In this document: positions 1 to 64,000 of the stretch, piece after piece
Layout: every line of letters begins with the position of its first letter
How positions within the stretch are numbered: the first letter of the stretch is position 1
Source: Opisthocomus hoazin
Lineage: Eukaryota; Chordata; Aves; Opisthocomiformes; Opisthocomidae
DNA: 64,000 nt
Reading direction: 5' to 3'
NCBI RefSeq assembly: GCF_030867145.1
Contig: NC_134431.1
Span: 10,369,089 to 10,433,088 of the forward strand
Notes under the pieces: generated by a model
Told to the model about the DNA's origin: nothing
Seen by the model: the letters and a program-made list of their open reading frames with translations, nothing else
Database searches by the model: none
Translations under genes and position numbers: made by a program

Positions 1-2752
1 TGGCGATCTGCTGACTGTAAACATGAATTTCTTCCGGCATTTCCGTCTCGAGCAGACCAAGGGCACACTGGCGTTACCTGGTTTGCACGGCGCCAAACAG
101 AACAGCCGGCTGGCGGACAGGCCAGCGCCCGGGTAGGCAACCCAGAGCCCAAGCTGGGCTCCCCTTCGCCATCCCCAAAAGGGCACCAGAAACAGTTTTC
201 CTGCATCTCCAGCCAGTAAGGGAAGCAGCAAGCGTGCCAGCTCCACGCCAACGCGCTGAGACAGCACCCAGAACTGCAACTGTCCCAGTTTTCTCCTGGC
301 ACTGGCACACAGCTGCTCCAACACAACAAGCCTCAGCAACACCAGTGGATTTTCTTCCCCCTCAAACCAGGGGCTTGGGGACAGCCCGGGCCCAGCTCTG
401 CCCTCCGCCATGGTGACAGCTCGCCCTGGCACAGGGATGCTCAGACCCTCGCTGCCATCCCAGCGCGGCGCTGTGCCCAGCTCGGAGGGGCTGATGCTGC
501 CCAGGCAGGGCAGACTGGCTCCAGCCCTGGCCACTCAGCCCCACGAGCGGAGGTTTGCTGTAGGAGCCCCTTCCCAGCAGCCTGTGGCACTGTGCAGACG
601 AAAGCCCCTCCAGACTCAGTCTCCAGCCAGTCCAAGCTCGCTCGCAGCTTCAGGTCCCGTTTATTTGGATTTCTTAATTAACATACGATCAAGGAATGGA
701 TTAACCACTCCTCTGCCCGTGGTTTAGCCGATGAGCCCTTCTTCAGCCGCGACCCCAACACCTCCTGCAAGGGACAGTTTTAGCGCAGAGGTGTCTTCAG
801 GTCCTTCAGCAGATGCAGAAAACCAGCCCAGCCCTACCCCACCACACAAGGTGGTGGTGGGCAGGCTGAAGGGCCCCAGAGAGCACCTCTCCATCAGATG
901 CCACGCAGTCGATTTATTAAAACCCCCAGCTCTGCTCGTGTCCTATCTCACTTTTCCTCCAAGCTTCTCCTTACCACTCAGCCTGAAAGCAAACTCCCTC
1001 CAAGCGCTGGGAAGATGGGCCCAGCTGCCCCGAGAATCCTGGGATGGGTTTTCAGGACAGAAAATTTTTGGCTGAAAGGCGTCGGGGAGAGGGGGGAAGG
1101 AAACAGATCTTCTGTCACCTGATGGGGAGATGACTCAGAACATCACTGACATCCATGGGCGGGTGGGGACAGGGACCACATTCACCTCTCCGCCTTCTCG
1201 TCCAGCATCGCAGACAGGGAGAACATGGGGCGGGATGCGACTGTGCTATCTGAGGTCCACGCAGGGAAAGGCCTCTGGGCAGAGAGCTGGTCTCCAGCAC
1301 CTCTAGGACTGGTGACCACACAGGAGTGGCACAAAATGAATCAGACAACCCCAGAAAAGGATCAAAACCATCCTTGTAAGAAAAGTTTCCTTCTGAAACC
1401 GTGCAGCCATTGCCTTCAGGCCTGGGGAAGCCTGCCCACAGCTATGCTGCAGCTCTTGGAGAAGACACCCCATGCGCCTGCCTGGCAACGGGCTGCAGAA
1501 CGCATCTGAGAAAACAACCGCCGGCCCCACGGCAGCACGTCAACAGGACACGTTTATCGAGGGAGCAGGCGGCGGCTGCACCACGTGTTAGCACCAGTAC
1601 GAAACTGTGCTCCGATGGACGCAAGAGAATGGCTCAGCAGCTCCCAGGCCAGCCTGCAGGACATCGGCCAGCCCGACGGGACAGCAAAGCGCTGGGCCAC
1701 CGAGGAGAGTGGTGGGGAGGCCAAGGGTGTGTGTCCTCACTCAGGCTGTGCCCAGGACACGAGCCCCACGAGCCCCAGGGCTTCACACACCCGCCAACCC
1801 CCACCGAGCCCTGCGAAAGGCTCCCAAAGCCCAGCAGCAGCCATGGGACATCATCTGCAAACAAAAACCCGCAGAAGTCACCTTGAAAAGCACGCACAGG
1901 TCTCCCTGGGATGTCCATGCTAGGGATGGCATGAGCAATACCAATGACACCTCAAGGAGAAACTCCCATTCGCAAGATTTCTTTTGAAAGGATTGTTTTT
2001 ATAAGAATTAATTGTTGTCAAAGTTCAGTTGAAGGCCAAACCACAAGCCTTGGCTCCTTGCAGGAGTGAGATACGCTGTAGGCAGGCAACAGCCGCTTTC
2101 GGAGGCACGAGCCTTCCCGCATCTGACGGGAGACGGGCGCGCAGCCCCGCCGGCACCAGGCGCTGCCACTCTGGTACCCGGCCACTCCAGCCCCCGCGAA
2201 GCACGCCACGAACAAGCAGACGGGCAGGAGCACGCTCTCCTTCGAAACCCACACTCCTCACCTCCCTGCCTGACAAAACGAGTAGGATTTCCGTCAGAGA
2301 GCGAGTGCAGACCACAAACACTTGGGCAACGCTCCGCTGCTTCAAAGCAAACTCTCCGGGACAGGCGGGCGGCGAGGCCGGGAGGCAGGCGGCTCGCTGC
2401 CCCCCGCTCGGCCCCGCCACCCGGGCAGCCCCACGGGGAGCACGGCCGGCCCCTCCCGCGGCCCCTCCGCGCACCGAGGGCCGGCAGCCCCGCCGCGAGA
2501 GGCACGAGTGGGCACCGGCCACCGGCCACCCCCAGGGGCAGCCCCTCCCCGTTCCCCAGCCGCGGGCTCTCCCCGGCGCCGGCGGGAGGCGAGGACGCGC
2601 CGCCCGGCGCCGAGCCCCGGCGCACCGCGGAGCCGCAGCCGCCGGGCCCGGGCCGCCCCTCTCCGGGTCGGCGGGTCGCGGATTACTCAGCGTTTGCAAG
2701 CAGAGGACGGCGCGCCCCCGCCCCGCACCCCGGGCCTGGGCCCGCCGCTTAC
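1..2752 (-). other. B4GALT5: B4GALT5 intron 1, 5' part (continues beyond the window)
   Basis: The first coding exon of B4GALT5 ends at 2753 reading leftwards and is followed by GTAAGC at 2752-2747, a strong donor. Everything to the left is therefore intron of a minus-strand gene. No downstream B4GALT5 exon is visible; in the family the next exon continues the stem region after the residues VAPGI. The stretch is GC-rich near the exon (part of the CpG island to about 2340) and otherwise unremarkable. I see no recognisable repeat or conserved exon in it, and the many short open frames have no coding character. Confidence 0.85.
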
Positions 2753-2879
2753 CGATGCCCGGCGCCACATAGACGAAGTAGAGGAAGGAGGAGGAGAGCG
2801 AGAAGAGGAAGAGCGCGGCCAGCAGCGAGCGCCGGGGCAGCAGCCGCCAGGCGCCGCGGGGGCCGCGGGGCCACCGCAT
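2753..2879 (-). CDS. B4GALT5: B4GALT5 coding exon 1 (beta-1,4-galactosyltransferase 5, N-terminus only)
   Basis: This exon encodes the first 42 residues plus one base of the next codon. The ATG is at 2879-2877 and the donor GTAAGC follows 2753. The peptide has a short basic cytosolic tail (MRWPRGPRGAWRLLPRRS), then a signal-anchor segment at about residues 19-38 (LLAALFLFSLSSSFLYFVYV) and ends VAPGI. Human B4GALT5, as I recall it, has the same arrangement, with PRRSLLAALFFFSLSSS and YFVYVAPGI, then V at the exon join. The protein is a type II Golgi glycosyltransferase that transfers galactose from UDP-Gal, chiefly making lactosylceramide from glucosylceramide. The catalytic domain lies in exons outside the window. 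The cytosolic tail is a few residues longer and more arginine/proline-rich than the human one. Identity is supported by both the sequence match and synteny with SLC9A8. Confidence 0.93.
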
Positions 2880-3002
2880 GGCCGATGCGCCGCCGCCCTG
2901 CTCCTGCCGCCGCCGCTCACATGCGCCGAGGCCCGGCGGGAGGCGCCGCGCCGGGGCCGCTCCGAGCCGCCGCCCGCGCCCAGCGCCGCCGCATGGAGCC
3001 GC

Positions 3003-3084
3003 CGCGGCGGGGCGGGGCGGAGGCGCGCGGCGGGGCGGGGCGGAGGCGCGCGGCGGGCGGCGAGGGGCGGGGCGGGGCGGGGCG
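3003..3084. promoter_or_regulatory. Tandem GC-box (Sp1/KLF) array in the B4GALT5 promoter
   Basis: The core GGGGCGGGG recurs at least four times. The first two copies are part of a near-exact ~24-bp tandem repeat (GGCGGGGCGGGGCGGAGGCG), followed by GGGGCGGGGCGGGGCGGGGC at about 3064-3083. Sp1 has been reported as essential for human B4GALT5 promoter activity, so these are likely functional activator sites. That role is inferred here, not shown. The G-rich strand could also form quadruplexes. Confidence 0.65.
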
Positions 3085-3239
3085 CCGCGGGGACCGGCCC
3101 CGGAGAGCCGCTGCTGCGGGGACTGAGGGTGCTCGGCGGAGACCGGCTCGGCCCGCTCCCGGGGGGCCCCGCGGCACCCGGCCGTGGGCACGAGCACCGC
3201 CGGTGGCACCGGGACACCGGGAAACGGCCCCGCGACACC

Positions 3240-3812
3240 CGGCCATCAACCTGTGACACTCAACCATGGCTCCAGGACACCCAGACGTGACCTTGGGACA
3301 CCTGACCATGGGCATGGGCCACCACTGATGGGCCTGGGACACCCGGCAATGGCCTCAGGACACCTGGAGATGGATCTGGGCACCACTGATGGCACTGGGA
3401 CACCCAGCAATGGCCTCAGGACACCTGGCCATGGACCTGGGGCACCCACCATTGGTCCTGAGACACCCAGCGATGGTCTTAGAACACACAGAAATGACAT
3501 TAGGACACCCAGCCATGGTCCTGGGGTACCACTGACCGTCCTGGGACACCCAGCAGTAGCCCCAGGACACTTGGCAATGGCTCAGGGCACCCAGCAATGG
3601 TCCAGGGATGCTCAATGGTCCAGGGACACTCAATGGTTCAGAGACACTTGGCCGTGTTCCTGGAACACCTCAAGACACCCAGCAATGGCTCAGGGCACCC
3701 GACCATGTTCCAGGGACACCCAACCATGGCCCCAGGTACCCAGCAGTGGCTCAGGGCACCCGGCCATGGTCCCGGGACACCCGGTAATGAACCTGGGACA
3801 CCCAGCACCAGG
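3240..3812. repeat. Degenerate ~21-bp minisatellite beside the B4GALT5 promoter
   Basis: About 27 head-to-tail units follow a consensus close to GGACACCCAGCAATGGCCTC plus A. Most are exactly 21 bp, with some of 18-22 bp; many alternate between a CCAGCAATGG and a CCTGGCCATGG variant. Because 21 is a multiple of three, the array gives long stop-free frames on both strands with a 7-residue periodicity. These look like a by-product of the repeat and not a gene, since there is no start context, splice sites or homology. Confidence 0.9.
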
Positions 3813-6800
3813 AGAACAAGGGCTGAGCCCCCCGGCCCCCAGCCCACCAGGCAGCAGGGCTCTGTCTGGACGAGCGCTGGGTGCCCCCCAGACACTGCTC
3901 GGGAGCAGGCGCGGCCTGAGATGGGCACAGATGGGCAGAAGTGAGGAGGGGGCGAAGCCATCACGGTCAGTGCAATGATCAGCACTAGCAGCAATCAGCG
4001 CCCCAGTTGGTTAAAAAGCAATTAAGTAGTTTTGCACATGTTTGTGGGCAGTTCCTCTGCTGTGTGTAGGAGGAGTTGGAAAGAGATATGGAGATGCCTG
4101 AAAACAAAAAAATTCGAGAGAAGATACGCCATCCCCATCAGGGGAGCCAGAAGAAGTAGCTGCAGAGCAGATGGGGCCCAGTCCAGCCCATAGAGCTGCG
4201 TTTTTTGCCTCATTTATGATTGCAGGATCTGTGCAACTCAGACTTTGTTTGGGAGAGAAGGGAGGGAGAGGTCGTTCCTTATTTCACCAACAGACAGAGC
4301 TGAGAAATCCAAGCCCGGGCTCCAGGCCCAGGGAGGGCAGCGGGGCTGTGGACCAGGCGTGCAGGCAGGGTCCGGCTGCCTCTGCCCAGGGTGGGCAGCG
4401 CAGGCAGCGACACCTCCAGGAACGATGGGCTGTGGGGTGGGAGATGGGGACAGAGCATCTGCGAGGACATGGCCGGTGTGTCCCCAACTGCCTTGGCTCC
4501 CTGGGGGTGAGGCAGGGAACGAGGCATTGCTCTACCAGACTTCTGACCCAGCCAGATGGTGACTGCCGGGCTGCGGGCTGGGGGGTGCCCAGCGCCGGCC
4601 CCTCGTCAGCCCGGGCCAGACGCTGGGATAAAGGGCTCTCCAGGTACAGCTGTGCATCATGGTGATCTCGTGAAGGATTAGCCCCTCTTCCAGCCTGGAT
4701 GCAGTAAGGGCAAATGAAGAAAACAGTTCCCACATTTGTCAAATGGGAGAGAAATACACTCCTGTTAGATACATATATTCCCAGAGTAGGGAGGAGATAA
4801 ATACGAAAATAAAGTCAGAAAGAGCAGGGATTAGCAGAAAAGTGGAAATCTCTCTTTAAAAGACAAGGCATCAATTTTCTTAACATGCCAAGGCGCAGAA
4901 GCATCTGAAGGACAGCGGATCCTCAAGAGCCAGGAGGCTGAGGAGGAAAGCAGGAATTTCCCTGGAGAGGCTGCATGAGCTGCATTAACTTCAGGAACAA
5001 GGAAAGTGGTACTTGTTCTTGTTTTCCAGGGCTGCCACTCCACCACTGCCTTCACTGAAATAAATTAAATCCTGAGCGCTATAAATTTCTGGGACCCCAC
5101 AACACCCCAGCAGAGCTGCATGGCCAAGTGGTGGTGAGACTTGCTGTTCGCAAAATAGCTTTTGTCCAACTCCTAAAAGAATGCTTTGGGCAAGGAAACC
5201 CAGGAGGATTTCTTGGGTGGTTTATGATTCGTTTTATGCAGATGTGGTCAAAGGTGAGACAACGTCACAACAAATAATCTAACCTTCTGAGCATATTTAA
5301 TTATCAATGACATTTCTGGAGGAGCCACCCAGGCTGCCACGGTGGAGACTGATATGGAGGGGTGAAGTCAGGGAAGCCCTGGAGCCATGCCGGGACCTGC
5401 CTGCCCTGCTGCCCCGGCTCTGACTCACCTCCCCTCTCTCTCTCTCCCAGGGCTCAGCTCGGCCCCAGTCAACCCACTTCACTTTCCCTCCTTCTTTTTT
5501 GCTTTTTTCCTGTTCCCCTCCTCTCCCTGTCCTGCCTCTCCACTGCATCCCAGCTAAGGGGTTAGAACCACCGGCCAAAGCCAGTCTCCCTCCCTTCACC
5601 CTCTTCCAATGAAATAAATCGGAGTGAAACGGGAAGAGAGGTTTAAAGGTCTCGGATCATTCCATAGGGCCAGGTTAGGACTGCAGGGTGGGACCACTTC
5701 CAAGCAGCGCTGTTGCAGGGAGCACGTGGGTGGCTCATGCCCAGAGACTCCTGGCTCTGTCCCACCACCTTCCTCCACCTGCTGTGCTACAGCCTGCACC
5801 AGCCCCTCCAGCCCCCCATCCTGGGGCAGATGAGCAAAGGCCCCCTTTCTGCAGAGTTTAACATACCGATGGTGCCTGAGACACTTTAGGGAGGGCTTGT
5901 GCAAGCAGCTTTGCTGGCAGCCTGAAGGGGAAGGTAAGGTCTGTTGGTGCATGGCCATGAGCAGAAATGGAGGGACAGGTCCTGCCAGTGCGCCTACACC
6001 CACAAGAAGATGTAGTTGCACCCTTAGAGCATGTCTCCACATAAAAGGCATCCTACATCACTGGTGGGAGAGCTCTGTTTTGATGGCTCAGAGGTGCCCC
6101 GGCGTGAGCGCAGTGCTCCGAGGGAGGGTACGGACACTCTTGCACTGCACGCATCCTGGAGAGGCTGAAGCTGCATATTCACAGTGGCACCGACACAGTT
6201 GCTCAAGCTGTGTGTGGGCGACCAACCTGGCAGTTATCATTGCTCACTCCAGATGAACGCTGGCACGGCCGGCCTGGGCAGACGTCTGGCAGGCCAGATC
6301 CGGCTCCTAGCTGCGAGAGCACCGGAGCTGCCGCGGGAGAATGGCCAGAGGCTGCCCAGCACCCTGCAAGGGGCAAACCCACCTGCCCACAAAGTGCCCG
6401 AGGTCTCGGACTTCGGACAGGCAGTCCCATGTGCTCCCGGGGGCCCGCGGGGAGCCGGCAGGGCTGGGGAGAGCAGGCAGGGTTAGCAGCAGAGCCTGAC
6501 GCAGGAGCTGACCCCAGAGCAGGCAGCCAGTGAAAGGGCTGCTGTGGGGAACATAATCCTTGGGTTTGGGGTTGGAAAAGGTCATTAAAGGGCTGCTCCA
6601 CTCTGACTGCACATCTCTTATTGTTGCTTTACACAGAGGCTCAACGTGGACAATCAAATCTGGGAGGATAATCTTTGTTCTGCTACTTCAGTGAAGGACA
6701 GACTGTAGCAAAGATGTCACAGCCCTTGCTAGCAATTTGCAGTCTTTGTCATGGTCTCTGGAGCTTCTGGCATCTTCAGCCCCAATGGTAGAGACTTTCC

Positions 6801-9800
6801 AGAATAGACTCCATCCTGTGACTGGGAAAATGCCTCCAATTATAAAGGTGAGGACAGTCAGCATCGCACCGTGTCAGCCCTCCAGCTGCTCGGCAATGCT
6901 GTTTGCTTTGGATCTTCCCTGGAGTTTCTGCTGCCAGACGGTTTGTGAGCGAAGTGGGAACCTCAGCTGTGTCGCTTGGAGGGAGACGGAGACTTGGGGT
7001 GGACTGGATGCTGACCAGCTCTCAGCTTTGCAAGAGCAATGTGCTCCCTCTGTTTTTTACTAAAAGACTCTTTGCCACATGGGGCTTGCTCCAGCTCCAT
7101 TTAAAGCCAACAGTGTCATCACCGGCTTTGTGCAGGAGCAGAGCACAGACAATGCATGCATAGCAGGGATGTAAATATCTTCTACATGTACACCCACAGA
7201 CACAGTGTACGCAATAAATACTCACTCAGCCAGCGCTTGCTGTGTGCTGGATCATAGACATAATTATTGATGCAGCAGGTTTTCAGAAAGACACAACAGG
7301 GTGTGTACTTAATTTGGCAATAAGAGCATACCTCAGTGGCCCTGGTATTTTCAGCCGAGTATCAGACCACTGCCACCCACGGGTGCTGCTACTTTTGTCT
7401 CACATCGATGTGTCAGCAGGAACAGAAAGGAAACCAAAGGCAGATATTTGTTTATTAATATGGAAAAACTCCACCGAATGCTGCCAGGTGCTCCTTGCAA
7501 GCAGGATTACTGTAGACCAGTTCTCAGTTTATGCCACCCACTACACTTTCTAACAAGGCTGTTAGGGCTCTGCTCTTCATAGCACCCGTACACGTGCCTA
7601 ACCATAGGGATGGCTCATTCCACCAAAGACAACACATGTCATAGCTCCCAAAAGGAGCCAATATCCACAGAAGTGATTTTGCAAGCTCCATATTCACTTG
7701 GAAGGTGGCTGCCATCAGAAAAATAGGCTAAAATATTAAGCTTGTCACGGCACTATGCAGAGATTCAATTTATTGTGTTGCCTCTGTTTGCGTCAGCCCA
7801 CCTCTGAAGGCTGATGATCTATCCCAGTCAAAGTGGACTTGCGAAAATGCTCATAAAATCCTAGATCCTTTGAGATCTAAATAACCTGTCAAGGGAATAC
7901 ATCAGGCTGTACTTTCCAAAATTTCCCAAGAAAGGAAACTTCAGCAGACAAGAGATAAAATTATTGTGTAATTTCATGTAAGTAATTTATCCAGATTTTA
8001 CAACATCACTTAACTAAGTCCCCCTCAAAAAGCTATGATGAGAGCTGGGCTAAAAAACTGCCAAACAGCCCAAACTGTCTGAGTCAGAAAATAAACAGGC
8101 AATTTTCAGCACACCAGGAGGTCAAGATGCAGATGCCAAGAAATTCTCTACTGGGGCCAGCCTTGTTTGGGGATGGTATGGAAGAGTGCTGCTCTTCCCT
8201 GCTCTGCGAGGGATTGCAAGGACATCAGGCAAAACCAGATGAAAGGGCAGTGCAGGCAGAGATGAAACCCTGCCTAACTCCTGCCAGGTGACAGGAGTGG
8301 AAAAGAAACATCTGGACTATTCAGACACACAGCCGTATTTCAAAACTAACAGCAGAGGCAAGAAAGTGGGATGAAACTCTGCCTCTATTGAAGGCACCTG
8401 AAAAAAGACTTCAGGACTTCACACCATGTGGAAATGTGACTGCCTTCCAGAAATCTGGGGACGAGGACAACCAGGAACAAAAGAACATTTCAGAGGAAAT
8501 TGCTTTCTATTAACTCATAATTACATAATGCAAAATTAACTCGCAAAGGCCAAGAGCTTAATTGGATTCCCAAGTGGGGGAGACAGTTGCATGGTGAATA
8601 AGAATGTTCCACAGCTACATTTAAAATGGTGTTTCACATACAAAATATAAATTCTTCTGCTGTGTAGCAAAAAATACCCATTACCTTTGACAGCTACAAC
8701 CAAGGGGATTTTAACGATGTCCACTCAGTTGCTGACCGGTGCCAAACTACCCAGGTGACCCTATGAAATTACTCCGTCCTGGATGCCTCCTTGCAATTCC
8801 AGCCACACAGCTGAATCCTAATTAATTCTGTGAATATATTTGGATATTCTGCTGGAGTAAAGTATAAAGGCTTCCAGCCATCTTAACCTTCTTCCCAGCT
8901 TGGATTTTGATTAACTGGAATAAATGTTTAATTAGAAAGCCATAGAGCTGAACCTCTTGACCACCCAGGCGCTGCCTCTGTAGTCACTGCCCTTTGATGC
9001 ACAAGTAAAGGGCTTGTAGGACTTTCTTAAAACATGTGCAGCCTTTCATTTCTCTTAAAATCGTAGCAAGGTCGGGCTGTGTTTTGGGGTTTGTCGCTCA
9101 GAAGCAGCGCAGTGAACATTGCACAAAGTGATTCCTGCTCATCCCGGTCTGATGAGGGGAGGGGAGGCTTGCTTTGCCCTCCACAGCCAACAGGAGCTCG
9201 GGCATTTGTTTCCCAGGTCCCTATGTCACTCACGTCCCCATGAAAACCATAGGGCTGGAAAGCTGGCCCTGCTGTCTCACACCTGCCTGCATGCTGCCGG
9301 CTCCCACAGCAATCCCCAAGCAGCGCCAGCCTGGCTAAGTATCTGCTGCGATGCTCTGTAACGTAGCCGCAGGACCAGCTCCTGGTGACGGGCAGCGCCC
9401 AGCTCTGCAGGAGCTGCCAGCTGCGGCGTGGTGGTACCGGTGCGGTGGTACCAGGAAGGATCGTACTCTGGACGGTTTCCTCCTGCGTAGAGCACTGATG
9501 TGGTGCTGACAGGAGCCGGGTAATGTCGACACATGGCATTGTCGGGCTGCACATTGGTGACAGCACCGGGTGAGGGAGGGGCCCATTTCAGCCATGCTCC
9601 CTTTCCCTTCCCTGTAACCAGCAAATCGACAGAGCACTCGAATACCTGCTTAAGAGTCACCAATTTCAGCGGGGATTAGGCATGTGTTAAATCAAGGCTT
9701 AGGAAGCACCTTAGCCTGTGACAGCAATCTGCTAGAACCATCAACACCACCCTTTCGGGTTCCCTCTCCTCTAGGCTTAATTACCGCCTGCTTTTGGCGC

Positions 9801-12800
9801 TGGGACCATTTGTGCCATATGCTTTTATTTTTCTCCGAAGGAGCATTTGCACCTTTACTATATTGATTTTATTCTGAGGAAATCCTAATGGTTTCCTTTC
9901 ATGCTTGAATTTGTTCCTGTTTGCAGTGCGACTTCTGCTGTCGCTCTATAAATATCTGACTCTGAAGTCTTTGCAGGACCGAGCATGACTGAGAGCCGAG
10001 AAGGTGAAGTCAAGCTAAAGAGACCTTTCCCAGCTCTAAAAACAGCTGCTGCTCTTGCTGCTGCGAATGATTTATACCTCATCTGGAGAACAACCGTTCA
10101 GAGCCCAGAATCGTTGCCTCCAATGATTTGTTTGGCTGTGCTGGAGTTTGGCGACTTGCTGTATAATGTTTTTTGCATGGAAGTGTCACTCTGAGGGTGG
10201 TTTAATTGCTTTCAACGTGGATGGTGATGAGAACGCTTTGGAAAAGCTATTTGCATACATTTTCTTGAACGCCAAATGTGTAACTTCCTCCACGCTCAGG
10301 CAGTCTGAGGCTGCTTCCCCGTATTACTCAGCTTCGCTGGGTGCCTCTGAAAAATTAACAACCCGAAATTCCCCAGCATGGAGCGGAAAATGTAACTCGG
10401 GGCCAGTTGGTTTAAATGTAAGATTCTTTGCAACAGACAAGCCAGCAAGACTCTGAATATGGGGTTGCAAACTACAGACACAGACCAGCCCAGGCCCCCA
10501 ACGCTCACGGCTCTACAGCTGGCGCTGCTGCAGAAGTCCGGGGCGAAGCCAGGGCAAGGGCTCAGCACTGCCTGTTCCCAGAGTATTGCCTTGACTTGCT
10601 GAACAGAAGAAAGTCAATGAGCGATTTCAACAGTGCGGGCCAGTGTCAAAGAGCCGAGCCGCCACCAAGGGCAGGGCACACACCTGCTTGTCACCGCACC
10701 CACACTACTGCTCACATACTGCCTGCTCAGATTCTGGAAAGCGCTCACCAGTCATCCCTCCGATGACCTTCACGCAAGGCCAGGAGGTGCCACGCACAAA
10801 TCTCTTGTCCTTTCCTCACAGAATTCAAAGGCACAGTATCTCTCGAGTGGCCTCAGAGGTTGACATAACATCAGTCACGACAATCTGGTCTAAACAGATC
10901 TTTACTCAACCACATATCTCACTCCACAGGGCAGTTCATTTTTGTAATTACTTAATGCTTTGAAGCATCAGCTGTTGACATGAGCAGGACCCTGCCTATA
11001 GGAGTGAAATAGGTATTGATTTAATGTCCTTAGTGCAAGGGATCCTAAAGCACCTGGAAGCAACTTGTTTTGGAACTGCAGCCACCCCCCCAGGTAAGCT
11101 TGCTGCCTGCCTGCATTTCCCCAGATACACGCTCTTTTTCAGCCTAGATGTTTTACCTGGGGAGAAGAGTTATTTACAGCAGTCTGGGATTTGCAGTCTG
11201 GTTGGCAGCGCTGTACGTCAGCCCCAGCTGTTCTGCCACACACAGCAAAAATCAGGAAGAAAAAGTACAGCGTTTTTCTGTCCATCACAGAGTGAATGTG
11301 CTGCAAGACCAACACCTTCTGGAAGCATCAGATTTGTTGTGGAGGTGCAGGGCAGCTGCGTACGTGTGTGTGATGGATCAGCACCTTTCAAGCGCGATGG
11401 ATTTGCTGAGCGTGTACAAACCATCTGCTGAGGAAAGCCACAAAGAAAGGCCCCAGCCCTGGTCCCCCACGCAGGATGGCAGTGGTCCTGTTCACCCATG
11501 GGGAAAGACAGCAGTCATGTCAGGGTGGACCTTGATAGAGGCAGAGCATTTCCTGATGGACACCACGTTTCTGGTGTGACAGGGTTGTTTGTGCTAACCT
11601 GGATACCGCGACACGGCGCCATTTGTGCTGCCAGCCAAATTTGGGCTTGGTTTGGTTTTGCACACGTGGCTGCGTGTGTGCTGTGCATCCATCTGAACAA
11701 CAGGAGCAAGGGCTGCGATCCACGGTCAGGCTGAGCCTGTTCTGATATCTCCTCCAGGGAGCTCAAGCCCTCAGCCCAGGTCCATACCAGGGTCTGCAGC
11801 TGACAGTGCAGAATGACCCAGGAAGCAGGGCAGGGCAGGAAAGGCAGAGCATCACCAGCTAGCGCAGAAACAGCAGAAACTGTAGCAAAGCAGAACACAA
11901 TCCCCTAAACTGGCATTTAATCAAGACACCAGGGCTCATATTTGCTTGCTATGAATAACCTGAGTTGTAACTGCTGTGAGAAATAGTCCAATTAAAAGTC
12001 AGGCTAAATTTTGTAAAAGAAAAAGTGGAAGTGATAGTTTCTTTATTTCTTGCTGTCACCCAGTTAAAGCAGGGTAATTCTGTGCAATTTGTTTGTCAGC
12101 CACACATCCTACTTTCAGGACGGAAGTTATGGAGCTCATCACAGGGTTTTACAAATGAGACTAGGCAGCCTGTGATACAGAGGTGGCCAGCCGTGATGAC
12201 CTAATGGGTCTGCTGGCCCTAACCGCTCAGTGTCCCCAAGCAATCACCACCGCATGATTCACCGGGAAGAGAGGTTCTCCCTGCATTACCAGCGTGACAG
12301 CTGGTTTCAGCCAGGTTTGCAGAGTTTCTCATCTTATGCAACCTCCATTAGTTATTCACAACAGCTGACTGCGGCTAGCAGGCGAGTTTGCTAGGAACGG
12401 TGCCTAGTTACAACAACAAACCAGGCTTGGCTTTGCCATGGGCGTATTTTTCTCAAACCAAGAGAAAAAATTTTACAGCACACAGTTCATTGTATACAAC
12501 CTGGATTTAAGCTGTTTAGTTTGTAAGGGTATTTTAAACTAAACAAACAGCTTTTTGTTAACATTTTCACTAGCGCTGCAAATTTCTAGGTTTAGAATAG
12601 CACTGATCACTCTGAGCCAGTACCGCTTCGCTGGGACGGAGGGATGAGATGTTATATGCCCCAGTCAAAACTCTGGGACCACACAACCATTTTTCTGGCA
12701 GTGTCCCTGAAATTAATCGCAGTAAGTATCAGCCAAAGGCCTAACCCTCGGACTTTCCCTTGGCTTTCAGAGCAGGAGGAGGTGCTGGGTTACAGCTTCA

Positions 12801-15344
12801 TCTCACCCCACAGCTGGGGAGAGACATGGGCAGCAGCACTAAGGCAAGCGGCAAGGCACCCACTCCAATCCGTGTGCCACAGCTGGACGGGAGTGGCAGA
12901 GGGAAGGAGCGGCTGGATCTATCAGAAGAGTCAATTGCAGGGGTGAAAGCAGCCTGCCAGAGCTGATCTCTTCCTGGAAAGAGAGGAGGATCCAAGGAGG
13001 ATGGCCTTGTCAAGGAAAGAAACAATTCCCTTGCCCTCTGCTCTTGCTCTTTCTTCATGAGGCTCTCCTCCTCCAGCGCTGCCGGACTGGGTCTGGCTGG
13101 GGCAGAGTGGAGTCCCTTCAGAGGCGCTGGTCGGGTGCTGTGTTTTGGATTTGTGACTAAACCAGTGTTGATAACACTTCAGTGTTTTACCTGCTGCTGA
13201 GCAGGGCTGGCGCAGTGTCAAGGCCTTTTCCCCACTTTGCTCCCGCAGCGAGGAGGCTGGGGGAGTGAGAAGCTGGTGGGGATGCACAGCCAGGACAGCT
13301 GACCCCCTGTGACCAAAGGGATATTCCATGCCATAGGACATCATGCTCAGCAATAAAAGCTCAGGGACAGGAGGAGGAAGTGGGGATGTCCGAGCTTATG
13401 GCATTTCTCTTCCCAAGTAACCTCTATGGGCTTTCCTAGGAATGGCTGAACACCTGCCTGCTGATGGGAAGCAGTGAATGAATTCCTTATTTTGCTTTGC
13501 TTTCTTCACTATTAAACTGTCTTTATCTCAACCCACTATTTTTTTCTCACTTTTGCCCTTCCCCATCCCACTGGAGGGGAGCAAGCACCAGGGTGGGTGC
13601 TTACCAGCCCACCACAGATAGACTGGTTTCCTTCCATTCATCCTTTCTGTTTCTTTTGTTATGTATCCCCTCCTTCCTATGGGACAGGTACTGCTTTTGC
13701 CAGCCTTAAATCTTTGTTATCGTTGCTTTTTCACTTTACCTCTCTTAAATCTGTACTTCTCCCCTTCTCTCTGCCCCAGGCTGCAGAAGCAATGTTGCTG
13801 GATCCAGGGCAAGACAGGCCATAGGGCCATGGGAAGGGATGCCCCTCGCTATCACATGGGGCCTGCCTGTTGTGTGTCAAAAGTGATTAGCAGAGTAGGT
13901 GTGAACAGGAGCTGTGTTTTATCAACAGAGCAATTGCTGTCCTGGTGAGGGATTACAGAGATAACAGAAGCAGCAGAACATTCTTCTAGGGAGACACTTC
14001 AGACCAATGCCTATAAAAACAGCCACCAGCTGCCTCTGATTGAAAAGAGACGCAAGAGGGAGCGTGGCCTGCTAGTCAGAGCAGGAGTCAGCATGCTCAG
14101 ATTATAATTTTTCTCTCTGCTATCACTTTGCTGGGTACTGAACTGGATACCCGCATCATTTCACCGGTGAATCTTCTCTCTCCCAGCAGAGGCACCATGG
14201 GCAGGGTGACAGAGCCTACCAAAAAACCTAGGTCCTGCCACCTGGATTCCCACCAATCTGCTAAACAGCACTGGGCAGAGATCCCTGTCTTTCTGGCTGC
14301 TTCAGGGCTACTGAGCAGAAGCAGGCTGGAGGCTGGGAAGACCCAGCTGGTGGGAAATCTGTGTGCACGCTGTCATTCAATCCCACTTTGGAGTGCTCAC
14401 CCCAGGTGCCTCCCCATGTCCCAGCTGCTTTTGCCGTGCCATCCCATTCCCGGCAAAGGGCAGAGAAGACTGGCATCCTTCTCCTGCAAGGGCTGGCAGA
14501 TTTTGGAGGCACCTCGAGAGCAGGCTGCTCGTGTGAGCATGAGGCGACAAGTCCTGGGAGTGCCCAGCAGCTCCAGGCTACCACCGTGAGTGAGAAATGC
14601 AGTTGTTTGTACAGTTGTTCTCTTTTCCCAATGCCATTTGTTTGTAGACATGTCACAGCAGATGCTTCTCACCAGTACAACGGATACTTGGACTCATTTG
14701 GGGCTGGTACCAGTAACTGTAATCCAGCTAACAAAACACTCTATTTATCAGAGTTGTCACAGAGTTTCGTTAATTCCCACTGGCAGAAGGGCTTGCAGAA
14801 TAGTCTGTGACAAAGAAGGAGGAAGAACTTTTAATTTATATGCCAACAAGAATGTAATCCAGCAAATACCTAAATGCTGCCCGCAACAAAAACCTATTCA
14901 GCATTAAAAACCCCAGCGGAGGGGCAGGCAGTGAAGGACTGCTGGCGGAGGGAGGAAAGCAGGGGACAGGCAAGGCCAAGCTTCCTGCAGCTGGTATTCG
15001 GGTTTCACCTCCCGGGTGATGAATGGCTTCTGTCCAGGAAGCAGCTGCTGCCTGGGGCAAAGGCGAAGGACACAACACACACGGTCCTCGCAGTGCATGG
15101 ACCCATGTCCAAGGAGGCTGGTGGCAGCCAGGTCCTGAACAGAAAAGGAGGTGGCTCTGCTCACAACCCGATGCAAACAGGGGACTGGCTGCTACAGGAA
15201 GCTGCAGATACTATAAGTTTCCATGATTTCAACACTCTGAAGAGTAGCTGGAGAGGCTATCAGGTGCAGGACTGCATCTACTTGCCCTGCTCTTTGTCTC
15301 TCGAGATGTCTCCTTACAGCCTCTGCTGGCTTTTTTGTAGCGGA
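3813..15344. other. Intergenic region between B4GALT5 and SLC9A8, left part
   Basis: I see no exon, RNA gene or intact mobile element in these 11.5 kb. Base composition is mixed and repeat content is low apart from short pyrimidine tracts (for example CT-rich 5428-5540) and a probable CR1 tail at about 6548-6605. Open frames are short and unconserved in appearance. Unique sequence such as 7.2-9.0 kb could hold enhancers, but nothing in the sequence alone shows that. Confidence 0.6.
6548..6605 (-). mobile_element. Probable CR1 LINE 3'-end remnant
   Basis: The plus strand reads AATCCTTGGGTTTGGGGTTG followed by GAAAAGGTCATTAAAGG. This resembles the reverse complement of a CR1 3' end (AGAATC...GGGTTGGAAGGGACCTTAAAGATC). 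The piece is short and diverged, so the call is tentative. Confidence 0.4.
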
Positions 15345-16545
15345 AGAATCACAGAATTACACAGAGTCACAGAGTGGTAGGGGTTGGAAGGGACCTCTGG
15401 GGATCATCCAGTCCAATCACCCTGCAAAGCAGGGTCACCCAGAGCTGGCTGCAGAGGACCGCATCCAGGCAGGTCTTGAATATCTCCAGAGAAGGAGATG
15501 CCACAACCCATCTGGGCAGCCTGTGCCAGTGCGTCGTCACCCTCAGAGTGAAGAAGTTCTCCCTCATGTTCAGCTGAAACTTCCTACACTTCACTTTGTG
15601 CCCGTTACCCCTTGTCCTGTCACTGGGCACCACTGAAAAGAGTTTGACTCCGTCCTCCTGACACCCACCCTGCAGATATTTATAAGCATCTGTAAGGTCC
15701 CCTCGCAGCCTTCTCTTCTTCAGGCTGAACAAGCCCAACTCCCTCAGCCTTTCCTCACAGGAGAGATGCTCCAGTCCCCTCATCATCCTCGTAGCCCTCC
15801 GCTGGACTCTCTCCAGTAGCTCCTCGTCTTTCTTGAACTGGGGAGCCCAGAACTGGACACAGTACTGCAGATGGGGCCTCACCAGGGCAGAGTAGAGGGG
15901 GAGGAGAACCTCCCTCGATCTGCTGGCCACGCTCCTCCTAATGCACCCCAGGATCCCATTGGCCTTCTTGGCAGCCAGGGCACGCTCCTGGCTCATGGCC
16001 AACTTGTCACCCACCAGCACTCCCAGGTCTCTCTCTGCAGAGCTGCTCTCCAGCAGGTCCACCCCAAGCCCGTACTGGTGCATTGGGTTGTTCCTCCCCA
16101 GGTGCAGGACCCTGCACTTGTCCTTGTTGAACTTCATCAGGTTCCTCTGTGCCCAACTTTCCAGCCTGTCCAGGTCTCACTGAATGGCAGCACAGCTTTC
16201 CAGTGTATCATCAGCCACTGCTCCCAGCTTTGTGTCATCAGCAAACTTGCTTAGGGTACACTCTGTCCCTTCATCCAGGTCATTGATGAATAAGTTAAAG
16301 ACTGGCCCAGTACTGACCCCTGGGGAACTCCACTAGTTACAGGCCTCCAACCAGACTCTGCATCACTGATCACAACACTCTGAGCTCTGCCATTCAGCCA
16401 GTTCTCAATCCACCTCACCGTCCGCTCATCTAACCTACACTTCCCGAGCTTCCCTAGGAGGATATTATGGGAGACAGTGTCAAAAGCCATGCTGAAGTTG
16501 AGGTAGACAACATCCACTGCTCTCCCCTTGTCTTCCCAGCTCACC
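15345..16545 (-). mobile_element. CR1 LINE, 5'-truncated, with decayed reverse-transcriptase frames
   Basis: The left end carries the CR1 tail in reverse (AGAATCACAGAATTACACAG), so the element points left. Read on the minus strand, 16544-16250 encodes the RT core with [23 protein letters not shown] and, in another frame near 16246-16233, the catalytic FADDT. The region 16137-15370 encodes the typical CR1 C-terminus ([18 protein letters not shown] and [20 protein letters not shown]). The element is dead. A deletion or frameshift follows GSVLG, and a CGA-to-TGA-type stop lies just upstream of [12 protein letters not shown]. It lacks the 5' end, the endonuclease domain and ORF1. The frames are still long, so this is one of the younger CR1 copies here. 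Confidence 0.93.
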
Positions 16546-19500
16546 CATTGACTTGCTGTCAGTGTCAGGGCTATTTATCCAGCCACTCTGTGCCTCAGTC
16601 TGTAAAACAGCAACTGCCTCCTGCCGAAGCCTGTCACTAAGCATAACCTGTTCACACTGCGAGAGTCACATCTTCCGACAGAAGGCCCATCACACACTGC
16701 TGCGAGACCAGACTTGGATGAGTCACGGCGCACAAGCACCGCACCAGCTCTGAAACACATGAAATGCCTGAGTTCACAAAGCAAAAAATTCACTGCTTAA
16801 AAGTAAAACCAAAGGAGGACAATCCGTCTCTGTCCTGGCTCTGGGGCAGCACCCTCTGCCCCCACTTGACAGTGTTCGAACCATTCACCCAGCAGAGCCT
16901 GACTGTTGGGAAGCCAGAAAGCTCTGTGGGTGGGGACTGTCCTCTGTGCCTGCCTACCAGGCAGAGCGGCTGTTGGTGCGTGGCAGAGCACATGCCAGCA
17001 TGAACAAACATCCAGTGCCAAAAATGAGGAAATGAGGTTGGGGTCAGGAGGGCTGCATTTCCCTGAGGGCAAACAGGGCTGGAGAAGTCAGCTGTCGCTT
17101 CTCAACAAGGTACCCCTCACCCTGTCCGCAGCTCCAAGGCAAGGGAGGAGTTCAGTGTCCTCAGCCCCTGTATTCAGCCACTTGACTGTCAGTGCCAGCA
17201 GGTGACATGGCAGTGTCTTTGGGAATATTCCCTCCTGCTGCCCTTTGGGTCCCTGTTCCCAAGGGCTGATGCCATTTGCTTGCGTTTCAGGCAGATCACA
17301 ACCTCTGGCACCTGGCTACAGCAGTGCATCTTGCTGGGCACTGACTAGAGCCATGCGATGTGTTTCCTTTTCTCATTGCTTTCTCCTGGATAAACTCCAA
17401 ATTTAGCATCTCAAAAACAGACAAAACATGAAATGAAAAGCAAACAAACCAAGCATCCAATAGTTTCAATCAACAAATATCAAAGCAACAGGAGAGACAT
17501 TATCTGCTGAGAACTTGCGCCTGGAATTTGTCTCTCTCTCTGTTTATATTTATACATAGAAGTGTGTGTATATGTATGCACACAGGCATATGCCTACTGC
17601 GTATATCTAGAGAACAAGAGAATGAGATGCTACATGTTCTAAGACACATTAAGCAGACATAAAAACAAATTTATATAGTAAAGGGTTTAAAACAATTTTC
17701 AGCATTTCATCAGTCAGCCTAAGAGAATCCTTCCCATCTGCCCAAAAGCAATAAAGCAAGCAAATTACACAGCTGACGCTTTCCCTGCCTTCTTAGCAGC
17801 ATGCTTAACCTTCGCCTGTATAATAAATAAATGTCCTGAGTTTGATAGCAAAAATCATTCATCCTTCCTTTTAAAGTACAGTCAGTTCTCTCTTTCTCAG
17901 TCTCGTACTGGAGTGCAGGAAAATTGAAGGAAGGGAGCAGGAGGAGAGGATCTTTTTGCACAGAGGTTGTTTTCAGGCCAATGCAGCTCCCCGGCATTCA
18001 CATCCCAGCCCGCCAACATCTTCAGGAGCTGTGATGGAGCTGATCCTGGGTGATGATGAAGCCCCCTAAAAGACAGGTCTTTTGTAAGCATTAAGTACCC
18101 TGTTGTCACTTTGGTGCCATAGCCATAAGCATTTCCTCACACACAGCCTACAGATACATTTTAAGGCCACTGTTGATTTAGGTATTGTTGATACTGCTGA
18201 TTTTCCCTGACATCTTTGAAATCCCAGGCTCATCTTGTTGTTTGGCCCACACCATATTCCATGCCAGAATCAGAATCTGGCTTCAGGTGAGCTTAGAGCT
18301 GAACCCCTCTCCGCACCCTGGGGAATATTTTACTTTTACTAGAAAGCCAAGCTATGAAGGTGATTGGAATATGTAAATACTCATAGGATATTTCTACAGT
18401 AAATCTAGGTGAAGCACTTCCACGTTCCCTACAACATCTGTCAGCCTCCTCCCACTACCTAACTACCCACTGCGGCAGGAGGAAGTTCAGTGCTTTCTAT
18501 TATTTCAGAAAGACTTGAATCAAGGGTGACGGTTCAACCTGCCTGAGATCACAGTGTTTATAGATCATCTAAGAAGCTAACCCAGATCTCTCTAAGGCCA
18601 AAGACTGCCGTAACTTCTAAATCCACTCCCCAGAGTAAATCTGGCATGCCCTTGCTCTTTAGAGCCCACAGCCTCCAGTTGTAAGAGAGAACAAACTCCT
18701 GTGCCTGCAAATTAGTGCCCTCTCCTATGCTTCCAACACAAGGTTACAGCTGGTCACTTACTCATCTGTGCCTGCCCGCAGTGTTCCACACAGCTATCTA
18801 TTTAGGCTGCTCTGTATAATTTAAGAATTAAAACTAAATACTGTGTTACCTACAGCCACATCATCTTAGATGAGCTTAAACAACTGTGAAATTCCTGAGA
18901 TCTATTAAAAGCAACATTCAGCGCACACATTAATCAACAGATGCTCAGTAGCTGTGCATCAGAAATCCACAAGTGAGAAGCAGGCTGAAAGGCCTCCTGC
19001 CAAAACGATGACTTTCTGTTGCAACCAAGTCATTGAAAAACCATCTGTACAGTGATGCTAGACGGGTGTTTGGTTCAGTCGCCATCTCAGTGGCAGTAAG
19101 TCCGACTTACCCCTGCTCGGCGGCAACAACAGGTCAAACAAGCAGTGGCATTTCCTGCTGATGAGTCAGAGGTGAGGCATGAAAATCGCCATCTCTTCGT
19201 ACAGAACATTTCAGACGTTATAATTTGTTATCACCTGTGGTTACTTCACCCACAGCATGCTGCTCTGTGGGATGACATTTCATTTCAGCGGAAATGTGAA
19301 AATTCACCGTAGCTGACCAATACCTATACCTGCGGCTTCCCATTCTCACACACTTGCTTGACCCAGCGGCCCTCGATCCGTCCAGCTGCCCTGAGGCTCC
19401 CCCTTCCTACAGGGGTCCCTGGGATCCTTGTCCTCCTTCTACTTCTTCTCTTTTTCTTTATTTCCCTTCAGATCCTGGCTTTTGCGAGGTTCAGATGTGG

Positions 19501-20264
19501 CTCTGTGTTTCTCTAGGTTCCCAGCTCTCTATTTTCCTGTCTCAATCCTCCTTCCTTCCACATCCCTTCCTGAACCCTTCCCATGGCCCCAAAACCTATC
19601 TGTGGTTCCCCTTTGGCCAGGGCCAACAGGCACAGTGAGGAGAAGGTCAGCTCACATCTTGAAGAGTTACATTTGCTGTCATCCTTTTTCTACATCAATC
19701 TCTCATGATTAAAAGCACATGACAGCTACAAGGCCAGTAAAACAAAACAAGCGTGGAGTTTCCTGATCATGCCAGTTGAAAGATTTAAGGAGCAAAACCA
19801 ACCAAAAAAATGAGGCTGAGGCCAAGGCCAAGACCAAAACCAAAAAACCCCAAAACAAAATAAAAGCAAAGAAAAAGCAAAGATAAAGGAAAACAGCTAA
19901 AATTTCTGGCCTTCGTTCTTAGGCCAGATGGCCTGCTCTTCACGCCAAGCAAAACTCAAGTGACGAGGAAAGATACTTTAAGATTTTCTTTATTCTGCAT
20001 CAGCCTGGTACAGGATTGAACATCGCTCTGGTGACAACTGCAAGAGTCCACTGCAACAGGTGAAGATTACACTGGACCCTAGCCATGCCCTGTTCCCTGA
20101 CCAACACTGCCGCAACGGCTCTACATCTTCCACCACTTGCTGATTTGCTTTTAAGAAACTTTGCCCTTGCAGATGGATGCAGCTACTCCTTTTAATTCCG
20201 AGCAGCATAGGCACAGGTATACGATACGGAGGAAGGGGGTTACCGGGAGGGGCACCAAGACCTG
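16546..20264. other. Intergenic region between CR1 copies
   Basis: I recognise no gene here. The stretch contains a short TC/TG/TA-rich microsatellite-like patch at about 17531-17600 and an A-rich purine tract at 19787-19900. The rest looks unique. No splice-flanked open frame of known family was seen. Confidence 0.55.
19787..19900. repeat. A-rich low-complexity tract with (A)nCC periodicity
   Basis: The plus strand drifts from GAGGCCAAGGCCAAGACC through CCAAAACCAAAAAACCCCAA into AAAGCAAAGAAAAAGCAAAG. It is a low-complexity purine-rich patch without a fixed unit length, probably generated by replication slippage. Confidence 0.6.
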
Positions 20265-20545
20265 TCAGAGCTGCACAACGAAAGAGGCACCAGTTATGAA
20301 GTGCAACAAGAAGGCTTCCAGCTGCACAACATGGAAAAAGTGCTTCTCCCTGAGAGTGGTGCAGCACGGGGATGGGTCTCACAGAAGAGCTGGGGACTCC
20401 TCATCCTTAGAGGTTTTCAAAATTTCTCTGGACAAGGCCCTGAATAACCTTCTCTAACTTTGAAGTTGGCCCTGTGTTGGGCAGGAGGTTGGACCAGAGC
20501 TTTCCACAGGTGCCTTTCAATGGCATTTTCTCTGATTTCTAGGTG
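20265..20545 (+). mobile_element. Old CR1 LINE 3' fragment
   Basis: The order of motifs is that of a CR1 3' end: the remnant of a GTGCAGCACGGG/'HWNGLP' segment, then GAGGTTTTCAAAATTTCTCT, GACAAGGCCCTGAATAACC, GGCCCTGTGTTGGGCAGGAG, GTTGGACCAGAG and a tail TTTTCTCTGATTTCTA. It is heavily diverged with no usable frame. Confidence 0.8.
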
Positions 20546-20884
20546 GGCAGGATAAGGACCAGGCAAGGAGGACTGGGCTGCAGAGCAAGGGAGCTTCTTC
20601 CTGCCATGGGACCCAGAGCATGAGCTGTTCTGCATGGAGGTGAGATGCATACGGCCCCCACTGTCCTTCTCTGCCACATTTCCAGACGTTCTCCCTCAAT
20701 CCCTTTTCAATTTAACTTCTTGCATTTTCACAGGGCTTCCCAGAAAAGCAAAATTAAAACACAAAAAGTTATTATGAGCTAAAAATACGCAAATTTGCAG
20801 AAGACCAATTCCTTTCTAGAGATGTTTCTCAAGGGAAACACTGATAGCTCCAGCTCTGGAGTCCCCAGTACAGGAAAAACATGG

Positions 20885-21355
20885 ACCTGTTGGAGCGGGG
20901 CCAGAGGAGGCCACAACAATGATCAGAGGGCTGGAACACCTCTGCTGTGAGGAAAGGCTGAGAAAGTTGGGGCTGTTCAGTCTGGAGAAGAGAAGGCTCC
21001 AGGGAGACCTTATTGCGGCCTTTCAGTACTTAAAGTGGGCCTACAGGAAAGATGGGGAAAATGTTTTTAGCAAGTCCTGTTGTGACAGGGCAAGGAGTAA
21101 TGGTTTTAAACCAAGGAAGGGTAGAGTTAGGCTAGATATAAGGAAGATATTTTTTACAATGAGGGTGATGAAACACTGGAATGGGTTGCCCAGAGAAGTA
21201 GTGGAGGCCCCATCCCTGGAAACTTTCAAGACCAGGTTGGATGGGGCTCTGAGCAACCTGGTCTAGTTGAAGATGTCCCTGCTTATTGCAGGGGCAGCTG
21301 GGCTAGATGACCTCCAAAGATGACGTCCAACCCAAAGCATTCTATGATTCTACGA
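20885..21355 (+). mobile_element. CR1 LINE 3' fragment, plus strand
   Basis: An open stretch encodes the CR1 RT C-terminal block (GLEHLCCEERLRKLGLFSLE, then HWNGLPREVVEAPSLETFKT). It is followed by the 3' UTR with GGGCTAGATGACCTCC and the tail CATTCTATGATTCTACGAG at 21339-21357. It is 5'-truncated near 20885. It lies about 350 bp after an older CR1 fragment in the same orientation. Confidence 0.92.
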
Positions 21356-21357
21356 GA

Positions 21358-23004
21358 ATTCACCTTTTAGTGACCAGCTACTTCAGCCATCTAGTGACTT
21401 GCACTGGTCTCTGTTCATACTGATGTAACCCTCCACAACTCTATGGTGCTTTGACACAGCACATTTGGAGCACATCACAAGTACAGAAATTGGCCAAGGC
21501 TTGGCAAACTTTGAATTTTAATTTTTGCACAAAAAAGGAAGACAGCATGCACAAGGAAATTTCCCGTGTTTCATCAGTTTGTGTGACACATTCTGGATCA
21601 AACTTCATTATTTATGGATGAAGTGTTGTTCACAATCTCTGCTAGAGAGCATTGTGAAAACGGAGATCAAAGAGAAGAAGCACCTGAGCTTCAGATGCGC
21701 TGGAGGCTCACAGTCCCACCAGTTTCCAAATGGAGTGAGATGTGCACTTCAACTCTGGAAATCGGCTTGCACCACCCTGCCAAGTGCCGTCCTCATTTTG
21801 CACTGGCACCTGTGAGCTTTCAGTGTGCCACAACACATGTGCCTAAGCTGAAGTCATGTGCTCTAAACTGTCCCACACACAACTGGGATGGAGAGAATGA
21901 GTTAAAGCAGATGGGGATTAGCAAACTGCAGATTGTCGGAAATTAGCCAGTGTGGAAAAAAAATTTGGTTATAACTGTCAGAAGACATCTAAGTAGGTCA
22001 CCACAAAACCACATCAGAATATGAGAGCCAAGACGGAGGTGTGGGTTCAGTCTCACTACAGGAAACCAGACATTCTCCAGCTCCATCCCGCCTGTGACAT
22101 AAAGAGAAAAACAGCTGCTGTGCGAATCTCGCTGTTTTTTAAAGCTCACGCATATTCGTACCTATTTGAATGGCTTTCATTTTCATGTAAATGGCTCACA
22201 AGAGTGTCCGTGTGTCTGTGCCATGAATCTACAACTTTGATTAAAGTGCACAGCTGATATGCTAGAGGACCTTCGAAACGACCTGAGGCATACAAACCAG
22301 TATGTCTGTTTTACAACCCCCTTTTTTTCCCTGAGGAAGTCGGACCAGAAGTGAAGAGAAATGCATGTGATGCTGTTACTCTGTTTGTTTCCATAGTGCC
22401 TGTCACGCCAGCATCTCAGACTTTCACAGACTGGATGTAGACATGTCCACGACTGGCTTTGTAAGCTGGGAGCTGCTAATTAGCCCCGTTTTCCAGGTAA
22501 GAACTGGTGCGCAGCAGAGCTTAGAGACCCAAGTCACAGCAGCAGCCTGCGCCAGAGGAGGGCATTTGAAACTCACACCAGGTAAGGCTGACAACAGGAT
22601 GATATTTTAATTCAAGAGCATTTTGACACTGATTTTGAGGCAGTGGCTTTCTGATTCAGCTTGATGGTAACTGGATAAACGCCTGTTTGACGCTTCCGTT
22701 TTGCTGTAAGGGTAGGTTCTCAGTCTGTGGTTGGGCAGTGAACGCTGGCCACAGATCAGCCGTGCACTCACCCAGGTCTGCTCAGCGGGCAGGAAAGGGT
22801 TAAGCGGGCTGCAGGCTGAACATGTCGTTTAAAAAGTCGGGATCCATTTCCTGCTTCTAGGCAGCACAGAGTATTTTGATGTGATGCTTCATTACACTTC
22901 TGCAGTCATTATATCCAGGTTTCCAGCACACCCTCTGAAACAATAACCCCGTGCTACCATGACCTCCGTCTCCACTTAAGCACAAGGGGTTACTTACGAG
23001 CTTG
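21358..23004. other. Intergenic region upstream of the SLC9A8 promoter
   Basis: I see no gene or clear repeat. Composition is near the window average until about 22.9 kb, where CpG content rises into the promoter-flanking minisatellite. Confidence 0.55.
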
Positions 23005-23225
23005 GGCGATGGCAGTTGAGGGAACAGAAGCCACCAGGCTATGACAGTTGAGGGACAAGGAGCTGCTGGGCAGTGGCAGCTGAGAGACGTGGTGCCAGGC
23101 AGCGAAGGCTGAGGGACACGGAGCTGCTGGGTGATGCCGGCTGAGGGACGTGGCGCCAGGCAGCAGTGGCTGAGGGACACGGAGCCGCCGGGTGACGGCG
23201 GCTGCCGGACACGGAGCCGCTGCAG
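23005..23225. repeat. ~30-bp minisatellite flanking the SLC9A8 CpG island
   Basis: Six to seven units of about 29-33 bp begin with CTGAGGGAC(A/G)(C/T)GG. Two subtypes partly alternate, one with GGAGCTGCTGGGTGATGCC and one with TGGTGCCAGGCAGCGAAGG, giving a ~61-bp higher-order period. Divergence increases to the left, and the right-hand units are CpG-rich and merge with the island. Confidence 0.8.
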
Positions 23226-23870
23226 GCCTGTCCCCAGCGTAAACCGCCGCGCGGGCCCCGCGAGCTGGGTGACGTCACACCACAGCACGAGGGCATGACG
23301 ACGCGGCATCGCCCCGCAACAGCAAGCGCAGCGCGCCCGCTCTCACGTGACCACCCTCCCTGTCACGCGCCCGCCGGAAGGATGGCGGCAGCCGGCAGCC
23401 GCCCTGCACGCATGCGCGTTGCTGCCCCCGCGTCCCTCTGCGGTCCGATCATAGAGATTAGGGGCGAGCTCGCTAGAGCGCCGCCCCGGAGTCCCGGAAG
23501 TGGCTGCGTGCAGGGCGGCCCCGCGGGAGCGCGGTGGGGGTTTAAGCCGGAGGCCGGCAAGATGGCGGAGTGAGTGTGGCGGCGGTCGGGCCGCGCCGCG
23601 CCGCGGGCGGCGGGAGGGGTCGGCCCGCTCCCCTGGGCCCTGCTGGCGGGAAGGCGTCCCCTCCGGGGCGGGGCCTCGCCGCCGTCTGCCCGGCGGGGGT
23701 GCCTTTCCCCTCAGCAGGGGCTTGCGGGGCGGCGGGGGCCGCGTCCCCAGCCCCTCGGTGCCGGCCCCTCCGCGTGGTTCCCGGGGCTGCGGGGCGGCTC
23801 GCCCGGCCGGGCTGGGCCATGCCGTGCCCACCCCTGGGCGGAGGGGTTCCGGGAGCGGCCTTAGCGTGTT
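23140..23870 (+). promoter_or_regulatory. SLC9A8: CpG-island promoter of SLC9A8
   Basis: A CpG-dense block surrounds coding exon 1. Visible candidate sites upstream of the ATG are a full CRE palindrome TGACGTCA at 23270-23277, an E-box/CLEAR-like TCACGTGA at 23343-23350, and ETS motifs CCGGAAG at 23374-23380 and CCGGAAGT at 23494-23501. YY1-like ATGGCGG sites lie at 23382-23388 and over the start codon (CAAGATGGCGGA, 23559-23570). There is no TATA box. The combination is typical of a housekeeping promoter; use of each site is inferred. Confidence 0.75.
23562..23569 (+). CDS. SLC9A8: SLC9A8 coding exon 1 (ATG plus 5 nt)
   Basis: Only 8 coding bases are present (Met, Ala and two bases of Glu3), followed by the donor GTGAGT at 23570. 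The frame is open upstream to at least 23295, including an ATG at 23382, so a longer N-terminus is formally possible. I chose 23562 from its strong initiation context and agreement with the MAE start of the family. Confidence 0.88.
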
Positions 23871-26800
23871 GGTCACCAGTACAGATTCAGTGTGGTCTGG
23901 GGTTGCTTCGTGCGTGCATGTCCTTAGCAGGCTGGGTCTGTGTCGTGCCGCTCCCATCCCCTGTAACCACATGTTGTATCATCCCGGCAGGTCCGCAAAT
24001 GCCACCCACGAGTTCATCAACGTCACCCTCCACGCTACGCTGGCTGCTACTACCAAGCTGGTGGTACCCACACCTGCTAAACCTATCCTGCCAGTTCAGA
24101 CTGGAGTCCAGGCACAGCAAGAGGAGCAATCTAGTGGCATGACCATTTTTTTTAGTCTTCTTGTTTTAGGTGAATGATGAACTGAAAGTCTTAATTTCTG
24201 TTAATTGTGCTGTGTATCTGAGGACATAGGCCAGCTTTCAAAATGATAGCACTTTATTTCTCTTCTGGTTTTCTGTCTATAAAGTAGTATATTGTACAGG
24301 CACAGTTGGGTATGTAACTGCCTGAACATCCCAAATCTGTGGAAAGCTGAGGACCATTGCAAACCTTGTCACCGTGGTCTCAGAGTGCAAACATGTTTAA
24401 TGGGCTTTGCCTTCTTTATCAAGCACATGGCATGTGTTCCTGTGTGAAGAACGCACTGTCAGAATATGCCATGGTGCTTGCAGCTGTCTTTGAGGACAGT
24501 GTGTTAGAGATGCCAGTTTAAGTACTTCTAGCACTTCTGGACAGCCCTCAGATATTTTGTTCTGTTAGCCAGTAGCCGGCAGTCAGATTTACATGCACAA
24601 GTGCTAAAATTCAGTATCTGTTTTTCTGGCTCTCCTTACGTTCTTACATTCCTACAAGAGTGCAATAATAACATGCAGATTTCCATAATTATATTAACAT
24701 TGTTGTCCCTATATAGGCGTTTTGAATGGCAGATGTACGCCCAACTTATGGAAAAGTCTGGGCTGTTATCTTTCGTCAGTAGAATACAGTTATCTCTCTT
24801 TATCTGCTAAGAACAATGCTGTAGTCAAAACTGTAAGAATAACAAAACTTTCATGGAGGGTGAAGGGTTTGTTTATTTTCCTTTGGGTGTTTGTGTGCTT
24901 TAATCCTCCAAAGCAAGCTACACTGAGAGACTTTTTGGTGACAGGTTAGTCACCTAGTCTATAGTCTAGGTTACTTTTTCCAGTAGCAAAAGGAGAAAAT
25001 GATAGGTGTTGAGTTGACAGCAATGCAGAAAGTTCTGCAAATCATTTGGGCTTAAAAAAAAAAAATTGTCTCCTATAAATAACTGCTATTAAGTGCAGCA
25101 CAAAGTAGAAGGCTTCTCCGTATTTCTGAAGTATCTATTCATCCTTAAAGAGGGTTAATGTTTTCCCAGGGGTCAATGATGTATTAGAATTTGAACAGAA
25201 ACAAAAGCAAGACGAAAGCAAAATGCAGTAGATCAGAAGTCTTCTAAGATTAAAATAAAATTTCTGAATATGTGTGTCTCATGGATTTTAAAAGGGCCTT
25301 TCATGGTAAAATTGTATTCCTAGAACTTAAGAACAGACTAGGATTTTTTTTTGCTGACTTCCAGCCTGTTTATGCCAGTCTGATAACTTAATGGGCCTTA
25401 AAAGCATCGCCCCCAGGACAGGGGAGTTCCCTGAACAAAGTAAAGCCAGTATAAAAGCTTATTGTTCATAGTTATTCCCATTCATAATCTCTGATTTTAG
25501 AGTGTAGGAAGGGTGAAAGTGAATGTGTGTGCCATACTTTGGATGTTGCAAGCTGTAAAATGGCCTTTAAAATGTTCTAAACTGGAATAGACCCAGAAGC
25601 AGATCCATTCTGAGCTGTGCTGTGTCAAAGCCAAGCCCCAAATTTAAAATGCCTGAGGTAGCACGGGTTAGTCTCTGACCCCAGATTTCTGTAGCTTGTT
25701 TATCCGTTCAAACTTTCAAATTTGCTTTCAAAGTTCTACCTCTGTTCTGCCATGTTCACGTGATGCAGGAATTCCCTTCTGTTGTGTTATGTGCTTTTAC
25801 TGTGCTCTTCCTTAAGGGGACACTCAAATGTTGTTTTAGCTGGTCCAGAACACTGCTTTTTCCAGCCTCTTGCCTGATTGTTACACTTCTGATCTGTGCA
25901 AGTGCCTGGAGCAGACAGTACACTGCCAGATACAAACTGTGCAGTCTTGCACAAGGAATGGGTGACCAACAGCTAAAGAATATACCAGGCTGCCATTATA
26001 TTTATGGTGGTGGGAGTTAATTCTTAGACTATGGTTGCTTTTTTGTATTATTGCCAAAGCAGAGTAGTCAAAAGCTGGTAGAAAGGAGCTGGTGATTAGA
26101 TCTGCTAAATAGAAAGCATGGTTGTGCTTGCATTGGAGTTTGCTGTAAATCCATAATATCTGGATGCCTTTATGGTTCTATCCCAAAGAACAGTATAGAA
26201 TGCTTTTAACATAGTAGTACTAGATGTCTTTACTGGATGCATGTTATTCATGTTTAACAGGTAGGAAATTTATACGAAACTCAGTAATAGTGATTGACAG
26301 GTGAATAAAAACTTTGGGATACATGATGAAGCTATTGCTCCTATAGTCTGTTTGGCAGTTGGCAGCCAAGTGTCTTGAGTTGCTTGTTAGTCAGCTTCTG
26401 AACTGCTGCAGTTTCAAGTACAGCATTTTAAAGTAAACACCAGTTGGAGGGTGCATTAGAGCATTGTACTGTAAACTCAGGTGTTTTGAGAACTGTTTGA
26501 CTGACATCATAAAGATTGGTGGAGTGGAAGTGGGGTAAATATGTGGGGAAGGGAGCCCTAACGATCTTTATGAATGCAGCCATCCCTGCTCATCACTCCA
26601 AACCCACAGCTTTGGTTCTGAGCACATTACATGCCAGTAATTGAGCAAATATTACTGTTTTTCATTTGTCTTTGCTCAGTTCTTAAGCCCATCCATCTAT
26701 TCACATGCACATCAATGAAATGCTCACCAAGTTGTGTATGAACTAGGTGCACAAGATAACAAGTGGGAGAATGCAGGCGTCAGTGTGATACCCATTCCTT

Positions 26801-29800
26801 AGCACCGTATTGGAGAGTAGGGCGATGAAAAGTGATGTTTGTATTTATGAGGTTTGTACTTCTTTTTTGTGACACTGTATAGTAAATGCAGATCATGTTG
26901 CAGACCCCAGTAGTTCACAGGTGGTGTGATCCAGCAAGCATGCAGTGCTCAGAACTACTTGTGCACCATTTTGCACCTTTTCAGGCTGTAAATTGAAAGT
27001 GCTCTTCTGAACCATCTGCGAGTGGCTGTTTGGTTGTTAGTTAGTTGGAAGGAGCTGTTATACCAAATCACTAAGAGCAGTTCCTAGAAGCTAGTTCGTT
27101 CCCAAGTTCAAAATCTGTGCTGTGGTAGTGTGGCCTGGCACTGTGCTGCCCACACTGAAATTGGGTGAGTCTCACAGACACTTACAAGGCAGAGAGTGAA
27201 GATTCCCATTGCAGTTAGGAGTAGGTTTGCCAAATACATAGTTTAAAACAGTCTCCACTGCGATTTACAGGCCACAATTTGATTCCAGTATATAAAATGC
27301 TATTGACGTTGCTTGAGCTTCAGTTGCTTTCTGACAAAACGCAAGCAGTAATACTGCTTATATCCCAGGCCACTGCAGAATGATTTTTTAGCAAATAGAG
27401 CGAAATACATCTACTGCAGACATGCAGGCAAGAGGTTGTTTTTTTCTCTGACCCTTCGTTGAGCTAAATTAAAATCGCAGAAGTATTGTGTGATTTTCAG
27501 TGCAGGGAGTATTCAAATCAACATAGCTAGGAATTTAATAATCCAGGATTACTTGATTCTTGTTGTTTTGATTCTTGGTTTTTGATTCTTTGGTTCTTGA
27601 TTCTTGACGTTTTCTGTCTACAGTAGTTCTAAAAGAATCAAGTGATGTCTTCCAACCATATCCACAGATGGTACCCGGATCTGCCATAGATCCTGTGTAA
27701 TTTGCCTTTGCTGTTGGCATAGAGGCTGTGATGGCATTTTCATATTACTGTAAGCTTGTTTTTGTTGTGAGACATAGACTTTCTCCCTACTGGGTGAAAT
27801 ACATTACTACAGTACAAAATTGAGTTTTTAAAAACAGTAAGTGAATTTGCATCAGATTAAAATTCTAATTTTTATTTTAACTTCAAGCCAAATCTAGCTG
27901 GTGGTGTTCTACACTGGTCCTTTCCTGTTACTGGTTTAACTTTTAGCAGTGCTCAGCAGTAAATGACTCTTGCTGATTTGGGGAAGAAGTTGGCTGATGC
28001 TTGTTATGAGAACCAGGACATTTCAACAGTTACCCATTCTGCAGCCTCATAGACCCGCTGAGTGGGAGTTACAGGTAATGTGGAGCCAGACTCTTCTGAG
28101 GTGCGCGAAAGAACGAGAAGCACCAGTCACAACCGGCAGCAAGGGAAATGTGGGTTGGAGAGAAGAAGAAAATTCTTCACCATGAGACTTAAGCACTGGA
28201 ACTGGGGTCAAGAGGGGTTGTGACTTCTTTGTGTTCAGAGATTTTCAAACTTGACTGGACAAGGCCCTGGATAACCTTTGACTTTGCACTTAGCCCTGCT
28301 TCGACAGGATGTTGGACTGGATGACCTCAAGACATCCCTTCCAATGTATTTTTTCTGATTCTGTGATGATTTCATTTGGGTAAAGCCCATCTGCTCAGAG
28401 GGACTCATATGTGAAAGCTGTAGCTTTGAAATTTTAATTGAGGCCATGTGTACATGTATGTTTTATTTCAAATATATGAAATGTTTACCAGAAGCTTTAT
28501 TAAAACAGTGTATTCTGTGTAACTGACATTTTTTACAGCTTCTGTTCAGAGAAGGTTTTCTTGTAAGCTGAATTAGGCTGTAGAAGTAATAATACTGGTA
28601 TTTTTAGAAGATAATTTTAAGTCCTAGAATCTACCGTAGTTATTTTCAGTCATTCATATATCCATTTACGTACTTAAGTGAGAATTAGGTTTGAACTAAA
28701 ATCTGGTTACTTGCATTAGTGGATTTCTGCTACATCATTAGGAGAAGTTTTGCTGCATATTTTGCTGTAGTATTTTAGACATACTACTTAAAAGTATGTT
28801 TTATTCTCTTCCAACACTTCTAAATCTTTTTTTTTTTCCCTTCACAGCTATCTGCATCATATTGGTGCATTTACTGATAAAATACCGACTTCATTTTTTA
28901 CCAGAGAGTGTGGCTGTTGTTTCTTTAGGTGAGTAACTGTGACATTTTTATACTGAATTGTGTTAATTCAGTGACTCTCAGTAGTTGCTACTTGAAATAA
29001 TGCTCTATAGTGTGGTAATCAGCACTAGAAAGATGCAACAAACTGGATGCAGTGAAGAAAACAACCAATTCATAGAATTCAATTCGTGGAAGAAATCAAG
29101 AAATGAGCACGTGTGCAGAGACTGGCCCAGTAAAATGACACATGTAGGCACTACAGGGATGTCACTACCTAACTACTGTGGCAGCTTCCTCTATTTTTGC
29201 ATCTGTACTGTACGGCGTGATACTGTAGCACTCTGGCAGCAAGACTCTGGCCTTCCCTTTGAGGTCGTGCACATGTTTGTATTTATTTTGGTAGAATTAA
29301 GTCTGTATATGTGATTTTAATCTAGCTGGGGACTGTAATTGTATCCTGAAAACTTGCCTGGACTACCAGATACTTAACTATCCCTGTATTACCATGACAA
29401 GAGCTCTTCCTATGACTTCAGCTATAAGGATGCCAGCCTTAATGAAGATTAAGTGCTTACTTAATTTGAATTAAATTTGAAGTATTCCTAAGCTTGTAGT
29501 TTTATGTTAGTGTAATTTCATTTATTTGTATGCTGTTACTCCTAATTTATAAATGTGTAAATGAGGAGGAAATCAGGCCAAATACATTTATTATTTTCTG
29601 TACATACTGTCTACCATAATGTTAAGAGCCTCGTCTAACTAATGCCAGCAACACTTTTTCAGCTCTCTCTGTAACTTGTTTACAAGAATATGTGATATTT
29701 TTGCTTCTGTTACTAGTGACGCTTTCACTGACAGCCATTCTAAAAATACAACAAAAAGAGGAAGATGCTTAGCTATGATCCTAACGTAGCATGGAGGAGT

Positions 29801-32800
29801 GTAATACTTGTTGAGCTGGTAGATTTTTGACTTTCTTCTGGGCTTTGCTGGTACCTTCTTCTATTATATTTCTTAACTGTATTTTGACACATTTTCTTAA
29901 TGGGAGGAAGTAAGCTTTCTGGTGCTTGTCAGTACCTTGTGCTTTCTGGAAAACAGGGATCTTCTTGCATCTTGGGTGCTAGATTGTGAAAATCTTTGAG
30001 CTGTTACTCAGCAGAAAGAAAAGCATTTCTTCCTGCAGGCATGACTCCCTGAATTTTTAAATAACTTTCTTTGGTGCAGACCACATCACATTACTAGCAT
30101 AGCAAAAGGTATTGAAGCTTAAAGAGGCATTCACTTGCAAAGCCCTGTTTGAGTTTCGATATTTCTGTGCAGCTGCAAAACAAGTAGAGCTGTAAGAAAT
30201 CTCTCGTAGTGCTGGTATGGATTTCCTGGGTATTGCACGCACACCTCGTCTTTGTAGGAGCAGCATCCATCAGACTTCTGTGCATTTATGCTTCTGTCTA
30301 CCACAGTGTGACATAGAAAGATCAGAGCAGCTGCAGATCATCCTGACTTACTTTGTCATCCCCATAGAAAACATGCAGTGTTTGATTCACTATTGACACA
30401 CATCTCTTTCCTACCCTGCTTTCATTGTTGCCATGGACAGGTGAGATGTCTTGTGTATCATCCAGTGTCTTGAGAGGTTTGAAAAGCACATTACTATCCC
30501 TTCAATATCCTTCCTCTTTGTACACAAAAATCCAGGTGAAAGGTGTTGGTGTGGACTTCTAATCAGGTTAGTTACCATTGTTATTAAAGATAATCTAAAT
30601 TTAAGCATAATCCCAATTAAAAATGCAGCAGTATATTAATTGCTCTTACTGGCATAGTTTTGGATTTTCTTTACCGTCATTCCTTGTATTCTGCCCCAAG
30701 CCGACTACTGGGCAGTGCTGAGCTGAGGTGTTAGGCAAGCTTGCGTCACTGCTCCTGCTGAGCTTTGCAGAGAGCAGCAGAGGCACAGGCATTCTTCTCT
30801 CTCCGTTTCTTGTTCTTGGCATCTCAGCATCAGGACAAGGATTTTGGCTGTGCTGGTGTGTTCTGCGCTCCTGTCAGTCACAACAAAACCTTGTTCATGA
30901 AATGGTAAATTTTCATGCTAGGGCTGTCACTGCTACTGAAGATGGGTAAGAAGGAGCAGCATTGCATCTCTTGTGTTTTCACACAGAGGACATATAGGAA
31001 GCTTGCACAGTTGTGGTGTGGACCACAGCATAGCTGTAGTCTGTCTCCCAAACCAGACAAGATGATCCCAGCAAATGCAATTCCACCAAGTCAAGAGAAT
31101 GTTATACCCAGAAGCAATCCAGCTAACAGATGTCCTGTGTCACTTAAGGCTTATTTATTTAGTTTATTGAGTCAGTCGTATTTAAACTGCTGTCAGCTCT
31201 GTTGACAGGACACGGCATCTGTATAATCGTTGGCATTGCCAGCTAATTGCTGGTCAGTGAACCTCTGTTACTGGTAATGATCTATGCAGCTGCAAGAGCA
31301 CAGTTTGAGTTTCAAGTATCCAGTTTGACTAGCAGTGCCAGAAGTGAGGTGTGTCCGGCTTTGAGTTGTGAATTAAGCAAATGTTCTCAGGCAGTTATTG
31401 AAGGCTAATAAAAATGGCATCAGAGAATATGAGTATGATTTTTACAACTGCTTTTCCTCCTGTTGTTTAAGCTGCTCAGAACCTTCTGTTTTAAGATTTC
31501 TAGGGCATGTTACTCTCCTGGTGGACAGGGTGGGAGTGCATTCTCTAAGGCTGGATTTTGATTTTTGTCCGTAAACGTTACTGGTATTTTATGGGTAAAA
31601 ATAGTTGCCAGAAAAGTTTTTGTCTTTGATTTGTTACTGACTTTTAACACGTTATCAGGAAAAATAAAGGTTGGTTGTAATAAGAAAATTCCTATAACAT
31701 TTTCAAAAGAATGAGGCTTAGATTAACTCTTACAGACTTAGCTTTTGAATTAGCCTCTTGACGAAACTGATCTACTTGATTTAACAGATGGAACCAGTTG
31801 AACAAAAACTGTGTTCAGTTATCTAGTAATAAAAGAAGAGTAGTTTGTAAAGGTGTGGGGCACAGGTTTTAAAACCAGCGTCAAAGTTTGATTCTGTTAA
31901 ACCCTCTTGGTGATACATTATTTTGTGCAGCTCTCTTTCAGGACTTGGCTTAGCATAATCTTAGTTTAGTAGTACTGTTGTGTGTAATGTGCAGCTAGAA
32001 GTAATTTGTGCTATATAAAGGTGTAAGCTGTACGATTCAGCCTCATCCTTTACTAACCTACTTAACCTCTGCTATTGCCTTACATTATTAATATTGTTGC
32101 TCATTTAACTTTTTATATCATGAAAGGACCTCCTTGTCTGTCTGTGACATTGTTGTTAGGGTTAGTTTGTGATTAGCTCTTCCATCTAAAAAAGAAATTG
32201 AGACCAGCCTTTTACTTAAGCCTCTTGAGCTCGTAGGGTAGGGATGCCCAGCTTGTAGCCCACAGGCCATGGGTGGCCTACTCGCAGGAGTCCAATTTCA
32301 CAAAGTTGCCCTGGACTTCTTCCACTTCAGCAGAAGTGAGTTAAGGATTCTCGTTTCTTTTAAATCCCCTCTGAACATGGCTCTATGTGAGGGCTCTCAA
32401 TACTGATTCATAAAATACTGAAAGTTTCTTCAGGAAGTACGCTTCCTGAGGTCTGTGCTTTCAGCTCTATGGGCTCTGGTTGTTGTGGTCTGGTTTTCCC
32501 CCACATAAACTTCTTGTTAAGTGAAACAAGTGCTGCCTGTACCAGTTGAAGACAGTGTTGCTGCTCTTCAAAAAATGGAATTGTTCTGGTCTGTGGCTTC
32601 TGACACAGCTTCCATCCCAGAATGGAAAGCCTGACTGCTAGTACTGAGACCTGTGTTTATATGGCATGTGAGTGGCTGTGTCTGCCTTCTGTCCTCCTGC
32701 AAAGAACAGCAGACCTTTGATGTTCCTTCGTTAAGGTTTTGCTCTTCCTTTCCATATAAACCATTTCAGGGGATGATTATTTCTGTTCTCTGGGACCGAT

Positions 32801-35800
32801 GCCTTCACATACTTTTGTATGAAAGAAGGCTTAAGCCTCGTGGCTTTGTGTGTATGACACATCCGTCAGGAGGAATCCACGTGATGCTATTTGTAAGACT
32901 CTTTTGATAGCTACAGCATGAGAGAATAAAAACACAAGAGTTACAGGAAAGCATACGTTAGGCTTCTCAGCCACATTTTACCTTTCATTCAATGTATTTC
33001 ACTTCTACATCCCAGTGTTTGACTATGAAGTCTCTATTCTGTAAATAATAAAACACAACTATGCAGAAACACAGATCTGGAATCTGAATAAAGACAAATT
33101 CCTCATAACTACTTGAAAGCAGTTAATGACAGTTCATGAATTAACCTTCATGACTTCCAGAAGAAATCTTGTTAGTTTGGAGTTTTCTGTCTTACCTGTT
33201 TGAAGGTATATAGGAGGAGAGAGCACAATAACCTTTAACCATTGAGTTTGCAGCACCCTTGATAAAGTTTTTAACACAAACTCAAATTTGTGTTTCTGCA
33301 TGACTTAAAAGATGTGTAGTTCATTTGGGAAATAGTTCTGACAGTGTCTCCACCCTGATCAGAATTTGTTATCTACTTCATTGCCAATAAGTGCTGTGAT
33401 TTCATTGAGACACAGTTCACTTCTGTGGAGAACACTGATTTCACTTAAGCTGTGTTAACACTGCAAATAGCATTGAAGTGACATGAAGGTGGTGTGCTGC
33501 CACACAGATACCTAACTTGTAACTTGCTGATTCTTTAGCAAAGGTGGAATTTTATTGGAGTGCAGCTTCAATGAGAAGCATTTTCAAGTAGTTAAACCTG
33601 TTACCTTTGTGAACCAGTGAACACAGCACTTTCAATGTATGTGTTCAGTATCTGGGTATCCCAAGCGACAATCTCTTATGTAGGGAAGCTATGTAAATAT
33701 GTAACTTACTGGAAACTGTCATATATCGGCCCCCAAATCACTTTGTGTTGTTGTGACTTAGGAATGAAAGACTTGCTGCTTTATATTTTGCCTTGTTTTC
33801 ATGTTTAAAAGTTTGTTGACTGAGAGTTGATAAACAGTTAGTGGAAACAGTGATGTGTTCTGTGAATATTTCAGAATGTTATCTTATTCTCTCCTAGGTA
33901 TCCTTATGGGAGCTTTTATAAAAATCATAGAGGCTCAAAAGCTGGCCAACTGGAAGGTATATTTGGAGCAATTAATTTTTAATTGTAGAGCAATCCTTAA
34001 ATGTTTAAAATAAGACTGTTTGTAATATTAGTTTCTTTAGATATAATTTCCAAAAACTTATGTACATTGTACTTGATGCCAAAGCTTGGGGTTCTTTTAA
34101 TAATAATAATACAGCCAATATGAGGTCCTGATCCTGCTGAACATTTTCTACACAATATTTTTTTCCCTGAGTATTTTTTTTTATGGTACCAGATCTGTTC
34201 TTGTCACATATATGGTAGAAGGTGGTACTGGGCATCTTTGGGATCAGTTACAGTAAAAAATAGAGCAATTCAGTTCTTTGTCTTCTATACTTTTTGACTG
34301 TATTTAATCCTCTTCCTCCTTTTAATTTTGTAGGTGTTTACATAGAAAAAATGTGTTTTGATAGGTTGTAAAGTCACATGTTTTACCTGAAGATGTTAAC
34401 AGACATAAAAAGGGGCACTGCTTCAGAATAGCTGTGCTAAAAGTCACATTATTTACTTATTTTATTTACTTGAAACTGCAACAAAGTGTGGTGCTAAGAA
34501 CAGACAGTTCACAAAGCAATCCATTCAGCATGGCCTGTTTCTTGGGTACTCCATGGCTTCTTGTGGAAAGACTGCCGAAACCAATATGCCTGTAGCAGAA
34601 GCGTTTTTCACGCTGGCTGAAACAATGGAAACATGATTTGGACTTTATTTTCAGTAGAAAAAACAGGCAAAGCTTCTGTGCAGAAGGTTGTCCTTGTCTT
34701 GGTGCCCAGAGCTTTACGGAGTTAGATATTAGGACGAAAATGTTAACAGTGATGGCAACCAAACACAGGAACGTGTGTCCAGAGATATCATGGGAATCTC
34801 CATCTACAAAGATACTCAAAACTTGTCTGGATAAAGCCCTGAGCAACTGAAGTTGCTCTGAGTTGGCCCTGCTTTAAGCAGGGGCTTGGATCAGACACCT
34901 CCGGAGGTCCCCTCCAACCTGAAGTAGCGTGTGATGCTATGAGGTCTTGTCTGTGCGTGTGTGGAGTTACAGAGGTTTCCCCAGGCAGGGAGGATCCTGG
35001 CAGAAGTGTCCCAAGAGGTGAAGTCTGCAGTGAAGCAAGGATTTTGCATCCTGCAGTTTATCCTCACCATCCAGGCAATGAACTCTTCACTATTCCTGCT
35101 TCAGTTTGAAATCTTGCAGTATTGAAATTGTGATTTTGTTTCATAGGATCAAACAGTTTATTAGGATTAGATCAGGGAACTGACTGAAATCACAGTGATT
35201 TGAATGACCAGTTTTAAACAGGATTTATATTAGCAAGCTGAAAATCTTGATCTGAGTACTGGATATTAATCCTAGCTTGCAGCTTAATGTTTCTTGGCAG
35301 TTATATCCCTAAAGGAAGATTTTTTTTTTCTGCTTAGTTGAAATACATTAAAATGTGTAGCTTTTTCAATCAGATGTAGCTTTTTAATGACATATTATTC
35401 TTTTTTTGTCAACTAACTACACTAATTCTGTGTACATTCATTTCAGCAATTACGTAGTTCAAGAGTCGTGATATTTCATTTTTACGTATTTACTTATTAG
35501 AAACAGTGGGTGGTGCACTGGTTAGTGTTTTTTTCATTTCATTCCTGATTTGTGTCTACTGGATTTGACTTAAAAATCGAAAACAGCCACAAAATCAGCA
35601 TTTTAAAATAGCTTCTTAATGGTTAAATAAAATAATCTGAAGCAGATCAGATTAGGAAGATCTATGTAGGAAGAAAAAAGAAAGCTTAAACTATGCTATG
35701 ATTTGAGCACTGGTTCTGTGAACACAGGAAATATTTATCATAGCTAGTGAATTACACAGTTTATTTCTGGTAAGCGCTATTCAGATCTTGGGAGGCACTT

Positions 35801-38800
35801 GGGATGCTGCGTCCTGTTGGCCACATTATCAGCTAAGGTAAAGGGTCACAGATATCACATTATTATTTACTTATTTAAGTTACTTTCACTGTATTAAAGC
35901 TTAGGTTTTAACATAGGCTGTCATAATTTCAGATGCAAAATGTTCTAATCAATTATTATTATGGACTTTATAAAATGGTTTTAAATGGTTTTAGATGTTT
36001 TTAAATTTACTAGAGAGTTTTTGTTTATCTAGTATGGAAAAAAATAGAATATTTTACTGCAGGCTATATCTGTGTACAAAGCAAATCTTGGATCATATTC
36101 CTGCCCTAAGAACTTTGTAGTGTAATTTCTTGTAATCATGCCTTGCTAAGTCTTCAGTGGACCTTGTACTTGCTGGTGATCCTTGCTGGCTAGCGTGGCT
36201 GATAATCACAATCCTCTTGTTTTACTTTCCGAGTCTCTGCTTCAGTGCGGCCAAATGCAGCCCTTCCTTTTCATTGTTTCTTACCTGCTTGTTCAGCTTT
36301 GCTTTCAGGGGCTTTTAAACAGTGTTATTAATCAGGTATGTGTGGTTTTTGGTCTAGTGCAGTTACTGTATTGACAGAAACTAAGTAGTGTTAGCCATCA
36401 ACGCACAGAATTGTGCATGCAGAATAATGGACTAGAGCATTTCAGTATAAAGGATGAGTTTTATTTTCTAAGTCCCCCAAATCCTTTAAGATGATTATCG
36501 CTGGTACAGACAAGAATGAGACTTTAAAGAGATGAGTATTTCTTTTATGAAAGCTGGTGTTCTAACAGAACAGTCAATCAGCTGTTTCAAACACATGAAT
36601 TGTTGCTTGCAAAGGTGACAGGTTCTGCTGTATTCAGAACTGTGGGGACCAGGAGGGAGCCTCGTGGGTACGGAGAGGCACATTCAGCAGTGACGAATTT
36701 GCCTTCTGTGCTTAGTCTGCCAGCAGAAAAAAGCAGGGTGTCAGTTTGGGGTACAACTCCATAAAGCAGTGTTAGCCAAGTGATGAGAGAGGTGACAAAG
36801 AGTAAGGTCACCAAAAAGTAAGATCTTACTTCATGGTAGGTTTCAGTTATATCACTCTGGTGGTAAAAAGGAGCCATCAGAATAATACCATTAAATTACA
36901 GGCATAAATTACATTTGCCAAGAAGAATCAAGCCTCAGACTCAACAGTGGTGTATATCTGGAGCCTGTGCACTTGCAAGTGCACTAAGATGATCTGATTT
37001 CTTCTTCTCAGGTGATGAGTTTTCTAGTGAAACTATACTTGGTCACAGTTAACCTAGATAATATTCAAACCAGTGGCCAAGAGGTCACCGTTCCTTGACA
37101 GTCCTTACATATTTTGAGACTGTGAGATAAAATGGGAATATTTTCTGTGGAAACAGAAGGACTTTTCCTTTGCCGTAAATAACCTGTTTTCTGTGCAGCT
37201 TATTTGGAGACAGTAATTTAAAAGAAGTAACACCTAGATTTCTATCACTGGATTAAAAAAACCCGAATAGAAGTAGCGGCCCCAGAGTAGTTTACTATTC
37301 TTCAGTCTTTTTATTTTGTGCTAAGAAGGGAGAAAGATTAATGCTATTTTCGTTTTCCAACGTTTTGGGGTGATTTTTTTTTTAATAGTTTCTCCTTTAG
37401 AAGATTTTATGTTATTTCAGTAATTATGACATCCTTGAAATTATGCTTCATTTTTGTTTTGCAGGAAGAAGAAATGTTTCGTCCAAATATGTTTTTTCTC
37501 CTTTTGCTTCCACCTATTATATTTGAATCTGGATATTCATTGCACAAGGTTAGTCCCTGTCAGACACTCATTTTACATGTTGAGGTTTTGTTTGGAACTT
37601 ACATTCTGCTTTTAGTTATCTTCATGAAGTTTAGAATAATTGCATTAAATTCCATCATATTAATCATCAGGGAGTGAAGAATGCAAAATTTAAGCCTCTT
37701 CAACCCAGAATGCAAGGAATGTAGCTTGTTGCTGTGAACTGAATGTTGGCAAGGAGTTAGGTACTGCGCAGAGGTTTTTTTCCGTGGTTGGAGAGGTTTC
37801 CTACCTCCTCAGAGCTGTACAAGGGCTGATGTGAAGGACGCAAAATGGGAAGGAGTAGGATCAGAAGTGGGAAAGGTGGCGTCACTCTCTAGCTAAAGAG
37901 GAGGAAAATGTTTACAAGGGTTTTTACCCTTTGCCTGGGAACCTGTGCTTCCATGGACATTTCTCACAGCTGAAGTGGTTTTGGTTCTCCCTGTGTGCTG
38001 CCTTTCTACTTGAGCTGTGTTGCAGGAGAGGGAGCGAGCAGTGGGTGATAGTAATATCGTTAACTGCTACCAACACTGAAGATGTTTTCATACAAAATCA
38101 CAACCTGAGAAATGGAGTAGCAACTGGGAAGTTTACAAGCCTTTTTTACATTCCCTGTCTACAATAGATGGATTAATATACCGTTCTGTCAGGTGGGGAA
38201 CGTGTCAAAGTGCTGGTGAGCATCCAGCTGTTCGTCTGAGGATTGGTTTGTTGCTAGGGTACCAGACTGACATCCTTCCTGGGTACCAGAGGGATTTGCT
38301 GTTGTCCTCAAGAGAGCGGGCTCTTTAGGCAGCGGGTGTGGATGTATGTCTTGGGGTACCTGGAACCAAACTAATGAAGCTTCATTATCAGAAACCCAGT
38401 TGTGAATCAGAATCTAATCTAGAAGAAAACCCAAACATGAGTTTTCCGTCAGATCATTTGCACTAATTTACTTACTTTATTGTTGTGTTGCAGGGTAATT
38501 TTTTTCAGAACATTGGTTCCATCACTCTGTTTTCCGTATTTGGCACTGCAATATCAGCTTTCATTGTAGGTGGAGGAATTTATTTTCTGGGCCAGGTAAG
38601 AATAACTGCTTTGAAGTCCTTAAGTTTATCTGGCTTGCTCTTTGAAAGTCCATTTTTCAAGAGCAGACAAACAGTCAAAGTGAATTCCTGGGTCAAAGTT
38701 CAGTTCTCTGCTATCACAGAGGCAATGTTATATAACCCCTTCCATAGATATAGCATGCTCCATGTGAAAAGCAATTAAGACTTGTGTTGACTTTTTTTTT

Positions 38801-41800
38801 ACTTACTCAATATTCCTGTCAGAAGGCTGTTCCAAAACCTGTATTCTCTAGAGCCATCTACTAATTTCCTGTATTAAACTTATTTGTCCTTTTGTCAATA
38901 TCTTTTTTCACTTCACTGCTTTGAGTGTTTCCCCATTGATTCGATATAGACATAGATAATTGTATTTTCTCTCAGACTTCATTCTGGTAGGCCAAACAAT
39001 CCATACCATCCTCTTTGCCTCTCAGATTTCCATTCCTTTGAATGCCTTAGTTACTCTACTCACCTGTGTCTGTTCCAGTTTCATTTGGTCTTCCCTGATG
39101 TTGGGTGACTAGAATTGTAGCGGTAGATCACTGTTGGAGGGCAGTGTTAAACCGGGTAACATCGCTACTGTGACTTTTTTCATGATAACACACTTAGGAT
39201 TTGATGAATAGTTCCATTTTTAAAAACAGCAGAAAAACACAGTTGATTGTGATTTTTTTTTTTTTATGTTTTACCTATTCTTTCAGGCTGATGTAATTTA
39301 TAAACTCAACATGACAGACAGGTAAGCTCTTGGGGAAATGGTGTAGTATATGAAATGAAGCATTCTTCAAGATAACTGTATATGAGAAATGCACTGTAGT
39401 TGGCCAGCTCTGCTGGTTATTGTTTAGATTGCTTAGATTCAATATGGTATATGAAACTAATAAATAGATCAAACACTTCTAAACCCTATTTATTACACAC
39501 TTCCATATACTATTCTGTGCTCAGTGATTTTTCTAGACAGGAAAGACACTGGTATTTTTTAACCAACCTTTAAAGTTAAAATCTGTGATTCTGTGATTAG
39601 TTGGTATTATTAATGTATATGATAAGGGAATAACTTCCTTGTCCAAATCTTCTCTTAAAAGACAGAATGAGTTTTTCAGTATCAATAACATAGATTTTTC
39701 AAGAACCTGGCAAAGAATCTAATCATTTTTTTAGGAGTGCACCACCTACCATTAAATAAAGTTCATTCCTGGTTTATTTGGGATTTTTTTGTTTCTTTAT
39801 TGTATAGCAAATACAGCAGTTTTGTGTTAAAATCCATAAATAACTCGGGTGGCAAGCAAGAAACATAACAAGTAAAACATGCATGAACAGCAAAAATCTT
39901 CCTTACTTGCTTCCAGTGTCTGACTTTACACAGCTGAGCAGTCCCCTTGCCTCTGTATTGTCTATCTTTGGGTTCCAAAGTAATGAAGTGTTAGCAGTTC
40001 CCTGTAAATGTTCATCTCTAGTACTCCTGAACAGGTAACACTATGCACTTATGATACATGGTTTGGGCTGGGTCTGTGAAGTTGTTTAGCTTCCCATTCC
40101 TCTCATTTTTTATTACTTAGTTGGAGTAAGACATTGATACTGTTGTTGAGAGCTGGGAGATAGGTATTTCTTCAACATCTCTTCCAGCTTTGGTATATCA
40201 GTAAATGAAAAACAAAACCTTCCATTTTGTCACCTCAAGTTCTTATGAATGGGAAGAGAGCATAACTTTTCACTGTGTAGAAAACTGTAACACATAACGT
40301 CTTTGTTACTAGTTGTTCATGTAAGTTTACTAGGTACATATTTTTCTTTCATCTAGTTTTCTTTTTTGTTTTGTGTTCTCCCAGTTTTGCATTCGGCTCT
40401 TTAATATCTGCAGTTGACCCTGTAGCTACTATTGCCATTTTCAATGCCCTCAATGTGGATCCTGTACTTAACATGTTGGTTTTTGGAGAAAGCATTCTCA
40501 ATGATGCAGTCTCTATTGTCTTGACCAAGTAAGTGCATTTAAACTACATGTGTGTATGGAAACAGCAACCACATGATTTTCTGTTAATTAGTTTATTCAG
40601 ATATTCAGTAATTCTTCCATCTCTGTTTGGAACAAACCGTGCATTTCTGGTGTGAAGCTGAATTTTGTATAATCCTTCTTTGTTAAAAGCAATCCATAAC
40701 ATAAACTGCAGAGGCAGAAGACAGTAAATGGATGTCTTGTTACCACTACCTCTGTGCCTCATCTCGTTGACCCCAGATAATTGATTGCGTTCTGAGTCCA
40801 TACGTTTACCAGCTCTCTTTCCATCTGAGGGTCCTGACAACAGAAGACCAAACTGTGTCCTTTCAGGCTTGCACAAAAATATTTACCTTGCCAAATAACA
40901 CAGCTGCGTCTCCTGTATCATGGGCTTATACCCAGAGTCACACTTGGGGGGGGGGGGGGGGGACGAAGTTACATCAGCATCCATGCAGAGTTTTATATTT
41001 ACGTTGGGGCTATCACAGGGAAGAACAACATCCAATGTCCTTATCCTTTGCCCACGATAATTCTTAGAGGCTGAAAGAGTAAGAAAAATATAGAAATATC
41101 TTCATGTTATTGTTGAAGTCAATACATGTACTGTGAGTGTATAGAAGGAGTAGCTATACTAAGAAGGTGGTGAAGTTAGAGTAGTTTTTCAATGAACTAA
41201 CTGCTTTTTAATACAGTCGTGGTTCTTTTATGGAAGACCATGAAGGCTAACAGCAATCAAAAGGAACACTAGTTAGAATCCGTGTTGTCTTTGCATGGAA
41301 TTCTATGAAATACATTCCTGATATTCAAAGAGATTTCTCCCCTTTCCTCCTCAGAGCTTCTTTGTTTTTCTTCAGTGACTTTCTTGTCTCTCATCCACTC
41401 CTAAATATTTGATGAGAGGTCTTCCTGTTCATTTGTTCTTCTCTGAGGCTCAAATGATCCGTCTCTTTTTTATTTTCCATGTCCCAAGTTTTTACCACTG
41501 CAAAAGGTGTTTTCCTTTTCAAAGTTTGAAAATTGTTTTGTAATACTGGGCATTATTGTAGCCTATTTATGCCATTCTGGGGATTCTTCAGAAGAGCCAT
41601 GCTGGATTTCCAGATTTTTAGCAGAATTAGGTTTCCCTTTGGGGATTACACTAAGACTTGATTTAACATCTTTTGACATGCCTCTTGTTATATATACGAC
41701 AGTAAAGCCTTTTAAAAGTGGTAGCAACAAAGAAATGAAAGTCTTTGTTGTTGTTCTCAAAAGATGTTTGGTATTTTTGAATCCAGGCTTAGAATTTATA

Positions 41801-44800
41801 ACCGTTTCTTTTTATTTCTTTTTTAATATCTAGCACAGCAGAAGGTTTGACAAGAGAAAGTATGTCAGATGTAAGTGGATGGCAAACCTTTCTGCAGGCA
41901 CTGGGATACTTTCTGAAGATGTTCTTTGGCTCTGCAGCGCTTGGCACACTTACCGGTCTTATTTCTGCATTAATATCCTTTTTTAATTTTGGAGATATGC
42001 ATGAATACATTGGTGAACTTCAGCATTCTATTAGTATTTTTCTTTCCCATCTTCTCCAGCATTTCTTAGGGGTATTTCTTATTAGACATTATTTTGTTGG
42101 CTGAGGATTTTCTCGTGCTCATTTTATGTTAGTGTACGTGGGTGTGTATTAAAAAGTTGCATCAAATTTTTATGAACATAATTAAGGTCTGAAATGCTGT
42201 ATAGTAGCTTACAGTATGTGCATTGGAGTGTTAGAAAGTATGGTAATTGTTTTGTAAATTCAAAATATATTAATTCCATTTCAGTGCTGATCCATTTTTA
42301 CAAGCATATGGCTCCTTTTTTACATACATCAAACAGTTCATTAAAAAGGTAAAAAAAGCTGCTTTTCCCCAGGGCTTTTGAGTCAGACCAGCTCATTTGT
42401 CCCTATATATCATATCCAGGCAGCTGAATGCAGATGTGGTTCTGTTTGGATTTATGTTGAGTTACATTTTGCCTCTTCCACTTCCATGATTTGGTTGCTA
42501 AACAACTCAGAAGCTTCTCTACTGAGATACGGAAGGATATTTGTTGTAAGTCAGACACCTTTGTTCCTTTTCAGAGCTTGTTCAATGTTAACACTGACTT
42601 CACTGTAGGTAGCCTTTTGTGCTAGGGTTGTATAGCAGTTACTCATGTCATCTGGGACATACTGTTAAGCACTTTGTTTGTAAATAAGAAGAACAGAGTG
42701 TTTGATTAAATACGGACATATTTCCTCTCTTGGTTCATTAGCCTGATTCTATGAACTTTTAAATTATCCCATACATCACAACAAAAGAGGCAGACAGATG
42801 TTCAACACTTCGTTCACTGATACCTAAATGATACAATACAAAAAAAGCTTATTTGCCATATTACATATTTGTGCATCAAAGTACTGGATTTACCCTAAGC
42901 ATGCAAAATTTCAGTGCAGCAAGGGACATCTCTTATTAGTTGCTAGCAGATAACTATAGTTGAAGGTTGTAGCTGGTTCATGACCCAGGAGGAATGTGAA
43001 CTTCCATGTCACAGGCTCTAATCCTCTGGATTTTAACAAAGACTATAGGTGGAGTATTTTAAGTTTAAGGTAAGGATATGATTGAAGGAATATTCCTCAC
43101 TGTTAATATTACTGCAAATCTGTCATATCTGTTTGAAAGTAACTAGAAGTCTAGGGACTGAACAGAGGAGATTGCTTGCATGCTTAGTGCAGCAAATAAC
43201 GATGTTTGAGGCAAAATCTGCTTGTACTTGGCAGCTGTGCTGCAGAACCATGCGTGAGATGGAAAGCAGAACTTGCGGCCCTTGACAAATGTTCACGTTT
43301 ATGACTATAAATGTAAAATAAGTTTTTAAAATCTTGAGTATTGAAAGGACATTATTTTGGTTAAAACATAAATGAGAGCTAGTTTACTTTTAATTTGCTG
43401 TTTCATAGCTCTCACCTATTTTTAGAAAAGCCTTTCGTATTTAATGATTCTCTGGATTTTCTGCACTGGTTTTGGAGCAGAGATTTCAAAGACTGAACGT
43501 GTAGGGAAATGGCCCTTCTAGATCCAAACAAACAAATTTGCATGTTGTTGCCAGTATTGTATAGGCACATCAAAAGCAGATCGTTTCTGTGTCTAGGTCT
43601 GTCCATTCTGATAGACTTCCGCCAGCAGTAGCTTCTATAAGAAGTACTTCTCATAAGAAATTATTAATCTTTCCATACTTGAATTCAAGGCCAATGTGTA
43701 GATTTTGTTAGCTCTTCAGTAGAGAAGTACATTAAGCAGAATCATTGTTTGGTAATGTAATCACACAGATTTAAATTTTTCTTTGAAAGTTTTTTAATTT
43801 ACTTTTTCCATAACATTTTCATGTGTACGTGCTAAAGCACATTGATTTAAGGAAGACACCCTCCCTAGAGTTTGGGATGATGATTATCTTCGCTTACCTT
43901 CCTTATGGACTTGCAGAAGGTATCTCACTCTCAGGTGAGTAGCAAAATGAGTATGTGCAAGTTAATTTGATAAATTTAGGGAGTAGGGATTGTTTGTGTC
44001 TAAGAGGGCCCCTGTTTTTTTACGTGTTTTCTCATTTAACCTGTGCTCTTACTTTTAACTTTGACTTACTTTAAAGAAACACTTACTCTTTACTTCATGT
44101 TATAGGAGTATAAACAAGGTAATTGCAGTTTTCATAAGAATGTTAGCCAACACAAATACTAGTATTCTCCCTGGTTAACCTCTGTCTAACACAGAATTAA
44201 AATTCCAGCTGCATGCTGTAGATCTCAGCCTCAGCCACATCAGCTAACTTAGATAATGTCCAGCCTGCTACCCTGTAGCTGTTTTTCTGCCTGTCCTTCA
44301 GTGCCATTGGGGAAGTTAGCTGAGACTAACTGAGTGTTGTATAGATCTCTGAGTACTTGGTAGCAGTTTTGCTGAAGGCCATGAGAAGAGGCTTACAGGT
44401 GAACTTCTTCCATCATTCTGTAACATCAAGTACAAAGACAGGGTCCAGTTCTGCTGGATGCCCAATGTCTCTGACCTTTGCCGATTGAAGTGGTTTTTTA
44501 AGGCAATCAGCTTCATGTCTCATTTCTCAAAGGCAACTGGGAAGGGGTGCAGCAGTTAGTATAATTCAAATAGCTAGGGAATCTGCGTGGTTCTTTTTTT
44601 TTTCTTGTCTTGTTTTGTTTTTTGTAAGTTTTAAGTGCATTGAAAGATATATTTGCTCTACATCTTGGACTATATAAGACTGTCACAAGTTTGTGAGGAG
44701 TAGTAGCAGGACTAGATTTCTTGTGAGCGAGCTGTAGGTATGAAATCTGACTTTCTGAAAATGTACATGTGAGCTAATGAATATTGTGGAATGTATTGTA

Positions 44801-47800
44801 GCAGTTTACATCAGCATACCTTCACTGGTGTCAGTGGAGTTGTATTTTTTTGTACGCATGAAGATGTGGCCTGTAGTCATGGTAGTTAGTTAGACATTCA
44901 AGATGTATAATCCTAATGCAAACATTCCATTCTGCCCATTTGCATCCAGAACTACTCTGTATGTGTGTATAGGCCAACACATAAGTAGGGGAATGAAATT
45001 ATATGAAACCTGAGCAAGCAGTTTGATACGTTAAAATATTTGTATTGCTGTAAAAACAAGTTTTGCTTTGTGAGATGATTCTGGAGGGTCTCAGCACATG
45101 GCCTTTTCTATTTCTAATTTATATTGCTTATTAATATAAGATTATGATAAAATATTACAGAATTACAGTGCCATTGCATTATGTAACCAACACATCAGTA
45201 TGTTGGTATCCAATGAAAAAGAATTTACAGTAAGATTTCTAGTTAGTTACTCTCGAGGTTCTTTGTAATTTTATTTGTAAAGACAACCTCTCTAATTTGC
45301 TAACGTGTCTTCAGGAATGACTTATCAAGAAATATAAACTTTGAAAGACCGAAGTTGGGTCACCTCTGTGTTTCAAACAAAGGATTCTTTCAACTGTACC
45401 TCAGCTATTCTAATCCTCCCAAGTTGTGTTCATCTGGGCCACTCCTGGGCACATAGCTCCAGCCAGACACCTCTAGTTGTTGAAACTTGCCTCGTTTTAG
45501 GCAGAGCAGGCATACTCCCACATGTCATCCTGTCCTCTTGAGATCTGCATTACAATTGATTTCTTATAGGTTATATTGTCAGTTTTGGTCAGTTATTTCC
45601 TCACAAGGAGTACTGTAGTTGTCCTTCAAGTGGACTGCTAAATTTTTCCACAGTCCTAACCATCATCTCCAATGACATCCTTTGCAGGTGTAACTCTGTG
45701 CAGCAGCTGTGGAAACGCTTAAAACTTCCTTTAAGATACCCAGCTCCCCGTGAACAGTGAACAACTGACAGTGTCTGTGATATGTTGTGAGCAGTTAGTG
45801 AAACAGGCTGAAATTCAGATTCTTCCCATAAATAACCAAGAGCTGGGAAGCAAGGTAGATGAAAAAAATTCCTAACACAAATCAAAGGTTTGTGAAATGC
45901 ACAGAAATCTGAGGTAGCTGTTCTGGCCTGTGATATCAGTTGCTGTACCTCTGTCCTAGTTGTGCATGTCATTAGGACAGCTGATTTCTATAATGGAAAA
46001 TTTGGTGGCTTTTCCCATAGTTGATTGCTGAGATTAATCTCTGTAGTAACTTACAGCGGATGGTTTAGTGACCCTGTCAGCTGGAGGCAAGCGACATTCT
46101 GCACAGTAGCATTCCTTGCTGGCCCTACATATTAGACTGTACCTTCCTTACGGTTGGACTCGATGATCTTGAAGGACTTTTCCAACCTGAGTTATTCTCA
46201 CTCCTATGAAGGTAATTTTTGCCCTGAATGCCTAAGTCCCAATAGCTTTTCTGATTCGCAGATTGATAGAAAATTGGGGGTACACCTGTGTGCGCGCTCT
46301 TTGTTCTTAATTTTTTATGGTATTAGATGTGGTGCACCATACTGGAGTGGATTCACACCCATGCCCTGTTGGTCTCATTCTACTTCTGTTGGTGTGATTG
46401 GGCCTGGCTAGTCAGCAAGTAGCAAAGAATGACACTCTCTGGGAGAACTGAATCATACAGTTCTCTAGCCCCGCTATTCTCAAATTGTTCTTATTCTTCT
46501 TTTGAACTCACCTCTACATGTTAGGAGAGTGAAAAGCAAGAAAAACACTGAAGAAATGGCTTTTTATTTCCCTCACTTTTATGGGAAAACGTGACATAAC
46601 AGGGACTTATTCTAGCTTGCAAGTGACATATACTGGACATCCTAGTATTTATTATGACCAGTGGAATGAGACCAGTATGAATTACAACGGTAATAGAAAT
46701 CCCACTTACTGTTTCATAAGCTTTTGCATTAGTAAAGGCTGTAAACACAAATATTTGCAGAGTGCAAGCTGATCTTCTTCTTTTGACTGCCACATTTTTA
46801 TCTACAGGTATCATGGCAATCCTCTTCTCTGGCATCGTGATGTCTCACTATACACACCATAACTTGTCACCCGTCACACAGATTTTAATGCAGCAGACAC
46901 TGAGAACTGTTGCTTTCATGTGTGGTAGGTGCTACCTGCGATTAGTATTGAATATTAACAGTTTAAAATTTTATTTGCCTGAAATGGTGGTTCTGATGGG
47001 AGCAGCAGAGGTGTGAATTTTCCTCTAGTCATTTGTACGTCAGTGCTACATGTCTTTAAGAGAAGGATTCCTAATAGTGAGGCTGAAAGGCAGTCAGAAG
47101 TCACCTTTCCTGCCATACTGGATAAAACATACAGTAAATCTCTTTCTCCCATCCTGCAGGCTGCTACTAAGATTTGTCACAAGATTGATGACCAAATAGA
47201 GATCTCCGACTCCTGTATTCCTCTGGTCTATTTTTAGTTTTAGGAGATGAACTTTTAGCGGAATTTTTTAAAAATTGTTTTGGATATAAAAAGCTACTTG
47301 CAAAAGCAATAGCTTCACAAATGGAGAAGAAGGTTTTGGAAGCAGTGATACAAGCAGCTCAGAGTCCCATATCCTTTCAATTTCCTTTTACAAGCCAAAC
47401 TTTTGAAGAAAGAGCATGCTTCTGTATTACAAATATATTCTTGTTTTTTTAGGGGATGGCATGAATGTGTCCATATTGTTTGCAAGAAGATGTATTTGGA
47501 ACATGATCAGGGAGTGGCCTTGCTGCAAACTAAACTTAACCACTCGTTACCTGAGCACCAGTAGCTCATTGGGATTTGGTCTTAACCTATTACATATGCT
47601 AAAAAAGCACATACTCATTCAGGTCACTGTAAAGGAGTTATTTAAGATACTGTGCAGTTTCGTACATGTTTGCAGCAGGTTTTGAACATCCAGATGTTAA
47701 GTAGGCAGTACCCAAAGCATGACCCAACAATATCTTATGCTGCAATAACTTGGGTATTGCTACCGTCTGTCCAAAATCATCCTGTTTCTAGCTGTCTTTG

Positions 47801-50800
47801 TGATAAAGAACCTGCCTTGCTAGGACAGCAGTGAGCCGACGAAACATCTTGACTCTGCGATGCTTTGATGCTAATGGGTTGGTGCTGTGGAAATAAAATG
47901 TTTGGGTTACTGCAGTCATTGTGCAGTGGTGGTACCATTTCAGATTTGCAAACATCACTTCTAGAGGTTATCAGAATATACAAGGGTTACTAGATCATAC
48001 AGTGCAGTATTTTATTACAAGGAAAGTCACGAACTGATGCCGTTTATAAGAATTTAATGGATTGAATACTTTATGATAGTGTTCAATTTGCAATATATGA
48101 GATTGTGCCTGACATTTCAGCTTTATGTAGAATCTCATTCAAATCTACAGAAGTTGTTAGTCACTCCTGTAGCTTGTGTTCTGCAGCTTGTCCTATATTC
48201 CTCAATTAAAAAATTCCTCAGTCTTTAGAACAAGGTTTTACTAGCTTTGTTCATACTCGTTAGTAATTTACGACTGAAAAAAGCCTATACATACCGACTA
48301 AGGTGCTGTCCACTGACAGCGGGAGTGGAAGAATCTTGCCTTTTGCCTAATGGCATTTGTGCCTATTTTGCGCACTCAAAAGTCAGGAAATATTACCTTA
48401 TGTACCATATGTAGTAACTTATAACAGGAGTAGAAAAGGTTTTACAGAATTGTTTATTTAAGATGTGATTTCTCTTTTTCAGAAACATGTGTTTTTGCAT
48501 TTCTTGGCCTGTCAATTTTTAGTTTTCCTCACAAGTTTGAAATGTCCTTTGTCATCTGGTGCATAGTAGGTATTCACTTTCTTCCATACGTGTTTAGATG
48601 CATTTTTGGTATTGGGGAGGGGGGAAAAACATCTTACAGTTAAAATGTTTTAGAATAGGTTTATATGAAAATCTTTTATATTTTTATATGTTGCACAAAG
48701 TTAACTCTCACTAATAGCATGAAATCATTCTTCTTGTTCTCAGCACTTTGGTGTGCAAATACATCAGTCTTCTTTAAGGAATTCCAGTTTGCTGTTATTT
48801 TGAAGCCCTTTTGTATAAGATTATTAAAACCAAGGAAAAGAACCTTGCTTGTTTTGACCCTAGTAGATTTATTAAAATAAATCTCAAAAGACGTTGAGAT
48901 TATTATACATGCCAGTTAATTCCAGAAGTTATTTTACCAGAAAACAATCCTGAGCTTTTATGTATCTTTAGCTTCATATGAATGATTTGTGCGAATGGGA
49001 GGTTCTTAGAAAATGCAGTGCAAACTAGTATCAAACTCTGCTCCATTTCATCTCTCCAGGACTACAGCCTTTGAGTCTTTCTCTTTCATAAATCATTGCA
49101 GTTTGTTTACATAAATCAATTTAGTCTGCCCATCAACTCTTCACTCTGAGCTCACCTTCTTCAGAGGAAGTCCTTAGTCAAACATTCTCCAATGTGTATT
49201 CAGTCTTTGACTCCATTCTTAATTCTTTTTCTTTCATTCTGTATTTCACCGTAGCTTTGTGTAGTGGCACTTTGAATTATGTTTCACGTGGGGGTTACCT
49301 ACATCTGTTGCTATTATAATTGTTTAATGTAGATGTGAAAAGTATGTTCTGTTTCGCAGAGTCAAAAGAGGGAAATGTGAATCCATTTCCAGTTGCGTAC
49401 AGCAACATATATTAGCACATTTTAGCCCATGGTTCAAGGGATGAATTGTTATCTGCAATTTACGGATGCATGAGGAACTGCTTTCACTGTACACCCAACT
49501 TCCTTATCTAATATATATCTAAGGTGTGACATTTCCTTCTGTGCAGCATTGCCCTCACAGGCATAATGCAAATTGCGTAATTTGGGGGTGATTCATAATG
49601 GAAAACAGCACAGCGCTTCAAGGATCCTGCTGACTAATTCTAGGATATTTACCTTATCAAGGTCTGTTTGTTGTGGAGCTTGAAAGCAATGCCACTGTGA
49701 AAACCTTTGCTTTTCTGAGTGAAAGTTTTCACTGTATTTGTTAATTGCCTTCCATTAAATCAGTAGCACTTTTTTTTTTTCCCCTCTCAAGCTGTTGCTT
49801 CAATGTGTGGTATATTTTATAACCAGACCCAGGAAAGTGTTGAGGAACCAGATTACATGTGTTCGGCTTCTGGCCTTTTTCTCTGAGGAACTGGTCCACG
49901 GGGAGACAATGGAAGTACCTTATTGCCTCTTAACTGCTGCGCCAAGGGAATGATTAAAGGAGCTGAACTGACTGAACTGAGGAGAACTTCTACCCAGAGT
50001 AATTCTTGGTCTCCCAGGAATGCCTCTTGGGTTTCATTTATTTATTATAAGTAAAGTAGTGTCTGGTCTCTGTCAGTGACAAGTCTGGTTTATTTTCAGT
50101 TAAGCAGACAAAATGTTTAAAAAGTTAAATTCCACAGTGACCTATGCTGAGAGATTTCTTTCTGTTAGTTTATCAGCACACCTACTTGCAAGACTAGCGA
50201 GTAAAAAGAGCGTATTCACCTTACCCTGTACAAACCAGATGCAACTTGGGCCTGCATGAATGTAACACATAAAATGGTCTTTTGCTTTTATTTCTGTTTT
50301 TCAGGTACTTGTTTTGTTTGGTAGAGCAGTGAATATTTTTCCACTTTCCTACCTGCTCAACTTTTTCCGTGATCATAAAATCACCCCAAAAATGATGTTT
50401 ATCATGTGGTTTAGTGGTAAGTTAAAGCTCAAAGTATGGAAAACTGGAAAAAAAATATCTTATTTTTTTGGTGCGTGGGCCACTATGGGAAGAACTAGTT
50501 TCCCATTTGTGGAGTGAAACTCAACTGAACAATTGTGCTGTTATCAAACCCAAGTGCAATAGCTATGTTCTCGTTCCCCTTAGTGTCAGAGGACTATGCA
50601 GTTGTGATCCCCACTAAAGCTTTTCTGCAAAGAGTCTACTTTTCTTTCTAGGTCTAGCTACTTCACAGTTTGAACACCAGTATCTGAAGAGTTCAAATCC
50701 ATTTTAGGGTGGTAACCAAATGATAGATAAATGGACACAGTATAGGATTGTAAAAATCTTTTAAAGATGGAGAATTTCTGCTGAGTTACCAGAGTGCTGA

Positions 50801-53664
50801 GGACCAATGTAGCTGTTGATTCACGCTTCACTGATTTACTCTTCTCTCTGATAAGGTCTACGTGGTGCAATTCCCTATGCCCTCAGTCTCCATTTGGGCT
50901 TGGAACCAATAGAGAAGCGCCAGCTCATTGGGACAACAACAATCATCATAGTACTGTTCACAATTTTGCTGCTGGGAGGAGGAACCATGCCCCTCATCAG
51001 ACTGATTGACATTGAGGACTCCAAAGCACGCAAGAAAAACAAGAAGGACATTAATCTTAGCAAGACAGAGAAGATGGTTTGTTTGGGTTTTTCATTCAGA
51101 GGATCACTGGGGGGTTCATTGGTTGATTTGTTGGGGTTTTTTTAATTCTTACATTTTCCAAGACTAGTACATTATTTTTTACTGAAAAGTAAAATGAAAG
51201 CAATAGAAAAAGCCAGGGTGGTAGGAAAAAGCCAGGCAATGTAACTTTAAAATATCCCAAAGACAGAACTTGGTTAGTGTTTACACAAAATTACTGTTTG
51301 GACAAAGGGAGGAGAAATAGTTTCTTAATCTAGTTATAAATTGATCCATACAAATTAAAGTAACCCCTGCAGAAGCATAAAGCAGATGATACAGGACTGA
51401 GTCATATACAGAAGGAAAGTAGCTAGTACAGTGTGAGTCATGAATTAATCATAAAAGGCAGATGGGAATTATTTTGAAAAAGGCAAAGCAAAGGCCATGA
51501 GAAGGTGGTAACAACAGCACCCCTCTGACTGGGTTTTATTTTAAAGCTATTTCTGGCTAAGCTGGAGTACTGAAGAAAACTAACAGCCACTCTGAAACCT
51601 CACGTGCAAAAGGCTGGAGTACATGGAGTATCCCAGCGCATTTGCCTGTTTTTCCCCAAACCATCAAACGATACATGCAGGGTATTGTTCTGCAGGATCT
51701 GAAGAACAGCTCCTCTTGACGTGAGGTTTCAGAAGGCTTGCAGTCTTTAGAGTTATCTTACTCTGTCCATGTAGGGAGGTGTGCATAGGAAGAGCACAGG
51801 AATAGGGTGTGTTTTCAGGGCTTATTTTCAGTGAGACAGCAACATCAGTGTTGCTTGCTGGGTAAAATCCTTGTCCAGCTCACAAGAGAAAACCTACACG
51901 CTAGAAATCCGGTCTCAGCAATAGCAACAATACAAAATATGGAACATTGGAGGTCTTTTACTTTCAGCATGACAAAGGAAGCTAAGTGGCTCTGGGAATC
52001 AACAGCTGGACAGATTCTTACGGCCATAAGCCCTGGTAGACTGGGGTGATAATTTCCATCTTGTTCCAGCATGGGAACTGGTTGTGAGAAGGGAGAACAC
52101 AGAGCAGGGGGCTGAAGCAAGCTGGAGGGATGACTGCCACATTTCTCAGGTTATTCCAATATTTGTGATCTTTCTAGGGAAATACCATAGAATCCGAACA
52201 TTTATCAGAGCTCACAGAGGAGGAATACGAAGCCCAGTACATAAAACGCCAGGACCTCAAAGGATTTATGTGGTTTGATGCCAAGTATTTGAATCCGTTC
52301 TTCACCAGAAGACTCACACAAGAAGTAAGTCTGTCTTCTTTTCTTGAAGAAAAGAAACTGTGGAAGAGTTGGTTGTCACTTCACTGCGTACCACTCCAGG
52401 CTCATAGCGTAGCCATGCAACTTCCACATGAGGAACAGTGAGCCATCTAATGTATTGTGCATATGTAGAGCAGCTGTAATGAAAAGCTGCACTGTATAAT
52501 TGCAGGTTGGTGTAAATGAGCATCTCAGGGCTACCACAATCAAACTTTAAAAAGTGTATGGATTTATTGAACTCACCTTTAAGAGTACCATGAAGAGTAT
52601 GAGGAGTTACCAGTTACTGCTGATGCTAGAAAAAGCTGCTGCCACTCATGCAGAGTTTTTAAAGCGCTGTCACTCAAAGTTGCTGCCATTTACTCTACAT
52701 GGTCCCGTGAATTCTGGAGTTGTGATTTTCTTCTGCAGAGGAGTTTTTATCTTGGAAACATGCACTAGACTTTGTAAGACTTTTTCACTGGGAGACCAAG
52801 TCTTTGCAGCTGTAAATGCAAAATGACACCTGACTGAACATGTAACTTAACACTGAGTGGCTCTGAGAGGTGTAAATACTATGCCATTTTCACTGCACGC
52901 CTCAGAAAGCTGAGACTCCTTGGCTGTACATTTCACTGTTTCTCCAGTTTGCCATAGAATTAAGCATTTTTCTGTGGAGTTGATAATTTTGTGTAAAGTG
53001 TGCACATGCCATCTTCCTAGCCTGCACAAATAGACAGTTTTTCCCCTTGTTTCGTACCTTTCTTTCAAAAAGAGTGCTGTCAGCACTTTCCCACAAAAAC
53101 TAAAAGCACTTTTTGCAAAACCAAAAAGGAATCAAGAAAAAAGAGTAAGATCTGATTTGTGGTTGGTAGCCAAAAGCACAGGCTGCCAACTGGATTGCAA
53201 CCAAAGGCTGGAAAACTAAGTGTGACTCACCAGAGCAGGCCACAAGCTTCCCGCTGGCCCTGGGAACACTTGGAGAGGAGTGACAGTCAAAGCCAGGCCA
53301 TCCAGACAGCGTCAGGGTTGTTGAAACCCATGGAGCAGGACTGTCTAGAAAACACAAGTGAAAATGCCTGTCATCAAAAATACTGTCTGTGGAAATAATT
53401 CCTGGTTGAACACTTGATAAATATTTTCTCATAGGAAACAGAATTGCTTTGCATGCTTGGACACCAGGAGTAGATTATTTCCTAAAGAGTGTGTTAAACT
53501 AGTTTTTCCCTTTTGCAAGTAGTGTTGTAGCTGATTCTGGTTTGCTTTTGCCTTAGGACTTGCATCATGGGCGCATACAGATGAAAACCCTCACAAACAA
53601 ATGGTATGAAGAGGTACGACAAGGACCCTCTGGATCTGAAGATGATGAGCAAGAGCTGCTATAG
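23562..53664 (+). CDS. SLC9A8: SLC9A8 / NHE8 sodium-proton exchanger, complete 16-exon gene (coding span)
   Basis: Joining the 16 exons listed below gives 1725 nt, that is 574 residues plus TAG, with every junction in phase. The protein is an NHE8-type Na+/H+ antiporter of Golgi/endosomal membranes, also apical in epithelia, that exchanges luminal H+ for cations and sets organelle pH. Visible signatures are N-terminal sequons at N6 and N13, the first clear membrane helix at about residues 53-73, and GGGIYFLGQ. The [12 protein letters not shown] motif includes V193-D194-P195, and the ion-binding GESILNDAV includes N222-D223. [11 protein letters not shown] carries R419 of the conserved NHE TM11 motif. 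A cytosolic tail from about residue 465 ends SEDDEQELL. Against the 581-residue human protein as I recall it, only the first ~20 residues differ in length; the rest aligns without gaps. Intron 9 is AT-AC (U12-type). The start at 23562 has A at -3 and G at +4 and matches the second Met of the human MGEKMAE start. Confidence 0.96.
23570..23990 (+). other. SLC9A8: SLC9A8 intron 1
   Basis: A GT-AG intron of 421 bp, mostly CpG-island sequence. No separate feature is seen inside it. Confidence 0.85.
23991..24169 (+). CDS. SLC9A8: SLC9A8 exon 2, residues 3-62
   Basis: The acceptor is CCCGGCAG and the exon starts with the base that completes Glu3. It encodes the luminal N-terminus with sequons N6-A-T and N13-V-T, the conserved KPILPVQTG and [17 protein letters not shown] at the start of the first membrane helix, and ends one base into Ala63 before GTGAAT. 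Confidence 0.94.
27552..27607. repeat. TTGATTCTTG-rich short tandem repeat
   Basis: The unit TTGATTCT recurs about five times with variable spacers of T and G in about 56 bp. It is a degenerate microsatellite or slippage product within SLC9A8 intron 2. Confidence 0.65.
28070..28372 (+). mobile_element. CR1 LINE 3' fragment in SLC9A8 intron 2
   Basis: The sequence reads through the CR1 landmarks GGAGCCAGACTCTTCTGAGG, AATTCTTCACCATGAGACTT, AAGCACTGGAACTGG, CTTGACTGGACAAGGCCCTG and GTTGGACTGGATGACCTCAA, and ends in the tail TTTTCTGATTCTGTGATGA. The orientation is the same as the gene. It is truncated and non-coding. Confidence 0.9.
28848..28928 (+). CDS. SLC9A8: SLC9A8 exon 3, residues 63-89
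   Basis: The acceptor is TTCACAG after a long polypyrimidine tract, and the donor GTGAGT follows one base into Gly90. It encodes [20 protein letters not shown] and VAVVSL, the end of the first helix and the start of the next, close to the human sequence. Confidence 0.95.
28929..33897 (+). other. SLC9A8: SLC9A8 intron 3
   Basis: 4969 bp, GT-AG. AT-rich unique sequence. A patch at 32240-32340 (GGATGCCCAGCTTGTAGCCC...) resembles old DNA-transposon-like sequence, but I cannot assign it. No exon seen. Confidence 0.85.
33898..33956 (+). CDS. SLC9A8: SLC9A8 exon 4, residues 90-109
   Basis: The acceptor is CTCCTAG and the donor GTATAT follows Lys109. It encodes [20 protein letters not shown]. Human has EFKKLANWK, so this exon carries a small conservative difference. 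Confidence 0.94.
33957..37464 (+). other. SLC9A8: SLC9A8 intron 4
   Basis: 3508 bp, GT-AG. It holds a CR1 3' fragment at about 34640-34945. The remainder is AT-rich and featureless by eye. Confidence 0.85.
34640..34945 (+). mobile_element. Old CR1 LINE 3' fragment in SLC9A8 intron 4
   Basis: Diverged CR1 landmarks appear in order: CTTGTCTGGATAAAGCCCTG, GAGCAACTGAAGTTGCTCTG, GGCCCTGCTTTAAGCAGGGG, CAGACACCTCCGGAGGTCCC and a tail GTGATGCTATGAGG. The orientation is the same as the gene. Confidence 0.82.
37465..37548 (+). CDS. SLC9A8: SLC9A8 exon 5, residues 110-137
   Basis: Phase 0 at both ends (TTTTGCAG before, GTTAGT after). It encodes [20 protein letters not shown] followed by ESGYSLHK. The [11 protein letters not shown] core is one of the most conserved NHE segments and forms part of the inhibitor- and ion-interacting TM region. 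Confidence 0.97.
37549..38493 (+). other. SLC9A8: SLC9A8 intron 5
   Basis: 945 bp, GT-AG. Nothing recognisable inside. Confidence 0.88.
38494..38595 (+). CDS. SLC9A8: SLC9A8 exon 6, residues 138-171
   Basis: Phase 0 at both ends (GTTGCAG before, GTAAGA after). It encodes [20 protein letters not shown] then [14 protein letters not shown], a membrane helix with the glycine-rich end typical of NHE8. Confidence 0.97.
38596..39286 (+). other. SLC9A8: SLC9A8 intron 6
   Basis: 691 bp, GT-AG, with a T13 tract near the 3' end. No other feature seen. Confidence 0.88.
39287..39321 (+). CDS. SLC9A8: SLC9A8 exon 7, residues 172-182 (35-nt small exon)
   Basis: A very short exon, TTTCAG before and GTAAGC after, encoding [11 protein letters not shown] and two bases of Ser183. 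It contains the sequon N179-M-T. Skipping it would shift the frame because 35 is not a multiple of three. Confidence 0.95.
39322..40384 (+). other. SLC9A8: SLC9A8 intron 7
   Basis: 1063 bp, GT-AG. Contains a possible CR1 tail at 39560-39600; otherwise nothing seen. Confidence 0.85.
39560..39600 (+). mobile_element. Possible CR1 3'-tail remnant
   Basis: AACCAACCTTTAAAGTTAAA is followed by ATCTGTGATTCTGTGATTAG. The doubled TCTGTGAT motif preceded by CCAACC is the pattern of a CR1 3' terminus. The piece is too short for certainty. Confidence 0.45.
40385..40528 (+). CDS. SLC9A8: SLC9A8 exon 8, residues 183-230 (catalytic core)
   Basis: TCCCAG before and GTAAGT after. It encodes [19 protein letters not shown], then [20 protein letters not shown]. 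It carries both the VDP unwound-helix motif (193-195) and the ND pair (N222, D223) that coordinates the transported cation in electroneutral NHEs, so the predicted exchanger is intact. Confidence 0.98.
40529..41833 (+). other. SLC9A8: SLC9A8 intron 8
   Basis: 1305 bp, GT-AG. Contains the G17 homopolymer at 40946-40962. Confidence 0.88.
40946..40962 (+). repeat. G17 homopolymer in SLC9A8 intron 8
   Basis: Seventeen consecutive G, preceded by CACACTT. Such runs are unstable, can form intermolecular quadruplexes and are common points of length error in assemblies, so the exact number should not be trusted. Confidence 0.9.
41834..41972 (+). CDS. SLC9A8: SLC9A8 exon 9, residues 231-277, ending at an AT-AC splice site
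   Basis: The acceptor is ATATCTAG and the first base completes Asn231. It encodes [20 protein letters not shown] then [20 protein letters not shown] and GLISAL. The end is set by homology: the family continues VLKHIDLRK, which resumes at 43829. The bases after 41972 are ATATCCTTTT, so there is no GT donor here. Confidence 0.96.
41973..43828 (+). other. SLC9A8: SLC9A8 intron 9: U12-type AT-AC intron
   Basis: This 1856-bp intron begins ATATCCTTTT, an exact match to the minor-spliceosome 5' splice-site consensus, and ends GTGTAC. The branch-point-like TTCCATAAC at 43806-43814 differs at one base from TTCCTTAAC and places the branch adenosine about 15 nt from the 3' end, the spacing expected for U12 introns. 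No polypyrimidine tract abuts the AC. The reading frame across the join (ISAL/VLKHID) fits NHE8 exactly. Confidence 0.95.
43829..43934 (+). CDS. SLC9A8: SLC9A8 exon 10, residues 278-312
   Basis: Starts after the AC acceptor of the U12 intron and ends at TCAG/GTGAGT. It encodes [20 protein letters not shown] then [15 protein letters not shown], matching the human protein. Confidence 0.97.
43935..46807 (+). other. SLC9A8: SLC9A8 intron 10
   Basis: 2873 bp, GT-AG, with a CR1 tail at about 46120-46209. Nothing else recognised. Confidence 0.85.
46120..46209 (+). mobile_element. CR1 LINE 3'-end remnant in SLC9A8 intron 10
   Basis: GGTTGGACTCGATGATCTTG, AAGGACTTTTCCAACCTGAG and TTATTCTCACTCCTATGAAG reproduce the last ~70 bp of CR1 (GGTTGGACTAGATGATCT...CCAACC...TTCTATGA). 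It is 5'-truncated and plus strand. Confidence 0.85.
46808..46924 (+). CDS. SLC9A8: SLC9A8 exon 11, residues 313-351
   Basis: TCTACAG before and GTAGGT after. It encodes [20 protein letters not shown] then [19 protein letters not shown], with the conserved HYTHHNLSP loop. Confidence 0.97.
46925..48482 (+). other. SLC9A8: SLC9A8 intron 11
   Basis: 1558 bp, GT-AG. No feature recognised. Confidence 0.88.
48483..48565 (+). CDS. SLC9A8: SLC9A8 exon 12, residues 352-379
   Basis: TTTTTCAG before and GTAGGT after. It encodes [20 protein letters not shown] then MSFVIWCI, a membrane helix pair. Confidence 0.96.
48566..50304 (+). other. SLC9A8: SLC9A8 intron 12
   Basis: 1739 bp, GT-AG. AT-rich unique sequence; no feature recognised. 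Confidence 0.88.
50305..50416 (+). CDS. SLC9A8: SLC9A8 exon 13, residues 380-416
   Basis: TTTTCAG before and GTAAGT after. It encodes [20 protein letters not shown] then [17 protein letters not shown], matching the family throughout. Confidence 0.97.
50417..50855 (+). other. SLC9A8: SLC9A8 intron 13
   Basis: 439 bp, GT-AG. The acceptor is the less common AAG (CTGATAAG). No feature inside. Confidence 0.88.
50856..51076 (+). CDS. SLC9A8: SLC9A8 exon 14, residues 417-490
   Basis: Encodes [20 protein letters not shown] and the last membrane helix ([20 protein letters not shown]), then the start of the charged cytosolic tail ([19 protein letters not shown]). R419 lies in the conserved GLRGAI motif. 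The donor GTTTGT after Met490 is weak compared with the other GT donors in the gene. Confidence 0.97.
51077..52177 (+). other. SLC9A8: SLC9A8 intron 14
   Basis: 1101 bp, GT-AG. No feature recognised. Confidence 0.88.
52178..52324 (+). CDS. SLC9A8: SLC9A8 exon 15, residues 491-539
   Basis: TTTCTAG before and GTAAGT after, phase 0. It encodes [20 protein letters not shown] then [20 protein letters not shown] and FFTRRLTQE, part of the cytosolic regulatory tail. Confidence 0.96.
52325..53556 (+). other. SLC9A8: SLC9A8 intron 15
   Basis: 1232 bp, GT-AG. No feature recognised. Confidence 0.88.
53557..53664 (+). CDS. SLC9A8: SLC9A8 exon 16 coding part, residues 540-574 and stop
   Basis: GCCTTAG before. 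It encodes [20 protein letters not shown] then [15 protein letters not shown] and TAG at 53662-53664. The C-terminal acidic cluster followed by LeuLeu is identical to human as I recall it. Confidence 0.97.
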   Translation, partial: DLHHGRIQMKTLTNKWYEEVRQGPSGSEDDEQELL

Positions 53665-54169
53665 CGGACCGGGGCAGGAGTGCAATGAGTTTACCTTTGG
53701 GGCATTAGAAAGAGGATTTAAGTATCAAGACTCCGACTGCACAAAAGCTGGGAAGCTAAGAATGAGCTTTCTGATTTCAGTCATGTCTTGTGCTACATGT
53801 TTAGGTGTAAAACTGCAGATCTACTGTGCTTGATATTACCAGTCAGTGATGGAAACCCGTAAGCGTCAGACACTGGACTGACTGAAGAACCTTTAGTTTG
53901 GATTTTGCAGCATAGCAAATTTCACGCAGCCTGTTGAAAAGCAGAAACATCTGCCATGAAATGATGACATTGTTTAGTGGGGGGGTCATCTTCCTGTGAC
54001 GAAATCTGCTGTAAGCGTACGCTGAAGTACGGAGCCATTATATGACTCTGCAAAACAGAATGAATTGCACTTTATTTATATATATATATATTCATTCATT
54101 CACAGCATGAAGAGTCTTGACAGTTTATACTGTGAATTTGTGTCAGCACTAGTAAGGGAATCTGACTGG

Positions 54170-54175
54170 AATAAA
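54170..54175 (+). terminator. SLC9A8: Candidate proximal poly(A) signal AATAAA
   Basis: An exact AATAAA about 0.5 kb after the stop. It could give a short-3'UTR isoform. Confidence 0.5.
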
Positions 54176-55122
54176 TCTAGAATTTATGAGATTTGCACAT
54201 TATGAATCTGGACAAGATGCATACCTTGACAAAAAGCAGATGTTGCACATACAAGGAAGCACCTCTGAAAACTGGTGGTTTGGTCATTTAAGAAATCATT
54301 GATTTCTATTTTATGGGAGGTTTGTGGTTTTTTTTTTTTAAACACTGAGATACCTGATCCACAGTACTGATTATAGCATGGCTTGGGGGTGTGGGGGATT
54401 CTATGACACAGTACAGAGCTGCATTTAAAATTCTGGTGTTACTGTGTTTTTTTTCTTTGGCTAAAGCCAGTTGCAGTTGGGTTTCTGTGATTGGCAGTTG
54501 CTCCTTGCTGGCGCTTTGGCTTAAAATCTGAGAATACAGCAGCTTTTGTTTTGCTGAAGTCATGAAGTGTCCCTACCACGCCAGAATTCACTAGTGGAAT
54601 TTTTAAGTTCTAGTGGAAGCAAAAGCAGCGTTTTCCATATCGTTTGGTTGCTGAACTGAATGTGTACGTGAGGAAGAAGAGTCTACAAAAATCTAATCCA
54701 GGTACAGAAAGTTTAATACTGCATGTTGCTGAAGCAGCCTCAGTTGGCAGTGCCAAACAGCTTTCACTAAGCTGTCCTGTTTGTTAATGTGATTTTTCTC
54801 TTCTGCTTGCGCTCTTTCAAAACCAGCAGTATCATTTCACTTTTCCTACATGGCCTAGTCTGTCTGCTCAGAATTGCCTTCCCCTGAGCAGACCTGCGGT
54901 GTTTTTTGCACATTTGCTGTGGTTACACTTGCAGCAGTTTGCTCTCACTGCTGACCCAAATTCCTCATTAGTCATTTGTACCGTAACTACTGAAATACGA
55001 GTTGTAGTTCTACACCTAAATCTGACATGCAAGTGCACGTTTGTTTCTGAAGGTGTGAGACTTATATTTTTGGTCTGGTTTTGCTACTAAAGTTTTTACT
55101 CAACTGCTTACCTGCTGGAAGG

Positions 55123-55128
55123 AATAAA
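55123..55128 (+). terminator. SLC9A8: Candidate distal poly(A) signal AATAAA
   Basis: An exact AATAAA, followed about 30 bp later by CCTGTGTTGTCTG, a plausible GU-rich downstream element. I consider it the better of the two candidates for the main 3' end. Confidence 0.55.
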
Positions 55129-55150
55129 AGTTCAAGAATGTATTTAGAAT

Positions 55151-55810
55151 CCTAAACCTGTGTTGTCTGAGCAGTTTTTCCAAAATCACACATCTTGGTG
55201 CAGGATTCGCTTTCCCCTTTTTTCCCCCCTTTCCTGTGAGTGCAAAGAGCTCCTCTCTGCTAATCCGAGCTGGAACGCACTGGTGGGAGTCTGAATGGGA
55301 CGTGAGCTCAGCTGCTGGTGTTGACCAGAAAGCAGTTGGTGCTTGCTTTAACCTTAGGAGAGGGTCTGCGTGAAAATCAGACTTTTTCTTCCCCCTTCTA
55401 GACAACAGTAGACTTAATTACATTTTAGTTACCCATCGAGCTTCCTAGGTGTCTCAGCTTGGAACATTGAAGCCGAGGAGCTGGCTCAAGGTCTCTGGGA
55501 GCTTGTCTTGTCACTGGATGGAGTACATCGATCCAGATGCTGTTGTGCTGGGCTTAGTGTTATGCCACAATCACACTGAAACGTAAAATAACCTCTGATT
55601 TCTATTGTTATTCCAGTGAAATAGGGCACCTCGAAATAAAGAGGTCTGCACCGGCGGAGCAGCGCTTCGGCAGCGGCTATCGAAGGAAATTGGTCTTTTC
55701 CTGCCCTCTGCTGGCAATTAATTAGTGATGGCGCTGGCATCTAATGAGAGCCCTTCGCTGGGAGGCCGTTCTCACATTACATTGAAGCAATTAACTGCTA
55801 GAGCTAGAAC
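55151..55810. other. Region downstream of SLC9A8
   Basis: No gene is recognised. One further AATAAA occurs at 55635-55640. The sequence leads into the first copy of the duplicated element. Confidence 0.5.
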
Positions 55811-56055
55811 TAATGAAATCACTTTGAAGTAATTAAATTGAAGAAATTTTGGATAGTTTCATTTAAAAGCAACCATTCTAAAACTTAAGAAAATATTACA
55901 TTTGTCAAAACTTGGAATTAAGACAGCTTTGTTCTCTCTCAAAATACACACCAACTGCCTTATTTTCGAACCAATAGAAGTTTACCATTATTTCAGTGAC
56001 ATACTCATATTCATGTATCAATACATTGACTTTTCTGTGACAGTCACTTCACAGA
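55811..56055 (+). repeat. Diverged direct repeat, copy A
   Basis: Collinear with 58284-58543. Shared blocks include TAATGAAATCACT(T/C)TGAAG, AATTA, TTTGTCAAAACTTGGAATTA / TTGTCATAACTTGGAGTTA, AAGAC, TTTGTT, CTCAAA, ACTGCC, TCATATTCAT and GACAGTCAC. Overall similarity looks moderate, with indels. I do not recognise it as a known repeat family. Confidence 0.8.
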
Positions 56056-56194
56056 TTGGATTTCTTCACTTAAAATAATGTGCTTAGAAAAGAAGAATAA
56101 CCTGTCTGCTTATGGACTTGCCTTGCAGTTACTTTTGATCATTTCCTGTTTTAGCAGACCAATATTAAACTAATCCTCTTTCCACAAGTACTAA

Positions 56195-56260
56195 CAGCCC
56201 CATCCTAACTTGATGTCATCTGCAAATTTGTGCAGGAGTAAATGATTTTTTTCTGCTCTC
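56195..56260 (-). mobile_element. Probable CR1 LINE fragment (RT region)
   Basis: TAACTTGATGTCATCTGCAA then ATTTGTGCAGG parallels the CR1 copy at 16226-16257 (AGCTTTGTGTCATCAGCAAA then CTTGCTTAGGG), the reverse complement of the FADDTKL region. The boundaries are uncertain. Confidence 0.55.
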
Positions 56261-58283
56261 AAATGTGGACCCACCAGGAAGCGCGATGCAGATGTTACTG
56301 ATCACAGAGCTCTGAAGTTCTGCCAGGCTGGAAACCCTGTGGCTGTTTCTGTCAACAACTAAAGACCTGTGCAAGGGCAAGGCCAGGGGGACCCAGTGCA
56401 TAGCTCTTGGCAGCTCAGGGCCTCCCAGAAGTTGTTTTTCCCTCTTCCAGCCCGTGATGAGGTGCCTGGTCTGTGGATGGCAAAAGCAGCAATCCCCAGC
56501 GGGGATCAGCAACGGCACCCGGAGCCTCCCGCCGCCAGGCAGGGCTGAGCCCAGCCCTGGTTCCCTGTTTCTGTGCCAGTGGTGTGGCTACGGGCACGGT
56601 GTTGGCCCAGGAGTCACCGACGCTCCCCACCACCTCAGGGGGTGTTTCCTCAGTCTCAGCAGCCCTGGCTGGTTCTGGATGCAACGGAGCTGCTCGCAGA
56701 AACCAAGGCAGAGGTGTTTCCAGCAGCAGCTCTCCTCCCGTCAGCTGGTGCACAGCCGGGCAAGGTCCCTGAGGAATGGCTGTGACACGGCCAGCCTGCG
56801 GCAGGGGCTGTGGGGAGCAGACCCCCCCTTCCCTCCCGCAGGCTGTGCCCGGAGGAGGCAGTCCCTATGCTGGGAGGGGACAACCCACCGGCCACCTCGC
56901 TGGCACCGCCATGCCCGGGAGAGCAGGCCGGACACCCTGCAGAGCCTCTTCCCAGGGCAACAGCAGCTTTTGCCAGGCTTCACTCCGCTGCTCAAGGGGA
57001 CAGCAAACCCACTCTGCCGTGTCACCACTGCCAGCTCACAGGTCTGCTCAGTGCCTCAGTTTCCCCATTAGTCAAAATCCCCATTTGCCAAGCCCCCTCC
57101 GAGCTGCTGGACTCTCAGGGCTACTAAAGCTACGGTCAGACTGGCCAGCTGACAGCAGCCCCTGCGCCAGGCAGGGTGGAAAGCCGGCAACGAGGGGATG
57201 CTCCTGCCTGCCCCGCTGCCCCGCATCAGGACAGCTGCGCCGAGGACAGCCGTGCCACCGAGTCCGGGACAGCACCCAACCACCGGCCCCAGGCAGGGCT
57301 GCTGCATGGCAAATGGCCAGCACGAGCTCCAAGCTCTCACCAGTAAGACACGATGGAGCACGTGATGGGGCTCCAGCACGTCCTTCCCACAGGCAGACCG
57401 CCACCACCCCGTCCCCCCCCCAGTGACATGTCCGTGGCACTGAGGCAGCCGCATGGCAGTCACCGATGAGCGATCACCACCACGGAGTCTGGTTTACACC
57501 CAGGCTGCTCTGCCTCTGCGCCCCATCGCTGCCCGGGTGTGTGAGAGCCGGACCCCGGCCCCAGCCTGCCCGCAACTCACCAGCCAAATGCAAGCAGACA
57601 CCCCCAGCTTTCCCTGCCTTGGTTTCATCATGATGAAGATGTTATTTTTAACTCAGCCACACCAAGAGACACTTACTTATTTTAAACACTAAAGCACCTA
57701 TGGGCTAAAGCTGCCATAAAAGGACCAAAAGCAGTAGTCACTATCTGCCTCTCAGGAGCTGGACCTTTGGAAACCAAGACCAAGGCTCTGAGCTTTGCTT
57801 GTTCAACATCCTTCGCCTTTTCCCAGCGACCGTGCACCTGTAGCTGAGGCCACCCACCCAGCACCAAGGTTTGCCCCCATGGGGTTGCGTTTAAAGGTCA
57901 GCGGCACAGACTGCAGCTGAGGGCTGCCCAGCCTTCGAGAAGAACGGGGCCACTGGAGGTGACACAGCCAGAGCACAGATGCCAGAGAGGAACGCACACC
58001 ATCGGCTTTGTGCGACCGCTGGTCTGGGAGGTACAAAGGGCCTGGATGCCAGGGGCTGCTCCTTACTTGGGATAGCGGTGTGGGCTGAGGGCGGCTCCGA
58101 TCTGAGCTGGTGGGATCCTCACCAGCAATTCCCACTGTAAGTGTGAACAGGAGTTGGGTGAGCTTGTGTGCGACCTGCCAGAGCAGGGAGCTGCTGGGGG
58201 GGCTGGTCCTGCCTCCCAGTCCCGCTGCTGGGGGGGAGCAGGGGGGCCAACAGCAGCACAAGAGCCCAGAGCCACCGCCTGGG
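56261..58283. other. GC-rich intergenic sequence
   Basis: Composition becomes GC-rich from about 56.4 kb. Overlapping open frames of 60-216 codons occur in several frames on both strands, as expected from GC richness alone. No splice-flanked exon or protein family is recognised. Confidence 0.5.
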
Positions 58284-58543
58284 TAATGAAATCACTCTGA
58301 AGCAATTACGCTGGAGGAATGTGTGGGGGTGGGGAGAGCATGTGCATTATTTAAAAAGCAGCTACGCTAAAGCTTCAGAAGGTGCCCACTACACTTGTCA
58401 TAACTTGGAGTTAAGACTTTGTTTTCCCTCAAACTACATGTTAACTGCCATAGTTTGGAACCACTGGAAGAAAATTCTGCTTTCATGGTAACGATTTTCA
58501 TATTCATTTATAGTTTTGCTGGCTTTCCTTGACAGTCACCTTG
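58284..58543 (+). repeat. Diverged direct repeat, copy B
   Basis: Second copy of the element at 55811-56055, same orientation, about 2.47 kb downstream. It carries an extra G-rich insertion (GTGTGGGGGTGGGGAGAGCA at about 58321-58340) relative to copy A. Confidence 0.8.
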
Positions 58544-61500
58544 TTCCCCATTTTTCCTTTCCCAGGCTTCCCTGCCACCTTGGAGTGTGCTGTCCTGCCC
58601 TGAGATCTCCAGGCAGTCACCGGTTTTGGAGGAACACAGCTCACAGCAGGCCCTGGGGACCAATGGGTTGATGCACCTTGTTCTGAGCCAGTTGTTCCAA
58701 GTTTTTCTGTCCCTGGCAAACTCAAAGCCAAGCAGAACGGCAGAGCATGTCCCTGCCGTCTCAGAGTGGCTCTGAGGGGAGCACGGCAGGCACCGGTCAC
58801 CTCATCTGAGGGGAAGCTGTCCTTGCAGAGCCAGTTCACAGAATAAACATCGATAGAAATTGAACTCCAAGGGCAGATTTTTTCCAAAGGTTCATATCTG
58901 TACACAATCTAACCTCCGCTACCCTTAGTTGAACCCGCTGTCCAGACAGCACTGGGGAGGGAAGTGGCAGAAGAATGACATTTGCTTCCAGCTTCATTTA
59001 TGTAAAAATCACATTTTACTGGCCACAACCACTGTGAAACGTGGCCCTTTGGACTGCTTCTGGGGTCTGGAGGGCACAGCCCTGCCAAAGTCTGGAACAC
59101 ACCAGGGGGGACAGCGTTTGGGTACAGCCTTTGGAAGAAGCCGCTTGATAAATTCAGACGAAGCTCAAGCCACACGACACCCATTTCGCCGGTGCTGTCA
59201 CACAGGTGGCTGCAGGATACTGCCTTGCTCCAGGGCCAGCCCCACGCACAGCTGAGGTTGGTGGGACACGACACCAATTTGAGGAATGTGCCTGTGTCCC
59301 CAGGATGAGCGGGAAGGCTGTGTGAGCACACACCAGCTGCTTCAGTTCACCCTTAAATTCTCTTTCGAACTTAAACCCCTGCCAGGCTGGGGCTCTCCCG
59401 AGAGGGCATGGGCGCACTGCTCGCCTGCTCACCTTTCAAGGTAAGGCAGCAAAGGAGAAGGTGTCCTGGAAACACTCCTGCTTTGCAGGTTATTAACGGA
59501 GTCGCAGCAAGCAAACCGCATAGCCCAGAGCCCTACGGTACTGCTGGTGGGGGAACACAGACATCCCAGGGGTTACCGCCTATGCAATCAGGTCAGCACC
59601 CAAGTGATTTTATGACACCGCTGGATGTGAAATCATGGGAGATCTGGGCAGAAAATAACCCCTGAGCAGGTCAGCCACCTTTTGAAACTGCCTTATGGCT
59701 GTAACTGGCCTCTGCCAGCTTGCCTTTGGGAAGGAATCTCTCTCCTTGAGCAAGGTTTCTTGCTGTGGGCTTTCTGGCTCAAGCTGGTCTTTTAGTAACT
59801 ATATATTGCTTATGTATAGATCAACAGAGCACACGTGTCTGCACTTGCCTCAGCATCTTCAGCCTCAAGAGGCTGATTGAACTTGGAACAGGATGGCTAT
59901 TCAAAAATAAAGCCATCACTGGTAAAAGGCACAAGTGCTCATGTTCAGGCAGCACAGAGTGGGAAACGCAGCAGCCACAGCACGCTGCCAAGGCACCAAA
60001 CCCAAACCAAGGCAGCCCTGCCTTGTTCCCTGCACCATGCCCACGCTCCCACCAAGCAGCAGCACAGCACCCCCCCAAACCCCTTCCCACCCAGCTCAGA
60101 ACAGGGGACCAGGCTGCAGAAGCACCAAAAACTAAAGAAATCAGCTCTCCCAAGCAGTGACCACATCCAAAACCCTGCCCAACAGCAGCAGCAAGCCCAG
60201 ACCCTACCTCAGCCCCAAGGGGCAAAGCCACCATCCTCCTAGCAGCCACCATAGGAGCTGCCCTCTGGAGCTGCCCTTTTGGGAGGGGGGCTCCTGTCTT
60301 CAGGCAATTGGTGGCAGCTGGTGGCCCCGCTCCCAGCTGGGGACAATCATTAAGTCAGCACCAGCTGCGCCACGACCCAGGGGACGGGCCCAGCATGGCA
60401 GATGGGAGCACCTGGGTTAGGGTAGCCCTGGGTCCTGCCGCCGAGGGACCCTGGACCTGCTGTTTGGCCTGGCCACAGTGCATGGAGCTAATTAAATTGA
60501 TTGGGATTTTGCTAAGCGGCTGCAGTGCCGCTGCCCGGAGCCCCCAGCAGCAGGAGTGTCTCTGAGTGAGACTGAAGCATACTCAGTGTTATGTGCTCTC
60601 AAAGTTACGCGTTCTCACACCAAACTACAGACAAAGATGCTGATCTGGGGTTTTCCTGGAATCGTAAAGGACCTAGGAGATTTGCAGGGTTTTTTTTTTC
60701 CTGTCTCCTTTAGGTGATTTCTGGACCGCAGTAGCTTTTAGCTGGCAGGAGATAAAGCAGCAGGCTGGGGGCTGGTAAGCAGAGCAGGGACCCGATGCTG
60801 CACTGGTGGCTGGACCATGCCGTGTCCCCAAGCCCATCACAGCCCGAAGCCCCGGCCTGGCTGGGGTCACCTTCTTGGCCCCCCGACCGCCCCCGGGGGG
60901 CCATGCCCTGAGAGCCCCCAGGAGATGGCAGCAGCCCGGCGTGTTCATGGCCTCCGGTGGGACATCGGCCCTTGGGCACCTTTCTGGAGGCTTCTGTGCT
61001 CCCCAGGGCAGCGATGGCAGTGGCACGGCCGGCCTTGGCCGAGGCGGCAGCTGGAGGGTCCCCCGGCACGGAGCCGTGCGGCAGGGCCCGGTCGCTGGCC
61101 ACACCATCGCTGCGTCACCCGGCGGCAGGACGGCTCGGCTGTGGGGGTGGAGGGGTCTGCTCGCCCCCAGCCCCGAGCCCAGCCGATGGCCATTCCCCGT
61201 CCCCGCAGCTGCTCCCCCTCGGCACCGAGCCTGCCCAGGCTCTTGCCCCGGCACCGAGATTTCCATTCCTCCCAGAGCCCGGCCGCTGACACAGGACTGA
61301 ACCAAGTCGAACACCAGTTTCAAATGAGTGAATTTACTTTCAAAACGCACAATTTCTGGAACACGATGGCTGGTCAGCAGAGACACCGAGTGCTTGCGGC
61401 TCCCTCGCGTGCCGGGCCCCGGGCCGGGCGGTCACCAGCCCTCCTGGAAACATGTACCCACGTTGGAAACTTTGTCCTCTCTCTTCACCGGCTGCCCTGA

Positions 61501-63475
61501 TTTGTCTTGGTTTGTTTGCAGCGTTTTGCAGACATTGCACATCGCTGTGTCGGGTGGGGGGTGCTTTGCATAGCAGGGGTGGGGAGCACAGGCAGGAGCA
61601 TCGCTCCCCACGTGGCCTTTCAGTAATTACTTGGCTCTTGGGCATAAACCCTGCCCTGCCCCAGCTGCCTGCGCCTGAAGGTATCACACGTGGGCAAAAC
61701 CGCCCCGGGGAGCAGGCAAGTCCACCCCGGAGGTGTCAGTGACCCTCTCCTGTCACGGGGAAACTGCTCGGTAAAGTGGCTCAGTGGAAATGACCAAGGG
61801 ACAAAAGCAAGTGCCACGACTGCCATGCTGTCGTGCGCTGATCAGAGCTGTGCAGCAGCGACGGTGACAACGGTATACAGGGAAAGCAGGAGCAGGGCCG
61901 CCAGCACCCTTCGCCGCTTCGCTGGGTGCCTCCGCACGCAGCAACCGCTTTCCCCACCGCAGACCCCTCCCTGGCCCCAGCGTCACCCACGCTGAAATTG
62001 GACCATAGCACCGAGGCCAAAAGCCGTGATATTTTTAATGCCTGGGTTCAAAAGGACCGAGTTTGTAGCTCCAACGAGCGGCGGCAGGCGTCCGCCGCCT
62101 GCCCCCCTGCCTTCCCGCACGCGCCGGCAGCCAGCCGGTCTTTCGTGAAGTGCTCTGGGTCCTCGGAAGAGAGGAGGCTGCTCTATCTGTGCCAAGAAAA
62201 GGCAGTGATACATCTTGGTTCTAGGAGCGACTGCTAAAAATAGCAATATCTGCGTCTGGAGAGCGGCGGGAGGAGGGAGAGCGCGGGCTCGGCGTACAGG
62301 CAGGGCGGCTGGCAGGCAGAGCAGCGCCAGCGCCAGCACCGAGGGCAGCCGCGGGTTCCCAGCGCTTGGTGTGGGAAACATTTCCCTACTCCCGTTTAGC
62401 ACGTCCATGATTTAATGCTGCAGCTCTGGCCACGGGTTGTGGTGTGGGTTTTTTTCGATAACGAGTGACAACACAAAGTGCTCCCAGGAGTAACTGGCGG
62501 GCAGCACGTTTCCCACCCCCGCCACCGACTCTTCTCATCACCTTGAATGCAGCTTTTAGTTTTTTGGGGCATAACCAACCTCTCTCAGCACCCTGGCCAC
62601 GTTATGCATCCCCTGCAAAGTAAAACCAGGTCCCGCCACGCCAAAGGCTGGGCACACAAGCGGCTGGGGGTGGGACAGGTGACCTTCACCGCGGGGCTGC
62701 CAGCAAGCCACTGCAGAGGGACGCCTGCCAGCCTGCCCTCTGCCTCCCACGGCAGATCGCACGGGGACTTTGCTGTTGATGGCTTCGCATCGGGCCCTGT
62801 CACAGCTTCTCGGGCCCCTTCATCCCGGACCCTTCCCGTGGCTGAGCTGCCCACACTGGTTGCCAGATGCCGACTACCAGCCCGCGGGATGCCGTTCCCT
62901 GAGCAGCTGCTGCCCCGCCATCCCAGCCACCCGGAGACCGCCTGCAGCCACAGCCCGTCTCCGGGGTGGTGCTCGGCCACAGATTCACCCTTCCCTGCCT
63001 GGAAAGCGTGACCTGGGACTGCTATTACTCGCACTGGGATTATTCTAACCCCAAATCCTCGCTCTAGAGACAAGCTCCCATTTTGATCTGTAGGATAGTT
63101 CTGGGTTTGCATTCCATCAGGGGAGCAGGGTAACCCAGCCTGGGCAGGGAGTGGCCTCTGGAGAGGTAGAGAGAGATGCTTCATCATCCCCAGTGAGGTA
63201 GCTGAGCGGTGCGGTCCCACTCCCCAACGGGAGCGGAGGTGGTCGGCGGGGGCTGGAGGAGCTGGCGCTGGAGGTGGGGCTCCTCCCAGGGCCCCCTGGT
63301 CCCCTGCCCGCCTTGCCAGGCACGGTTCCTTAAGACAACCAAGTTCCTACTTGGTCATCAGAGCACCAGTATGGAAAAGCAAAGGCCAAGGGCCCAGAGA
63401 GCAAGCTGCAGGAGAAAGTGCACCCTGGACTTGGACCCTGGGCGGGTTTCAGGCACTAGGGGCCTAGAAAGGGTC
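58544..63475. other. GC-rich intergenic sequence, right part
   Basis: No gene is supported. SPATA2, the gene I expected to converge on SLC9A8 from the right by mammalian synteny, has no recognisable coding sequence in this interval. A CpG-rich patch lies at 61.9-62.4 kb. Open frames here are long only because stops are rare in GC-rich DNA. Confidence 0.5.
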
Positions 63476-63488
63476 TTTTTTTTTTTTT
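63476..63488 (+). repeat. T13 homopolymer (A13 on the minus strand)
   Basis: A 13-base T run about 180 bp beyond the stop of the minus-strand frame at 63669. It might be a simple slippage tract or the A-tail of a retrocopy. No AATAAA is seen on the minus strand between the two. Confidence 0.7.
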
Positions 63489-63668
63489 CACAAGTGCAAA
63501 GACTAGGCTCAGAGTTGCACGAGCCAAAACAGAGGGAGAGGCAAGGCTGGTCTTCACTTTTCATGTCACTTCATCTGCAGAACATGCTGGGAACCCATCA
63601 GAAATGTAGGTGAGAGATAACTTGCGCTTGGGTCTGTCTTCCAGTGCGCTGGTAGGGCATGGCCGGGC

Positions 63669-63998
63669 TCAGAGGAGGTCTTTCATGATACTCGACGGCA
63701 GGGCTTCCCCCACCACATTCACAGCGCCCAGGCCTGACCTCTTCCGTGTGACGAGCACCATCACCTGCACCGTCCTCTTCAGCCCCGGCCGGGAAGCAGG
63801 TCCGTCAGCCAGGATAGCCAGGGGAGCGTGCCGGGGTGAGCTGCCGGCTGCCTGGGGGAGTTGGTAGCACTTCGGGTAGTTGCTGAAACACTCAAAAGTG
63901 TCGTTGCAGATTCTGCAAGCCCCAGGGTGGCCACCGAATTCCGGGGAAGAGAAGGGCTGGAGCACAGCGCTTGGGCAGCCGCAGCAGAGGAGGGTGCG
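63669..63998 (-). CDS. Unrecognised open frame running off the right edge (possible terminal exon)
   Basis: The minus-strand frame is open from the window edge to TGA at 63671-63669, about 109 codons with no ATG that I trust near its 5' end. It encodes a cysteine-containing segment (RTLLCCGCPSAVLQPF, then GACRICNDTFECFSNYPKCY). A basic C-terminal part follows (RTVQVMVLVTRKRSGLGAV) and it ends SSIMKDLL. I recognise no family, and it does not resemble SPATA2 or RNF114. It could be the last exon of a gene outside the window or a chance frame in GC-rich DNA. Confidence 0.25.
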   Translation of the reverse strand, partial: RTLLCCGCPSAVLQPFSSPEFGGHPGACRICNDTFECFSNYPKCYQLPQAAGSSPRHAPLAILADGPASRPGLKRTVQVMVLVTRKRSGLGAVNVVGEALPSSIMKDLL

Positions 63999-64000
63999 GA

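Follow-up and report, generated by a model that had tools for sequence, protein, structure and literature searches.

The window, that is, the whole 64-kb stretch of DNA analyzed here, carries an NHE-family gene whose exons were assembled from the list of open reading frames. The resulting model of 15 exons displayed no internal stop over 571 residues and ended at a stop codon. The 5'-most coding exon, which would hold the start codon, was not located in the model; therefore, the exon join treated below is numbered 8/9 in our model, while a preliminary description of this DNA had counted it as 9/10. The following features were identified in the gene and upstream of it.

2025-3245, - strand: B4GALT5-like open reading frame containing MRWPRGPRGAWRLLPRRSLLAALFLFSLSSSFLYFVYVAPGI, which we take to be the first exon of B4GALT5
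23991..53664, + strand: coding part of the NHE-family gene as recognised here (15 exons, 571 aa; 5'-most coding exon absent from the model)
40385..40528, + strand: exon 7 of the model, carrying the ND motif
41834..41972, + strand: exon 8 of the model, the exon upstream of the join, ending ...LTGLISAL
43829..43934, + strand: exon 9 of the model, the exon downstream of the join

The model protein matched TIGR00840 with 356.4 bits (cut-off 251.25) and the Na+/H+ exchanger domain PF00999 with 216.1 bits. Its best solved relatives among the 30 sequences listed were NHE9 (E 4.8e-81) and NHE6 (E 1.5e-76), and none of these 30 sequences bore the name of exchanger 8. The gene is very probably SLC9A8. 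We presume this identity from motifs that we associate with NHE8 and from the B4GALT5-like first exon, itself presumably of B4GALT5, which is located about 21 kb upstream of the SLC9A8 model on the opposite strand, so that the two are divergent.

Among the 14 introns of the model, 13 were of the GT-AG type and the only exception was the intron at 41973-43828. It is located between codons (ISAL|VLKHID), exon 8 terminating in ...TCTGCATTA at 41972 and exon 9 opening with GTGCTAAAGCACATT at 43829, and its sequence reads ATATCCTTTT...TTTTTCCATAACATTTTCATGTGTAC. The following signals were found at its ends.

41973..43828, + strand: predicted U12-type (minor) AT-AC intron of 1856 nt in phase 0
41973..41981, + strand: U12-type 5' splice site ATATCCTTT, 9/9 to /RTATCCTTT
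43806..43814, + strand: U12-type branch-site word TTCCATAAC, 8/9 to TTCCTTAAC
43827..43828, + strand: AC 3' terminus, the intron ending GTGTAC

The branch site was scored as a nine-letter word, with its first T and the G variant, and TTCCATAAC deviated from it only at position 5, where A replaces T. The 5' splice site consensus /RTATCCTTT is printed in PMC2846911, and the branch consensus TCCTTAAC, located 10-15 bases upstream of the intron end, in PMC2426677. Between the branch word and the end of the intron 14 nt remain, which agrees with the earlier estimate of about 15 nt; this spacing is inside the 10-15 bases of PMC2426677 and slightly above the optimum of 11-13 nt given in PMC3584512. 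The sequence features by which a U12-type AT-AC intron is recognised, namely the 5' site, a (T)TCCTTAAC-type branch site and an AC end without a strong polypyrimidine tract, were thus all present, and the intron was located exactly at the join required by the protein, as had been described before. AT-AC introns account for 18% of the U12-type introns of chicken (table of PMC7367187).

The other 13 introns of the gene differed in each of these respects. Their best match to the U12-type 5' site was 6/9, compared with 9/9 in the AT-AC intron, and their best branch word reached 7/9, compared with 8/9. The share of pyrimidines at the 3' end was 0.59 in the AT-AC intron, the lowest of all 14, and ranged from 0.65 to 0.94 in the others; such a low share is what the lack of a polypyrimidine tract would lead one to expect. 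Across the AT-AC join the model protein aligned to NHE9 and NHE6 without a gap.

U12-type introns have been reported from this gene and from this gene family. SLC9A8 is named among the genes with a U12-type intron in a 2021 review (PMC8329584), according to which this intron itself seems to undergo normal splicing while cryptic sites of the U2 type are activated, and it is repeated in the gene list of PMC10565666. In the CENATAC paper (PMC8280824), the main text contained no mention of SLC9A8. The suggestion of the preliminary description that other NHE-family genes carry U12 introns was confirmed. An AT-AC U12 intron is present both in Nhe3 of the fly Drosophila and in human SLC9A7 (PMC2831892, where the numbers 5 and 12 in the table look like intron numbers), SLC9A9 (PMC4667643) and SLC9A6 (PMC6865273) are included among the minor-intron genes, and two U12 positions are common to plant and animal Na+/H+ antiporter genes (PMC2426677). 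The Nhe3/SLC9A7 intron shares its termini, class and gene family with the intron at 41973-43828 but belongs to another paralogue. The plant and animal antiporter introns share family and class, and they argue for great age. The human SLC9A8 intron is among the closest counterparts, belonging to the same intron class and to what we take to be the same gene. We infer that the two are the same intron.

Taken together, the evidence points to a U12-type AT-AC intron in an NHE-family gene, very probably SLC9A8, and most likely to the orthologue of the human SLC9A8 U12-type intron, with a probability of about 0.97. This reading is not new. Both the gene and its family are already in print as carriers of this intron class; the copy of this species is the only addition.

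The scan for alternative joins covered 90 nt upstream and 129 nt downstream of the site for donors, and 130 nt upstream and 90 nt downstream for acceptors. In the scanned stretch, 13 GT-AG, 23 GC-AG, 53 AT-AC, 43 AT-AG and 16 GT-AC pairs kept the frame and were free of stops; for AT-AG and GT-AC the analysis stopped at the count, and the comparison of protein identity covered GT-AG and GC-AG. No GT-AG or GC-AG pair in this stretch yielded the same protein. The earlier statement that no GT-AG sites exist is thus correct for pairs that preserve ISAL/VLKHID, but it does not extend to the frame-keeping, stop-free GT-AG pairs counted here. Only one frame-keeping AT-AC pair of the scan, 41973/43828, kept the protein length. 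A single GT-AG pair did so as well.

42013..43868, + strand: only equal-length GT-AG pair, both ends shifted by 40 nt and 13 residues swapped

The existence of this frame-keeping pair allows for a shifted twintron, in which the U12-type AT-AC intron would be the main one and 42013/43868 a minor or cryptic U2-type alternative. Such a latent twintron would yield an NHE8 isoform of equal length that differs in 13 residues midway along the transporter, and this isoform would make up a larger share once minor-spliceosome capacity becomes limiting. It is compatible with removal of the AT-AC intron by the minor spliceosome and does not exclude it. Cryptic U2-type splicing has been described in SLC9A8 (PMC8329584), and SLC9A7 is on record as having a twintron whose isoforms measure 725 and 727 aa (PMC3564746). 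However, the GT-AG sites are weak, and one equal-length pair is no surprise when 13 GT-AG pairs of the scanned stretch keep the frame. We consider the twintron very unlikely.

Removal of a neighboring GT-AG intron by the major spliceosome in place of the AT-AC intron would most likely use the same pair, which is stop-free and keeps both frame and length at the cost of the 13 swapped residues. The 82-aa segment produced by this join still matched NHE6 and NHE9, but it scored below the AT-AC version against all eight of the listed NHE chains (8/8). The values fell from 28.3 to 21.2 bits for the NHE6 chain 9s0r and from 24.0 to 14.9 bits for the NHE9 chain 8pxb, and the smallest drop, for 9s8g, was from 25.4 to 21.4 bits. 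The splice sites were also poor by the standard of this gene. The donor at 42013 (GTGAAC) matched 5/9 of the consensus, where the 13 GT-AG introns of the model reach 6-9, and the acceptor at 43868 (CCCTAG) had a pyrimidine share of 0.47, compared with 0.65-0.94. Moreover, such a splice would offer no explanation for U12 signals placed exactly at the protein-dictated join, and this alternative is very improbable.

Equally hard to credit is that the major (U2) spliceosome removes the AT-AC intron, a route known from certain sodium-channel genes. AT-AC termini by themselves do not establish the class of an intron (PMC2831892), but the U2-type AT-AC introns of sodium channels have a G at +5 (PMC2831892), whereas bases +5/+6 are CC here, and the full ATATCCTTT together with the near-consensus U12 branch word also opposes such a route. 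A GC-AG join was rejected, since the nearest in length among the 23 frame-keeping pairs (+26/+23 and -6/+9) alter the protein and have donors of 4/9 and 2/9. Coincidence was rejected as well, the joint chance of the signals at the protein-fixed join being about 2e-9, a rough, after-the-fact value under a local first-order Markov model.

It is the position of the signals that argues against a random origin. The 5' word ATATCCTTT occurred twice on the + strand of the 64-kb window (41973 and 47369) and not on the - strand, and its mean count was 0.25 in 200 Markov-random windows (+ strand only). A branch-like word of at least 8/9 followed by AC 8-20 nt later was found at 9 places on the + strand and 3 places on the - strand of the window. 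When ATATCCTTT was required to be followed by such a branch-like word and AC within 60-10000 nt, the - strand yielded no pair and the + strand yielded two, 41973/43828 and 47369/54248. Among the 200 random windows (+ strand only), 15.5% contained at least one such pair, with a mean of 0.425 pairs. Because of this frequency, and because the real window holds a second pair, a bare pair of U12-like words is weak evidence. The intron at 41973-43828 is non-random because its signals fall exactly at the join dictated by the protein.

The second ATATCCTTT, at 47369, is part of intron 10. In the scan it paired solely with the AC at 54248; the two join no exons of the model, and this pair is probably due to chance.

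Based on established knowledge of the minor spliceosome, U11 and then U6atac would pair with ATATCCTTT and U12 with TTCCATAAC, the branch adenosine being left bulged, and the minor spliceosome would join 41972 to 43829. How fast this splicing proceeds may set a limit on the amount of full-length exchanger mRNA. Retention of the intron would run the reading frame into a stop codon.

42102-42104, + strand: in-frame TGA on retention, 43 codons past the join

An intron-retaining transcript would thus add 43 residues before the TGA and would probably be degraded. The preliminary description had proposed that failure of the minor spliceosome removes the second half of the transporter. This is not simply the case, given the probable loss of the retaining transcript, and the proposal is further narrowed by the report of apparently unperturbed U12-type splicing and active cryptic U2-type sites in SLC9A8 (PMC8329584). 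The join had also been placed just after the exon with the catalytic ND motif, which is off by one exon. The motif comprises residues 219-220 and is encoded by exon 7, while it is exon 8 that ends at the AT-AC join, after residue 274 and 54 residues past the D.

The intron at 41973-43828 cleanly illustrates a rare intron class and contributes one more, apparently avian, sequence for a gene known to carry a U12-type intron; by itself it raises no new question. It also serves as a warning for annotation, as gene finders restricted to GT-AG would misplace the join, possibly to 42013/43868, where 13 residues would change and the frame would stay intact.

No Rfam family matched the window at the gathering score. 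The open reading frames at 15367-16176 (- strand) and 20820-21266 (+ strand) both returned no Pfam family. We take them to resemble the C-terminal part of a CR1-type LINE reverse transcriptase, which would fit a bird. A minisatellite whose repeat units measure about 20 and 61 bases (GGACACCCAGCAATGGCCTCA...) was detected by TRF at 3275-3807 and adjoins the B4GALT5-like exon.
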